Assembly (NCBI GenBank): GCA_033032865.1
Contig: JAWHQI010000068.1
Location: forward strand, 744,001-808,000
Length of the DNA: 64,000 bases
Direction of reading: 5' to 3'
Origin: Dactylorhiza incarnata
Taxonomy: Eukaryota > Streptophyta > Magnoliopsida > Asparagales > Orchidaceae
Below, one piece after another: positions 1-64,000 of the stretch. A program made the position numbers and the translations under genes. Each line of letters starts with the position of its first letter. The first letter of the stretch is position 1. Below the pieces are notes generated by a model. That model saw only the letters and a program-made list of their open reading frames with translations. It was not told the origin of the DNA and made no database searches.

Positions 1-651
1 TTCGCTTAACATCACCCCTAGGCGCGACAACGGGGTGTTCCAGGAAGGGGCTTGGAGAAGCTAGTTCCTCCACCCTTCGGGATCGCTTCGGCGTCGTGCA
101 AAAAGCTTGGTGTTCGATAAGATCCCCCGGTCGGACCGCCAATTTCGGAGGGGGGGCTTACACTCGCCATACGGCGACTAGGGCCTTACGGGGACTAGGG
201 GGAATTCGCCACACGGCCACTAGGTCTAGGTAGGACTTAGGGAGGAATTCGCCACACGACGACGGGGTCTAGGGAGTAGATCTAGGGGGTGCTTGAGGCC
301 TTTATGGTGATAGATTGGCTAGAGCGGCTTGAGGCCATATCAGGGGAGAGATCGGCTAAAGCCAACCGGTTCGTGGGGATACGAGTCGGTATAGAAAATA
401 AAAAGGTTTTTCATATTATTCGCTTCGATTTCTAGCGTCAATGAAATCAGATTTTGTAATCAATTTTATAAATGATAATCATGTCTTTTCTTGTTTAATA
501 AAATTGATTTCATTTCTAATTTCATTATCTCTTTACTTTTGATTTAACTGCGACCAAAATATCAAAAGTTTTCTATTAAAGTTTAAAGTTTTTAAAACCC
601 TTATTCACCCTCCCCCCCCCCCCCCCTCTAAGGGCGCCTACAGATCCAACA
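1..651 (+). mobile_element. 5' LTR tail of a SIRE-like Copia element
   Basis: The stretch ends in CCAACA directly before a tRNA-iMet primer site, the usual right end of a plant Copia LTR. Its left end lies outside the window. A 15-C run at 612-626 followed by TCTAAGG is typical of the pyrimidine-rich SIRE-type LTR end. GAATTCGCCACACG recurs at about 202 and 245. I could not align it with the 3' LTR at 5716, so pairing with that LTR rests on position and type only, and the first few hundred bases may belong to another element. Confidence 0.55.
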
Positions 652-653
652 AG

Positions 654-671
654 TGGTATCAGAGCCAGGTT
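654..671 (+). other. Primer-binding site, tRNA-iMet
   Basis: TGGTATCAGAGCCAGGTT is an 18-nt complement of the 3' end of plant initiator tRNA-Met, two bases after the LTR end. This is where minus-strand DNA synthesis starts in most Copia and chromodomain Gypsy elements. Confidence 0.93.
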
Positions 672-700
672 ATTCCAAATCGGCTTAACAACCTGGAATA

Positions 701-2166
701 ATGGCGTATCTTGATCATGATCTCGCTTCTACTAGTGTGGAAAATTTTAATATAAATGAAAACGTATTATCACCACCTTTATTTATGGGCAAAAATTATA
801 AAGGGTGGAAACTATTAATGAAAATTTTCTTAAGACCCTAGATGAAAAAGTTTGGAATATTACTATTGAAAAGCCACATAGCGTACTAACTAGAAACGAA
901 ATTGTTTTAAATGCAAAATCTATGAATAATATATTTTGTGCGTTAGACCAAAATATTTTCAAACTTATTTATGCTTTACCTACCGCATATGAGAATTGGA
1001 ATTTTCTTGAAAGAACTTATGATTCTCCTTCTACAGGTATGGAACAATCGCAAGAACCGGAGAATATGCAAGCTTGCACAAGTCTTCAAGAATGCTCCTC
1101 TCATGACGGATCAATGGAGCACACATCAAATGGAAGAGAAGAAGAAGTACTGTCTTCGGAAGAGGAGTGCCTAAAAGATGTAAAAGAAACTATATGTTCA
1201 AGTCATGCCTCTCCCGAAAGCAATGTAAGGAAGTCAAATCCCATTTTTTGTACTTCAATTTCTACATTACAATTGCTTCAAACAACAAAGCGCAAAATTA
1301 AGATATTAAAGAATGCTAATAAACATTTGCGCTTAGAAAATAAAAATTTAAAGGCAAAAATTAATGAAGAATCAAATTCTAATTTATCTAGTTCTACCCA
1401 AGGCTCCTTAGTTGAAAACATTAAACCTTGTATAGAATTTAATGATCTAAAAGAAAAATGCAAGGAACTTGAAAAGGAACTTCTTTTTATAAAAGAACAA
1501 AATGAAAGATTATGTTTAGAAAATTCATCTTTGGAAAATGATTGTGCTAAGTGTAAAGACTACAAAATTGAAATTAAAGAGATAGATGAAACATTTGATG
1601 AATATAGAAATAACTATCAAAATCATATTGATTCAATTGTTTTCATTCTTAAAAATAGCACAATCACTTATAATAAAGCTGGACATAATTTAAAAATTAA
1701 GAATGACGAATTAAAAACAAAAATTAACTTGCTTATGAAATTTATAAATAAAAATTCACAATATCAAGAAATATCAAAAAACAAGTTGAATATGAATATG
1801 AACATCTTAACTAAGTTTAATAATAGGAGTAAGGAACATAAAGGATTTGTAAATTAAAATCACCATTACTTACAAAATCATGTTTCTCCCAACCTAAAAT
1901 TAAATGCAAACAAATTTCCTTCAAATTATAAATTCAAAAATCATTTTGGTCCAAATATTCAAGTAAATGATTATGGAAATTTGAAAACTAAAAATAATAT
2001 TAAACCAATGTTTGAATGGAGGCCCAAAGTTAAGGATGAAACACAGACTCCACTCAAAAGGGGCCATTCATCACTATCTCCCCAAAAGCAAACACGATGT
2101 ATTTGGGTACCCAAAGGAATCGTCACACTCGCTCCTCTTTGGATACCTAAATCTCTCATTCATTAG
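701..2166 (+). pseudogene. Copia gag pseudogene (SIRE-like, no pol)
   Basis: The ATG at 701 opens a frame with PPLFMGKNYKGWKLLMK, the start of a plant Copia gag (DUF4219/UBN2 type). A one-base frame change near 805-840 is needed to continue into a frame running to 1857, interrupted by TAA at 1855-1857, after which the same frame stays open to 2166. The middle (about 1270-1850) is Lys/Glu/Asn-rich with heptad spacing, probably coiled coil. The end contains CIWVPKG, a motif also seen at the end of the intact gag of element H. No CCHC knuckle and no protease, integrase or RT follow. This is a decayed gag-only element; the product would have been the virus-like-particle protein. Confidence 0.78.
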
Positions 2167-3847
2167 TATCGAATCATTTGCATGGAGTAGAAATCAACTA
2201 AAAATGAAATATCATTATTCTACTTCATGATATGCCTAACCTATTTTTTTGTTTATTTTCCTTTTTATTGAACCATCATGATATGATCACTTCATATAAC
2301 CTGTGATATGACTTTCACATATTAAACCAAAATTCATAAATAAATCAAGTTGAATAAAGTTGAATATAAAGTCTTATCATCTTTCAAGTGATCTACTTAT
2401 CCTTTTTATTTTTATCCTTCTAAATCCATTTCCTAAAAGTCTTATAAAATTTGAAAAACTAAATTTGACATATGATATTATTAAGACTAAATGAAATAAG
2501 TGTCAAAATAGATTCAAAAGGTATTTTTAGGGGTATTAGGCTAAATTAATAAAATGTGCATGTTTTGCTTAGGTATTTAATATATTTGCGTCATTTTGAT
2601 TACCCCTAGTATGTTTAATCATAATCATGTCAAATCGGAATTGAAAAATTGCATTAATATTATTTCACTTATTTATGATCATTTCACTCATGCATATGTT
2701 GTGCAAAACTCAAGAATTAAGGTCTAATGAATATGGAGCTTTAATGAATATGAAACCCTTGTACTAAAATTTTAACTTCAACAACTTTTTGCGATTTCTT
2801 CTCGTCTCTTCACTTCATTAGACAAGACTTACATTGCACAAACATAATTAAGAAAAATCAGAAGCAGAATCGAAGAAAATCTAGTCTATATGACTAAAAT
2901 AAGCACTCTCTGTGAGCTAACGCAGACGCTAGTACCTAACGCTGGTGCTAGTTCAAGTATCCGATTTTCTGTAATTTTAAAATTCTGAAAAATCACTAAA
3001 AATATATTATTCTATATGTACTACTCATTTTTACATTTCTGCCTATAATTGATTTTTGAAAAATTAAAATACAAAATTACAAAAACCAAATTACAAAAAA
3101 TATTTTATTTTCTTCCATTCTTTGGTTATTTGTTTGATTTCTATTTCTATATGCAAAAATCAAATACAAAAATATAAAACAAAAACAAGTATCAAAATTT
3201 ATTATTTTGAACTTAACTTCTCTATTTACATGTATCTTGCGAAAGGGAGATTTGGGCTATCATCCCATCACATCACCTAGTACCGGGCGAACCTCTCACA
3301 GGGTAGACCTTGGGAAGTCCAAGATCAAATTATAAGAGTTCAAACTTTAAATTAAAATTATTTCTCAAAAATATCAAAAATACTGTATGGACTTTATTTT
3401 GAAAATCAAGCATGATTTCTTATATCATTTAAGACTTTCTACAATGTTGTGATTCATATTTTCAAACTACTTTGAACATTGTCTTTATCATGCCTTGGTA
3501 CTTCTAAACTCATGTGCATAAATTATATTGTAAAAGTTGTGTAGAACAAAGCTTAGCATGCCTCTAAGTATGAGTAAATGTTATATGTTTGATAATGGTT
3601 TTTATTCACTCACTTATTTTGGCATTGTCTACATATGTTTTTAATCTAAGAATGCTTGTGTATGTTTTGTAATAGTACAATGAATTAAAATTGCACAAGT
3701 ATCTTACCTACACAACCTTTGCTTGCACTTTTAAAAGTTAAGAAAAGTGGTTATGTTTTCATAAATTATATTGGTTTGCAAAACAAGTGTATTCGGAGAA
3801 ATTTGTACAAAACAAAAATCATAAAATAAGTGACAAAGATAACTCCA

Positions 3848-3908
3848 CCAAGCACTACTTGAACCTCCTGATAAGTCTTAATAAGCGTTGTGAGGTTGAG
3901 CACCTTGG
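3848..3908 (+). other. Hairpin repeat copy 1
   Basis: A 61-nt unit is bounded by CCAAG (3848-3852) and CTTGG (3904-3908), which can pair. An inner stem AACCTC (3862-3867) pairs with GAGGTT (3892-3897) around a loop containing TGATAAGTCTTAAT. The loop is nearly identical to that of the copy at 4025, while the inner stem differs and stays complementary. Confidence 0.6.
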
Positions 3909-4024
3909 AAAGAATAGTAAAGTATCTTGTGCAAACCATATCTTTCTTTCAAAATAAAAACCACTCTCTTAAGTACACCAGATCACTAGTCTCAACATTA
4001 AAATAAAATAAAATATGTGATCCC

Positions 4025-4085
4025 CCAAGCACTACTTTGCACCCTGATAAGTCTTAATGAGCATTGTGTGTGCAAAGCACCTTGG
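4025..4085 (+). other. Hairpin repeat copy 2
   Basis: A second 61-nt unit has the same CCAAG/CTTGG outer stem and the same TGATAAGTCTTAAT loop. Its inner stem is CTTTGCAC (4035-4042) with GTGCAAAG (4070-4077), eight pairs and different from copy 1. The core resembles a hammerhead CTGATGA box, but the required GAAA box is absent. Confidence 0.6.
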
Positions 4086-4915
4086 TAGTTGTACATTTTT
4101 TGTGCATTGAAGTTTGTGGAAGTAAAACTATTTGTGTTTTATTGTGCTCCTTACTTTACATATTTCTTGTATTTTTAATTAAAACATTTGTTTACTCTAT
4201 TCAAAATACACTTATGTGCACATCATTATCTTCCATAACACTTCTTCTCATGAGTATTGGATCCTAATGCTAATTCTATACTACTCTTTATTTACGAAAT
4301 GCACTAGATAACCTAACATGCTCTCTACAATGTTTGGTATGTCTTGAATTTGTGAATTACAATAACATTGTAGTAGTCTCTTATTGATATATTTCTTTCA
4401 TGCTTGGTTACTTTATTGTCAAAAGATTTTACAATAACTTGATTTGCAAAAAAAAACATCTTCCTTTTTGAATTTAACTCATATTTCTTCTTATGAATAA
4501 TCATGATTACAAAAAAGATGTTTTCTTGTATCTCTATAAGTCTTCCGCATCATCACCATATATTTTTACCTTGCGCTTTCATGCTTATATCAAGTCTTAA
4601 ATATCAAAATTCCTTTTTCAACAAATGGTAGACTTGCTTGGTAAAATTTATATTGGTTATTCTAACACATATATCACTTTTATGCTAAAAACTCTGATCT
4701 ATTTCAATGAAAATTTATATGCTAAAAACACTCCTCTAAACATGAAAAATATTGTAATGCTAAAACTCTGATTCATTAATGGATTTCAAAATTGCTATGT
4801 GAGCTGTTTGTTAAAAAAAATTCAAATAAAAATATAAATCCATAGCTATGTACCTATCATTAGATTTAAATCGCTTAAATGTTTCTAATAATTATTATCC
4901 TTGACTTCATATCTC

Positions 4916-5170
4916 ACCATAGCGGGGGCGTAGGGTTGTAGACATTAGATTACCTGACCTCTAAGTCATGTCTTGTCCTTAACCGGGAAGGGTTCCAGTG
5001 GGGCCTTGCGAGGCACTGGGGGAAAGAGTGCTAGGGTGAGTTTTGTCTAGTGTTTGCATATGGGACTAACACCCCAACCTACGGCATGTATGCAGCTCCT
5101 CATGCCCATCCGTCACTTAGTACGGGGCTAGGGTGTAGACATATTGTCTGGGTAGATTGGTTACTTGGAA
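4916..5170 (+). other. GC-rich structured island
   Basis: A 250-bp GC-rich block in AT-rich surroundings has hairpin potential near 4997-5023: CCAGT with ACTGG around GCCT-TGCG-AGGC. A smaller GC-rich block sits at 3235-3330. Neither encodes a visible protein. They could be conserved RNA signals or fragments of another repeat; function unknown. Confidence 0.4.
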
Positions 5171-5567
5171 ATCATTACCTTTTTTGTGCTTAAAACCTTT
5201 ATAAAGCAAAATCCTTTGTGAACTTAAATTGCTACAACATCTAATTTTGTTATACCTACAACTCTTAATCAACTACTATGCTTCACCATTCTTATATAGA
5301 TGTTCTCTTCAAAAATATATTTCTTCATGCTTTCCACCTCTTTACTACTTGTACGTTCGATCATGAATATGTTTTCCCCAACAAGTGGTTTCTTTATGAC
5401 AATTTCTTCACTTTTTTTCTCTCCTATCTATTGTATTTTTCCTAAGCGTTTCACTCTTTATCAAGATCATTCCCTCTCTACACAGTTATTACACACTTTT
5501 AGTTATTACACACAGTTATTACACACTTTTAGTTTGGGTTGTTAAGTTTATAGGAAGTTTTGTTGTA

Positions 5568-5612
5568 GGGGGAGCATTCACTTAGGGGGAGCATTCATTT
5601 GGGGGAGCATAT
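5568..5612 (+). repeat. Triple polypurine-tract-like repeat
   Basis: GGGGGAGCAT occurs three times at about 20-base spacing, about 100 bp before the LTR. A further tract (AAAAGGGGGAGT, ending 5715) directly abuts the LTR and is the likely functional polypurine tract. The upstream copies may be extra plus-strand initiation sites or relics of repeated LTR-junction drift. Confidence 0.65.
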
Positions 5613-5904
5613 GCACATGTCTTAAATTTCATGTTTATCTCTATTGTAAACACAAATTCCTATCAATTGAATTATTTCTTTCTAAGGGGATTTGTTATTA
5701 TCAAAAGGGGGAGTTTGTTGGAACATGCTTTCCTCATCTCTGGGTTTGACAATAACAAATCCTATTGTATTTGATCATACTTGTTTTGTGTTTATAGTAT
5801 GCAGGATTCTGTGCTTTCAAACTTCCATGGAAAGGTGTTTTTGTTGTTACTACCGCGCAGCGTTAAGACTACCGCTGGTGCTAACAAACCGCTGAGAAGG
5901 AAAC

Positions 5905-6205
5905 TGGCGTTCGACGAACTGAAAGCTCCGTTCGACGAACTGAGAGTTCCGTTCGATGAACTGTGAGCTCCGTTCGATGATCTGCATGTTCTACCATGGC
6001 GCTCAACGAATGTATGCCTTACCGTGACGTAATAGCACTACCGTTGGCGCTAGGGTTCGTTCGACGAAAGGAAAGTTGTGCTCGATGAAATGCTTATCAC
6101 TGCGTTCGATGAATTTGTGATCGACGAAAGCCGAATCCCGTTCGATGAAAATTTGATCGACGAAATATAAGGCCGGTTCGACAAAGATGCGCCCGACGAA
6201 AAGAA
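5905..6205 (+). repeat. TTCGAYGAA motif array in the 3' LTR
   Basis: About 13 copies or near-copies of the pseudo-palindrome GTTCGAYGAAC lie in 300 bp at irregular 15-30 bp spacing, upstream of the TATA box at 6581 and therefore in U3. Flanking it are inverted pairs such as TACCGC...GCGGTA (about 5850, 6220 and 6437-6575). Confidence 0.75.
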
Positions 6206-6580
6206 ATGTGCTCTACCGCAGAGTGTTAGCACTATCGCTGGTGCTAACATAAATGGAAACATTTGATGAGAAGGAAACATTGGAGAAAAAGGAATGTCGC
6301 CGGGTAGCTATGTTTGGCATGTACTATCGCGGCGTGTTAGATCTAACGCCCGACGGTAGCTTTTTGGAAACATCCCGTCTGCAGTTGATTGAGGAGCAGA
6401 TTTGGAAGAAGATTGTGGCCGAAGGAAGGAAATCTCACTAACGCGGGGCGTTAGCGGTACCACGGCGCGCTAGTGTTTGGCGCTCAGAATGTTGCCTAAA
6501 CTACCACGATCTGTGTGCTTCATTGCCTTATGTGGATACCGCGGGGCGGTAGTACTACCGCAGGCGGTAGTGGCTGAATC

Positions 6581-6588
6581 TATAAAAA
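6581..6588 (+). promoter_or_regulatory. LTR TATA box
   Basis: TATAAAAA downstream of the motif array. Transcription would start about 30 bp further on, in the 3' LTR of the Copia element. Confidence 0.6.
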
Positions 6589-6888
6589 GACGCGCGACTC
6601 CTTCGTTGTTGCTTGCTGATACAGAAGGGATTGGAGCCATATATTCAGAGCACTCGTGAGAGCCTTCTCCAAGCAGCCCGAAGAACTCCGTGAACGTTCG
6701 TGACCGCAAAGAACTTGAAGACCAATACGATCGCATCTACATCGACATCAAGTTCTTCTTTTGAGGGAGTTTTTAGTTTGTGTTTTGTTTTACTTTCAAA
6801 TTGTAACCTTTATAGACCTTATCACTAGGCCTAAAACCCAACCAAAAGCACATATTAGAGCATAACTTCTCTAAGGAAAGAAAATCAG

Positions 6889-8031
6889 TGGGTGCTCCCG
6901 TCGATCGATGGGGGGTCCCGTCGATAGATGGGAAGGCCTGCTGATTCTAACTTAGCGGCCTGGGGAAGCATAGTCCCCAGCTGAACCCGCCGATCACAGG
7001 ATGGTCTCGCCGATAGACTGGAGGTCCCGTCGATCGACGGGAGGTCCCGTCGATCGACGGGACGTCCCGTCGATTTTGCCTTAAACGCTACAGGGAACAT
7101 ATTTTCCCAAGCTAAAGCCGCCGATCGGCGGGACGGTCTCATGGTCTCGCCGATCGACGGGAATAGCCGACGATTCTTACTTAACGGCACAGGAAAGAAA
7201 ATTTTCCCCGCTGTTGTCGTCGATCGATGGGCGGTCAACGGGATCCTCCGTCGATCGATGGGAGGTCCCGCCGATCGACTAGATCCTCTGTCGATTAAGA
7301 CTTAGACAGATCTCAGATAACAAAATCTTCCCTTAAGAGCAGAATCAGCCACACCCTTCTTCCTAGAACTTACTTACAGGAAGATCAACAGCAAAAAAAA
7401 TCCGAACAAAGGGAATTGAAACCAGATTATTGAATTTACTTGAAGCAAAACTCAGAATAATATATAGAGTTTCTAGAAATGTGAAATTTCTCAAAAAGTT
7501 TAGAAAACAAGACTCAGCAAACCCTTACCGGGAAAAAAGGGTAAGTTCAAGATCATAAAAACTGCACTTGCCTCGATTTCAAACGGCGATTCGTCAGATT
7601 ATGACCATCTTGACAACGACCTTCCGATCCCTCGCTCTGGCGACAAGATCGACCTTCTGAAACTCCTTATCCGATCGAACCCTAGCTTTCTCCCTCTTCC
7701 TCTCTTTTTCTCTCGCTAAAGAAAAAAAAGCTGGAGTTTTCCTCGGGAAGAAGAACTATGTTGTAGCTTTTATTTTTTACTTAAGCTAGACAGCATGGCA
7801 TACAGCTGGCTGCCAAGAAGATTTTATAGAGGTTAGTGGATTTTAAATATATATATATATATACATATAGGGTTATATATATACACATATCTTTAACCTA
7901 TAAAACTCGCCGGATCTTAACGACGAGACCGAAATGGTAACGCCCTCACATCAACACTTTGAATTAAACATTCGATCTAAAATAAATATTTTTATTTCAA
8001 ATAATCTATTCGAAACTTTTGGGGCGTTACA
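6889..8031 (-). mobile_element. Tekay-like LTR, apparently solo, minus strand
   Basis: Read on the minus strand it begins TGTAACGCCCC at 8031, the same start as the Tekay element's LTR (TGTAATGCCCC/TGTAACGCCCC), and has the same early inverted partner GGGCGTTAC within 100 bp. A minus-strand TATA (TCTATAAAAT, 7821-7830) precedes a purine-rich leader, as in the Tekay LTR. The palindrome array at 6895-7290 would then lie in the transcribed leader. I found no partner LTR and no target duplication (ATCAG against CAGAG), so the left border is uncertain. Confidence 0.5.
6895..7290. repeat. TCGATCGACGGGA palindrome array
   Basis: At least ten copies or near-copies of CCCGTCGATCGACGGGA lie in 400 bp. 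Each core TCGATCGA is self-complementary. Several are joined by GGTCCCG into near-tandem units (7027-7075). Confidence 0.8.
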
Positions 8032-8120
8032 CAGAGAAATTTGCAAAAAAGTGTGTCCAATGCTAGAAGTTCGCTCCTCTCCAGCATCAACCAGCTCAAC
8101 AACTAAAGTCAATAGCTACC

Positions 8121-8894
8121 CCATGGCCATTTGTGGTTTGGGGAATAGATTTGATTGGACCTTTCCCTTTAGCTAGCGATCAGCGCAAGTTAATTCTAGT
8201 GATGATCGATTATATCAGCAAGTGGATCGAGGCAAAGGCGCTAGCTAAAACTACTACTCAGGTTGTGATGAATTTTATCTGTGGAGAGATAGTATGCAGG
8301 CATGGAATTCCAATGGCAATTTTTACAGATAATGGTACTCAAATATGATAAATTTTTGTGTTCAAATTGGCACCGAGTTACGGTTCGCCTCTATACATCA
8401 TCCAAGAAGTAACGGGCAAGTAGAAGCTGCTAACAAATTGATAATTAACCTCTTGAAGAAGAAAGTGAAAAATCTCCGAGGCAATTGGGCATAATAGTTA
8501 CCTTCAGTACTCTAGGCTTTGAGGACGACTCCAATCTCAACAACATCAAGATGATTGGATGGAAGGGAATGATGAAGAATTGAATTGCAGCCTTGATCTC
8601 ATTGAAGAACTAAGGGATACAGAAACAATCATGCAAGAAGAGGTAAAAAGAAGAATGGTCAAATATTTTGACAAGAATGTTCGAGTTAAAGAATTTGTTG
8701 TTGGTGATCTTGTCCTTAAGAAAGTTGATGCAACAGCAAGATCTGGCTCAGTGGGAAAGCTGAACACAAATTGGGTAGGGCCATTTATTTTTAAAGAAGC
8801 ACTCAGAAATGGAGCTTATCGTCTCCAAACCTATGAAGGGGAAGACTTGTCACACATTTGGAGTGGAGATGATCTTAAGCGCTTCTTTTCTTAA
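8121..8894 (+). pseudogene. Tat-type Gypsy integrase fragment
   Basis: The frame from 8121 gives PWPFVVWGIDLIGPFP with the first catalytic Asp, then FTDNGTQ with the second, ending at TGA 8349-8351. A frame change continues with ELRFASIHHPRSNGQVEAAN, which holds the catalytic Glu, to a stop near 8493. About 50 residues are then missing. The frame 8559-8894 carries the integrase C-terminal domain typical of Tat/Ogre elements (VGDLVLKKV, GKLNTNWVGPF, YRLQTYEGE, final HIWSGDDLKRFF). All three residues of the D,D,E triad survive, but frameshifts and the internal deletion make it non-functional. Protease, RT and RNase H are not visible upstream, so the element is 5'-truncated at the solo LTR. Confidence 0.85.
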
Positions 8895-9259
8895 AAGCTT
8901 GTATTCATCTCCGTCTTTCTTCTTTCCTTCATCTTTTGCAAGCATTATGATATGGTTGTAACCTCTTGCATTACATATATCGGAAACGAAGAATGAAGAA
9001 TATTTTGACTGACTATCAAAGGCTAGAAATCCTACTAAACGAGATATCAACAGATCCTACTTGCTGCACCCTCGACTTGAAGCTTGAGATGTAAATCTAC
9101 CATGACCAAAGGTAGCGGGGAGATTTCGCACTTGTGTAGTAGTAGCTCGCCAAGCTCGTGTGGAGGAACTTTAGGATTTCGGGTCCTTGCTAATATCTGA
9201 TACACCCCTATACCAAGGGAAGTCTGGGTGAATATTCAGCTATGTTATGCATTTCAGGA
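8895..9259 (+). other. 3' untranslated region of the Tat element
   Basis: The region between the integrase stop and the tandem repeats. I see no coding signal or recognisable site in it. Confidence 0.5.
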
Positions 9260-9740
9260 CACCATTACAGTCTTAATGATCATTCAAGGAAAGCAATGTC
9301 GGTATAGCCTCCGCAACATAACAACACCTGCCTTATTGATCATCATGCTCTGTAACCCTCAAATACTCAATTATGTAAGGATAGCCAAGAGAAGGCCAGT
9401 TGCATCTTTGGCCGTTTTCAGAGCCCTTGAGTGGCTAGGGTGTTATAATCTTAATGATCTCTTGAGGAAAGCAATGTCGGTAAATCCTCAGCGGCATAAC
9501 CACACATGCCCTTTTGATCATTTAGAGTTGTTCACCTCTCTTCTCTCCCTCTCTATTTATTGTGGGTACAACCTTAGTGATCTCTTGAGGAAAGCAATGC
9601 TGGCCTAGCTGCACCTGCCCTTTCGATCACTTGGAGTTGTCCACCCCTCTCTCTCTCTCTATCTCTCTTTCTAAAAATACTAGAATTGTGATGATCTTTT
9701 GAGGAAATAAATGCTGTCCTAGTCGAACCTGCCCTTTAGA
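9260..9740 (+). repeat. Diverged tandem repeats, Tat 3' region
   Basis: Four units share a TGATCTCTTGAGGAAAGCAA-like core at about 9270, 9456, 9578 and 9690, followed by CCTGCCCTTTNGATCA and a CT-rich microsatellite (for example 9640-9670). Spacing is about 115-180 bp. Short tandem arrays between integrase and 3' LTR are characteristic of Ogre/Tat elements, and the position after the Tat integrase fits. Confidence 0.75.
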
Positions 9741-10728
9741 TCATTACAGATTCTACCTTTCAAGCCTTTATTATGAAGGAGCGGTCTGAGATTTTTGGAG
9801 AGCGTCGGTCTCAGTGTTGAATCATTTTGGGAATGTGGTGGTCTAGAAAAATTGAGACCGCCGCCTAAGGTTCTTCAAACCCTTATAAAATTTTCAAGTG
9901 GTCAAAACTTTACAGTACATTTGTGATTCCAAGCTATAGATGGGCGCGGTCTGGAAAATCTGAGATCGCCGCCAGGATTCATCTGGGTTCAAGTATTATC
10001 TTAAGCAGGATCATATGTAACTTGTCAAAATTCTGTTCTCGTAACAATCAGTTTGAAAAATATGAGATCGCGTGGCTATATGACCTCAGCTATTCGGGAA
10101 TCATTATTTTTGAATTATGGTTTTTTATCTCTACAGATTTTGAAAGCTGGAATAGCGATCAGGAAAATGAGATATCGTTGGTCATCTTCGTAAAAAGGAT
10201 CTTTTCAATCTAGATTTCATCCAAAGAAGAATCGATCGAATTATTGAAGACCGCACCTTCCGTTCTAGTTAAAAATTATTGGGGAATCAGTATTTGTGGA
10301 TTATAACCTTTTATCTCTGCAGATCCTTAAAGTTCGAGAACGCAATATGACAAGCGATCTCATCAAGATTCAACACTCCATTACATTATCGATTATTCGA
10401 ACTCAACAAGATCTAAAAGCATTGAGATCGAATGCTACTTTCTATCTCATTAAATTCAGACCGCTGAGATGAAGATAATTGCTGAAATTATCAGAGACTG
10501 AAATTATCGCCGAAGATGAAAATTTACCAATGAGACCGCGAGTGATAAAAAGGTAGTTCGCTCACAAGAAGAGAGTGATCGACATAAGCACAGGTAAACA
10601 TAAACATTTATCCATAAAAGAAAGGTATGTAAAAATTCTCTTTATATATCAATCATGCTTGTTACACTGTTCGCCTGGTCTCAATACCCGTGATCGGATA
10701 AGTACAATAAACAACTACAAAAGAAAAT
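9741..10728 (+). other. Non-coding region with a duplicated block and GAGAYCGC words
   Basis: No coding signal. A 45-bp block recurs: about 10090-10135 and 10275-10322 share GGGAATCA..ATTT.TG.ATTAT and TTTTATCTCT.CAGAT, period about 185 bp. The word GAGAYCGC and its reverse are frequent and continue to about 15000. Confidence 0.5.
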
Positions 10729-11094
10729 CTACTTGCTCTTTGACCTTTTTGGAGACCGGTTATCTGATGAAGAAGAGTTGGCCTCATCCGAGGATTCTTC
10801 TGAATTTATGGGAGAAACTTTAGAGCCAGAACTCGAGTCCGCAGCAGTGCTCGTATCATGGCCTACAAAATATTGACTTCCGCACATTTCATTAGCATCT
10901 CCTTCAACATCTAAATTTTCATCTTCTTCCTCCTCGGCAGCGATCTCACCAGTCGTGATCGACTGTTCGTCAATTACCCTGGCCGCATCAGGGAAAAGAT
11001 TAGCAAACTTTACGTCTTTATACTTGCCAATAAAAGCACCGCGAGCACGAAGCTTAGAGATTGTTTGCTCCATGGTCTCTTTTACATGGTGCAT
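10729..11094 (-). pseudogene. Antisense Tat reading frame, acidic C-terminal part
   Basis: A 121-residue frame antisense to the Tat element. Its first 45 residues look helical (MEQTISKLRARGAFIGKY); the rest is very acidic and Ser-rich (AAEEEEDENLDVEGD) and ends in basic SPKRSKSK. The antisense protein of the copy ending at 16238 also ends in an acidic Ser/Asp tail. Extra antisense frames between pol and the 3' LTR are known from Grande and other Tat elements. Assignment rests on position and composition, not on a recognised domain. Confidence 0.5.
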
Positions 11095-11265
11095 CAGCGC
11101 ATTCTGGAAATCTTCATTTTCCGCCTCGTATGCTCTTTTATTTGATCGCTGCAGGACGAAGAATGATTAGATCGCGTGGTCACAATACAAAATAAAATTG
11201 GAAATCTCAGGTAAAAGTTTTACTTTTAGCTCTTCCTACAGGCGTTCGTTCTCCCTCAGAGTACC

Positions 11266-11535
11266 TCAAAGAGACCGCCCCATAAGATGATTCAAGATCG
11301 TGATGTTGGTGGTCACTTGCGCGCAGACGCCAGGGAGCATATCGGTCTCAATACTATAAGATTCTCTGGCATTGCTTTTCTCGTAAAGGGGAGCAGTGAC
11401 CGCGAAAGCATGGCGAGTTAATTTTCTGCCCCAAAGAGGGAGATCGGTTGAAACTTGTACACTTTTGCCTTTTTCACCCCATTTGAGAAGGGTCTTTCCC
11501 TTGGTATCCCTCATCTTCTTTGAGAAGCTGAGCAA
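11266..11535 (-). pseudogene. Unassigned antisense fragment
   Basis: An open frame of 89 residues (starting MLSFSKKMRDTKGKTLLKWG) in line with the flanking antisense fragments. It may be an exon between the gypsy-transposon domain (12038-12500) and the acidic tail (10729-11094). I recognise no domain; it could be a chance frame. Confidence 0.3.
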
Positions 11536-12037
11536 AGGAAATGGTGCAACGGCGGTCTCAGACTCGCCGATAAAACTCGTGATCTCGCGCTCGCGGTCTC
11601 TTTTCTTCCTTTGCTATCTCTGAGTAAATACCTCAGCCGGTGCCACCGGGTCACTCACAGGAATGACAATGGCCACTGAAGAGAAAACAGTCAGAAGAAA
11701 TAAGAGAGAAATTATAATGAGATCGCAGAAGACCGCAGATAGAGATACTTACTCTCTTCTGGCAAGATTGCAGCGATCTGAGGTCAGATCACCGAGTAAT
11801 GAACAAGATCAAGGCGCTTGCCCGCCAAGAAGGCCAAGACCTCAAGCTCGCCTTCTTAGAAAACTTCAATTTTCAAAAAACCTTTTCTGCTCGCGGAGAC
11901 TGTTGGTTGCTGAGACCACCGAGGTTGCCTTCAAAGACTAGATACCTCTCCGTCCAAAAGGGGATTTTGTTAAGGTGATTCAAAACCTTTATTCCATTGC
12001 ACGAAAAATATACTAATCCCTTAGATTCTTCCTTCTT

Positions 12038-12510
12038 CTAACCTTCTTTTAGCGACTTTACAGTAATGGTCGCCCGGAAAAGGGCCATGAAAAACTTTAT
12101 CTTTTCCGACCTCAGGTAATTTATAAAGACATTCATCAGACCGATAGAGTTGGGATGCAGCTGTGCGAACACAAGGCCATAATATTCCATCACCTCCATG
12201 GTTTCCCAGGGAAGAGGAAATTTCAGGCCGTATTCAAAGTGATCAATAAGGATTATATAATTGTTGTCTTCTCTAAAGCTCAATCCTTCATTCTTCATCC
12301 GCGGTCTCACCACGATCTGGCTCTGAATCATATGCTTTGCCAGAAAAGATAAGTATTCATCTTGTGAAAGATTGGAAGATTTGTGATCGACATTTAAGAA
12401 AATCTCAGCTGAAGAAGCCGGAAGGATAACATTTTTAGAGACCGCTGAGATCGGTGTTTTGGTCACATTCAAGAAATCATAGAATGAAGGAGTGAATGCT
12501 AGCTCTAATC
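12038..12510 (-). pseudogene. Antisense 'putative gypsy type transposon' domain (Transposase_28-like)
   Basis: The minus-strand frame reads EYGLKFPLPWETMEVMEYYG followed by LVFAQLHPNSIGLMNVFIN. This matches the GLRLPLxPFxxxxLxxYGxxPxQLxPNSW pattern of the Pfam family called putative gypsy type transposon, known to me from extra antisense frames of Tat elements. The copy at 62772-63276 carries the same motif (FEVGLRIPL, VPA-LNINS). The open frame extends to 12685, but its first 60 residues are hydrophobic and unlike the family, so real coding probably starts nearer 12510. Function of the family is unknown. Confidence 0.65.
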
Positions 12511-12870
12511 TCAAAAAGAAGAGATCGCAATAATCACCTAACAAGCAAAACAGAAATAAGCAAAGTAAAGAGATCGACATTATAGCATTTAAAGAGATCG
12601 CATCAATCAAGACCAAATTGTCACAATATATTACAAATTTCAAATTTTTCAGAATCAATGTCTTAAGATCGCAGGAAATCAACAAACTAAAATCTATCTC
12701 CTGGGTTTGCTCTTTCTTCCAATGAAGACCGCAACATCCTGCATCTCATTAATGGCGGACAGAGCGGTCACTAAGCTTTGGTTTGCTGACATTGCAACAC
12801 GGTGGATCTTAACGACCTCCCTATCCACCTGCTTCATGGGAATGACCACGATCTCTGAGGTCGGTCTCTC

Positions 12871-13155
12871 CTACGGATGACCGCCAGAAGTCCCTGGCTT
12901 CATTACCATGGGAGCAGAGCCATCTTTAAGAGAGCCGACCTCAATAATCAATGATGCCGACTTCCCTTTATAATAATTTGCATCTCTTTCTGCCTTGCAG
13001 AGTGCCCTGGTGAGATCGCCAATCTTCAGCTTGCTTTCTTCACGGACTTGTATTTCCTTGGCCCACTGCTTACCTTCAAAATAAGCAGTCAACACCCAGA
13101 GATGATTCTCGAGAGCCCGATCCCGAGCTCGCATCATTCTAACATCCTCAAACAT
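12871..13155 (-). pseudogene. Antisense coiled-coil fragment
   Basis: 94 residues, charged and heptad-like (MFEDVRMMRARDRALENHLW; KIGDLTRALCKAERDANYYK), comparable in place and composition to the coiled-coil C-terminal exons of the antisense gene at 16238-17360. It lies upstream (in minus-strand order) of a gypsy-transposon-type N-terminal domain, so it is probably the end of a second antisense copy. Confidence 0.45.
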
Positions 13156-13712
13156 ATGTTTGAGACATCTGCGAACTAAGGAGGAAAGTTTAACGCTTGC
13201 TGCTGAATTTCCCCCTCCTCGGGAGTTGTATCGGTCTCATCAATAGCTGTGGTTAGAAACAAAGAACAATTAGTCTAGCCTCAAACAAAGCAAATGAAAG
13301 AGCTCGCACAAAGAAGAGTACTCGAAAGGAAATCAACACCGACGTTGCGTAAGTTATTTTCAATATCTGTTGTGATCGCAGGGTCCACGGTCAACAAACG
13401 ACGGTCTGACCCCCTAAAGCGCTCAAGGTTCATTCTTTCCAATTCCCTCTTCTGCGACCTCTCTCCCTCTTTTCGCCTTCTTTTTAATTCAGCATTGCTA
13501 ATGAGGATGTCATCTGCTTCAATAATGACGACCTAATGCCACCTTTTTGGAGACCTAGGTCGAGGAGCAGGTAATGGAAAGAATTCAAGCGGTCTCATGG
13601 TTGGGCCTGCTTACCAGTTCGTAGTGCGGCGACTGCTGTAGCGCGATCTGTCACTGCTCCATTCAGTTGAGCATCCATATCGGCTAAAATATTCGTCAGA
13701 CTGTCGGCTAAT

Positions 13713-14573
13713 GTGTTCCACTCTTTCATAAATTACCAGATTCTTTCCCTCTCCCCTCCTTTTCCCCCAGTGACCTTCTTTTTCTTCTCCTTTCCTTTCT
13801 CTGTGGCGATCTGCGTTGCCTTTTCATCTTCCTTTTTCTTATCAACAATGACCTGCGCTGCCTTTTTCTCCTCCTCCAGCTTCTCGGCAGCGATCAGTGC
13901 TACCCTCTCTTCTTCTTCTTTCTTTGGTTCGATGGTGATCTGCTTCGCCTTATCTTCCTCCTCTTTCTTCTCCTTCTCTCCCGTCTCCTTGTTTTTCCAA
14001 CTCAGCTTTTTTCCTGATCGCCACTTCCGCGATCTTCTTCCTTTTTTCCTCGGCGGCCTTACGAAGGCTCTTTATTTCAAAAGGGTCATTTACCTGTGAG
14101 ATCGGGCGGACAAGGCCATTAAAAGAGACACAATCAAGATAAGAAATTAATTCCGAGTCCGCTTCCCCAGAAGGAAGAGAGATCGCATAACAAATAGAAA
14201 GATCGGTCTGCCTTACCTTCTCCGGAGCCATTGCAGGAGGTGGAAAATTCACATTTTTAGGGAGTAAGACCGCTCCTTTAGAGGTCACAGCCTTAACCTC
14301 CTCATTTTTTCTTTTCTTCGTAACTTTGCTGGAAGGACTTGTGTTTTTTCTCTTTTTTCCATTTGCGGCGTCATGTCTATCCGTGATCTCCTGCCTCAAT
14401 TTCCCAGCCGAGACCGACTGCTCTTGCAAACGAGTTTTTATATTCTCAGCAGACGCGGTCTCTTCGGTCTGTTCGACGACCTGCTTAAGAGCTTCCTCAG
14501 AATTATGATAGTCAAAAGTGATAGTCAAATCAGTAAGATCAAGCACGGGAGGCCCAGAAGAAGTGGCCGGCAA
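13713..14573 (-). pseudogene. Antisense linker with basic patch and EK-rich repeat coil
   Basis: The minus-strand frame from 14573 has a Thr/Ser-rich start, two basic nuclear-signal-like patches (GKKRKN, TKKRKNEE) and, after about residue 180, a Lys/Glu/Ala coil. A frameshift near 13950 moves the coil into a second frame that stays open to about 13713 with four imperfect repeats of the type IAAEKLEEEKKAAQ. The other antisense copy has the same order of linker, basic patch (RKKLKK) and coil. Not functional as it stands. Confidence 0.5.
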
Positions 14574-14989
14574 ATCAAGAACTTTTTAGACCAGCAAGAC
14601 GATCTCACTTCAGACTCAGAAGTGGTGACTGCTCAGGCAACTAGCTCGCTTTTCTTTCCAAAAGCTTCTGAATTCTGGAGCCCCCCAAGCCTTATTTACA
14701 GTTTCCCTCGCATTTATGGCGGTCACGGTCTCAGCGGTCAAAGCAAGCATTTCCAAAGTTGCAGCGAAACTTGAAAATGTGCGGGGATCATGTTTGCCCG
14801 GAAATCCACGACCTCTCCTCTCCAGCCAGAATGACCCTTCACAGCGGTCTCAGATTTTTGAGACCTCCTACGTCGCCAGCCTCCACTCCAAATTTCTCGT
14901 CTAAGTCTCAGTGGTCAGGATCTTGGAGACCGCCAAGACCGGGCGGTCTGTTTCCTTTTTCTTATTATCTCTGCACTGGCTCTCATGTA

Positions 14990-15290
14990 TCCCGGGCAGC
15001 CCGTTATTTTTGGATCTGTCCGTTTGGGTAGCTTCCGTGTCTATAAATAGGGGGGTAGGCTGAAAAGGGACTTTTGCTTCGAGGCTCCAATTTTTAACCT
15101 CTTCCTCTGTCCTGTTCTGGACTTTCATCTTGTAACACCTTTTGAGACTAATTGAAACAATTTTTCTTGTCGGAGGTTTCTCCTCTGGCATCTTCTGTCT
15201 TAAGTAACCTATACTTCACAGTTTTCTCCACCCCTTCTATATTGTGAGTTTCGGAGGTATATTTTTTATACCAACAGGTCTCTCACAAGC
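14990..15290 (+). mobile_element. LTR-like segment with TATA box (Tat 3' LTR candidate)
   Basis: A plus-strand TATA (CTATAAATAGG, 15041-15051) is followed by a pyrimidine-rich stretch, the layout of an LTR U3/R boundary. It lies where the 3' LTR of the Tat element should be: integrase, tandem repeats, antisense frames, then LTR. No primer site, partner LTR or TG..CA ends were identified, so borders are guesses. Confidence 0.4.
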
Positions 15291-15650
15291 CGGCGGGGTA
15301 GGTTGACCACTTAAGAGGCATGTAGAAATAACGATGAAAGGCCTCTGAGTAGGTTCTGCCGACCGGGCATTCACTAGTCGGTGGGGCAAGTTGACCACTC
15401 AGAAGGCAGGTAAAAATAATAATAAAAGGCCCCTGAGTAGGTTCCACCGACTAGGCTCTCACAATCCGGTAGGGCAGGTTGACCACTCAGGAGGCGGGAA
15501 GAAATAATGATCAGAGACCCCTGAGTAGGTCCCGCCGACAAGGCTCACACAAGCTGGCGGGGCAAGTTGACCACTAAGGCGATAGGTTGTAAGATTATAC
15601 TGTAAGATCCCCAGGAATGATCCAGCTAACAAGGCTCTTGAAGGCCGGTA
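15285..15650 (+). repeat. 88-bp tandem repeats
   Basis: GTTGACCAC recurs at 15302, 15390, 15478 and 15566, exactly 88 bp apart, within units containing GGCGGGGCAGGTTGACCACT, CCTGAGTAGGT and CCGACNAGGCTC. A fifth unit is degenerate. Such arrays are usual in Tat 3' regions and can seed satellites. Confidence 0.85.
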
Positions 15651-16237
15651 GGGCAGAAATATCACCTAGGAGGCAGAGGGGCTTGGAAGAGAGGAGGTTT
15701 CAACCTAAACCGGGGAAATGGGCGATACGAGTTGGTCTCACCCCAAACATTCACCCAACCCACTCGCTCTCGCGTAGGCAATAGCGAGCGTGCGGGTGGT
15801 GCGGCTAGCGACCAGGGTGTAGGCATAATGCCCTGGCTGAATCTCGGGCGGGGAGCTACCCCTAGCCTATATCAAAGAGAGGCGAGCATACACGGACCGT
15901 AGAGCCCATAAATCTCACAATCCCTAGGTCTCGCGAATCCCTAGGTTACGAGTCTCAATCTCCAACTCCTTAAATCCCTAGCTCTCGTCAGATCCACAAG
16001 GGAGTCGATACAGATCTCTAGATGAGGCACTCATCGAGTCTTAGAAATCAAGGCGATTCGCCATGCATAAGAGCAAAAAAAGTAGAGAAAAAAAATAAGA
16101 ACACTTTGAAAATTCCATTCATATATTGCAAAAATTTGGGGACTCTCCCCTTGCATACATAACAAAATTTGTTGGAGACTCGCCCCTTTACATGGCAAAA
16201 GAAGAATAAAATGAAAAGGGCTGCAAGTATTTAATCT
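15651..16237. other. Non-coding stretch downstream of the antisense gene
   Basis: The 3' flank of the minus-strand gene ending at 16238. It is GC-rich up to about 16060 with CTCGC/GCGAG words and then A-rich. Two similar blocks near 16133 and 16169 (TTGGGGACTCTCCCC, TTGGAGACTCGCCCC) form a short imperfect direct repeat. No gene seen. Confidence 0.4.
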
Positions 16238-16574
16238 TCACTCGTCGTCGCCTACATCGCCCGGTGAGTAGGCATGCGAGTCGGAGGATGAGTCTATCGG
16301 GGGGTCTGAAGGAAGAGCGCCGATATCAAATCTTCTGTGGTGATGTTCTCCCAACCTTCCCCCGAACGCATTGACATCCCGAAGCATGACGAGTGTGGCC
16401 TCGGTGGCTTTGATCTCCATGAGCCTCCGCGTCGCCTCAATCTCGGCAAGGGTGACAAGTTGCGCCCCCTCGCGCTCTGCTGGCGCAACCCCACAGTGGC
16501 TTGGGCGAGCTGCTCCTTGAGGTCCTTCACTTCGGCCTCCAATTCACTGTTTTGAATCGCCATTCGGGGTGCGG
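16238..16574 (-). pseudogene. Antisense Tat gene, last exon
   Basis: On the minus strand a likely splice acceptor (TTTAG) near 16575 leads into AAPRMAIQNSELEAEVKDLK, a coiled coil. A frameshift near 16450 moves into the frame ending at 16238 with a coil (LAEIEATRRLMEIKATEATL) and an acidic tail (SSSDSHAYSPGDVGDDE). This is the C-terminal end of the gene that starts at 63276. Confidence 0.55.
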
Positions 16575-16666
16575 CCTAAACATCATGTGTTAAGAAAAAA
16601 TGAGGACAGGAAAAGAAAAGAGGAAAAAGGAAAGAGGGGGGAAGTGAGTAGGATGTTGAGATCTAC

Positions 16667-17360
16667 CTACTCCTTCGGATCATTCCCTAGGAGCTTCTCG
16701 CCGACCTCAAGTTGCGTCTCGAGGTCCCCAGCCTGCTCCTCTGCAATCTCTCGAGCAGCCTCTAATTTGTCGAACCTCTTCATGAAGGAGAGGTCGTGCC
16801 GAGACGCCATATGCGAGATCTCAATGGCGTGTAGTTGGGCTCTCGATCTCTCATATGCAAGCTCTCGCATAGATGACTTCTCAAAGGCGACGGCCTCCTC
16901 CCTCCCATACAGTCCATACGCGACAAAGAAGGCGTGATCGTCTGCCTTTCCCTGCTCAACACAGGAGGGGAGGAAAGTAGAGAGGGAGACTTTCTCCCTA
17001 GCCACCTCCTAAGTGAGCAGAGGGCCGCCCGTGCTATCCAGGGGCTTCAACCCGAGGCCAAAGTGCGGGTGCAAATCTGACATGTCCACCCCACTCGTCT
17101 CAGCATCAGAGTGGACCACAGGATCCTGGCGGCTTGTCGGGGTCTTCTTGGATGCCAGCGACTTCTTCAGCTTCTTTCGCGAGTCAGAATGGGGAGGGGA
17201 GTCGAGATCAACCACTTCCCTCTTCCCTTTGCTGCTGCCAGACTTGGACTTGACCTTATCGCCAGCATAGGCTTCCGCAACTGCTTTCGCCAGGCCAAGC
17301 GGATAGGTCAGCCTTGCGCCACCTGCGTAAGGCGGGTTCACCAGGATCAGGCATTACCCT
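16667..17360 (-). pseudogene. Antisense Tat gene, middle exon (basic linker and coiled coil)
   Basis: A minus-strand frame from about 17360 to 16667, broken once by TAG at 17006-17008. It begins NPPYAGGARLTYPLGLAKAV, then a Lys/Ser linker with a nuclear-signal-like RKKLKK, then a helical segment (EISHMASRHDLSFMKRFDKL; ARE-IAEEQAGDLETQLEVG). An acceptor TTGTTGCAG near 17361 and a donor GTAGGT near 16670 frame it as an exon. It is C-terminal to the gypsy-transposon-type domain in the first exon. Confidence 0.55.
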
Positions 17361-17456
17361 GCAACAAATAAACATTTTAAAATGTGGGGGGGGGGGGGGG
17401 GGGGGGGGGGGCTGAGTAGAAGAAATGCTAGAAAAAGTATACGATAGGAACCATAC
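17361..17456 (-). other. Putative intron with a 26-G tract
   Basis: Between a minus-strand donor (AAG|GTATGG at 17456) and acceptor (TTGTTGCAG near 17361) lies about 95 bp containing 26 consecutive G on the plus strand (17386-17411). No coding frame spans it. If real, the G run is a strong quadruplex/i-motif candidate; if not, it is a sequencing or assembly hotspot. Confidence 0.5.
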
Positions 17457-17608
17457 CTTCCCCCTGTGGAACAGGAGGGAGCGAATCAAAACGTCGTCGC
17501 AAGTAGGCGACCTCGAAGTCCTTCTTGAAGAAGAACTTGCAGAAGCCTGCCATACCGCCCTCCATGCGAGGAGCGTGATAGATTAACTCGCTTTGCTGGA
17601 CTAGCACA
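17457..17608 (-). pseudogene. Antisense Tat gene, end of first exon
   Basis: The minus-strand frame VQQSELIYHAPRME..CKFFFKKDFEVAYLRRRFDSLP runs to the donor at 17456. It is the continuation of the frame that breaks off at 62772; removing element A joins the two halves in the same reading frame. The sequence fits the region just after the gypsy-transposon-type domain. Confidence 0.6.
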
Positions 17609-17955
17609 TGATGAGTCCGATTTGTATAGGGTTTTTCAGACTCATCTGGGCTAGTTTTCACGCACTTGCACTTCAGTTTTGGATCATAATCATTTCTATT
17701 TACGCAATATCATTTACGTACACGAAGTGCACATTTAAGCCCGTTTTGGTGTGGTTTTATCCTACCCTTGTATTCAGCTCATTTTTATAGTTATATAGAT
17801 CTTTGTGAATGTTGGGATTCGATAATATTATGTCTCTACCAGTGGTCTGGACTGTTTTCCTACAGGTACTGGGATTATGTGGACAATCGGTGTGGGATGA
17901 GCCATATTTAGCCTAAAAGGCCTCTAGTAGTGTGTTTTTGTTCACGCACGATTAG

Positions 17956-18140
17956 GCGCACGACCACTGGGCGTGCGCATTCCCCCATTTTTCACCCGAG
18001 TGGTTCGCACGACCACTGGTCGTGCGCCTCCACACGTTCCCAATTTTAGCATTCTAGATTCTGCTACAGGTTGTCCAAGCACGATCAGCGGCATTTCTTC
18101 GAGCACGACCACTGGTCGTGCGCCACTGATCGTGCACGTT
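17956..18140. repeat. GCGCACGACCACTGGTCGTGCGC palindromes
   Basis: Full or nearly full copies lie at about 17956, 18006 and 18103, with half sites (GCACGATCAG, CTGATCGTGC) between and after them. The half site GCGCACGACC is self-complementary across the centre. The same motif fills U3 in copies B and C and the 3' LTR of A (about 58915-59140). Confidence 0.88.
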
Positions 18141-18156
18141 GTTTTATCCCTCGCCA

Positions 18157-18164
18157 ATATATAT
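18157..18164 (+). promoter_or_regulatory. TATA box of Zk A LTR
   Basis: CCAATATATATG lies immediately after the palindrome cluster. In the 3' LTR the same spot has expanded to an (AT)n run of about 40 bp (59152-59192). Copies B and C have TATAAATT or TATATA at the equivalent place. Confidence 0.6.
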
Positions 18165-19099
18165 GTTGTTTGTGATTTTTAGGTCATTCCAAGCCGGCTG
18201 CTTGGGATTTTCTTCTGCCGTAAGGGAGGAAAGCTCCGTTTTTGAAGGTTTCTTCCTCCCTCTTTCATCAGAGGTCACCTCGCATCATCCAAGCACTTCA
18301 AGGGAGAGATCCTAGCCCTACTCTCATCACCAAGTAAGGAGTATACAACTTTTGTGGCGTCCAGATCGTAAGACAGAGAAGATGGGTATATTGGAGGGAG
18401 GTGACAGCTCCTCTGGACCCCAGACGCAGTTGTGGACCAAGCTAGGACTTGGATCACAACCTGGCGATTCCTACCGTGAATCCTGACAAGCCTCTGGATT
18501 TGGTTGTATTTCTATCTTTCCTCATTTCCTCCTTGTTATTGTAGTTAGTTCTCTTTATGTTGATGATGTTGCACTCTATATTTGTTGAACTTCTTGTCAT
18601 ATATTATGAAATGTTTTCATGCTTAATGAGTTCTTGAGGTGTGCTTTCGTGGTGATTGTGGTGTGAGTGTTCGATGTTGCCGCAGTAGCAATTGCTAGTG
18701 GCGTGCTTGTTGATGAGGTGCTTGCGACCCTCATTACGCCGGTGCGGATCACTCCATCTGCAAGCCTACTCATCCATCTACACAGTGAAGCAGTGCATAG
18801 CGGACTGCATAGTTTCCATCCGCCGAGCAAAGAAGTGCATAACTGTCTACATAGTAGTAGTTTATTTTCATTATTTTGTTTCTGCAACCCAAAACAAACA
18901 CCGTCCGCAATCCGACCTAAAGGACTTCTAACTCAAGTCCTTCCTCAAAAGTAAACTTCACCTTACTGTGTTCCTTGAGAGATCGATACTTGGGGAAATT
19001 CACCCATTTTATATTACTTCAACGACCGGTACACTACCGTGTCGTGTCGCTGTCTCTCTCCTGCCTATAGCGGTGTGCTAGATTTGCGCATCAAGTTTT

Positions 19100-19117
19100 T
19101 GGCGCCGTTGTCGGGGA
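19100..19117 (+). other. Primer-binding site, tRNA-Asp
   Basis: TGGCGCCGTTGTCGGGGA complements the 3' end of plant tRNA-Asp with one mismatch, six bases after the LTR. tRNA-Asp priming is typical of the Athila lineage of Gypsy elements and hints that Zk elements use Athila-type helpers. Confidence 0.9.
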
Positions 19118-19313
19118 ACACAGTCGTGTGAGTTTTCTAGAGAGGGAGAAGAGAATTCGAAGTCCTTCCATTTGTAAATTGCATCCTTTTTGTTTTATTT
19201 TTTTTCGTATTATGTTTTTCTTTCTTTTAATATAGGCTGCTTTAGTGAATTATTGTTGGGTGTAGTATTTTGCACAATAGTGTTTTTCTTTTGAATCTAG
19301 TTATCTTCACGCA

Positions 19314-19450
19314 ATGTGGGCCTCATTTAATATTCATTGCCATTAGTGTGGAGATATCTCTCATGCTAGTGATAGATGTCCAAAGGGATATAATAGCCCG
19401 ATCACTCAAGGCCAGTATATGGAGCACCGACTTCGTCTAGTACTCCATAT
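19314..19450 (+). pseudogene. Zk zinc-knuckle protein, N-terminal fragment (copy A)
   Basis: ATG 19314 opens MWASFNIHCH, then an in-frame TAG (19344-19346) replaces the Trp of the CRWC motif, then CGDISHASDRC completes the first CX2CX4HX4C knuckle. The frame is cut at 19450 by the Tekay element, which duplicated CATAT. The rest of the gene resumes at 30457. Confidence 0.8.
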
Positions 19451-22299
19451 TGTAATGCCCCTTATTGTCGTTAATTATTTTTTTTGCGTAGCCGCTGTGA
19501 CGTAATTTTGGCGTAAGGGCATTACGTCAGCTCATCAGGGTTAGTTTTGGGCCTTAGCTTAGTTAAAGTATGTAATTTGGATCGAGCGTGCAAAATTTCG
19601 CAACGTTTCAGGTTAAAGAGATTATTTTGGGTAGTTATCAAGATTTTAGCTTCAGGAATCTTTATCCCGAGTTTAGCTCGTCGGAATTGAATTCTCACTT
19701 CGTCGTTGGATTCATAGTGTCGTTTTTCTATGAGGGTGCGAGTTTCGTAGAAATCCGAGGTGATCTAGTCACCCTCGCAGCTTAAGTGAAAGAGAGTATT
19801 ATTTAATTAATTAAATATTAAATTAGGTTTTTATTATAAAACCTAAAATTCTCTCCCTATCCTTCTTCCTCCTTCATCGATCCAAACCAGCCGCCGGGCG
19901 AGAGAGCGAGAGAGAAGCATCCTAGAGCTTCGGCCGACGATTCCTAGGGCTGTTGTAATCGGAATCGCGTTTGGAGAGTAGATTTGGAAAGCTCTTGACG
20001 AGATCTTCGTTCTAGTGGTAAGAGTTTCCTATTTCTTGGGATTTTTGAAGTTAATGTAGTGACCTAACTCCTCCTTTTGATCCGTAAAGTTTCAGGTTTT
20101 TGTGCTTGAGTGATTTCTTAGTCGATCCATAGCTTTTGGAGCGGAGATCTTCGAGTTTGCAAGGTTTAAGGCAAGTGGCAATTCCTCTTTCTCTTTCGTT
20201 GTTGAAGTGTCGTCTTCTTGCTTGAGTTCTTATCACATTGCTTAACTCTTGACCTTGGGGTGTTTCTTGGTTAATTTAACTTACGTATCTCCTTGATCTC
20301 ACTCTAAAATGTCTAGAATTTCCCTAGGAAAATTTGTATGCTGCCTAGACCTTTTCCCTGTTTTCCTGAAGAATACCTTGATTTGTCGAGAAATGCCCTT
20401 GATTTCTCGAGAAATGCCGTTTATTTCTCGAGAAATACCTCCTGCAACCTCGAGAACTATCTCCTGCAACCTCGAGAACTGTCTTCCCCGATTTCTCGAG
20501 AAATACCTGGATTTCTCGAGAAATTCTTCTTCTCCTCCAGAACTGTCTTCCCTGATTTCTCGAGAAATACCTTGATTTCTCGTGAAATTCTTCTTCTCCT
20601 CGAGAACAGTCTTCCCCGATTTCTCGAGAAATACCTTGATCTCTCGAGAAATTCTTCTTCTTCTCGATAATTTTTTTCTCTCTGTTTTATCGAGAAGTGG
20701 CTCCTGTTTCTCGAGTAGTGCCCAGACTCTTTTCCTGTTCTCTCGAGAAATCCCTACAGAAATGTTCCTTTGCTTCTCAAGAAATCCCTGAAGTCATCCT
20801 TCCCGTTTTCTCGAGAACTTCCCTCTGTTTCTCGAGAAATACCTTTCATTCCACGAGAAATGTCTTCTCCTTCTCGAGAAATGCCTATCCATTCCTAAGT
20901 CTTTGAGCTATGTCTCAGATCTCTTCTCTCTCATGGAAATTTGAATCTTCAAAAGTGTACAGGGATGTTGTCTCCTGCCCTTGATCATGGTTACCTCCTT
21001 CCTGAGTTCTTTTACTTGCTGTAGCTACGCAAATTTCTAGGTTTCCTTTATGATCATTTTGAGAGGTGTTTCCCACATTGGTGACCTTATCCTTAGGTCT
21101 CATGCTGTTTTTGTCCCTCGGGATAAATCTCGGGTGTTTACTTCATTTGTGATCCTACCCTTAGGGTATCCTGGTAATTATTTTCTTGGGCTTCATCCCG
21201 TGCCTTAATTAAAGAAATTAATTAATATGAACCATTGCCCTTAGCCTGACACAGTGGGCCGTGTTTGGGGGGCAGTGGGGATTTGTTGTAACCTTGCACG
21301 GTGGCCATTTTAGAGGTGAATGGAAGGCTTGGCTTGTGGTCCCGAGGGCCGTGTTTGGGTGGTTGGGGATAGGGAAACCCCCACCCATTTTTGGCTTTGG
21401 GTGGCAGAGGATAAAGGACCGCCACCCACTTAACCTGAGCTGATCAGTCTCTTTAAATAGAATTTACAAGATAAATGAACCATGCTTGCTCCTCTATTTG
21501 GTATTTGGTGCACTTGGTGCATTGTTGACCTTATTTTTCTTTGTTTTCTGCCACTTGTAATTCCCTTGCTGAGGCATTCTACATTTTATTGAATGCCTCA
21601 GGTTCTGAGTCGTAGCGGCTAGCAGTGTAGCCCAGAGTCTTTGGGAGTTTTAGTTGCTATTTTACCCCATTGCTGCGAGGTTGTTGTTGTTGTTAGTATT
21701 GTTCTTGTGTTCAGACATGCTAGATTGGAGCCGATGGGTTCATGTCAGGTTGTTGACGCACATTGTGCCCTTTTGATACTTTATAGCTTACTTCCCAGTT
21801 AAATGCCACTACTTTTAGATCTTGTGTATCTTGCTCTCTGGGAATGATTTATGTCTAGGTGCATTATAGTTATAAAATGGCTTTTCTTCCATCCCCATTG
21901 CATTCCTTTTTACTGAAATCCCTATCTTTAAAGTCTCCTAAAGGTATTTTCTATACTTATACTACGCCTAGATATGTGCATATCATTCACTTTATGTCAT
22001 GTCATCACGTGCATTTAAGACCTTAAGTGAACTAAATCAAGTATTTTCCGCTGGAATTACATATATTTTCTCGGTGGACTAGTTGATCCACGAACTGAGA
22101 GACACGAGACACAGTTCTTACTTCAAACCCCAATAAATGATTTCAAGTGACGAATTATCATATAATCATGTTTGATTTAAATAAGTAATAGGTTCCCGCC
22201 TAAGCGTCCGCGGTTGTCTCCTGCATGATGTGGCATCATGACGCGTATTTTCTCTTACTCTGATATTCCTAAATTTTGAGAAAAAAGCGGGTTGTGAAA
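19451..22299 (+). mobile_element. 5' LTR of the Tekay element
   Basis: 2849 bp. It starts TGTAATGCCCC with an inverted partner GGGCATTAC about 70 bp on. A TATA (TATAAAA, about 19835-19841) suggests a start near 19870, making most of the LTR, including the TTTCTCGAGAAA array, part of the transcribed leader. The terminal CA has changed to AA here and to CG in the 3' copy. Confidence 0.92.
20380..20890. repeat. TTTCTCGAGAAA palindrome array (5' LTR)
   Basis: About 14 exact CTCGAGAA cores plus some 7 one-base variants occur in 510 bp, spaced about 20-30 bp, mostly as the perfect 12-bp palindrome TTTCTCGAGAAA. Linkers are short and similar (ATGCCCTTGA, ATACCTTGA). Confidence 0.92.
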
Positions 22300-22301
22300 G
22301 T

Positions 22302-22312
22302 TGGTATCAGAG
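22302..22312 (+). other. Primer-binding site, tRNA-iMet (Tekay)
   Basis: TGGTATCAGAG two bases after the LTR; the 3' continuation has diverged (ATAGG instead of CCAGG). Confidence 0.85.
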
Positions 22313-22982
22313 ATAGGCTGTCTCGACAAGTTGGTCGAGCGACTAATTCAGATATAGTATAGTGGTTTGGTTCCATTGCATACACACACCGATGTGTCAT
22401 CAGTACATCTTCGCTGAAGCATGAACACTACACTCATAGCATGATAAGAAGTATACGGGGCATATTATGTAGTATGAGATGCATAATATGTGTTTGTATA
22501 TGGATACACCATAGGTGGCAACATGTGACGGTTATGTCGTATGGGATGCATAACCATCATCACATGGATGCCCATTAGCACATTTTTCCTTTTCCTTAAA
22601 TGCAATATTATGTAGTATGGGATGCATAATATTTCATGTGTACGCCGCTCATAACATGTATTTAGGCCTTTATTAGAATGCATAGCACAACATACATTAC
22701 ATAGCGTTGCATAAGCACACGTGCGAAGCTAAAGACTTATATGATGACACACGTACATGCATGATTTCAAAATGAACACAAGAAAATTCATGCATTCATG
22801 ACCCTTGCACATGAGCCAAGATGGATGATGTAGTATCATCTCCAAATTTAGCATAGCATCATGAAAATCCCAGAGAAAGGTGGTAGCAATGGCAAGTATC
22901 TGTACATATATGTTCTGAACCAGGCAGAGTAGCATTACTGTAAGGTTAAGTTTTGATTGTAGGTTTATGCGTTTAAGCTGAA

Positions 22983-24214
22983 ATGGTGCGTAAGCGAGTC
23001 GCGACTAGATCGACTCCTCAGTCGGAGGGCGAGTCATCCGGAGCGCAGAGTGAAGCTTTGATCGAGAGTCTGCGCCAGAGCAATAAGGCTCTGTCAAGGC
23101 ATATGGTTGCGATGCAGTCGCAAGTTGAGGCGTTGATGTCTGTCGGTGCAAGACAGTAAGCCGCGGTGCAGGCCACCGTAGTAGAGTAGACCTTACCTAC
23201 CCTCCTACTCCCCTGGTACCCCCAGTAGCGATACCGCTGGAAATGAACTTCATTTCGCACTTTTAGAGATTGGGACATCCATCGTACGACGGACGAGCTG
23301 ACTTCGTGGCCTTGGACGATTGGCTTTTAACCATGGAGGAGATGTTCTCGTATTCAGGGATCGCCGTGGACCAAAGGGTGATGATTGCCGCGTACCAGCT
23401 AAAGGGCCTCACAAAGAGCTGGTGGTTGAGAGAGAAGGAAGACTTTACTGGAGGATGTACGTGGGAAACCTTCAAAGGGATGCTGATAAGGAAGTTCCTG
23501 TCGTCAGTAGAACAGGACCGGTTAATGAATGACTTCCTACATCTGAGGCATAGGAAGCTCTCGATGAGTGAGTATGAAATAGAGTTTTGCAAGTTGAGCA
23601 GGTTTGCTCCGGCCTTGGTAGCCTCGGAAGAAGGTAGGGTGAAGAGTTTTCTGGGTGGTCTCCGCAGCGACATCCAGCAGCTGGGCAGTGCGTACAGATC
23701 GGAGAAGTATGTCGAGGTAGTTGAGCCAGCGCTGAATGTGGAGGCGATTGATAATGCCAAGAATCGAGGATTTATAATGAAGAAGGGAAAGAGAAAGGCC
23801 GAAGAAGAATGGAATTCGGGTGCAACTGGCTCAGTCTTGAAGAAAGGAGGTGGTGAGGTCTGTAGTTTCTGTGGACACTCTGGCCATCCGTTTGAGAAGT
23901 GTTTCAAGAGGAAGGGTGTTTAGAAGCAACATCGAGTGCTGGCAATTCACGGTGCTCCGAAGGGAGAGGTGCTCTGCCCGTTGTGCAAGCAGAAGGGGCA
24001 TGATATGGCGCAGTGTTGGACCAAGGAGAAAGTCTACTTCCAGTGCGGACATAAAGTGCACATGAAGTTTCAATGCCCGCGAGTTCAACCCCCGTTGCAG
24101 CCAGTTCCACTTCGAGCCTTGCCGCCACCGCAGCATCAGGATAAAGGAAGAGGAAAGCTGAATGTGATATCCCAGGAGCAAGCGCAGTCTTTGACCCAAG
24201 TAATCGCAGGTTAG
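22983..24214 (+). pseudogene. Tekay gag pseudogene
   Basis: ATG 22983 opens MVRKRVATRSTPQSEGESS, closing near 23158. After a frame change the frame 23270-24214 holds the gag/capsid-type domain (WLLTMEEMFSYSGI; LKGLTKSWWLREKEDFTGG; IRKFLSS) interrupted by TAG at 23921-23923. Knuckle CSFCGHSGHPFEKC lies before the stop, CPLCKQKGHDMAQC and a damaged third (YFQCGHKVHMKFQC, first Cys to Tyr) after it. Its product would form the particle and bind RNA. Confidence 0.88.
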
Positions 24215-24300
24215 ACCTTAAGCCAGCTAGTAAGTCTTGATTCCTTTTAGTTTCGTTGTATTAGACTAGTTTCTTTTTCGCGCTTATAGGGAGATTTAAG

Positions 24301-24699
24301 ATGAAGAATCGTTTGGCGCGTGTTCTTTCCGATTCGGGTGCTACCCATTCGTTGGTGGCTAGGAATTTCGTCGAGCGCCATCGTTTGACCCTTGAGTTGG
24401 GCAAGGATTCGTTCCTCGTTAAGTTTCCTTCTGGTGATTTGGTATCCACGAACCAGCGCAACAGGAGATGCCCTGTCCTCTTAGGAGATTTCATGGTGTT
24501 TGGTAATCTCAATGTGCTGGACCTAGAAGACTTTGATGTGATATTGGGTATGGACTTGTTGGCTAGTTATGATGCTGTCATCCGATGCAAGGAAAAGCGT
24601 TTGGACTTTGTGATGGACAATAGTCAACCCATGAGCATTTTTGGATCTCCATGCCAGAGTTCCCCGATAATCTCTACGGTATGTGTTTGGAAACTGTAA
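24301..24699 (+). pseudogene. Tekay aspartic protease
   Basis: Shows the retropepsin active site LSDSGATHSLVA and the later DVILGMDLLASYDAVI segment. It would cleave the gag-pol polyprotein. It lies in a different frame from both gag and RT, so at least two frameshifts separate them. Confidence 0.85.
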
Positions 24700-24755
24700 A
24701 ATTCTGGTTGCTTGGCTTACCTTGTTTCGGTGTTAGAATCTGTTAGTGGTTCGCC

Positions 24756-25912
24756 GTGTATCGAGGGTGTTCCGATGGTGCGAGAGTTCCTAATGTCTTA
24801 CCTGTCAGTCTTCCTGGTCTTCCGCCTGATAGAGATGTGGATTTCGTTATTGATCTTGAGCCTGGTACTCGTCCTATCGCTAAGGCACCGTACTGTATGG
24901 CCCCGCGTGAGCTAGAAGAGTTGCGGACTCAGTTAGATGAGTTGTTGCAGTGTGGATTCATTAGACCAAGTTCTTCGCCCTGGGGTGCTCCAGTGTTGTT
25001 TGTGAAAAAGAAGGATGGTTCTATGAGGTTGTGCATAGATTATAGGTAGTTAAACAAACTGACCATCAAGAACAGGTATCCGTTGCCGATGAAAGATGAT
25101 CTGTTTGATCAGTTGCGTGGTAGTTCGGTGTTTTCAAAGATTGACCTTCGATCAGGCTACCATCAGTTGAGGATCCGTGAGTCGGACGTTCCCCGGACTT
25201 CCTTTCGTTCCCGTTATGGTCATTTTGAGTTTCTAGTTATGTCTTTTGGTTTGACGAATGCACCCTCTGCGTTTATGGACATGAAGAACCGAATGTTCAA
25301 AGATTTTCTGGATCATTTTGTAGTAGTTTTCATCGACGACGTGTTGGTGTATTCCAGAAGTGCTGAGGAGCATGCTACGCATTTGCGCTTAGTATTATCT
25401 ACACTTAGGGAGCACGAGTTGTATGCGAAGCTGAGTAAGTGCGAGTTCTGGCTTCCTCAGGTGTCCTTTCTGGATTCTCGGTGCTGTCGGCACCTTTAAC
25501 TAAGCTTACCCAGAAGAATAACACTTTTATCTGGACCGATAAGTGCAAAGAAGCCTTTCAGGAATTAAAGAGGTGTTTATGCAATGCTCCTGTGTTGGCC
25601 TTACCGATCGAAGGAGTAGAGTATACTGTTTATGTGGACGCATCTCACATTGGACTAAGGTGTGTTTTGATGCAAGAAGAAAGGGTGATTGCCTATGGGT
25701 CGAGACAACTAAAAGTTCATGAAAAGAATTACCCTACGCATGACTTAGAATTTGCTGCAGTAATTTATGCCTTAAAGCTTTGGAGACATCTGTTATATGG
25801 AGTGTCATGCAATATTTTCACGAATCATAAGAGTCTGAAGTACGTCTTCACCCAGAAGGAGTTGAATTTGCGCCAGCGCAGTGGTTGGAGTATGTTGCGG
25901 ATTATGAATTGA
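24756..25912 (+). pseudogene. Tekay reverse transcriptase and RNase H, with internal deletion
   Basis: RT motifs appear in order: [18 protein letters not shown], then TAG (25047-25049), [24 protein letters not shown] and the catalytic [11 protein letters not shown]. After VSFL (about 25465) the sequence jumps to [12 protein letters not shown], losing about 45 residues and shifting frame. RNase H follows ([45 protein letters not shown]) and shifts frame again near 25875. Confidence 0.92.
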
Positions 25913-25943
25913 TATCCTTTATCATCCGGGTAAGGCTAATGTA

Positions 25944-27530
25944 GTGGTCGATGCCCTGAGTAGAAAGACCGCGCATGTCTTCAATCTCTCTGTGCAGTCC
26001 TTAGTGGAGGAGTTTATGCTGATGGATATCTCAGTTGGTAGTAGTACCGCACCTTCGAGACTTGAAGCTGAAGAGCCTTCTTGGATTACCCTTACAAGAC
26101 TGCATCAGAAGGAAGATCCTGACTTGCAGCATCTTCGGAGTAGGACTGAGAAAGGGGAACTGCCAGACTTTTCAATCGATGATAAAGATACCATGATGTA
26201 TCGAGCTAGATATTGTATTCCCGCGTTGGAAGATATTCGGGCAAAGATCTGTAGTGAAGCGCATGAGTCAAGTGTTTCCTATCATCCTGGTTCCACGAAA
26301 ATGTACAAAGACCTGAAGCAGATCATTTGGTGGTCTGGTATGAAGAATGATATAGCCAGATATGTTTCTGAATGTTTTACCTACCAGCGCGTTAAGGCAG
26401 ATCATAAGAGACCTGGAGGTAAACTGAACCCTTTAGATATTCCAAGCTGGAAGTGAGAGAGTATTTCAATGGACTTCATTACTGGTTTACCGAGATCTCC
26501 CGGAGGACACGATTCAGTATGGGTCATAGTTGACAGATTGACAAAGTGTGCTCACTTTGTGCCTTTTAAGATCGGCTACTCTATGGAGAAAATAACAGAA
26601 CTTTATTTGAATGAAGTCATCAGATTGCATGGTGTGCCCGTGAGCATTGTGTCGGATCGAGATTCCAGATATATGTCTCGCTTCTGGAGGAGTTTGAAGG
26701 GAGCTTTGGGTACTGACCTTAGATACTCTACCGCTTACCACCCTCAGACTAATGGTCAGACGGAGAGAGTGAATCAAATTTTGGAAGATATGATCAGATG
26801 CTATATTTTGGATCATGGAGGAGCGTGGGATAAGCGTCTTGGGTTGATGGAATTTTCCAACAATAATAATTATCAGGAAAGTTTGCAAATGGCCCCCTTT
26901 GAGGCTCTGTATGGGAGGCGTTGCCGAACTCCCTTGTTTTGGGCCGAGTTTGGTGAGAGTCCGTTGTTAGGCGCAGAGGCTTTGGAAGAGATGAGCGTTG
27001 TCGTGACTCATATCCGCAAGAAGCTTCGTATTGCTCAGGAGCGGTATGAGAAGTATGTCAATCGGAGAAGGGTGGATCTAGAGTTTGCCGTCAAAGATTT
27101 AGTGTTCTTGAAAGTTTCTCTGATGTCGGGCGTTAAGAGATTTGGAAGGAACCATAAGTTGGATCCCCGGTATGTGGGACCTTTCCAGATTGTTGAGCGC
27201 ATCGGAGCGTCAGCTTAAAAATTGGATTTGCCTGCTTCCTTCCCTAATGTTCATGATGTATTTCATGTGAGCTAGCTGAGGAAGTGTTTGCATAGTGGTC
27301 GGCTTGTTCTTGATTCGGTGCCCGTATTGCAGCCCAACCTTTCCTATGTAGAAGAGCCTATCCGAATCTTGGAGACTCAAGAGCGTGTGTTGCTGAAGAA
27401 GACGATCCCGATGGTTAAAGTTCTTTGGAAGAATCAGGACGTCGAGAGCGCAACTTGGGAGCTTGAGTCTGCCATGAGAAAGACTCACCCTAGCCTCTTC
27501 TCCTTTATTTTGGGTAAATCTTCCGTCTAG
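25944..27530 (+). pseudogene. Tekay integrase with C-terminal chromodomain
   Basis: One frame with stops at 26454 (TGA), 27216 (TAA) and 27273 (TAG). The HHCC finger has His and one Cys, but the second reads CFTYQ instead of CxxC. Catalytic core: SMDFITGLPRS (Asp), SDRDSRY (Asp), NGQTERVNQ (Glu). A GPFQIVERIG segment and then a chromodomain-like end (PIRILETQERVL, VKVLWKNQDVESATWELESA) mark the chromodomain Gypsy class, in which this domain guides insertion to marked chromatin. Confidence 0.92.
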
Positions 27531-27609
27531 TAATCTTTGGTTCTTCTGTATCTCCCGTGATCGTTGGATTTCAAGTTTCGGGACGAAACTTCTTTTGATG
27601 GGGAGTTAT

Positions 27610-30451
27610 TGTAACGCCCCTGATTTTCGTTAATTATTTTTTTTTTGCATAGCCGCTGTGATGTAATTTTGGCATAAGGGCGTTACGTCAGCTCGTCAGG
27701 GTTAGTTTTGTGCCTTAGCTTAGTTAAAGTATGTAATTTGGATCGAGCGTGCAAAATTTCGCGATGTTTCTGGTTAAAGAGATTCTTTTGGGTAGTTATC
27801 AAGATTTTAGCTTAGGGAAGCTTTATCCCTAGTTTGGCTCGTCCGAATTGAATTCTGATTTCGTCGTTGGATTCGTAGCACCGTTTTTCTGTTACATTGC
27901 GAGTTTCGTAGAAATCCGAGGTGATCTAGTCACCCTCGCAGCTTAAGTGAAAGAGAGTATTATTTATTTAATTAATTATTAAATTAGGTTTTTATTATAA
28001 AACTTAAAATTCTCTCCTTATCCTTCTTCTTCCTTCATCGATCCAAACCAGCCGTCGGGCGAGAGAGCGAGAGCGAAGCATCGTGGAGCTTCCGGCCGAC
28101 GGTTCCTAGGGCTGTTGTAGTCGGAATCGCGTTTGGAGAGTAGATTTGGAAAGCTCTCGACGAGATCTTCGTTCTAGTGGTAAGAGTTTTCTATTTCTTG
28201 GGATTTTTGGAGTCAAGGTAGTGACCTAACTCCTCCTTTTGATCCGTAAAGTTTCAGGTTTTTGTGCTTGAGTGATTTCTTAGCCGATCCATAGCTTTTG
28301 GAGCGGAGATCTTTGAGTTTGCAAGGTTTAAGGAAAGTGGCGATTTCTCTTTCTCTTTCGTTGTTGAAGTGTCGTCTTCTTGCTTGAGTTCTTATCATAT
28401 TGCTTAACTCTTGACCTTGGGATGTTTCTTGGTTAATTTAACTTTCGTATCTCCTTGATCTCACCCTAAAATGTCTAGAATTTTCCCTAGGAAAATTTGT
28501 ATGCTGCCTAGACCTTCTCCCTGTTTTCCTGAAGAATACCTCGATTTCTTAAGAAATGCCCTTGATTTCTCGAGAAATGCCCTTGATTTCTCGAGAAATG
28601 CCATTTATTTCTCGAGAATTGCCTCCTGCAACCCCAAGAACTGTCTTCCCCGATTTCTCGAGAAATACATGGATTTCTCGAGAAATTCTTCTTCTCCTCG
28701 AGAACAGTCTTCCCCGAATTCTCGAGAAATACCTTGATCTCTCGAGAAATTCTTCTTCTTCTCGAGAAATTTTTCTCTCTGTTTTCTCGAGAAATGGCTC
28801 CTGTTTCTCGAGAAGTGCCCATACCCTTTTCATGTTCTCTCGAGAAATCCCTACAGAAATGTTCCTTTGCTTCTCGAGAAATCCTTGAAGTCATCCTTCC
28901 CATTTTCTCGAGAACTTCCCTCTGCTTCTCGAGAAATACCTTTCATTCCTCGAGAAATGTCTTCTCCTTCTCGAGAAATGCCTGTCCATTCCTAAGTCTT
29001 TGAGCTATGTCTCAGATCTCTTCTCTCTCTTGGAACTTTGAATCTTCTAAAGTTTACAGGGATGTTGTCAACGTCTGTTTTGTGCCCTTGATCATTGTTA
29101 CCTGCTGCCTGAGTTCTTTTACCTGTTGTGGTTACGTAAATTTCTGGGTTTCCTTTATGATCATTTTGAGAGGTGTTTCCCTCATTGGTGATCTTATCCT
29201 TAGGTCTTATGTTGGTTTTGTCCCTCGGGCTAAATCTCGGGTGTTTACTTTATGTGTGATCCTACCCTTAGGGTATCCTGGTGATTGTTTTCTCCGGCTT
29301 TGTCCCGTGCCTTAATTAAAGAAATTAATTAATATGAACCATTGCCTTTAGCCTGACACGGTGTGCAGTGTTTGGGGGGCAGTGGGGATTTGTTGTAGCC
29401 TCGCACGGTGGACATTTTAGAGGTGAACCGCAGGCTTGGCCTATGGTGCCGAGGGCCATATTTTGGTGGTTGGGGATAGAGAAACCCCCACCCATTTTTG
29501 GCATTGGGTGGCAGAGGATAAAGGACGGCCACCCGCTTAACCTGAGCTGATCAGTCTCTTTAAATAGAATTTACAAGATAAATGAACCATGCTTGCTCCT
29601 CTATTTGGTACTTGGTGCATTGTTTAGTTCTGTGCTTGGAGTTTTTTTTTTGTAAGTGTTGGGCTTGGGTTGGTACCCCTTATGCCTTGTTTACCTTGTT
29701 TTTCTTTATTTTCTGCCACTTGTAATTCCCTTGCTGAGGCATTCTGCATTTTATTGAATGCCTCAGGTTCTGAGCCGTAGCGATTAGCGGTGTAGCCCGG
29801 AGTCTTCGGGAGTTTTAGTTGATGTTTTACCCCGCGGCTGCGAGGTAGTTGTTGTTAGTATTGTTCTTGTGTTCAGACTTGCTAGATTGGAGCCGATGGG
29901 TTCGTGTCAGGTTGTTGACGCTCATTGTGCCCTTTTGATACTTTATAACTTATTTGCCAGTTAAATGCCACTACTTTTAGATCTTGTGTATTTTGCTCTC
30001 TGGGAATGATTTATGTTTAGGTGCATTATAGTTATAAAATGGCTTTTCTTTCATCCTCATTGCATTCCTTTTTACTGAAATCCCTATCTTTAAAGCCGCC
30101 TAAAAGTATTTTCTATACTTATACTACGCCTAGATATGTGCATATCATTCACTTTATGTCCTGTCATCACGTGCATTTAGGTCCTTAAGTGAACTAAATC
30201 AAGTATTTTCCGCTGCAATTACATATATTTTCTCGGTGGACTAGTTGATCCACGAACTATGAGACACAGTTCTTACTTCAAACCCCAATAAACGATTTCA
30301 AGTGACGAATTATCACGTAATTATGTTTGATTTAAATAAGTGATAGGTTCCCGCCTGAGCGTCTGCGATTGTCTCCTGCATGACGTGGCATCATGACGCG
30401 TATTTTCTCTCACTCTGTTCCTAAATTTGGAGAAAAATGCTGGTTGTGACG
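27610..30451 (+). mobile_element. 3' LTR of the Tekay element
   Basis: 2842 bp starting TGTAACGCCCC after a GATGGGGAGTTA purine tract. It differs from the 5' LTR at many sites, so the insertion is not recent. It carries the same CTCGAGAA array at about 28550-28980. Compared with the 5' LTR it has extra sequence near 29620-29690. Confidence 0.92.
28550..28985. repeat. TTTCTCGAGAAA palindrome array (3' LTR)
   Basis: The counterpart of 20380-20890, with fewer units: two blocks present in the 5' LTR are missing. Several sites degenerate in the 5' LTR are perfect here and vice versa. Confidence 0.9.
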
Positions 30452-30456
30452 CATAT

Positions 30457-31522
30457 GGTGTGCGTAAGTCCTATGGTTATTCTTCTGAGCCTTTACCAGC
30501 ATACTTCTTTGCGGCTTCAGCACCTGTGGTGCCAAAGAAGCCAACCATGCAGTGCTTGTTTTGTCGGAGCACGGATCATGCCTTGGAGGATTGCGCTGCT
30601 TATCTTCGCCAATTGGACGAGGATGACGAGACGGATATCCGGATCGTCCCGACTCCTAACTCTGACAGCGCACCTTCTACCTCTGATTATGTAGATGTGT
30701 CACCTTCAAGTTTTGAAGGGAATGATGTAGACATGCTTATCAGAGTTGTGGCAGATGTATGTTCTGACATAGCTGAGCATATCTCTCCTGTGCATGCATC
30801 ACCTTGCGTGGATTCGATTCTTTGTGAGGAATCGGTGCTTGGCTTTATCCAAGCACTATTTCTCCCCCTGTTGTGCATACTACTATATTCGCCTCTGACG
30901 ATATTATTGAGGATGTTTCCCAGGATAAGGCAGGTAAATTGTGTGTTGTGCCTATTTCTATGGAGGAGGATATTTTCCAAGGTGACGAGGATTCTACCTT
31001 AGCACCGATGGAGGAAGTCCAAATCGTGGAGGAGGCTACTGTTGATTCTACTGAGCCCTGCAGCATTGTCGGTGATGCCGACAGTATCCTTTTACTTCAA
31101 CCTATCGGGAGTGAGACCGGGACCACTCCCCGATTGATGATTATTTAAGTTTTTCTTCTCTTTTATTTCCTAACCCCCCTTCTTTATCTGAGACTGTGCA
31201 GGTTGAGTTTTCACAGGTACTTCAGGAGGACTTGGAGCATTTTGCTCAAGTCAATGATGAGTGTATCCTCTCTTGTGAGGAGGTTGATCCCTCCTCCATA
31301 GAGGAAGCCTCATTCATTGCATTCTCCTCTTGTCTCCTCCCTGAAGACAACACCTTGCTGGGCAAGGATATTTTTGGTGAGATTTGTGAGGAGTACTCCT
31401 CCTCCTCTTCTTACTTTTTATTCCCTCTACCCGTGAAGAGTAGGTATTATTTATATTTAGGTAGGGGAGTAACTGTTCTGTCGCCGTATGGGTACCCGCT
31501 ACCGACACACATATTAGAATAA
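30457..31522 (+). pseudogene. Zk zinc-knuckle protein, main fragment (copy A)
   Basis: Continues the frame cut at 19450. It shows the second knuckle CLFCRSTDHALEDC, then AAYLRQLDEDDETDIRIVP and a long acidic Ser/Asp/Pro-rich region with a frameshift near 30845 and a stop at 31146. The frame reopens to 31522 with the conserved tail YFLFPLPV..YYLYLGRGVTVLSPY. The intact relative is at 51704-52939. Confidence 0.82.
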
Positions 31523-32734
31523 TTACTTATACATTTCATTTTTCATACTCCCATTAACTAGAACTCTTAAAGTTCTGAATAAGTCGTGTTGGGAGGACAA
31601 TAACCCCAGTAGTTATCTTACTTTTTCTTGCATTTTTATTCTATCTAGATTGTTTAGTTAGTTGTATTTCTTTTTTCGTTTGTCTATTTTGTTTTGTTTT
31701 GGAGAAGCTCACCCTTGTAGGTACTCTTTCTGATGGAGGATGCAGTGTCTTGATATTGGTTTACACGCATCTTCTGGTATGCTCACTTGCTGAGCATTGG
31801 GTACTCTCTTCCCTTAGCATTATTTTGAATTTCATAGTCATATATTGTATTGTATTATATAATTTATGTCTGGGGGAGAGTCATTTTATTTACCCACTCA
31901 CGTGCACTATTGCATAGCATACTAGGAGCTTTTATTTAAGTTGTTTTGTTCATTTTCTTTGCACACAACACCCACTTGAGTGTGCACTTAGCTGTTGGCA
32001 CATCATGAGTTGAACTCATTATTTTGTGTGATTTGGGAAAGTCTAGGTGCTGGCTTAAGATTATGTAGTGGAGTAAAATGTTGACTCCGGTGTTCCTAGT
32101 CAAGTACTCACGTGAGTATAGAGATTTGTGTAGATTAGATTTCTTTTTATACTTTTAGTTTTATACATTTCTATGAGTGTAAATATTATTTACTCTACTC
32201 AAATGGTGAATCCGGTGTGAATCAAAAGGTAGCATATGGAAGTGTGTAAATTATCGTTAGATTAGTATTGTTTGAGTCGGGAGAATGAAGAATCTTTCTC
32301 GGGGGCTAAAAACTTGCCCCAAGCGATTCTTGAAGCATGGGCATAGGATAGTTCTTTTGCGTGAGAGTGACGTAGGCTGTTATTTTGCCCTGGTTAAGCT
32401 TTTGTATCATGCCTATCATCTACTCCCTTGCTAGCCCTTTTGAGCCTATCCAGTCCATTTGATTTAGCTCCACCTATACCTCACTAAAGCCTGAAAGCCA
32501 ATCCTAATCGCACACCCAAATTATGAGCTCGAGTTTTACTTTTTGGGGTGGTGATTTTAATAAATTCGTTGTGATTATGTGGATGTGCTCATTTAAAAAT
32601 TTGCTAAAAGGAAAAGAAAAGAAAAAATGAAGAAAGATAAAAAGAAAAAGAAAAGAAAATATTTTTGCTTTGAAAAATGAATGAGAAAAAGACTAAATTT
32701 AAAATTATTTGAAATATTGGGAATAGGTGGTGCA
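31523..32734 (+). other. Zk A internal 3' region, first part
   Basis: Non-coding, cut at 32734 by element D and resuming at 58053. Shared with B, C and D: the segment GACAATAACCCCAGTAGTTATCTTAC (in part), a block near 32300-32340 and an A/G-rich tract (32608-32690). No frame with protein similarity. Position before the 3' LTR suggests RNA-level functions such as packaging or stability. Confidence 0.6.
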
Positions 32735-33741
32735 TGATGCGTGGATCTAGCTCACTGCTATAGGAGGTAGCAAGACTGCGGCACGAAACGACAGTGTACC
32801 GATAATTCAAGTAATATAAAATGGGCGAGTACTTCTCAAGTATCGAATCTCAAAGGAACACAGTAAGGTGGAGTTATCTATCAAGGAAGGACTTGAGATT
32901 GAAGTTCTCTAGGTTGGATGGATTGCGGAAAAGGGGTGATTTGGATTGTGGAAAATAAAAGAAAAGAACTAAACTACCCTTATGCAGGCCACTATGCGTT
33001 GCTTCGCCAGGCGGATTGAAACTATGTTGGACGCTATGCACTGCTTCGCTAGGCAGATGGATGAGTAGGCAGGCGGATGAGGTGAGAGTAACAACGGAAA
33101 GGTTTGAGGGTCATTAGCACCTCTTGGCTAGGCGGATGGATTACACGTGCTGCTATGCACCGCTTGGATGCACGGATGGAAGAGTAGGCTTGCGGATGGA
33201 ATTGTTCGCACCGGTGGAGTCGAGGTGGATTATACGGGCCGTTTGCACCGTTTTGCTTGTCGGATGGAAGAGTAGTAATACGGAATGGAATGGTGGGTTT
33301 GCGGAGTGGAATGGAGTGGGGGCGGAATCGGCGCACCTCATACACACATATAAACAAAAGAATAATTTCACATAGACATGAAATTAATACTACAAATCAA
33401 GGTTTACATGTGCCACATCATCAAATAAACGGATTACATTCATATACATCAACACAAATAAGAGAAAAAGGCAAGAGATACGACCGAATCCGGAGGCTTG
33501 TTGTAGATTCTCGGTAGGAATCATCGCGTTGTCAATCTGTGTCCTAGCTTGGTCAGAACTATCGTCCGGGGTAGAAGAGGACTTTCACTTCCTCCCAATG
33601 GACCTGTCTTCTACGGTAAACTACAATCTGGTCATGTTTGCTGCGAAGAACTCCTGCTTGGCGATGAAGATGGAGGTGGAATGCTCTCCATGAAGCATGT
33701 GGATGATGGAAGTGGCCTAGGGCAAAGCCCTTATGGGAGGT
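32735..33741 (-). mobile_element. 3' LTR of Zk D, left piece
   Basis: The LTR end piece, interrupted at 33741 by element B (duplicated GAGGT); it resumes at 45955. Contains shared Zk LTR words such as GGCGGATGGANGAGTAGGC in several degenerate copies. Confidence 0.88.
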
Positions 33742-34224
33742 TGATGGCGCAAATCTCACACACCGCTATAGGCGGTAGCTCGACTGCGACACGAAACGGC
33801 AGTGTACCGATCGTTCAAGTAATATAAAACGAGGAGTAATCCCCGAGTATCGAATCTCTCAAGGAACACAGTAAGGTGGAGTTTATTATCGAGGAAGGAC
33901 TTGAGATTGAAGTCCTTTCGAGCGGATGGATGCGGAAATGGGGGATTTGGTTTGCGAATAATAAAATAAAATATTACAACTACTCTTATGCAATGCCCCT
34001 ATGCAATGCTTCGCTTGGCGGAATGGAGACTAGGCAGGCCTTGAACGCGCTGCGTCGCAAGGGCGGATGGACGAGTAGGCTAACGGATCGAACTATGCAG
34101 GCCTTGAGCGCGCTGCTTCGTTAGGCGGGATGGAATACACGGGCCGCTATGCCACGCTTTGGTAGGCGGATGGGAGAGTAGGCTAACGGAATGAGGGTCG
34201 TCGGCACCTCTTCAAGAAGCACGC
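33742..34224 (-). mobile_element. 3' LTR of Zk B, left piece
   Basis: Matches the right LTR of B from 44332 with a few substitutions, up to the CACGC where H inserted; the LTR resumes at 40005. Confidence 0.92.
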
Positions 34225-34460
34225 TGAAAGTATCTAGTTGCGACCTAAATCACCTAGAGGGGGGTGAATAGGTGGATTCTATGTCTTTTCGCGGAATAAA
34301 AAACTTAGAAATAAAAGCACACAGAATCCAAAAGAGCACAGCACAACACAGAGAATTATAGTGGTTCCCCGATCTTGGGTAGTCCACTTTCCACCTCACC
34401 TATCTAGCATGACCGGCTAGACTAGGCTACTTCACTGAACTCGGATCAAACAAATCCTAC

Positions 34461-34600
34461 TACTCGGAGTATACAACTCCTACAAGCTCGGAGAACAAAC
34501 TCTCCTACAAACTCGGAAGGAAAACTTCCTACAAACTCGGAGACAACGCTCCTACAACTCGGAGTATAACTCCTACAACTCGGAAGCAAGCTTCCTACAA
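34461..34600 (-). repeat. Six-unit hairpin array, H 3' LTR
   Basis: Tandem units of 22-27 bp with pattern GTAGGAN-loop-NTCCGAGTT on the minus strand. Each unit folds: stems GGAAGC/GCTTCC, GGAGT/ACTCC, GGAG/CTCC, GGAAG/CTTCC, GGAGA/TCTCC and GGAGT/ACTCC. Flanks (GAGTTTGTA) stay constant while the stem and loop vary. The array lies downstream of the TATA, in the RNA leader. Confidence 0.85.
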
Positions 34601-35129
34601 GAATATTGTAAAGAAATCTTACAAAATCTTTGATTGAGAAACAATCTACTTAGGAACTCTTGGAGGAGTCCTTTTCTTCAGATCTAAAACAAAAGATCTT
34701 CTTCTTCCTTGAAAATAGAAATCTGAAATCTGGATCTAAAAGAGGAAGAATAGATCTTACTTTGAAAAACCTTGAACTTAGCACTTAGGAGAAAACTAGA
34801 TCTGAAAGGAACTTGACAGATCTAAAATCAGAGATCTAGTATTCTCCTTTCTTCAAGAGGGATCGTGAAAAGCTTTGTCGGCAAGGAGCAGTTGATTTGC
34901 GATAAAGGTCGGCCGATGGACGAAGAGAGCAACGTCTTTCCTCTTGGATTCACGATTCATCGTTAAACGGAATTAACCCTTAGCTATATATAGCCTATCC
35001 ATTCCAACGGCTATAAACGAGAGCAACGAGAAGGGCGACAAACAAGGAGGGATTGCCACGTGTACAGTACATGTCGGCTAACCCTAATTTTCAAAAACGA
35101 AACGAGGAAATGAAATCCGTCTGCCCGTC

Positions 35130-35470
35130 ATTCGTCGGGATTCGTCGGGAGAACACGAGAGCATCCGACGAATTGACTTAGCTGCAGAGTTTTCTTAAGA
35201 ACCTAGACAAAATTGATCTCTGTCAGCATTCGTCGGGATTCGTCGGAATGACCCGAGTCATTTCGACGAATGGACTTGGCTTCAGAAAATTCTTCACAAC
35301 TCAGCCAAAAAGACCTCTGTCAGCATTCGTCGGGATTCGTCGGAATGACCCGAGTCATCTCGACGAATGGACTTGGCTTCAGAAATTTCTTCACAACTCA
35401 GCCAAAAAGACCTCTGTCAGCATTCGTCGGGATTCGTCGGAATGACCCGAGTCATCTCGACGAATGGACT
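35130..35470 (-). repeat. 97-bp tandem units with ATTCGTCGG hairpins, H 3' LTR
   Basis: TGTCAGCATTCGTCGGGATT starts at 35221, 35318 and 35414. Each unit contains ATTCGTCGGAATGAC..GTCATYTCGACGAAT, a nearly perfect 14-bp stem with a CCGA loop. A diverged fourth unit precedes at about 35135. Located upstream of the TATA, in U3. Confidence 0.9.
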
Positions 35471-36221
35471 TGGCAGAAATTTCCTTTTCTTCTGAAAGCC
35501 TACTTCACTCCTCAACCTTGAAAACCTTCAGTTATGAGTATATGAAGTGTACTCCAAAAGAGAGATTACACATGGACCAACACTTTGTTCTATACAATGA
35601 GGGATTACATTGTCTAGAACTGTGTTTGGTGATCCATTGCAACCTGACTTTGGTGTGCACTTAGCAATTTAGAACCTGCAAACACATAACTAGAGAACAA
35701 CATCAAATACAACTCAATTCAACTTAGTTCAAAGGAACACTTCTTCAAATCAAGGTAATTGTGGCTACAATACCCAACAATCTCCCCCTATTTGAAGAAG
35801 TCAGAACCTATGTACTGAGTTGAATTGCACTTAAATAAATATATATCAAATAGATAAGGAGAGTTAAAAACTTAACTTTTTCAACTTTCTCTCCCTTTCA
35901 ACTTTCTCTTTCAACTTTGCCAAATCTAACTTTGCCAATTCCTCCCAACTTCAAATTTTCTTGCAAATACAACTTCTCTCCCCCTTTCTGACTACTTCAG
36001 ATAGGGAAGAAAAAGCATGAGAGCTCAAAGCTCCCCCTCAATCTTTTCTCCCCCTTAGACTTATCTCCCCCTTAGAAATTCAGTGCCTGGACTGATTTCC
36101 TAAGCTTTTCAACAACCTTACTATATTTCTTCTATGTTCTGGTCATGTACCATGAACATCCACTTGTCCAAGTGCCTGATTAGAGTTTTGGTTGGCCTTT
36201 GGACATACCTGCAATCACAGA

Positions 36222-38366
36222 TTAATTTCCCTTAGGAACCCAAAAGGATTTGGGTCCTAGGTTTCTGGTTAGATTAACACCACTCGGAGTGTTAACATTG
36301 CAAGGGGTCATTCTTACATTGTTAACCCGTGGAGTCTTGACATTTCTGGGGTTAAACCAACAATCTATGGCGAAGTGACCAATCTTGCCACAACACCAAC
36401 AATCAAATCGATTGTATCTTCTCTTGTTTTCCTGTTTTAACTTTTGAACGGGGAGTTTAGCAGGAGCAATATTCTTAGAAGTAGAAGTCTCGTGGTTGCA
36501 ACACACGCATGACTCCTTCTTCTCTTCATGAGATTTAGCAACAATTGATTTAATCTTTGGTGCTTTCTTAATAACTGATCCATGTACAAATGAACCATAA
36601 TCCTTGGGGATTACTTTTTCATAAGGTCCCTTGAAAGCAGTTGTTTCGAAGCATCGGGGACGGGTTTGATTTTGGTCAACCTTGCCCTTACCTTTAACAA
36701 CTCTTTTCTTAGCAGCCTTACTACTTTCGGCCTTATGACCAAGACCACTAACCTTCGCAGGAGCAGAAAATCTTTCAATGATTGGAAGGATAGTTTTTGG
36801 TTTGGAGAAGCTTTCAACTATCTTCCTTTCCACCACTAACTTTTCTTCTAAATCATTGATAAACTTCTCCTTAAGATTTAATAATTCAGCGGAGCTTTTA
36901 ATTTCATCTTTCAAGGGTTGGATTTCATCTTTGAGAGGAGTCAATTGTTTAATTTCCTCCCTCAAAGCTGATTCCACCATCTTGAGAGATGCAATCTCAT
37001 GTGCTTGAGATTTGACTACCTTGCGGCATTTGTCAAATCCCTCCAACATAGCTTTATACTGAACCATTAGATCTAAGTCTTCCTTTGAAGAATAGCCTTC
37101 ATTTTCAACGGAATCAGTTTCAGATGCAGAAAGAGGAGTGTGCGAGTTTACCTTCCCTTTGTATGAGGAGACACTTCCTTCCTCATCTGAATGTGCCATA
37201 AGCCCAAAATAGGCTTCTTCATCTGAGCTTGACTTCCCTGAGTCACTGTCACTAAGAGTCTTGGACTCCTTTGCCAAGAAGCTCTTTTCTTCTTTCCTCT
37301 TATTCTTGAAGGATTTCTTCTTGTATGGACATTCCGTGCTTAAATGTCCTGGCTTATTACAACAAAAACAAATAATATCAGTCGAAATATATTTATTTGG
37401 TTTAGATTTATACCTATCGTTGTTGTGTTCCTTCTTGTGATGTTCATCATCACCCCTTGATCTTCTATGATCTGATGAGGATTGACTTTTCCTCTGGCTT
37501 CTTTTTCTGAGCAATCTCTTGAATTGCTTGGAGAGAGAAGAGAACTCTCCATCAGACATATCAGAGCTTGAGGGGCAAGCATCTGATTCATCATCTTCAT
37601 CTGAGGATTTTCTTCTAACAGAAGACGAGGCCTTATGTCTTCTTGATTCTTTGGCCTTCAGTGTCACGGTCTTCTCTCTTCCAGAGGTGGAGCATCCCTC
37701 TTCTTCAGCTTTTCTAATACTCAGCTTGAGCTCATGTGATAAGAGCTTGCCAAACAGAATTTGTGGCTCCATCGTAGCCAACTTTCCGAATTCCCGGATA
37801 GCAATAGCCTTGGTATCCCATTCTTTCGTTAGGGATCTCAAGAACTTGTCATTTAGTTCTCCAACGGTGAATTCCCGATCATAGTTCTTAAGACCATTGA
37901 CGATCTTAAAGAACTTCTCATAAGTAGCAGAAATGGAGTCTCTTGGATCTTGCTTGAATGCTTCATATTCTTGATTCAGCAATGATCTTCGATCATCCCT
38001 TACTTCTTCGGTTCCTTCCATAAGAACAACTATGGAGTCCCACATTTCCTTGGCAGACTTGCAGTGTATAAGATTTTGTAGCATTGAATCGTCCACTGCA
38101 CCAGCAATAATGTTCTTTGCCTTCTTGTCCAAGATGACGAGGGCAATCTCATCTTTGTCTAGCTCCAACATTTTCTTGGGAATCATAATAGCTGAATTTA
38201 TAGACGATGGCTTCATAGGAACATGGGGACCTTCCTCTACTATCTGAAAAATTCTTGGGTCGGTGGCTTCCATGTAGAACTTCATTCTTTCCTTCCACAT
38301 AGGGAAGTTCTCCTTAGAACAGACGAGCATCTTGAGAGAATCCTTGGATTTTTCCATTTCAGACAA
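36222..38366 (-). CDS. Copia gag protein of element H, intact
   Basis: 714 residues without a stop. The N-terminus (about 1-60, ENFPMWKERMKFYMEATDPR) and residues 75-220 (KSAKEMWDSIVVLMEGTEEV, GELNDKFLRSLTKEWDTKA) are the DUF4219/UBN2 gag domain of plant Copia elements. A Lys/Ser-rich segment follows, then knuckle CFCCNKPGHLSTEC (about 333), an acidic Ser stretch, a coiled coil (about 432-520) and a second knuckle CWCCGKIGHFAIDC (about 656), ending GPKSFWVPKGN. Two knuckles 320 residues apart are unusual. The protein should form virus-like particles and bind RNA. No protease, integrase or RT follows, so particles would need a helper. The ATG at 38366 is the first after the primer site and the frame is uninterrupted. 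Confidence 0.93.
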   Translation of the reverse strand: MSEMEKSKDSLKMLVCSKENFPMWKERMKFYMEATDPRIFQIVEEGPHVPMKPSSINSAIMIPKKMLELDKDEIALVILDKKAKNIIAGAVDDSMLQNLIHCKSAKEMWDSIVVLMEGTEEVRDDRRSLLNQEYEAFKQDPRDSISATYEKFFKIVNGLKNYDREFTVGELNDKFLRSLTKEWDTKAIAIREFGKLATMEPQILFGKLLSHELKLSIRKAEEEGCSTSGREKTVTLKAKESRRHKASSSVRRKSSDEDDESDACPSSSDMSDGEFSSLSKQFKRLLRKRSQRKSQSSSDHRRSRGDDEHHKKEHNNDRYKSKPNKYISTDIICFCCNKPGHLSTECPYKKKSFKNKRKEEKSFLAKESKTLSDSDSGKSSSDEEAYFGLMAHSDEEGSVSSYKGKVNSHTPLSASETDSVENEGYSSKEDLDLMVQYKAMLEGFDKCRKVVKSQAHEIASLKMVESALREEIKQLTPLKDEIQPLKDEIKSSAELLNLKEKFINDLEEKLVVERKIVESFSKPKTILPIIERFSAPAKVSGLGHKAESSKAAKKRVVKGKGKVDQNQTRPRCFETTAFKGPYEKVIPKDYGSFVHGSVIKKAPKIKSIVAKSHEEKKESCVCCNHETSTSKNIAPAKLPVQKLKQENKRRYNRFDCWCCGKIGHFAIDCWFNPRNVKTPRVNNVRMTPCNVNTPSGVNLTRNLGPKSFWVPKGN

Positions 38367-38430
38367 ACTTGCTCTTGCAACTAGATTTAAAGATCTTGTT
38401 CAAGGTGTTAACCTTATAGCGAACAAACTC

Positions 38431-38442
38431 CCTCTGATACCA
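38431..38442 (-). other. Primer-binding site of H, tRNA-iMet
   Basis: The minus strand reads TGGTATCAGAGG two bases after the LTR end ACTTTCA. Confidence 0.92.
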
Positions 38443-38444
38443 AT

Positions 38445-39999
38445 TGAAAGTATCTAGTTGCGACCTAAATCACCTAGAGGGGGGTGAATAGGTGGATTCT
38501 ATGTCTTTTCGCGGAATAAAAAACTTAGAAATAAAAGCACACAGAATCCAAAAGAGCACAGCACAACACAGAGAATTATAGTGGTTCCCCGATCTTGGGT
38601 AGTCCACTTTCCACCTCACCTATCTAGCATGACCGGCTAGACTAGGCTACTTCACTGAACTCGGATCAAACAAATCCTACTACTCGGAGTATACAACTCC
38701 TACAAGCTCGGAGAACAAACTCTCCTACAAACTCGGAAGGAAAACTTCCTACAAACTCGGAGACAACGCTCCTACAACTCAGAGTATAACTCCTACAACT
38801 CGGAAGCAAGCTTCCTACAAGAATATTGTAAAGAAATCTTACAAAATCTTTGATTGAGAAACAATCTACTTAGGAACTCTTGGAGGAGTCCTTTTCTTCA
38901 GATCTAAAACAAAAGATCTTCTTCTTCCTTGAAAATAGAAATCTGAAATCTGGATCTAAAAGAGGAAGAATAGATCTTACTTTGAAAAACCTTGAACTTA
39001 GCACTTAGGAGAAAACTAGATCTGAAAGGAACTTGACAGATCTAAAATCAGAGATCTAGTATTCTCCTTTCTTCAAGAGGGATCGTGAAAAGCTTTGTCG
39101 GCAAGGAGCAGTTGATTTGCGATAAAGGTCGGCCGATGGACGAAGAGAGCAACGTCTTTCCTCTTGGATTCACGATTCATCGTTAAACGGAATTAACCCT
39201 TAGCTATATATAGCCTATCCATTCCAACGGCTATAAACGAGAGCAACGAGAAGGGCGACAAACAAGGAGGGATTGCCACGTGTACAGTACATGTCGGCTA
39301 ACCCTAAATTTCAAAAACGAAACGAGGAAATGAAATCCGTCTGCCCGTCATTCGTCGGGATTCGTCGGGAGAACACGAGAGCATCCGACGAATTAACTTA
39401 GCTGCAGAGTTTTCTTGAGAACCTAGACAAAATTGATCTCTGTCAGCATTCGTCGGGATTCGTCGGAATGACCCGAGTCATTTCGACGAATGGACTTGGC
39501 TTCAGAAAATTCTTCACAACTCAGCCAAAAAGACCTCTGTCAGCATTCGTCGGGATTCGTCGGAATGACCCGAGTCATCTCGACGAATGGACTTGGCTTC
39601 AGAAATTTCTTCACAACTCAGCCAAAAAGACCTCTGTCAGCATTCGTCGGGATTCGTCGGAATGACCCGAGTCATCTCGACGAATGGACTTGGCAGAAAT
39701 TTCCTTTTCTTCTGAAAGCCTACTTCACTCCTCAACCTTGAAAACCTTCAGTTATGAGTATATGAAGTGTACTCCAAAAGAGAGATTACACATGGACCAA
39801 CACTTTGTTCTATACAATGAGGGATTACATTGTCTAGAACTGTGTTTGGTGATCCATTGCAACCTGACTTTGGTGTGCACTTAGCAATTTAGAACCTGCA
39901 AACACATAACTAGAGAACAACATCAAATACAACTCAATTCAACTTAGTTCAAAGGAACACTTCTTCAAATCAAGGTAATTGTGGCTACAATACCCAACA
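38445..39999 (-). mobile_element. 5' LTR of element H
   Basis: The promoter-bearing LTR; same length and features as the 3' copy (TATA at 39204-39213, hairpin array 38681-38820, 97-bp units about 39355-39690). Four visible differences from the other LTR: near 38780, 39307, 39395 and 39418. Confidence 0.95.
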
Positions 40000-40004
40000 C
40001 ACGC

Positions 40005-41137
40005 CACTAGCAATTGCTAGTGCGGTACACGAACGTGACGTCGGGATGGAGGATGGAATGGGGCGCACCTCAAGCAACTCAAACAACAAACATTTCACAT
40101 AAACATGAAATATATAGAAATACAAACTAGTTTAAGTGCAACTTCATCTTAATACACAGATCTAACTACATACACATCAATAAGAGAAGAATAATGCAAG
40201 AAATCGACCGAATCCGAAGGCTCGTTGTGGATTCACGGTAGGAAGCACCGGGTTGTCAATCCGCATCCTAGCTCGGTCCGCAACTACGTCCGGGGTAGAG
40301 AGAGCTGTCACTACTCTCCAATGAGCCCGTCTTCTTCGTGTCACGATCCGGTAGAGGTTGCAAACTTCCTCTTGCTTGATGGTGATGGCGGCTAGATCTT
40401 CCCTTGGAGTTCTAGGATGAAGGAGGAGGCCGAGAGGAAGCTCCGGCTCAAGGTTGGCGTGAAGAACAAGCCCGGAGCACCTCCATATGGTGGGCGGCGA
40501 TGGATGGGGCGAAAAACCTGCGGAAGGGGCGAAAACGGCGGAGCTGGGCGGAAAAATGGCGAGGATCCGACCTATATCGCGAGCAGGACAATTTATAGGC
40601 GCTGGAATAAACAGTGCGCACGATCGTTGTCGCACGACCAGTGGTCGTGCGCACTATCATCCTGTGATCGTGCGCCTGCCTGGACGGGGCCTGCAAGGGA
40701 AAAAGATTATAAAATACAATGTTCGCACGACCAGTGGCGCACGACCAGTGATCGTGCACGCTATCGTAAGTGGTCGTGCGATACGGAAAATAGAACTCAG
40801 TTTTCAGGGGTTAAGTGCACACGATCAGTGGCGCACGACCAGTGGTCGTGCGCAACAGAGCTAGTGATCGTGCGCTGTGTTCCTGTATAGAATTGTACCA
40901 GAAACACCTGCACGACACCTGCTCCAGCATACAACACTAATCAAACCACTGAAAGTGACACTTAATCATGCATGAAAACTAAAATGAAGATAAACAAGAA
41001 ATAACACCAAAACGGGCCTAGAAGTGCACATGGCATGGAATAACAAATATGAGCGAAAACATGCCTAAAGTGTAGTGCATAGACTAGAAAATCAGCCCAG
41101 ATGAGTCCATAAATGTGTATATATTTGGGACTCATCA
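40005..41137 (-). mobile_element. 3' LTR of Zk B, right piece
   Basis: Continues the LTR cut by H. Contains the GCACGACCAGTGGTCGTGC palindromes (about 40615-40870), TATA on minus (near 40590) and the terminal fold-back GGGACTCATCA ending at 41137. Confidence 0.92.
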
Positions 41138-42871
41138 CACCCCCAGACTTACCTGTTTGCGCGTCCCGAGCAAACAAATTCTAAGCGAACGGGGAAAGAA
41201 AAGTAGATGGCTTAAAATTATAATACAGAGTACCATGCGAAGTCGCATGCTCACGTGCATAAGAAAAATAGTAGAGAAAATTTCTCATTATACACAAACA
41301 GTTTATATATTTCTAAAAGAGTAAAAGCATATTACAACCACTCAAAATGGTGAACAACGGTTAATCATCCGGTCATGCACACGGAGAAAGTAAACTAAGC
41401 ACTGGATGAGCATTGCTCAAGATTGGGGTGCCGGACAAACTCCACTGAAATCCATCAGTGTCGGTGACCATAGGCTCATCCGGTCACATTCTCTCCACGA
41501 CACTAGATTGGTCCATAGCGTGAGTCGGTAGGACTTTTAGGTTTTAATTGAGGCTTGGGTTACGGTGAGGTAAACAAAGATAAACATGGAGGCTAAGCAC
41601 ACCTAACCCAACATGAGCATAAGATAGAGCTACCCGCACGACGATAATAAACAAATGCACCACACCCCCAGACTTGGACTTTTGCAACATAGGTGTGTGC
41701 ACCGCCCGCTCCCAATACCAAAATTTCAAAATTTTCAATTCAACTTTTTTCATAACAATCCCCCTTTTTTTTTCTACTTCATTCTTCTTTTTCTTTCTTT
41801 TCTTTTTTCAGCAAAAATATCAATTAATACACCCACAATTTCCACTATAAAAATTACCACATCAACACCCCCCAAAATGTAAATATAACTATAATTAAAG
41901 CTCAGATTTGGGTGTGCGACTAGGTTAGGCTTTTAAGCTTTTGGTGAGATAAAAGTGGGGCTGAATCAAGAGGAAGGGGTAGGTACAACAGGGCTAGCAA
42001 GGGTAGATGATAGGCATGAAATAAAAAGCTCAACCAGGCCAAAATAATGGCCTACGTCATTCTCACGCACTAGAAGTATCCTATGCCAATGCTTCAAGAA
42101 TCGCTTAGGGCAAGTTCTAGCCACCGAGAAAGATTCTCCTTTCTCCCGACTCAAGCAATACGAATCTAGCGATCGTTTACACACATCCCTATGCTACCGT
42201 TTGATTCCACCGGATTCACCATTTGAGTAGAGTAAACATCATTTACACTAATAGAAAAATATAAAACCATAAGTATAAAGAGAAGTCTAATCTACACAAA
42301 TTCCTATGCAGCCGAGCACTCGACTAGGAGCACTACTGGAGTCAACATTTTACTCTGCTGCATAGTCCTAAGCCATCACCTAGGCTTTCCCAAATAAGCA
42401 GAAGAATTAAATTCACAACAGAGCAGGCAAACAGATGAGTACGCGCTCAAGTGGGTGTTGTGGTGTGCAATGAAGATGAACAATACTAAATAAATGAAAT
42501 AGAAATACTTCTAGCATGCAATGCAATAGTGCACGTGCGTGGGAACACAGAACTACTCTCCCCCAGACTTAAACTAAACAATCCACATAATATATGACAT
42601 GAAAATCAAAATAGGGCTAGGGAAAGAGAGTACCCAATGCTCAGAAATGAGCATACCAGAAGATTGGCGTGTAAGCTAAAATGAACCGCGGCATCCGCCA
42701 TCCAGAAAAGATACCTGCAGGGGTTAGCTCCGCAAAAACAAAAGAAATAGACAAACTAAAATAAACTACAACTAACTAAACATGATTAGAAGAAATAAAA
42801 ATGCAGAAAAAGTAAGATAACTACTGGGGTTATTGTCATCCCAGCACGACTTATTCAGGACTTTATAATAT
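41138..42871 (-). other. Zk B internal 3' region
   Basis: Starts with the polypurine tract (AGTCTGGGGGTG on minus). Non-coding; collinear with 31523-32734 plus 58053-58608 of A, 46586-48320 of D and 49974-51703 of C. Conserved pieces include a purine tract (pyrimidine on plus, 41745-41815) and a second tract CACCCCCAGACTTGGAC near 41660. Confidence 0.65.
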
Positions 42872-44115
42872 CTAGCTAATGGGCCTATGAAAAAGAAAAT
42901 GCACAGGCAACTGCTCCAATATGCGTTTCGGTAGCTGGTACCGATACGGAGATAAGGCAGTCACCCCTCTACCTAAATAATAATAATACATGCTCCTCAC
43001 AGGTAGATGGAAAAGAAAGTAAGAAGAGGAGGAGGCCTGGTCCTCACTCATCTCACCAAAACTATCCTTGCCCAGCAAGGTATCGTCCACAGCAGGTCCG
43101 CAGGAGGAGAAGGCAACGAATGAGGCTTCCTTAATGGAGGAGGAATCAACCTCCTCGCATAAAAGGACACACTCATCATTGACTTGAGCACAAAGCTCCA
43201 AGTCCTCCTGAAGTACCTGTGAAGATTCAACCTGCACAGACTTTCAGATGAAGGAAGGGGATCAAGAAATAAAGAAGACGAAGAACATAAATAAACAAAA
43301 ATCGGGGGAGTGGTCCCGGTCTCAGTCCCATCAGGTTGGGTAAGTAAAATAATGTTTGCATTGTCATCAATGCTACAAGAATTGGTGGGATCAACAGTGT
43401 CCAGGCTTAGGATTTGGACTTCCTCCACCGGTGCTGAGGAAAACTCCTCTTCACCTAGAAGGTTGTCCTCCATCATAGGAATATGCACAACACTCAGATC
43501 ACCCACCTCATCCTGCGACACATCATCAACAATGTCGTCGGAGACGAGTATAGTATGCACAACAGGGGGAGGAGTAGTGCTCGGATAAAAGTCGAGCACC
43601 GATTCCTCACAAAGAATCGAATCCACTAGGGGTGGTGGATGCACTGGGAGAATAGGCTCAGCAATGTCGGTGCATAGATCAGCCGCACATCCGGTGACCG
43701 TATCCATGCCATTCCCTTCAAGATGTGAAGGTGACAAAGACACATAACCGGATGTTGAAGGTGTGCCACCAGAGTTAGGAGTTGGGACGATCCGGATATC
43801 CGGCTCGTCATCCTCATCCAATTGGCGAAGATACTCGGCACAGTCCTTCAAGAAATGATCAGTGCTCCGACAAAACCGGCACTGCCTAGCGGGCTTCTTT
43901 GGCACAGCGGGTGCTGAAGCCGAAAAGAAGTAAGACGGTAAAGTCTCAGCAGAGTAGCCATAAGACTTACGCGCACCATATGGAGTATCAGACGAAGTCG
44001 GTGCTCCATATGCTGGGCTATAAGAATTATGCCTACTATTCTCCGTAGGGCATTCATCACTAGAGTGGGAGGTAGATCCACACCAACGGCAACGGAAATT
44101 AAGATGTGCCCACAT
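42872..44115 (-). pseudogene. Zk zinc-knuckle protein (copy B), one frameshift
   Basis: ATG 44115 opens MWAHLNFRCRWCGSTSHSSDEC with an intact first knuckle; the second, CRFCRSTDHFLKDC, is also intact. The frame follows copy C closely until about 43245, where an indel shifts it; the correct frame continues at 43237-42872 and ends HFLFHRPIS. Both metal sites are better preserved than in copy C. No capsid, protease or RT motif. Confidence 0.85.
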
Positions 44116-44307
44116 AGTGTGAAGATAATACGATTCAAAATAAAAATGCTATTGTGCTAAATACTACACCTAACAAAAATTACTAAAGCAACCTAATTAA
44201 AACAGGAAAATGGAATAAAAAGAAATAAAACAAAGAAATGCAATTAACAAATGGAAGGGCTTCTCTCTCAGGTTCTCCCTCTCCAAAAAAAACTCACACG
44301 ACTGTGT

Positions 44308-44325
44308 TCCCCGGCAACGGCGCCA
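44308..44325 (-). other. Primer-binding site of Zk B, tRNA-Asp
   Basis: The minus strand reads TGGCGCCGTTGCCGGGGA, an exact 18-nt complement of the tRNA-Asp 3' end. Confidence 0.95.
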
Positions 44326-44331
44326 AAAACT

Positions 44332-45949
44332 TGATGGCGCGAATCTCACACACCGCTATAGGCGGTAGCTCGACTGCGACACGAAACGGCAGTGTACCGA
44401 TCGTTCAAGTAATATAAAATGAGGAGTAATCCCCGAGTATCGAATCTCTCAAGGAACACAGTAAGGTGGAGTTTATTATCGAGGAAGGACTTGAGATTGA
44501 AGTCCTTTCGAGCGGATGGATGCGGAAATGGGGGATTTGGTTTGCGAATAATAAAATAAAATATTACAACTACTCCTATGTAATGCGGCTATGCAATGCT
44601 TCGCTTGGCGGAATGGAGACTAGGCAGGCCTTTAACGCGCTGCGTCGCAAGGGCGGATGGACGAGTAGGCTAACGGATCGAACTATGCAGGCCTTGAGCG
44701 CGCTGCTTCGTTAGGCGGGATGGAATACACGGGCCGCTATGCCACGCTTCGGTAGGCGGGTGGGCGAGTAGGCTAACAGAATGAGGGTCGTCGGCACCTC
44801 TTCGACAAGCACGCCACTAGCAATTGCTAGTGCGGTACACGAACGTGACGGCGGGATGGAGGATGGAATGGGGCGCACCTCAAGCAACTCAAACAACAAA
44901 CATTTCACATAAACATGAAATATATAGAAATACAAACTAGTTTAAGTGCAACTTCATCTTAATACACAGATCTAACTACATACACATCAATAAGCGAAGA
45001 ATAAGGCAAGAAATCGACCGAATCCGAAGGCTCGTTGTGGATTCACGGTAGGAAGCACCGGGTTGTCAATCCGCGTCCTAGCTCGGTCCGCAACTACGTC
45101 CGGGGTAGAGAGAGCTGTCACTACTCTCCAATGAGCCCGTCTTCTTCGTGTCACGATCCGGTAGAGGTTGAAAACTTCCTCTTGCTTGATGGTGATGGCG
45201 GTTAGATCTTCCCTTGGAGAAAGGGGATGAAGGAGGAGGCCGAGAGGAAGCTCCGGCTCAAGGTTGGCGTGAAGAACAAGCCCGGAGCACCTCCATATGG
45301 TGGGCGGCGATGGATGGGGCGAAAAACCTGCGGAAGGGGCGAAAACGGCGGAGCTGGGCGGAAAAACGGCGAGGATCCCGACCTAAATCGCGAGCAGGGC
45401 AATTTATAGGCGCTGGAATAAACAGTGCGCACGATCATTGTCGCACGACCAGTGGTCGTGCGCACTATCATCCTGTGATCGCGCGCCTGCCTGGACGGAG
45501 CCTGCAAGGGAAAAAGATTATAAAATACAATGTTCGCACGACCAGTGGCGCACGACCAGTGATCGTGCGCGCTATCGTAAGTGGTCGTGCGATACGGAAA
45601 ACAGAACTCAGTTTTCAGGGGTTAAGTGCACACGATCAGTGGCGCACGACCAGTGGTCGTGCGCAACAGAGCCAGTGATCGTGCGCTGTGTTCCTGTACA
45701 GAATTGTACCGGAAACACCTGCACGACACCTGCTCCAGCATACAACACTAATCAAACCACTGAAAGTGACACTTAATCATGCATGAAAACTAAAAATGAA
45801 GATAAACAAGAAATAACACCAAAACGGGCCTAGAAGTGCACATAGCATGCAATAACAAATATGAGCGAAAACATGCCTAAAGTGTAGTGCATAGACTAGA
45901 AAATCGGCCCAGATGAGTCCATAAATGTGTATATATTTGGGACTCATCA
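44332..45949 (-). mobile_element. 5' LTR of Zk B
   Basis: 1618 bp, TGATGAGTCC...GCGCCATCA on minus. Contains U3 palindromes (about 45428-45690) upstream of a TATA (minus, about 45402-45409). Closely similar to the 3' LTR pieces. Confidence 0.94.
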
Positions 45950-45954
45950 GAGGT

Positions 45955-46585
45955 GGAAGAGGAACGGAGCTGGAACTCCCTTTGCTGTGGAAAATGGCAG
46001 AATAGTGATCGATTCGGTCTAGGGCGTAATCTGCAGCTTAAATAGAAAAACAGTCAGAAATTGGCCACGCACGGTCAAACGCACGACCGTGCGTGAACCG
46101 TGCGATACGGGCAAATCCAGAATGCAAGAAAATAGGCCAACAGAGGGGCTCGTGCGATTTACTCACGCACGGTAGAAACCAATCGTGCGTGAATAAAATG
46201 CACGGGCAAATCCAGATCACCATTTTGGTCCAAGGATGAACGCGCACGGTCATACCGGTCGTTCGTCATTTAAACGCATGACCGTGCGATTCACACGGGA
46301 AATGATTTCTACCAAAACTTGTGATCTGCCCAGCTGCACAGCAAATCCAAATGCTGGGAACACACCTCCAGCACTAGAATAATAACAAAAAAAGAATGGG
46401 AAACACAATGTGCTTGCCCTCAACAACAGAGTGTGCAATTGCACACCAAAACGGGCCTAAAAAGTGCACTTCGTATACACCGGAGTATCAATGCAAAATC
46501 AGCAATAATGTGCAGAAAGTGAAGTGCATGTGCGTGAAAACAAGACCAGATGAGTCCGAAAACCCTATATAAATTGGACTCATCA
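45955..46585 (-). mobile_element. 3' LTR of Zk D, right piece
   Basis: Resumes after B. Contains GCACGGTC...GACCGTGC palindromes (46068-46110 and on to 46300), a TATA-like CTATTTAAG on minus near 46040 and the LTR start GGACTCATCA ending at 46585. Confidence 0.88.
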
Positions 46586-48320
46586 CACCCCCAGACTTAC
46601 CTGTTTGTACGTCCCGAGCAAACAAATCCTAAGCAGGCGGGAAAATGGAATAGCTAGCTTAAAATTACAAAATAGAGTACCATGCGAAGTCGCATGCTCA
46701 TGTGCATAGAAAAATAGTAGAGAAGATTTCTAATTATACACAGTTTATAAATTTCAAAAGAGAGTAAATAAATAACACTTCTACTCAAAATGGGAGTCAC
46801 GGTGAATCATTCGATCACACATACGGAGAAAGTAAAATAATTGCTGAGACGAGCATTGCCAAAGTTGGGATTTCAGACAAACTCCACCGAAATCCATCGG
46901 TGTCAGAGACCATAAGCTCGCCCGGTCACATTCTCTCCACGACACTAGATTGGTTTATAGCGCGAGTCTGTAGGACTTTAGGTTTTAAACAGGGCTTGGG
47001 TTCAGGTAAGTAAACATCGATAAACAAGGGGGCTTTACGCACCTAACCCAAATGAGCTAATGCAATAAACTATCCTCAAGCACCACACAAACACGCGGGT
47101 ACCCCACACCCCCAAAATTGAACTTAACAACATGGGTGTGTGCACCGCCTACTCCCAATCATAAATTTATACAAAGATTTTTCAATTAAGCTCATCTCTT
47201 TTTTTATAACAAACTTTTCTTTTTCTTTTTCATTCTTCTTTTACTTTCGTTTCTTTTTCAGCAAATTTTCAATTAACACACCCACAAATTTCACTAAAGT
47301 ATCACAACATCAACACCCCAAATAATAGACAACTAAAGCTCAAATTTGGGTGTGACCAGGATTGGCTTTTAGGCTTTGGTGAGATAAAAGTGGGGCTGAA
47401 TAAAAGAATAAGTAGGCACAACTGGACTAACAAGGATAAGATGATAGGAATGGCACAAAGACTCAATCGGGCCAAAATGATGGCCTACATCATTCTCGCG
47501 CAATAGAACTATCATATGCATATGCTTCAAGAATCGCTTGAGGCAAGTTCTTAGCCACCGAGAAAGATTATCCTTCCTCCCGGCTCGAGCAATTCACATC
47601 TAACGATACTTTACATACATCCCTATGCTACCTTTTGATTCACACAGGATTCACCACTTGAGTAGAGTAAACAATAAAACTAAATGTATAAAAAGAAATC
47701 TAATCTACACAAATCCCTATACTCACATGAGTACTTGACTAGGAACACCGGAGTCAACATTTTACTCCACTACATAATTTAAAAGCCAGCACAATCATTT
47801 TCCCAAACACACAAAGGAAATGAGTTATACTCGATACGCGCCTACCACTAATTACACACTCAAGTTGGTGTTGTGGTGTGCGATGAAGATGAACATATAA
47901 TATAACTAAAAAATAAAAATACTTCTAGCATGCACTGAGATGTGCACGTGCAGTGGGTAACACATAGCGGCTCTCCCCCAGATTTAATCTAAACATTCCA
48001 ATACAAGATATACAATAAAGACTAAAATAAAATCTAGGGGAAGAGAGTACCCAATGCTCAGCGAGTGAGCATACCAGAAGACGCGTGTAAACCTAGACAA
48101 AGTTGCGGCATCCGCCATCGAGATGAAGGACCTGCAGGGGTGAACTCCGCAAAAATAAAAGAAAAAAAACTAAAAAAATACAACTAACTAACTGACTAGA
48201 TAAAAATGAAAATGCAAGAAAATGTAAGATAACTACTGGGGTTATTGTCCTCCCAGCACGACTTTATTCAGAAAGTAGAAGGTTATAGCTAATGGGAGTA
48301 TGAAAAGAGAAATGTACAGG
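46586..48320 (-). other. Zk D internal 3' region
   Basis: Polypurine tract at the left edge, then about 1.7 kb non-coding sequence collinear with the same part of A, B and C, including the purine tract (47195-47265 as pyrimidines on plus). Interrupted at 48320 by C. Confidence 0.6.
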
Positions 48321-49973
48321 TGATGGCGCAAATCTTAGCACACCGCTATAGGCGGTAGTAAAACTGCGTCACGAAACGACAGTGTACCGATCGTTCAAGT
48401 AATATAAAATGGGAATGAATCCCCAAGTATCAATCTCAAAGGAACATAGTAAGGTGGAGTTAAATTTCAAGGAAGGACTTGAGAACGAAGTCCTAAAGGT
48501 CGGATGGAATGCGGGAGAGTTGGTTTGGCTTTTGGAAAATAAAAGAAAACAAATACAACTACTCCTATGCAATGCCGCTATGCAATGCTTCGCTTGGCGG
48601 GATGGAGACTAGGCAGGCCTTGAGCGCGCTGCGTCGCAAGGGCGGATGGACGAGTAGGCAAGCGGAGTCGAACTGTGCAGGCCTTGAGCGCACTTCTTCG
48701 TAGGGCGAATGGATTACACGGGCCGCTATGCCACGCTTCGCTAGGCGGATGGAAGAGTAGGCATACGAATGGAATGGTTCGCACCGGCGGAGTCGGAATG
48801 GATTACACGGGCCGCTATGCCACGCTTCGCTAGGCAGATGGAAGAGTAGGCATACGGATGAGGGTCGCAAGCACCTCGTCGACAAGCACGCCACTAGCAA
48901 TTGCTAGTGCGGCACCGAACACGATGGCGGAATGGAAATTAGATGGGGGCGCACCTCAATAAGCACATATGAACTAAATGATTCCAAATAAATGAAATAA
49001 ACATTAGGCAAAATTGTTCATAGCACACATCATCAATAATATAGAGGAAACTAGCTTATACAATCAACAACATAAGGAAGAAGAATAGAGTGAAGGAATC
49101 GACCACATCCGAAGCCTCATTGAAGATTCACGGTTGGAATCGCAGGGTTGTCAATCCGCGTCCAAGCTCGGTCTTCAACTGCGTCCGGGGTAGAGAAGGC
49201 TGTCACTACCTCCCAATGGACCCGTCTTCTTCGTGTCACGATCTGGTCTCCTCCGATACACGATCTCCTTGCTTGATGTTGGCGATCTTTGGTCTTGAAA
49301 CCTCTCCTTGGAGCTCAAGGATGATGGGGGAGGCCTAGGGGGCGGAGAACCAGCGAGAAGGGAGAAAATGGCGGATTGACGAAGTTGGAAATGAGCGATC
49401 CCGCCCTAATTCGCGAGCAAGTCAATATATAGGCGCTGGAATAAACAGTGTGCACGATCGGTGGCGCACGACCAATGGTCATGCGCACTAGAATCATGTG
49501 ATCGTGCGCCTGCCTGGGCGGAGCCTGCAATGTAAGAAATTTATAAAATATAATGTTCGCACGACCAGTGGCGCACGACCAGTGGTCGTGCGCACTATCG
49601 TAAGTGGTCGTGCGCTCTGGTCGAGACAGAACTCATAAAATGGGGGTTAAGTGCGCACGATCAGCGGCGCACGACCAGTGGTCGTGCGCAATAGAACTAG
49701 TGATCGTGCGCAGTGTTCCTGTACATAATTGTACCGGGGACACCTGCACGACTCCTGTTCCAACAGGAATGCTAATCAGGCCACTGAAAGTGGCACTCAA
49801 CAATACGATAAGGCTATCAAAAGAGAGTAAGCATAAAACACACCAAATTAGGCCAAGAAGTGCACCTAGCATAGAATGACAAATATGAGCTAAAACAAGG
49901 CTAAAGTGCAGTGGAATGACTAGATAAACGGCCCAGATGAGTCCATATATGTGTATATAATTGGGACTCATCA
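48321..49973 (-). mobile_element. 3' LTR of Zk C
   Basis: 1653 bp; palindromes at about 49447-49710; ends GGGACTCATCA at 49973 next to a slightly altered purine tract (CACCCTCAGACTT on plus). It carries one more palindrome pair than the 5' LTR. Confidence 0.93.
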
Positions 49974-51703
49974 CACCCTCAGACTTAACTATTTGCGCGT
50001 CCCGAGCAAACCATCTCTCGCGGACATGAAAAACATAGCTGACAAAGAAATTATCAAGCGGAGTACCATGCGAAGTCGCATGCTCACACGCGTAGAAATA
50101 CAATAGATAAAATTCCTAATTATGCATATTAGTTTATAATTTCCTAGGAGCGTATTTATATATTACATTTACTCAAAAATTGAATCACGGTGAATCATAA
50201 GGTCGCACATAGGAAGAAAGTAAACTGAACGCTAAAACAAGCATTGCCAAAGATCGGGGCTCGAGACAACTCCATTGAAATCCATCAATGTCGGTGACCA
50301 TAAGCTTGCCCATTCGCACTCTCTCCACTGCACTGGTTTGACTCAAATGTGTGAATCAATAGGACTTTAGGTTTTAAATGGGGCTTGGGTGTAGGTGAGG
50401 TATACAATGATAAAGACGATGGCTCAAATACTAAACCCAAATGAGCTAGTGCAGAAATTCTCCTCATTCACCACACAAATACGCGGGTACACCACACCCC
50501 CAGACTTGGATTTGACTACATGGGTGTGTGCACCGCCTACTCCCAAACATACATTTATACACAGATTTTTAAATAAAGCTCATATCTTCTTCTTTTCTTC
50601 TCACTTCTCTTCTTTTTCTTATTTTCTTTTTCTTTTCACAAATTTTCAGCAATTTAAACAATGATGCATATCCGCATTTTCACAAACATATCACTACATC
50701 AACAACCCAATCATGAAAGTAATATACTAGAGCTCAAATTTGGGTGTGCGACTAGGATTGGCTTTTGGGCTTTGGTGAAATAAAAGTGGGGCTGAATCAA
50801 AGAACGGGTAGGCACAACTGGGCTAGCGAGGATAAAACGATAGGAATGGGTAAAAAGGCTCAACCGGGCCAAAATGATGGCCTACATCACATTCACACAA
50901 ATGACTAACCGTATACCCATGCTTCAAGAATAGCTTGGGGCAAGTTCTAGCCACCGAGAAAGATGATCCTTCCTCCCGACTCGGGCAATACATGGCTAAC
51001 AAACGCCCACACACATTCCTATGCTACCGTCTGATTCACACCGGATTCACCACATTTTTGAGTAAAGTAAACAATATCTATGCTAATAGAAAAATACAAT
51101 CTAAAAGCCTAAAAAGAAATTGAATCTACACGAATTTCTAAGCGAGACATTGGCACTCGACTAGGAGCACTACAGGAGTCAACATTTTACTCCACCTCAT
51201 AATCCTAAGCCAGCACAGTGATTTTCCAAATCACACAAAAAGAAATGAGTTCGGCTCAAGATGTGCCAACAGCTAAGTGCGCGCTCATGTGGGTGCTGTG
51301 GTGTGCAATGAAACTGAACAAAACAAAAATAAATGACAGCTCCTAGTATGCTGTGCAATGGTGCACGTGAGCGGGTAAACGGAACTACTCTCCCCCAGAC
51401 TTAAACTAAACAAAATGCGCAAAATATAACCATGAAATTCAGAATAATGCTAGGGAAAGAGAGTACCCAGTGCTCAGAAATGAGCACACCAGAAGATTGG
51501 CGTGTAAGCTAAAATGAGCCGCAGCATCCGCCATCCAGAAGAGATACCTGCAGGGGTCAGCTCCGCAGAAACAAAAGAAAATAGAAAACTGAAAAAGAAA
51601 TACTACTAACTAAACATAATTAGGTGAAATGAAAATGCAGAAAAGAAAGATAACTACTGGGGTTATTGTCATCCCAGCACGACTTATTCAAAAACTAAAG
51701 GTT
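49974..51703 (-). other. Zk C internal 3' region
   Basis: Non-coding, collinear with the other three copies. The pyrimidine tract on plus is at about 50585-50640 and a purine-tract-like CACACCCCCAGACTTGGA near 50495. No frame supported. Confidence 0.6.
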
Positions 51704-52939
51704 CTAGCTAATGGGCGTATGAAAAAGGAAATGAACAGGTAACTGTTCTAATACGCGTGTCGATAGTGGGTACCGATACGGCGACAGAACAGTTACTCCT
51801 CTACCCAAATAATAATAACTACATAACGCAGGTAGAGGAAACAGAAAGTAAGAAGAGAAGGAGATATCCTCACTCAACTCACCAAACACATCCTTGCCTA
51901 TCAAGGTGTCGTCAACAGGGAGGTGGCAGGAGGAAAAGGCAATGAGTGGAGTTTCCACTACGGAGGGGGAATCAACCTCCTCACATAAGAGGATGCTCTC
52001 ATCATTGACTTGGGCAATATGCACCAAATCCTCCTGGGGTACCTGTGAAGACTCAACCTGCACAGGCTCGGATGAAGAGGGGGAATCGAGAAATAAACAA
52101 GACGAAGAACATAAATAATCAAAAATCGATGGAGTGGTCCCGATCTCACTCCCATCAGGTTGGGTAAGTAAAATAATGTTTGCATTGTCATCAATGCTAC
52201 AAGGTTCGGCGGGATCAACAGTGGCCATGCCTAAGATTTGGACTTCCTCAACAGGTGCTGAGGAAAACTCCTCTTCACCGAGAAGGTTGTCCTCCTCCAT
52301 AGGAGTAGGCATAATACTAAGATCAACAGCCTCCTTTTGTGACTCATTATCGACAATGTCGTCAGAGACGAAAGTAGTATGCACAACAGGGGGAAGAATA
52401 GTGCTCGGATAAAAGTCGAGCACCGTTTCCTCACAAAGAATCGAATCCACTAGGGGTGGTGGATGCACCGGGAGAATAGGCTCAGCAATGTCGGTTCCCA
52501 GATCAGCCACACATCTGGTGACTGTGTCAACGCCATACCCTTCAAGATGTGAAGGTGGCAAAGACACATAACCGGATGTTGAAGGTGTGCCGCCAGAGTT
52601 AGGATTCGGGACGATCCAGATATCCGGCTCATCGTCCTCGTCCAATTGGCGAAGATACTCGGCACAGTCCTTCAAGACATGATTAGTGCTCCGACAAAAC
52701 CGGCACTGCCTAGCGGGCTTGTTTGGCACAGAGGGTGCTGAAGCCGAAAAGAAGTATGACGGTAAAGGTTCGGCAGAGTAGCCATAAGACTTACGCGCAC
52801 CATATGGAGTATCAGACGAAGTCGGTGCTCTATATGCTGGGCGAGAAGAATTATGCCCACCATTCTCCGTAGGGCATTCATCACCAGAGTGGGAGGTAGC
52901 TCTATACCAACGGCAATGGATATTAAGATGTGCCCACAT
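51704..52939 (-). CDS. Zk double-zinc-knuckle acidic protein (copy C), uninterrupted
   Basis: 411 residues from ATG 52939, just inside the primer site. Knuckle 1 is at residues 9-22 (CRWYRATSHSGDEC; the second Cys is Tyr here but Cys in B and D). A Tyr/Ser/Pro linker (GARKSYGYSAEPLPSYFF) follows, then knuckle 2 at 79-92 (CRFCRSTNHVLKDC, intact). After LRQLDEDDEPDIWIVP comes 250 residues of acidic low-complexity sequence (repeated DDTL/EED/SSE words), then a conserved hydrophobic tail (FLFPLP..YYYLGRGVTVLSPYR). There are no capsid, protease, RT or integrase motifs. CCHC knuckles bind single-stranded nucleic acid, so a role in packaging RNA into helper particles is a reasonable inference. It may derive from the zinc-finger part of an Athila-type gag, but I cannot show that. 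Confidence 0.85.
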   Translation of the reverse strand: MWAHLNIHCRWYRATSHSGDECPTENGGHNSSRPAYRAPTSSDTPYGARKSYGYSAEPLPSYFFSASAPSVPNKPARQCRFCRSTNHVLKDCAEYLRQLDEDDEPDIWIVPNPNSGGTPSTSGYVSLPPSHLEGYGVDTVTRCVADLGTDIAEPILPVHPPPLVDSILCEETVLDFYPSTILPPVVHTTFVSDDIVDNESQKEAVDLSIMPTPMEEDNLLGEEEFSSAPVEEVQILGMATVDPAEPCSIDDNANIILLTQPDGSEIGTTPSIFDYLCSSSCLFLDSPSSSEPVQVESSQVPQEDLVHIAQVNDESILLCEEVDSPSVVETPLIAFSSCHLPVDDTLIGKDVFGELSEDISFSSYFLFPLPALCSYYYLGRGVTVLSPYRYPLSTRVLEQLPVHFLFHTPIS

Positions 52940-53130
52940 AGTGTGAAGATAATACGATTCAAAAAGAAAAACACTATTGTGCGAAATACCACCCCTAACA
53001 AAAATTACTAACGCAACCTAATTAAAAACAGGAAACAGAATACGAGGAAATAAAATGAAGGAATGCAATTTACAAATGGAAGGGCTTCTCTCTCAAGTTC
53101 TCCCTCTCCAGAAAACTCACACGACTGTGT

Positions 53131-53148
53131 TCCCCGGCAACGGCGCCA
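53131..53148 (-). other. Primer-binding site of Zk C, tRNA-Asp
   Basis: Exact 18-nt complement of tRNA-Asp on the minus strand, six bases from the LTR. Confidence 0.95.
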
Positions 53149-53154
53149 AAAACT

Positions 53155-54781
53155 TGATGGCGCAAATCTTAGCACACCGCTATAGGCGGTAGTAAGACTG
53201 CGGCACGAAACGGCAGTGTACCGATCGTTCAAGTAATATAAAATGGGAATGAATCCCCAAGTATCGATCTCAAAGGAACACAGTAAGGTGGAGTTAACTT
53301 TCAAGGAAGGACTTGAGATCGAAGTCCTAAAGGTCGGATGGAATGCGGGAGAGTTGGTTTGGCTTTTGGAAAATAAAAGAAAACAACTACAACTACTCCT
53401 ATGCAATGCCGCTGTGCAATGTTTCGCTTGGCGGGATGGAGACTAGGCAGGCCTTGAGCGCGCTGCGTCACAAGGGCGGATGGACGAGTAGGCAAGCGGA
53501 GTCGAACTGTGCAGGCCTTGAGCGCACTGCTTCGTAGGGCGAATGGATTACACGGGCCGCTATGCCACGCTTCGCTAGGCGGATGGAAGAGTAGGCATAC
53601 GAATGGAATGGTTAGCACCGGCGGAGTCGGAATGGATTACACGGGCCGCTATGCCACGCTTCGCTAGGCGGATGGAAGAGTAGGCATACAGATGAGGGTC
53701 GCAAGCACCTCGTCGACATGCACGCCACTAGCAATTGCTAGTGCGGCACCGAACACGATGGCGGAATGGAAATTAGATGGGGGCGCACCTCAATAAGCAC
53801 ATATGAACTAAATGATTCCAAATAAATGAAATAAACATTAGGCAAAATTGTTCATAGCACACATCATCAATAATATAGAGGAAACTAGCTTATATAATAA
53901 ACAACATAAGGAAGAAGAATAGAGTGAAGGAATCGACCACATCCGAAGCCTCATCAAAGATTCACGGTTGGAATCGCAGGATTGTCAATCCGCGTCCAAG
54001 CTCGGTCTTCAGCTGCGTTCGGGGTAGAGAAGGTTGTCACTACCTCCCAATGGACCCGTTTTCTTCGTTTCACGATCTGGTCTCCTCCGATACACGATCT
54101 CCTTGCTTGATGTTGGCGATCATTGGGCTTGAAACCTCTCCTTGCAGCTCAAGGATGATGGAGGAGGCCTAGGGGGGGCGGAGAACCAGCTAGAAGGGCG
54201 AAAACGGCGGACTGGCGAAGTTGGAAATGAGCGATCCCGCCCTAATTCGCGAGCAGGTCAATATATAGGCGCTGGAATAAACAGTGCGCACGACCAGTGG
54301 TCGTGCGCACTAGAATCCAGTGATCGTGCGCCTGCCTGGGCGGAGCCTGCAATGTAAGAAATTTATAAAATATAATGTTCGCACGACCAGTGGTCGTGCG
54401 CACTATCGTAAGTGGTTGTGCGCTCTGGTCGAGACAGAACTCATAAAATGGGGGTTAAGTGCGCACGATCAGTGGCGCACGACCAATGGTCATGCGCAAT
54501 AGAACCAGTGATCGTGCGCAGTGTTCCTGTACAGAATTGTACCGGGGACACCTGCACGACTCCTGTTCCAACAGGAATGCTAATCAGGCCACTGAAAGTG
54601 GCACTCAACAATACGATAAGTCTATCAAAAGAGAGTAAATATAAAATACACCAAATTAGGCCAAGAAGTGCACCTAGCTTAGAATGACAAATAGGAGCTA
54701 AAACAAGGCTAAAGTGCAGTGGAATGACTAGATAAACGGCCCAAATGAGTCCATATATGTGTATATAATTGGGACTCATCA
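53155..54781 (-). mobile_element. 5' LTR of Zk C
   Basis: 1627 bp. Palindromes GCGCACGACCAGTGGTCGTG at about 54286-54505; TATATA on minus near 54261; terminal fold-back at 54740-54781. Confidence 0.94.
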
Positions 54782-54786
54782 ACAGG

Positions 54787-56069
54787 TAAACTGTTCTAAT
54801 ATACGTGTCGGTAGCAGGTGTCGATACGGCGACAGAACAGTTATCCCTCTACCTAAATATAAATAATACCTGCTTGTCACAGGTAGAGGGAATAAAAAGT
54901 AAGAAGATGAGGAGTTCTCCTCTCTACTTTCACCAAAATAAAAGTCATTGCCAAATAAGTTGTCATTTTCAGGGAGGCAGCAGGAGGAGACAATGAATGA
55001 GGCCTCAACTATGGAGGAGGGATCAACCTCCTCACATAAGAGGACACTCTCATCATTGACTGGAGCAACATGCTCCAAGTACTCCTAGCATTCTCGTGAA
55101 GAGTCAACCTGCACAGGCTCAGATGAAGAAGGGGGGTCCGGAAATAAATGAGAAGAATGACATAAATAATCAAAAATCAGGGGAGTGGTCCCGGCCTCAC
55201 TCCCAGCAGGATCTAAGCATAGATCACTGTTTGTATCATATGAGTCGTAGCTAGGGGAGTACGAAAGCTCGAGGTCCTCGGTGTTGAGTTGGACCTCCAA
55301 ATCCGATAAGGAAGTGCAAACCTCCTCATCATAAATAGTTTCCTCCTCATCCCACCTCGGTATGTCATCGTGTTCCAAGGAGTCACACTCCCCATCGGAG
55401 AGAATAACATCCTCGTCCCACTTTGGCGCATCCTCAGGCTTCGAATGATCTTCCTTCCTAACATTATCAACCAACTCACAAAAAATAGGTGCAGATAGTA
55501 CATGCAAAGAAAGCGGAGGAACAAAGGTAATAACATCATCAGAGAAAATGTGCACAGGTTCCTCCGGGGGTGAATCCAAAAGGAGTGACGAATGCACCAG
55601 GAGAGAGGTCTCCACCATGTCATAACACCGATCAGCAGAAAGTCTGATGGGGATATTTGCAGCAGTCCCCCATAGATAAGGTGGTACTGCGAATATATCA
55701 TCAGAATCAGAAAGAGCACCCAAATGAGAGGTTGATGGAATCATAAGAACATCAGTTTCATCATCCTCCTCCATCTGGCGCTGAAATTCTGCGGAATCTT
55801 TCAATGCGTGCTCGGTGCTATGACAACACAAACACCATTTTCCATTACTCCTCGGTCCAGACGGGGCCGGAGAGGAATATGTAAACGATAAATGGGGTGA
55901 AGGAGAGTGACCATAAGACTTGGGGTACGGTGTATGAAGTACCGTAAGAGGACGGTGCTCCATACACTGGGCCTCGAGACTTATGCCCACTATCTCCAGT
56001 GGAGCATTTATCACTAGAATGGTTATAATCTACACACCATCTACAACGGATATTAAAAACAGAAAACAT
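54787..56069 (-). pseudogene. Zk zinc-knuckle protein (copy D)
   Basis: Opens MFSVFNIRCRWCVDYNHSSDKC (intact first knuckle). After a frame change near 55915 it continues; the second knuckle is CLCCHSTEHALKDS with the last Cys lost. An expanded acidic region (WDEDVILSDGECDSLEHDDI) and a stop near 55083 precede the conserved tail (YLYLGRGITVLSPYR). It is cut near its end by C. The most diverged of the four copies. Confidence 0.82.
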
Positions 56070-56300
56070 GGTGTAGCGGGGGAAAATTCACCAATAGATA
56101 AAATATCTTTGCAAAAATTAACTACACACAAGAGATAAAAAAATGAATGCATGCTTTAGATAAAACACAAAATAGATAAGGAATAAAGAAAATTAAAATG
56201 ACAAATTCTAAGAAATTAAAACAAAGAAGAAAATGGTATAAACAAATGGAAAAGGGCTTTTATCTCTCGACTCCCTCTCCAGAAACTCACACAACTGTAT

Positions 56301-56318
56301 TCCCCGGCAACGGAGCCA
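56301..56318 (-). other. Primer-binding site of Zk D, tRNA-Asp
   Basis: The minus strand reads TGGCTCCGTTGCCGGGGA, one mismatch to tRNA-Asp. Confidence 0.9.
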
Positions 56319-56324
56319 TAAACT

Positions 56325-58052
56325 TGATGCGCGGATCTAGCACACCACTATAGGCGGTAGCAAGGCTGTGGCACGAAATGACAGTGCACCGATCGTTCAA
56401 GTAATATAAAATGGGCGAGTAATTCCCAAGTATCGAATCTCAAATGAACACAGTTAGGTGGAGTTATCTATCGAGGAAGGACTTGAGATTGAAGTCCATT
56501 AGGTCGGATGGATTGCGAAAAAGGGGTGATTTGGATTATGGAAAATAAAATAAAAGAACTAAACTACTCCTATGCAGGACTCTATGCGTTGCTTCGCCCG
56601 GTGGATGGAAACTATGCAGGCCGCCATGCACTGCTTCGCTAGGCGGATGGATGAGTAGGCAAGCGGATGATGTGAGAGTAACAGTGGAATGGTTTGAGGG
56701 ACATTAGCACCTCTTGGCTAGGAGGATGGATTACACGAGCTGCTATGCACCGCTTTGCTGCACGGATGGAAGAGTAGGCTTGCGGATGGAATGGTTCGCA
56801 CTGGCAGAGTCGAGGTGGATTATACGGGCCGTTAGCACTGCTTAGCTTGGAGGAAGGAAGAGTAGTGCAACAGAATGGAATGGCGGGTTTGCGGAGTGGA
56901 ATGGAGTGAGGGCGGAATCGGCGCACCTCATACACACATATAAACAAAAGAGTAATTTCATATAGACATGAAATGAAACTACAAATCAAGAATTACATGT
57001 GCCACATCATCAAACAATAAGGATTACATTCATATACACCAACACAAATAGGAGAAAAAAGCAAGAGATACGACCGAATCTGGAGGCTTGTTGTAGATTC
57101 TCGGTAGGAATCACCTGGTTGTCAATCCACGTTCTAGCTCAGTCCCAACTATCGTCTGTGGTAGAAGAGGGTTGTCACTCCCTCCCAATGGACTCGTCTT
57201 CTCCGGTAAACTACAATCTGGTCACGTCTGTTGCGAAGAACTCTTGCTTGGTGATGAAGATGGAGGTGGAATCCTCTCCTTGAAGTCGTGGATGATGGAA
57301 GTGGCCTAGGGCAAAGCCCTTATGGGAGGTGGAAGAGGAACGGAGCTGGAACTCCCTTTGCGGTGAAAAATGGCGGAACAATGATTGATTCGATCTAGGG
57401 CAGAATCTGCAGCTTAAATAGAAAAATAGTCCGAAATTGGCCACGCACGGTCGAACACACGACCGTGCGTGAACCGTGCGATATTAATTAAGAAGAAAGC
57501 CCAGGAAGACGACCCAGAACGCCCGTGCGATTTTACTCACGCACAGTCAGAACAGACCATTCGTAAAAACGCATGGGCAAATCCAGAATGCATGAAAACA
57601 GGCCAACAGAGGGGCTCGTGCGATTTACTCACGCATGGTCGAAACCAACCGTGCGTGAATAAAACGCACGGGCAAATCCAGATCACCATTTTGGTCCATA
57701 GATGAACGCGCACAGTCGCACCGATCATGCGTCAAGTAAACGCACGACCGTGCGATTCACACAGGAAATGATTTCTACCAAAAATGGTGATCTGCCCACC
57801 TGCACAACAAATCCAAATGTTGGTAACACACCTCCAGCACTAGAATAATAACAAAAAAAGAATGGGGAGCACAATGTGCTTGCCCCCAACAACAGAGTGC
57901 ACAATTTCACACCAAAACGGGCCTAAAAAGTGCACTTCTTGTACTCTAGAGTATCAATGCAATATCAGCAATAATGTGCAGAAAGTGAAGTGCATGTGCG
58001 TGAAAACAAGCCCAGATGAGTCCGGAAAACCCTATATAAATTGGAATCATCA
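56325..58052 (-). mobile_element. 5' LTR of Zk D
   Basis: 1728 bp; D-type palindromes at 57440-57745 (CACGCACGGTCGAACACACG, GACCGTGCGTG). The element lies in A's internal 3' region and duplicated GTGCA. Confidence 0.92.
57440..57745. repeat. GCACGGTCG/CGACCGTGC palindromes, D subtype
   Basis: At least five CGCACGGTC or GACCGTGCG half sites in opposed pairs (for example 57444 with 57462). They occupy the same place relative to the TATA as GCACGACCASTGG does in A, B and C, but with a changed core. Confidence 0.82.
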
Positions 58053-58608
58053 GTGCACACACCCAAGTTGCTAAAGCCCAAGTTTGGGGGTTCTGTGCAC
58101 TTGCATTCGTTTTTGGTGTGCGGGTAGTTTTAATAAACATTTGGGTTTAGGTGTACTTGCCTTCGTGTTTATCTTTGTTTACCTCACCAAAACCCAAGCC
58201 GCATTTAAAACCTAAAGTCCTACTGACTCACGTTATGAACCAATCTAGTGTCGTGGAGAGAATGTGACCGGGCGAGCTTATTGTCTCCGACACCGATGGA
58301 TTTCAGTGGAGTTTTTCTCGAATCCCAACTTAGGCAATGCTCATCTCAGCGATTATTCTACTTTCTCCTTATGCGTGACCGGATGATTCACCGTTATTCA
58401 TTTTTGAGTAGTAGTATTATTTATTTACTCTATTAGAAATTTATAAACTATGTATAATTAGAAATCTTCTCTACTATTTTTCTATACACTTGAGCATGCG
58501 ACTTCGCATGGTACTCAGTTTTGTAATTTTAAGCTAGCTATTTCATTTTTTTCCCGCCTGCTTAGGATTCGTTTGCTTGGGACGCGCAAACAGGTTAGTC
58601 TTGGGGTG
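58053..58608 (+). other. Zk A internal 3' region, second part, with polypurine tract
   Basis: Resumes after D. Collinear with the matching part of B, C and D; ends in AGTCTTGGGGTG next to the LTR. No coding signal. Confidence 0.65.
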
Positions 58609-59150
58609 TGATGAGTCTGATTTATATAGGGTTTTTCAGACTCATCTGGGCTAGTTTTCACGCACTTGCACTTCACTTTTGGATCATAATCGTTTCTATT
58701 TACGTAATTTCATTTACGTACACGAACTGCACATTTAAGCCCATTTTGTTGTGGTTTCATCCTACCCTTGTATAGATCTTTGCGAATGCTTGGATTGGAT
58801 ATTATTTTGTCTCTACCAGTGGTCTGGACTGTTTTCCTGTAGGTACATGTATTGTGTGGACACTCGGTGTGGGATGGGCCATATTTAGCCTAAAAGGCCT
58901 CTGGTCGTGCGTTTTTGTTCACCCACGATCAGGCGCATGACCACTGGTCGTGCGCATTCCTCCATTTTCACCGGAGTGGTTCGCACGATCACTAGATTTC
59001 TTCTCGCACGACCACTAGTCATGCGCCTCTGCCCGTGCGCTAGTTTGGCATTCCAGATTCTTCTACAGCTTCTCCGCGCACGCTCAGGGGCATTTCTTCA
59101 CGCACGACCACTGGTCGTGTGCCACTGATTGTGCGCGCTGTTTTGTCTCT

Positions 59151-59199
<49 letters not shown>

Positions 59200-59897
59200 T
59201 GCGATTTGTAGGTCATTCCAAGCCGGCTGCTCGCGATTTTCTTCCGCCCTCAGGGCGGAAAGCTCTGTTTTTGAAGGTTTCTTCCTCCCCCTTTCATCCG
59301 AGGTCACCTCGCATCATCCAAGCACTTCAAGGGAGAGATCCTAGCCATACTCTCATCACCGAGGAAGGAGTATACAGCTTTTGTGGCGGCGGGATTATGA
59401 GACAGAGAAGACGGGTATATTGGAGGGAGGTGACAGCTCATCTGCACCCCCGGACGCAGTTGTGGACCGAGCTAGGACGTGGATTGAGAACCCGACAATT
59501 CCTACCGTGAATCCTGACAAGTCTCTGGATTTGGTTGTATTTCTAGCTTTTCCTCCTTTCCTCCTTTCCTCCTTTCCTCCTTTCCTCCTTGTGATTATAG
59601 TTAGTTCTCTTATGTTGATGATGTTGCACTTATATTTGTTGAACTTCTTGTCATATATTGTGAAATGTTTTCAAGCTTTATGAGTTCTTGAGGTGTGCTT
59701 TCGTGGTGATTGTGGTGTGAGTGTTCGGTGTTTCCGCAATAGCAATTGCTAGTGGCATGCTTGTTGACGAGGTGCTTGCGACCCTCATTCTGCCGGTGCG
59801 GATCTCTCTATCCGCAAGCCTACTCGTCCATCCGCGTAGCGAAGCAGTGCATAACGGCCTGCATAGTTTCCCTCCGCCCAGCGAAGCAGTGCATGGC
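58609..59897 (+). mobile_element. 3' LTR of Zk A, first piece
   Basis: Starts TGATGAGTCTG with a 10-bp fold-back (GATGAGTCTG with CAGACTCATC). Palindromes at about 58915-59140 and an (AT)n run 59152-59192. A four-fold TTTCCTCC repeat near 59555-59590 is absent from the 5' LTR. Interrupted at 59897 by element I. Confidence 0.9.
59152..59192 (+). repeat. (AT)n microsatellite at the LTR TATA site
   Basis: About 20 AT units where the 5' LTR of the same element has four. An expansion after insertion is the simplest reading. Confidence 0.85.
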
Positions 59898-61118
59898 TGT
59901 TGGGAAAATGATTTGTCTTAACCCCAAAATGAGTTGAATATGAATTCTAAGAAAGAAATATCAATGTTAAGTAAATATGCGTCGAATAGTATTCGACACA
60001 ACGTCGAAGTGTTGTCGACGTTTCTTTCAGAATTAGTCGAAGTAACTTTAATAAGAATTCGACGTATCCTATATCGACGTAGCTCTGACTTCTTGTCGAC
60101 ACACCTTAGTCGACGCACCTTCCTTATTCTCCTCTCGACGTCCAGCTAGGATGAATTCGACGCTTACATCGAATTGTAATCGACGTACGTCGATTACTAT
60201 GGTAAATTCAAATAACACCAGATCTCTTTCCTTCTTTCTATAGATCTGATTTATATGGAATAATATTATTCTTTTATAGTCATTATGAAGTATTCTTTCC
60301 CTCTAATTGATTCTTGGCTAAATTGATTAACTCTATTTTGGATATTATTTGAAATCAGAATTCATTCTTTCCTTCTATAGAAATAAACATTATGGAAACA
60401 TCTTTTCTTTCTATTCTCTCTAACTGCTAATTGATTATCCTCCTATAGTATTATGTTGAATTAACAGAGCTATAAATAAAGAGGAGGTCGGCAGAAAATG
60501 ACGAGAGGTGATCCACTCCATACATTTGAAATAGAGGATTCAGAACCAAGGAGTCTCCACAACTAAATCAGACATGGGGAGCTCTCTTCACCATCTTCAT
60601 CAAGATCCAACTCAACATCCAATCTGGATTTTCAAGTGTCTTCTCAGCTAAAAGAGAAGAACAATATATTTTTTTCCCTTTCTCCTTCCCATCTTGTAAA
60701 GGGTTAAAACTCCCTTCAAAAGTTTACTCCCAGTGACAGGGCACCTTAGCAAAAACCTGCAGCTTGGTTTATAAGCACCTTATCAAAAGCTTATAGGTGA
60801 ATTGGGCACCTGATCAAAACTCCCATTGGTTTGTGGACACCTTATCAAAATCACCTTGGTGTGTGGACACCTTATCAAAATCACCTTGGTGAGAGGGCAC
60901 CTTATCAACAACCTCCTAGTGGATTCCTACCAGTGGGTAGAAGAGTAGATGTACCCAGGTTTTGGGGAACTACTATATATCTTGTGTCATCTGGTTATGT
61001 GCTTGTTTTTTACTTTCTGAATCAGCACTCATATATATATTTATATATATCACTTAATTTGAAACAAAGTTAAATAAGACTTTTAATAATAAGAATGAGA
61101 ACTAAAACTCAACTTTCA
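59898..61118 (+). mobile_element. 5' LTR of element I
   Basis: TGTTGGGAAAAT...CAACTTTCA. U3 holds clustered TCGACG words (59980-60200) including the palindrome TAATCGACGTACGTCGATTA (near 60177). TATA (TATAAATAA) at 60471. Behind it lie units of CACCTTATCAAAA (60720-60915), including two adjacent near-identical 29-bp copies. An 80-residue open frame across these repeats (60831-61073) is probably not a gene. Confidence 0.92.
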
Positions 61119-61294
61119 ATTGGTATCAAAGCGAGGTTGATTTTTCACACAGGCTAACACCTGAAATCACAAAAATCACTTAGTTCTCTATTCTCCCCTT
61201 ATTCTCTGAAAATGATTTTTCTGATTTCCTAATATATCTCTAATATGCTGATTCAATTTTTCTCTGAATAGGGTTAAGACAAATAGGGGGAGAT

Positions 61295-62514
61295 TGTTGG
61301 GAAAATGATTTGTCTTAACCCCAAAATGAGTTGAATATGAATTCTAAGAAAGAAATATCAATGTTAAGTAAATATGCGTCGAATAGTATTCGACGCAACG
61401 TCGAAGTGTTGTCGACGTTTCTTTCAGAATTAGTCGAAGTAACTTTAATAAGAATTCGACGTATCCTATATCGACGTAGCTCTGACTTCTTGTCGACGCA
61501 CCTTAGTCGACGCACCTTCCTTATTCTCCTCTCAACGTCCAGCCAGGATGAATTCGACGCTTACGTCGAATTGTAATCGACGTACGTCGATTACTATGGT
61601 AAATTCAAATAACACCAGATCTCTTTCCTTCTTTCTATAGATCTGATTTATATGGAATAATATTATTCTTTTATAGCCGTTATGAAGCATTCTTTCCCTC
61701 TAATTGATTCTTGGCTAAATTGATTAACTCTATTTTGGATATTATTTGAAATCAGAATTCATTCTTTCCTTCTACAGAAATAAACATTATGGAAACATCT
61801 TTTCTTTCTATTCTCTCTAACTGCTAATTGATTATCCTCCTATAGTATTATGTTGAATTAACAGAGCTATAAATAAAGAGGAGGTCGGCAGAAAATGACG
61901 AGATGTGATCCACTCCATACATTTGAAATAGAGGATTCAGAACCAAGGAGTCTCCACAACTAAATCAGACATGGGGAGCTCTCTTCACCATCTTCATCAA
62001 GATCCAACTCAACATCCAATCTGGATTTTCAAGTGTCTTCTCAGCTAAAAGAGAAGAACAATATATCTTTTCCCTTTCTCCTTCCCATCTTGTAAAGGGT
62101 TAAAACTCCCTTCAAAAGTTTACTCCCGGTGACAGGGCACCTTAGCAAAAACCTGCAGCTTGGTTTATAAGCACCTTATCAAAAGCTTATAGGTGAATTG
62201 GGCACCTGATCAAAACTCCCATTGGTGTGTGGACACCTTATCAAAATCACCTTGGTGTGTGGACACCTTATCAAAATCACCTTGGTGAGAGGGCACCTTA
62301 TCAACAACCTCCTAGTGGATTCCTACCAGTGGGTAGAAGAGTAGATGTACCCAGGTTTTGGGGAACTACTATATATCTTGTGTCATCTGGTTATGTGCTT
62401 GTTTTTTACTTTCTCAATCAGCACTCATATATATATTTATATATATCACTTAATTTGAAACAAAGTTAAATAAGACTTTTAATAATAAGAATGAGAACTA
62501 AAACTCAACTTTCA
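61295..62514 (+). mobile_element. 3' LTR of element I
   Basis: Same features as the 5' LTR (TATA near 61868, palindrome near 61573, CACCTTATCAAAA units 62130-62310). About a dozen substitutions, many of them CG to TG or CA changes. Confidence 0.92.
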
Positions 62515-62519
62515 ATAGC

Positions 62520-62771
62520 TGTCTGCATAGTAGTAGTTTATTTTCTTTATTTTGTTTCCGCAACCCAAAACAAACATCGTCCGCAATCCATCCGACCTAC
62601 ATGACTTCAATCTCAAGTGCTTCCTCAAAAGTAAACTTCACCTTACTCTGTTCCTTAAGAGATCAATACTTGGGGAAATTCACCTATTTTATATTACTTG
62701 AACGATCGGTACATTACCGTGTCGTGTCGCTGTCTCGCTCCCGCCTATAGCGTTGTGCTAGTTCCGCGCAT
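62520..62771 (+). mobile_element. 3' LTR of Zk A, last piece
   Basis: Matches 18848-19091 of the 5' LTR closely (CAACCCAAAACAAACA, CGGTACAYTACCGTGTCGTG), then ends GCGCATA abutting the antisense Tat gene. Terminal CA missing. Confidence 0.88.
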
Positions 62772-63276
62772 AAGGAATGTTGTCGGATTCCCCTTGACGA
62801 AGAGGAATCGGTCATTCCAGTGATGTACCGTGTTGGAGCTCTCGCACCCGCGATCCGGTCAGGAAGGTGACCCCATCTACGGTCGCCCGGTAGGTGAATA
62901 GCTTGCGGAAGGCGGAGAGGCTATACTCGATCCTTTCCTCGCACATATAACACGTGAATGCCATGAGCATGGACACCGAGTTGATGTTAAGCTACGCGGG
63001 CACCATCCTGAAATACTTCTGGAACTGCTTCACTTCAGGCCATAAAGGGATACGTAGACCCACCTCAAAATGCGAGAGGGGAAAGGCGAGATCGTCCTCA
63101 CGAAATGAGTTGATCGCTTCGCCCTCCTTTTGGAAGCGAGCAGTCTATCCCTCGGGAATATGCACCATCGCAAAGGCGAGCCGGTCCTCCTCCGACACTC
63201 TCCCCTCAGGAAAGCTGTGGTTGGCGAAGCTGGCCACACATTTTCCTCGCCCTTCCATGGGGTCAGATTTAGCCAT
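62772..63276 (-). pseudogene. Antisense Tat gene, first exon (gypsy-transposon-type domain)
   Basis: ATG at 63276-63274 opens MAKSDPMEGRGKCVASFANH. The domain motif FEVGLRIPLWPEVKQFQKYF, VPA-LNINSVSMLMAFTCYV matches the fragment at 12038-12510. Two in-frame TAG codons (one in IPEG-TARF, one replacing Gln of AQL) and a frameshift near 62850 kill it. After ..KGNPTTFL the exon is cut by element A and continues at 17608 in frame. A minus-strand TATA lies about 100 bp upstream. The family is called putative gypsy type transposon; its function is unknown. Confidence 0.68.
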
Positions 63277-63375
63277 TTTCGAGAAGTAGGCAAGTAAAGC
63301 GTGCGAGTCGATCAAGAAACTAGGGTGCAGGTGTAGTTAATGCGGTAGGTGGCTACCGAAATGAAAGGGGAGGGG

Positions 63376-63384
63376 TATTTATAG
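63376..63384 (-). promoter_or_regulatory. TATA box of the antisense Tat gene
   Basis: The minus strand reads CTATAAATA, 100 bp before the ATG at 63276, with a pyrimidine-rich CCCCTCCCC just after it. This suggests that the antisense frame has its own promoter, opposite to the LTR promoter. Confidence 0.55.
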
Positions 63385-63739
63385 AAAAAGTGGGTATGGG
63401 GGTTTCGCGGCTAGCGGCGTGACTCACACTCCCGATGCCCACTCGCCCCTATGCTCATACGAGTGCTAATAATAAGCCTTACGATGGCGAGTGTGAGCGA
63501 GCACTCTGACCTAGCGATTCACATCATCAAATAACATTGGAAAATAAAAGAGAACACAACATGCCAGCCATATATAAAAAGTAATAAAAGCATAGACCCC
63601 TGCGAGACGGGGTTAAACATCCAAGCATAGCGTTTACAGACAACATCAAAGTAGAAAGAAAAAAGGGGAGGGGAGGTATTCAATTGCGAGCAGATTGGGA
63701 ACATGGTCGGCTTCACCTCCGGAGACCTCGACCACTCAT
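63385..63739 (-). other. Upstream region of the antisense Tat gene
   Basis: GC-rich with CACTCGC and GCGAGTG inverted words (63420-63520), then AT-rich. No frame supported. Confidence 0.35.
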
Positions 63740-64000
63740 TCATCCCCCTGTACCTCGCCTCGCGAAGGCATGCTCTTGTGCAACAGTGATCTCCCATTGT
63801 AGGGTGAACGCGCAATCATCGATCCGCCTGAAATGTTCCTTTAGCGACACCGAAGCACCCCCTCCCGCCCCTTATAGCCTCTACACCTCTTCCGTGAGAA
63901 TAGTGCAGTCCTCTTCAAGAGAATCCATCTGCTGCTCTAGGGTGAGGATGTGAGGGAAGGGATCGAATTCCGTCGAAGCCCACTTCTCGTAGATCTCGCG
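63740..64000 (-). pseudogene. End of a further antisense coiled-coil frame
   Basis: The minus strand from the window edge reads EKWASTEFDPFPHILTLEQQ, MDSLEEDCTILTEEV, then stop; a shifted frame continues GASVSLKEHFRRIDDCAFTL. Charged and helical like the last exons of the antisense Tat gene. It may be the tail of a neighbouring copy whose body lies beyond the window. Confidence 0.35.

What the first reader, a model, noticed from the sequence alone, without database searches (positions are those of the whole stretch)
51704..52939. A mobile family that encodes only a double-zinc-knuckle acidic protein
Four copies (A, B, C, D) keep one frame with two CCHC knuckles about 57 residues apart, an acidic middle and a conserved C-terminal tail (YLGRGVTVLSPY), but no capsid, protease, RT or integrase. 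With a tRNA-Asp primer site it looks like a parasite of Athila-type elements that supplies its own RNA-binding factor. I know of no described family with exactly this content. This is my best candidate for an undescribed system.
Basis: partly seen in the sequence, partly recalled or inferred. Interest (0 to 1): 0.88.

Follow-up and report, generated by a model that had tools for sequence, protein, structure and literature searches.

The report
Retrotransposon encoding only a zinc-knuckle protein
This is one copy of an abundant plant mobile element that has swapped its replication genes for a single conserved zinc-knuckle protein, while the related self-sufficient elements sampled in the same genome lack that zinc knuckle, which hints at two elements sharing one job.

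Summary
The finding is real but partly misdescribed. The 411-codon frame is on the minus strand, inside a complete LTR element (window 48321-54781; CCTGT target duplication; LTRs 95% identical). None of the four window copies keeps the whole frame with two intact knuckles; the focal copy has Cys-to-Tyr in knuckle 1. Genome-wide the claim holds: 39 of 42 copies compared have an intact knuckle 1, 40 of 42 an intact knuckle 2. Variants shared by three or more copies show purifying selection (N/S 0.29, against 0.72 for singletons); a second subfamily, about 50% identical in the head, keeps both knuckles (one copy read). No capsid, protease, RT or integrase was found.

Likely mobilisers: full-length Athila-type elements with the same primer site and LTR start (four read), and the same polypurine tract and 3' region (one read). 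Of 16 integrase sites sampled, 12 gave a readable Gag linker; none of the 12 has a zinc knuckle. The short element thus encodes what these Gags lack. Best explanation: a nucleocapsid-like protein supplied in trans, possibly to both elements. RNA binding and dependence are untested, and knuckle-less relatives of this Gag occur in other plants. New variant of a known kind (Gag-only helpers such as Quinta).

The parts
53155..54781 (-). 5' LTR of the focal element (TGATGAG...CATCA)
   Evidence: 95.0% identical to the 3' LTR over 1655 aligned columns
53131..53148 (-). primer binding site TGGCGCCGTTGCCGGGGA
   Evidence: identical in L060, L061 and L063, one mismatch in L062; that this is tRNA-Asp is recalled
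51704..52939 (-). the 411-codon frame (zinc-knuckle, acidic protein)
52874..52915 (-). knuckle 1, residues 9-22, CRWYRATSHSGDEC; second Cys is Tyr in this copy
   Evidence: intact in 39 of 42 copies
52664..52705 (-). knuckle 2, residues 79-92, CRFCRSTNHVLKDC, intact
   Evidence: intact in 40 of 42 copies
51860..52639 (-). acidic middle, residues 101-360
51776..51811 (-). conserved tail YLGRGVTVLSPY, residues 377-388
   Evidence: same 12 residues in P0001 of Platanthera guangdongensis
49987..51531 (-). non-coding region between the frame and the polypurine tract; homologous to the pol-to-LTR region of the autonomous element
   Evidence: 68.3% over 2151 columns including U3, starting 173 bases after the stop codon (L064)
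49974..49986 (-). polypurine tract AAGTCTGAGGGTG
   Evidence: AAGTCTGGGGGTG in most fetched copies and in the autonomous element L064
48321..49973 (-). 3' LTR of the focal element
54782..54786 (.). target-site duplication CCTGT (minus-strand reading), 5' side
48316..48320 (.). target-site duplication CCTGT (minus-strand reading), 3' side; the element sits in the end of the frame of copy D
54789..56069 (-). copy D (second subfamily), broken: frame shift after knuckle 1, last Cys of knuckle 2 is Ser, stop before the tail
42909..44115 (-). copy B: both knuckles intact, frame shifts before the tail
30452..31519 (+). copy A, 3' piece of the frame (5' piece near 19300-19453), split by a Ty3-type insertion, stops and frame shifts

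Best explanation
It is a high-copy non-autonomous LTR retrotransposon whose gag-pol has been replaced by one gene for a nucleocapsid-like protein: two CCHC knuckles in a basic head, a long acidic stretch and a short basic tail. Shown: it is a real element with LTRs, PBS, PPT and 5-bp duplications; the protein is kept by selection; full-length Athila-type elements in the same genome share its PBS and LTR start (four read), and its PPT and 3' region (one read); the sampled ones have a capsid-type Gag and pol but no knuckle in Gag. Inferred: those elements make the particle, copy the RNA and integrate it; the knuckle protein binds the shared RNAs and is taken into the particle, replacing in trans the missing nucleocapsid part of Gag, for its own RNA and perhaps for the partner's.
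For: LTR pairs in the focal copy and 17 further distinct copies of 19 fetched (L010 a duplicate; L020, L027 without a full pair); 5-base duplications exact in 14 of 16 readable, one mismatch in L013 and L019, by my reading. Purifying selection: singletons 246 N:106 S, variants in 3 or more copies 45:49, Fisher p 1.4e-4, per-site N/S 0.72 against 0.29, stop-creating variants 7 singletons, 2 doubletons, 0 in 3 or more (42 copies). Between subfamilies over 117-118 codons pN 0.27-0.29, pS 0.67-0.71, dN/dS 0.16-0.22, all eight zinc ligands kept (one copy of the second subfamily). Frame diverges 3.7% on average between 20 copies, three 3' stretches 15-25% (medians 10-22%). Partner: U3 77.8-81.2% over about 400-540 columns in 3 of 4, 80-82% over about 135 in the fourth; LTR-end-plus-PBS identical over 29 bases in 2 of 4; pol-to-LTR region 68% (one element). 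No knuckle in 12 of 12 readable partner Gag linkers. Profile of the knuckle-1 region matches the knuckle region of 42 related Gags at E 1.8e-5, against 2.8e-3 and 8e-3 for two other gags of the window (single sequences, so weaker controls) and 0.4 for the reversed profile. Head pI 8.2-9.0 in three copies.
Against: No RNA-binding, expression or particle data. The protein as a whole is acidic (pI 4.2-4.3), unlike usual nucleocapsids. Knuckle-less relatives of this Gag occur in other plants: 43 of 83 listed protein matches in which capsid and LRSG motif could be located lack the CCHC pattern, so Gag may work without it. Knuckle-bearing Gags may exist in this genome too: 966 sites of a motif that I recall as typical of them, none read. 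Pfam zf-CCHC stays below its cut-off in every family protein scanned. Within the young copies the first 50 codons, with knuckle 1, show no constraint on their own (ratio 1.07). The model is uninformative (mean pLDDT 32.9). The Athila label rests on PBS and recalled motifs, the link to the Gag knuckle on one short profile match. Copies were mostly chosen by similarity to the protein, which lowers N differences and stops.
Confidence: 0.48

Rival explanations
1. Parasite with its own packaging factor: the protein favours only the short element's RNA; the partner neither needs nor gains from it.
For: The leaders share only a few tens of bases after the LTR end; knuckle-less relatives of this Gag exist elsewhere, so the partner may not need one; the short element is abundant (641 exact 26-mers; 411 for a partner 26-mer, but the two strings differ in how conserved they are, so this is no copy ratio).
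Against: The partner lacks the very domain that the short element encodes (12 of 12 readable).
Confidence: 0.24
2. Accessory factor outside Gag: the knuckle-acidic protein acts on host RNA or chromatin, for example against silencing or as an activator, and is not part of the particle.
For: Acidic middle and conserved C-terminal tail have no Gag counterpart in Pfam; plant elements carry other extra proteins, e.g. TRP28 in Retand (PMC11963269, abstract and passages) and an RNA demethylase in orchid Ty3/Gypsy elements (PMC9289625, passages).
Against: It stands where gag-pol stands in the relative, right after the leader; knuckle 1 resembles the Gag knuckle.
Confidence: 0.23
3. Neutral relic of a gag gene that happens to stay open in young copies.
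For: LTRs are 93.6-97.6% identical in 17 pairs, so these copies are fairly young; none of the four window copies is intact; of three copies chosen by leader alone only one is open.
Against: Shared variants have N/S 0.29; both knuckles kept across subfamilies with near-saturated silent change.
Confidence: 0.03

Closest known systems
RLG_Quinta / RLG_Cereba pair of wheat (PMC11302176; passages read)
   Same: Non-autonomous element with one intact ORF, mobilised by an autonomous relative with the same LTR ends, PBS and PPT; proposed to give Gag back to the partner.
   Different: Quinta encodes a GAG domain plus an unknown domain, and Cereba is described as encoding all canonical proteins including GAG. 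Here no capsid is recognisable, and the sampled partners lack the knuckle.
Gag-only and Gag-Env Athila elements of Arabidopsis (PMC2410132; passages read)
   Same: pol-less Athila families whose ORFs are under purifying selection, thought to be mobilised in trans.
   Different: Those ORFs are Gag or Env; this one has no gag match in Pfam.
TR-GAG elements (definition read in PMC6022998; original paper not seen)
   Same: LTR element with one Gag-related ORF and no pol.
   Different: TR-GAG requires a GAG domain; none found here.
Diaspora of soybean, Athila-related lineage (PMC1142308; passages read)
   Same: Its Gag carries a CX2CX4HX4C knuckle, the spacing of both knuckles here.
   Different: Its knuckle lies inside a complete gag-pol; here the knuckles are alone.

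Membership tests
LTR retrotransposon | paired LTRs, TG...CA ends, PBS, PPT, target duplication | tested here: met
TR-GAG | a GAG domain as the only coding domain | tested here: not met
   no gag or capsid match in 6 family proteins (focal, B, D; L009, L047, L035); partner Gag gives PF03732 at 4e-9 and 2e-10 in the same test
LARD | no coding capacity | tested here: not met
   frame under purifying selection
Athila lineage | place in an RT tree | not testable with these tools
   the short element has no RT; the partner's RT was not placed in a tree here; Athila label from PBS and recalled motifs (GIDFMGPFP, LRSG)
Athila lineage | cis sequences shared with Athila-type full-length elements | tested here: met
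   PBS and LTR start in four, PPT and pol-to-LTR region in the one read
Quinta/Cereba-type autonomous/non-autonomous pair | shared LTR ends, PBS and PPT with an autonomous relative in the same genome | tested here: met
Quinta/Cereba-type autonomous/non-autonomous pair | short partner encodes GAG | tested here: not met
   no capsid domain
Retroviral-type nucleocapsid | CCHC knuckles | tested here: met
   39 of 42 and 40 of 42 copies by pattern; Pfam zf-CCHC stays below its cut-off
Retroviral-type nucleocapsid | binds and packages genomic RNA | not testable with these tools
   needs bench work

The most novel reading that the evidence does not exclude
A split-Gag, two-component retrotransposon: capsid and enzymes are encoded by one element that has lost its nucleocapsid, and the nucleocapsid by another that has lost everything else, so that the two spread only together.
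Probability: 0.27. Interest if true: 0.85.

Novelty: new variant of a known kind. Interest (0 to 1): 0.6.

Why it matters
Non-autonomous plant elements are usually read as parasites or as extra Gag donors. A pair in which capsid and nucleocapsid have been parted onto two elements would be a mobile counterpart of a multipartite virus genome and would make the question 'parasite or partner?' directly testable: remove one protein and ask which element stops moving.

Tried and rejected
Frame as part of a standard gag-pol: not so in the five loci of four autonomous relatives. Neutral relic: rejected. A gag domain in the protein: six family proteins scanned with Pfam, none; structure prediction useless (mean pLDDT 32.9), so no fold search was run. 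PF03078 (ATHILA ORF-1) as a route to the partner: 92 matches over part of the model; none of the 10 loci fetched shows the primer site within 3 mismatches. A leader match near a PF03078 frame (C2518) proved to be another short copy (L059). Wider protein search with an alignment of seven: still only P0001. Earlier idea that all Athila-type Gags here lack knuckles: softened, because 966 sites of a motif recalled as typical of knuckle-bearing Gags exist. Other DNA at 4 of the 12 integrase sites (L065, L067, L071, L074): counted as unreadable. Three copies chosen by leader similarity, not by the frame (L077-L079): 1 of 3 open, 3 of 3 with both knuckles; not in the count. Retrosat2 ORF0 (PMC3485330, passages) looked at as another extra ORF; it lies beside a gag-pol frame and was not pursued.

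Full report
What is there. The frame at 51704-52939 is on the minus strand, 411 codons. It lies in a complete LTR element: 5' LTR 53155-54781, primer site TGGCGCCGTTGCCGGGGA at 53131-53148, polypurine tract just before the 3' LTR at 48321-49973, and a CCTGT duplication. The LTRs are 95.0% identical. The element sits inside the end of the frame of copy D, a member of the same family.

Correction of the observation. Knuckle 1 of this copy reads CRWYRATSHSGDEC; the second ligand is lost. Copy B has both knuckles but shifts frame before the tail; copy D has a frame shift, a Ser in knuckle 2 and a stop; copy A is split by a Ty3-type element and carries stops. So the window alone does not show a working gene.

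The family in the genome. The protein search scored 101 places of 25,351 first-look candidates; the 101 match over full or nearly full length at 88-100% identity, and 65 of 101 have no stop by my count (these are the best-scoring places, so biased to good copies). One exact 26-base stretch of the frame occurs 641 times, backward control 0; it is present in 39 of the 42 compared copies. The second subfamily (copy D type) gives 129 matches, many with open frames of about 443 codons. Twenty stretches were fetched; L010 duplicates L009, flanks included. The primer site is found with at most 2 mismatches in 20 of 20; an LTR pair in 18 of 20, not in L020 and only in part in L027; internal regions are about 3.2 kb. 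Five-base duplications are exact in 14 of 16 distinct elements where both ends could be read, focal included, with one mismatch in L013 and L019 (my reading). LTR identity over 17 pairs (L010, L015, L020, L027 left out) was 93.6-97.6%, median 96.05; at a recalled rate of 1.3e-8 this is about 0.9-2.6 million years.

Selection. 42 copies were compared: the focal copy, L005, L009, L011-L048 and L059; L001-L004, L006-L008 and L010 were dropped as repeats of these. Single-copy variants: 246 N, 106 S. Variants in two copies: 52 N, 29 S. In three or more: 45 N, 49 S. Per-site N/S 0.72, 0.56 and 0.29; Fisher for singletons against three or more, p 1.4e-4. Stop-creating variants: 7, 2 and 0. Pooled pairwise ratio 0.50. 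Knuckle 1 intact in 39 of 42, knuckle 2 in 40 of 42. An earlier run on 35 copies gave 0.51 overall; its windows of 50 codons ranged from 0.33 to 1.14, with 1.07 for the first 50 codons and 1.14 for codons 251-300 (the short last window gave 0.24), so within the young copies constraint is uneven and the knuckle-1 window by itself shows none. Between the main subfamily (four copies) and one copy of the other (L080), over 117-118 codons from the start, about half the residues agree, pS is 0.67-0.71 (near saturation), dN/dS 0.16-0.22, and all eight ligands are kept. The frame is less diverged (mean 3.7%) than the leader (5.2%) and three 3' stretches (means 15-25%, medians 10-22%; 20 copies). Choosing copies by protein similarity lowers N and stops; the singleton contrast is less exposed to this. 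Three copies picked by leader similarity: 1 of 3 open, 3 of 3 with both knuckles.

The partner. A pattern for an integrase motif recalled as Athila-type has 1,471 sites, control 0. At four of these I read 6.2 kb upstream (L060-L063). Three have a primer site identical to that of the short element, L062 has one mismatch; the four LTRs start TGATGAGTC; U3 is 80.7-81.2% identical over about 400 columns in three and about 80-82% over 135 in the fourth, L063. For one, the 3' half was also read (L064): LTRs 98.15% identical over 1514 columns, polypurine tract AAGTCTGGGGGTG, and the region between pol and 3' LTR 68% identical to the short element's 3' region. The frame of the short element has no counterpart in these five loci (tblastn, best E 0.5).

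Partner Gags lack a knuckle. Pfam finds Retrotrans_gag in the L062 and L060 pieces but no zf-CCHC. No CCHC pattern occurs in any sense frame of L060-L064. At 12 further integrase sites, 8 gave a readable stretch from capsid to the LRSG motif; 8 of 8 have no knuckle (L066, L068-L070, L072, L073, L075, L076); 4 had other DNA. Together 12 readable of 16 sampled, 12 of 12 without. The sites were chosen by integrase motif and codon variants, not at random. In Diaspora, Gag has CX2CX4HX4C (PMC1142308, passages).

Limits of that contrast. Among the 120 listed protein relatives of the partner Gag (of 2,449 found), capsid and LRSG motif could both be located in 83; 40 have a knuckle between them and 43 do not. 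Many are gene models, and the query itself lacks a knuckle, so this is no fair census, but knuckle-less relatives are not rare. And 966 sites of a motif recalled as typical of knuckle-bearing Gags exist in this genome; none was read, so a knuckle-bearing mobiliser is not excluded.

Origin of the knuckles. A profile of about the first 115 residues (43 rows) matches the knuckle region of 42 of those Gags at E 1.8e-5, probability 78%. Controls: two other gags of the window 2.8e-3 and 8e-3 (single sequences, hence weaker), reversed profile 0.4. Knuckle 2 alone gave 0.081. This favours, but does not prove, descent of knuckle 1 from an Athila-type nucleocapsid. Middle and tail have almost no known relatives: in a protein collection of 5.8 billion only P0001 of the orchid Platanthera guangdongensis was reported (a word-based search, so distant relatives can be missed), with the same 12-residue tail and a middle like copy D (52% over 157 residues). 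The host is therefore probably an orchid (inference).

Interpretation. The protein is conserved, stands in the place of gag-pol, and carries the domain absent from the sampled partner Gags. The simplest account is a nucleocapsid-like factor acting in trans. Whether it also serves the partner is open; it decides between helper and parasite.

Literature. Pol-less Athila families with selected Gag or Env: PMC2410132 (passages). Quinta gives GAG to Cereba: PMC11302176 (passages). TR-GAG definition: PMC6022998 (passages). Searches with terms for Athila plus orchid, TR-GAG, Athila plus zinc knuckle, nucleocapsid in trans, split or bipartite gag and Orchidaceae plus zinc knuckle (0 papers) listed, by title and abstract start, no description of this family; some lists were capped, and the library holds only open-licence papers.

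Noticed in passing
34225-35779 and 38445-39999: Copia-type element (gag frame 36222-38366, PF14223) with 99.74% identical LTRs: a very recent insertion, placed inside an LTR of this family.
   Followed up: no
59898-61120 and 61295-62516: Direct repeats of about 1.2 kb, 98.8% identical, only about 175 bases apart; could be a very short LTR element or a tandem duplication.
   Followed up: no
19448-22297 and 27607-30449: Ty3-type element (gag and integrase frames between) whose LTRs are 86.8% identical and which splits copy A.
   Followed up: no
L049, L052, L053, L056, L057: Another family with one open frame of 477 aa that matches PF03078 (ATHILA ORF-1); no Athila primer site in the 3.5 kb loci read; perhaps a second single-gene element.
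   Followed up: partly
G000:C11:1243211, 1247839, 1252467: Three copies of the frame's 26-mer at exactly 4628-base spacing, as LTR-internal-LTR-internal arrays from unequal recombination would give.
   Followed up: no
L009, L010 (C674, C1034) and C905: Identical scores and, for L009/L010, identical flanks on small contigs: probable duplicated assembly contigs.
   Followed up: partly
P0003-P0010 (Cannabis sativa): Knuckle-less Gag proteins; seven of the eight (P0003-P0007, P0009, P0010) have only about 29 residues between capsid and LRSG: do such genomes also hold a knuckle-only partner?
   Followed up: no
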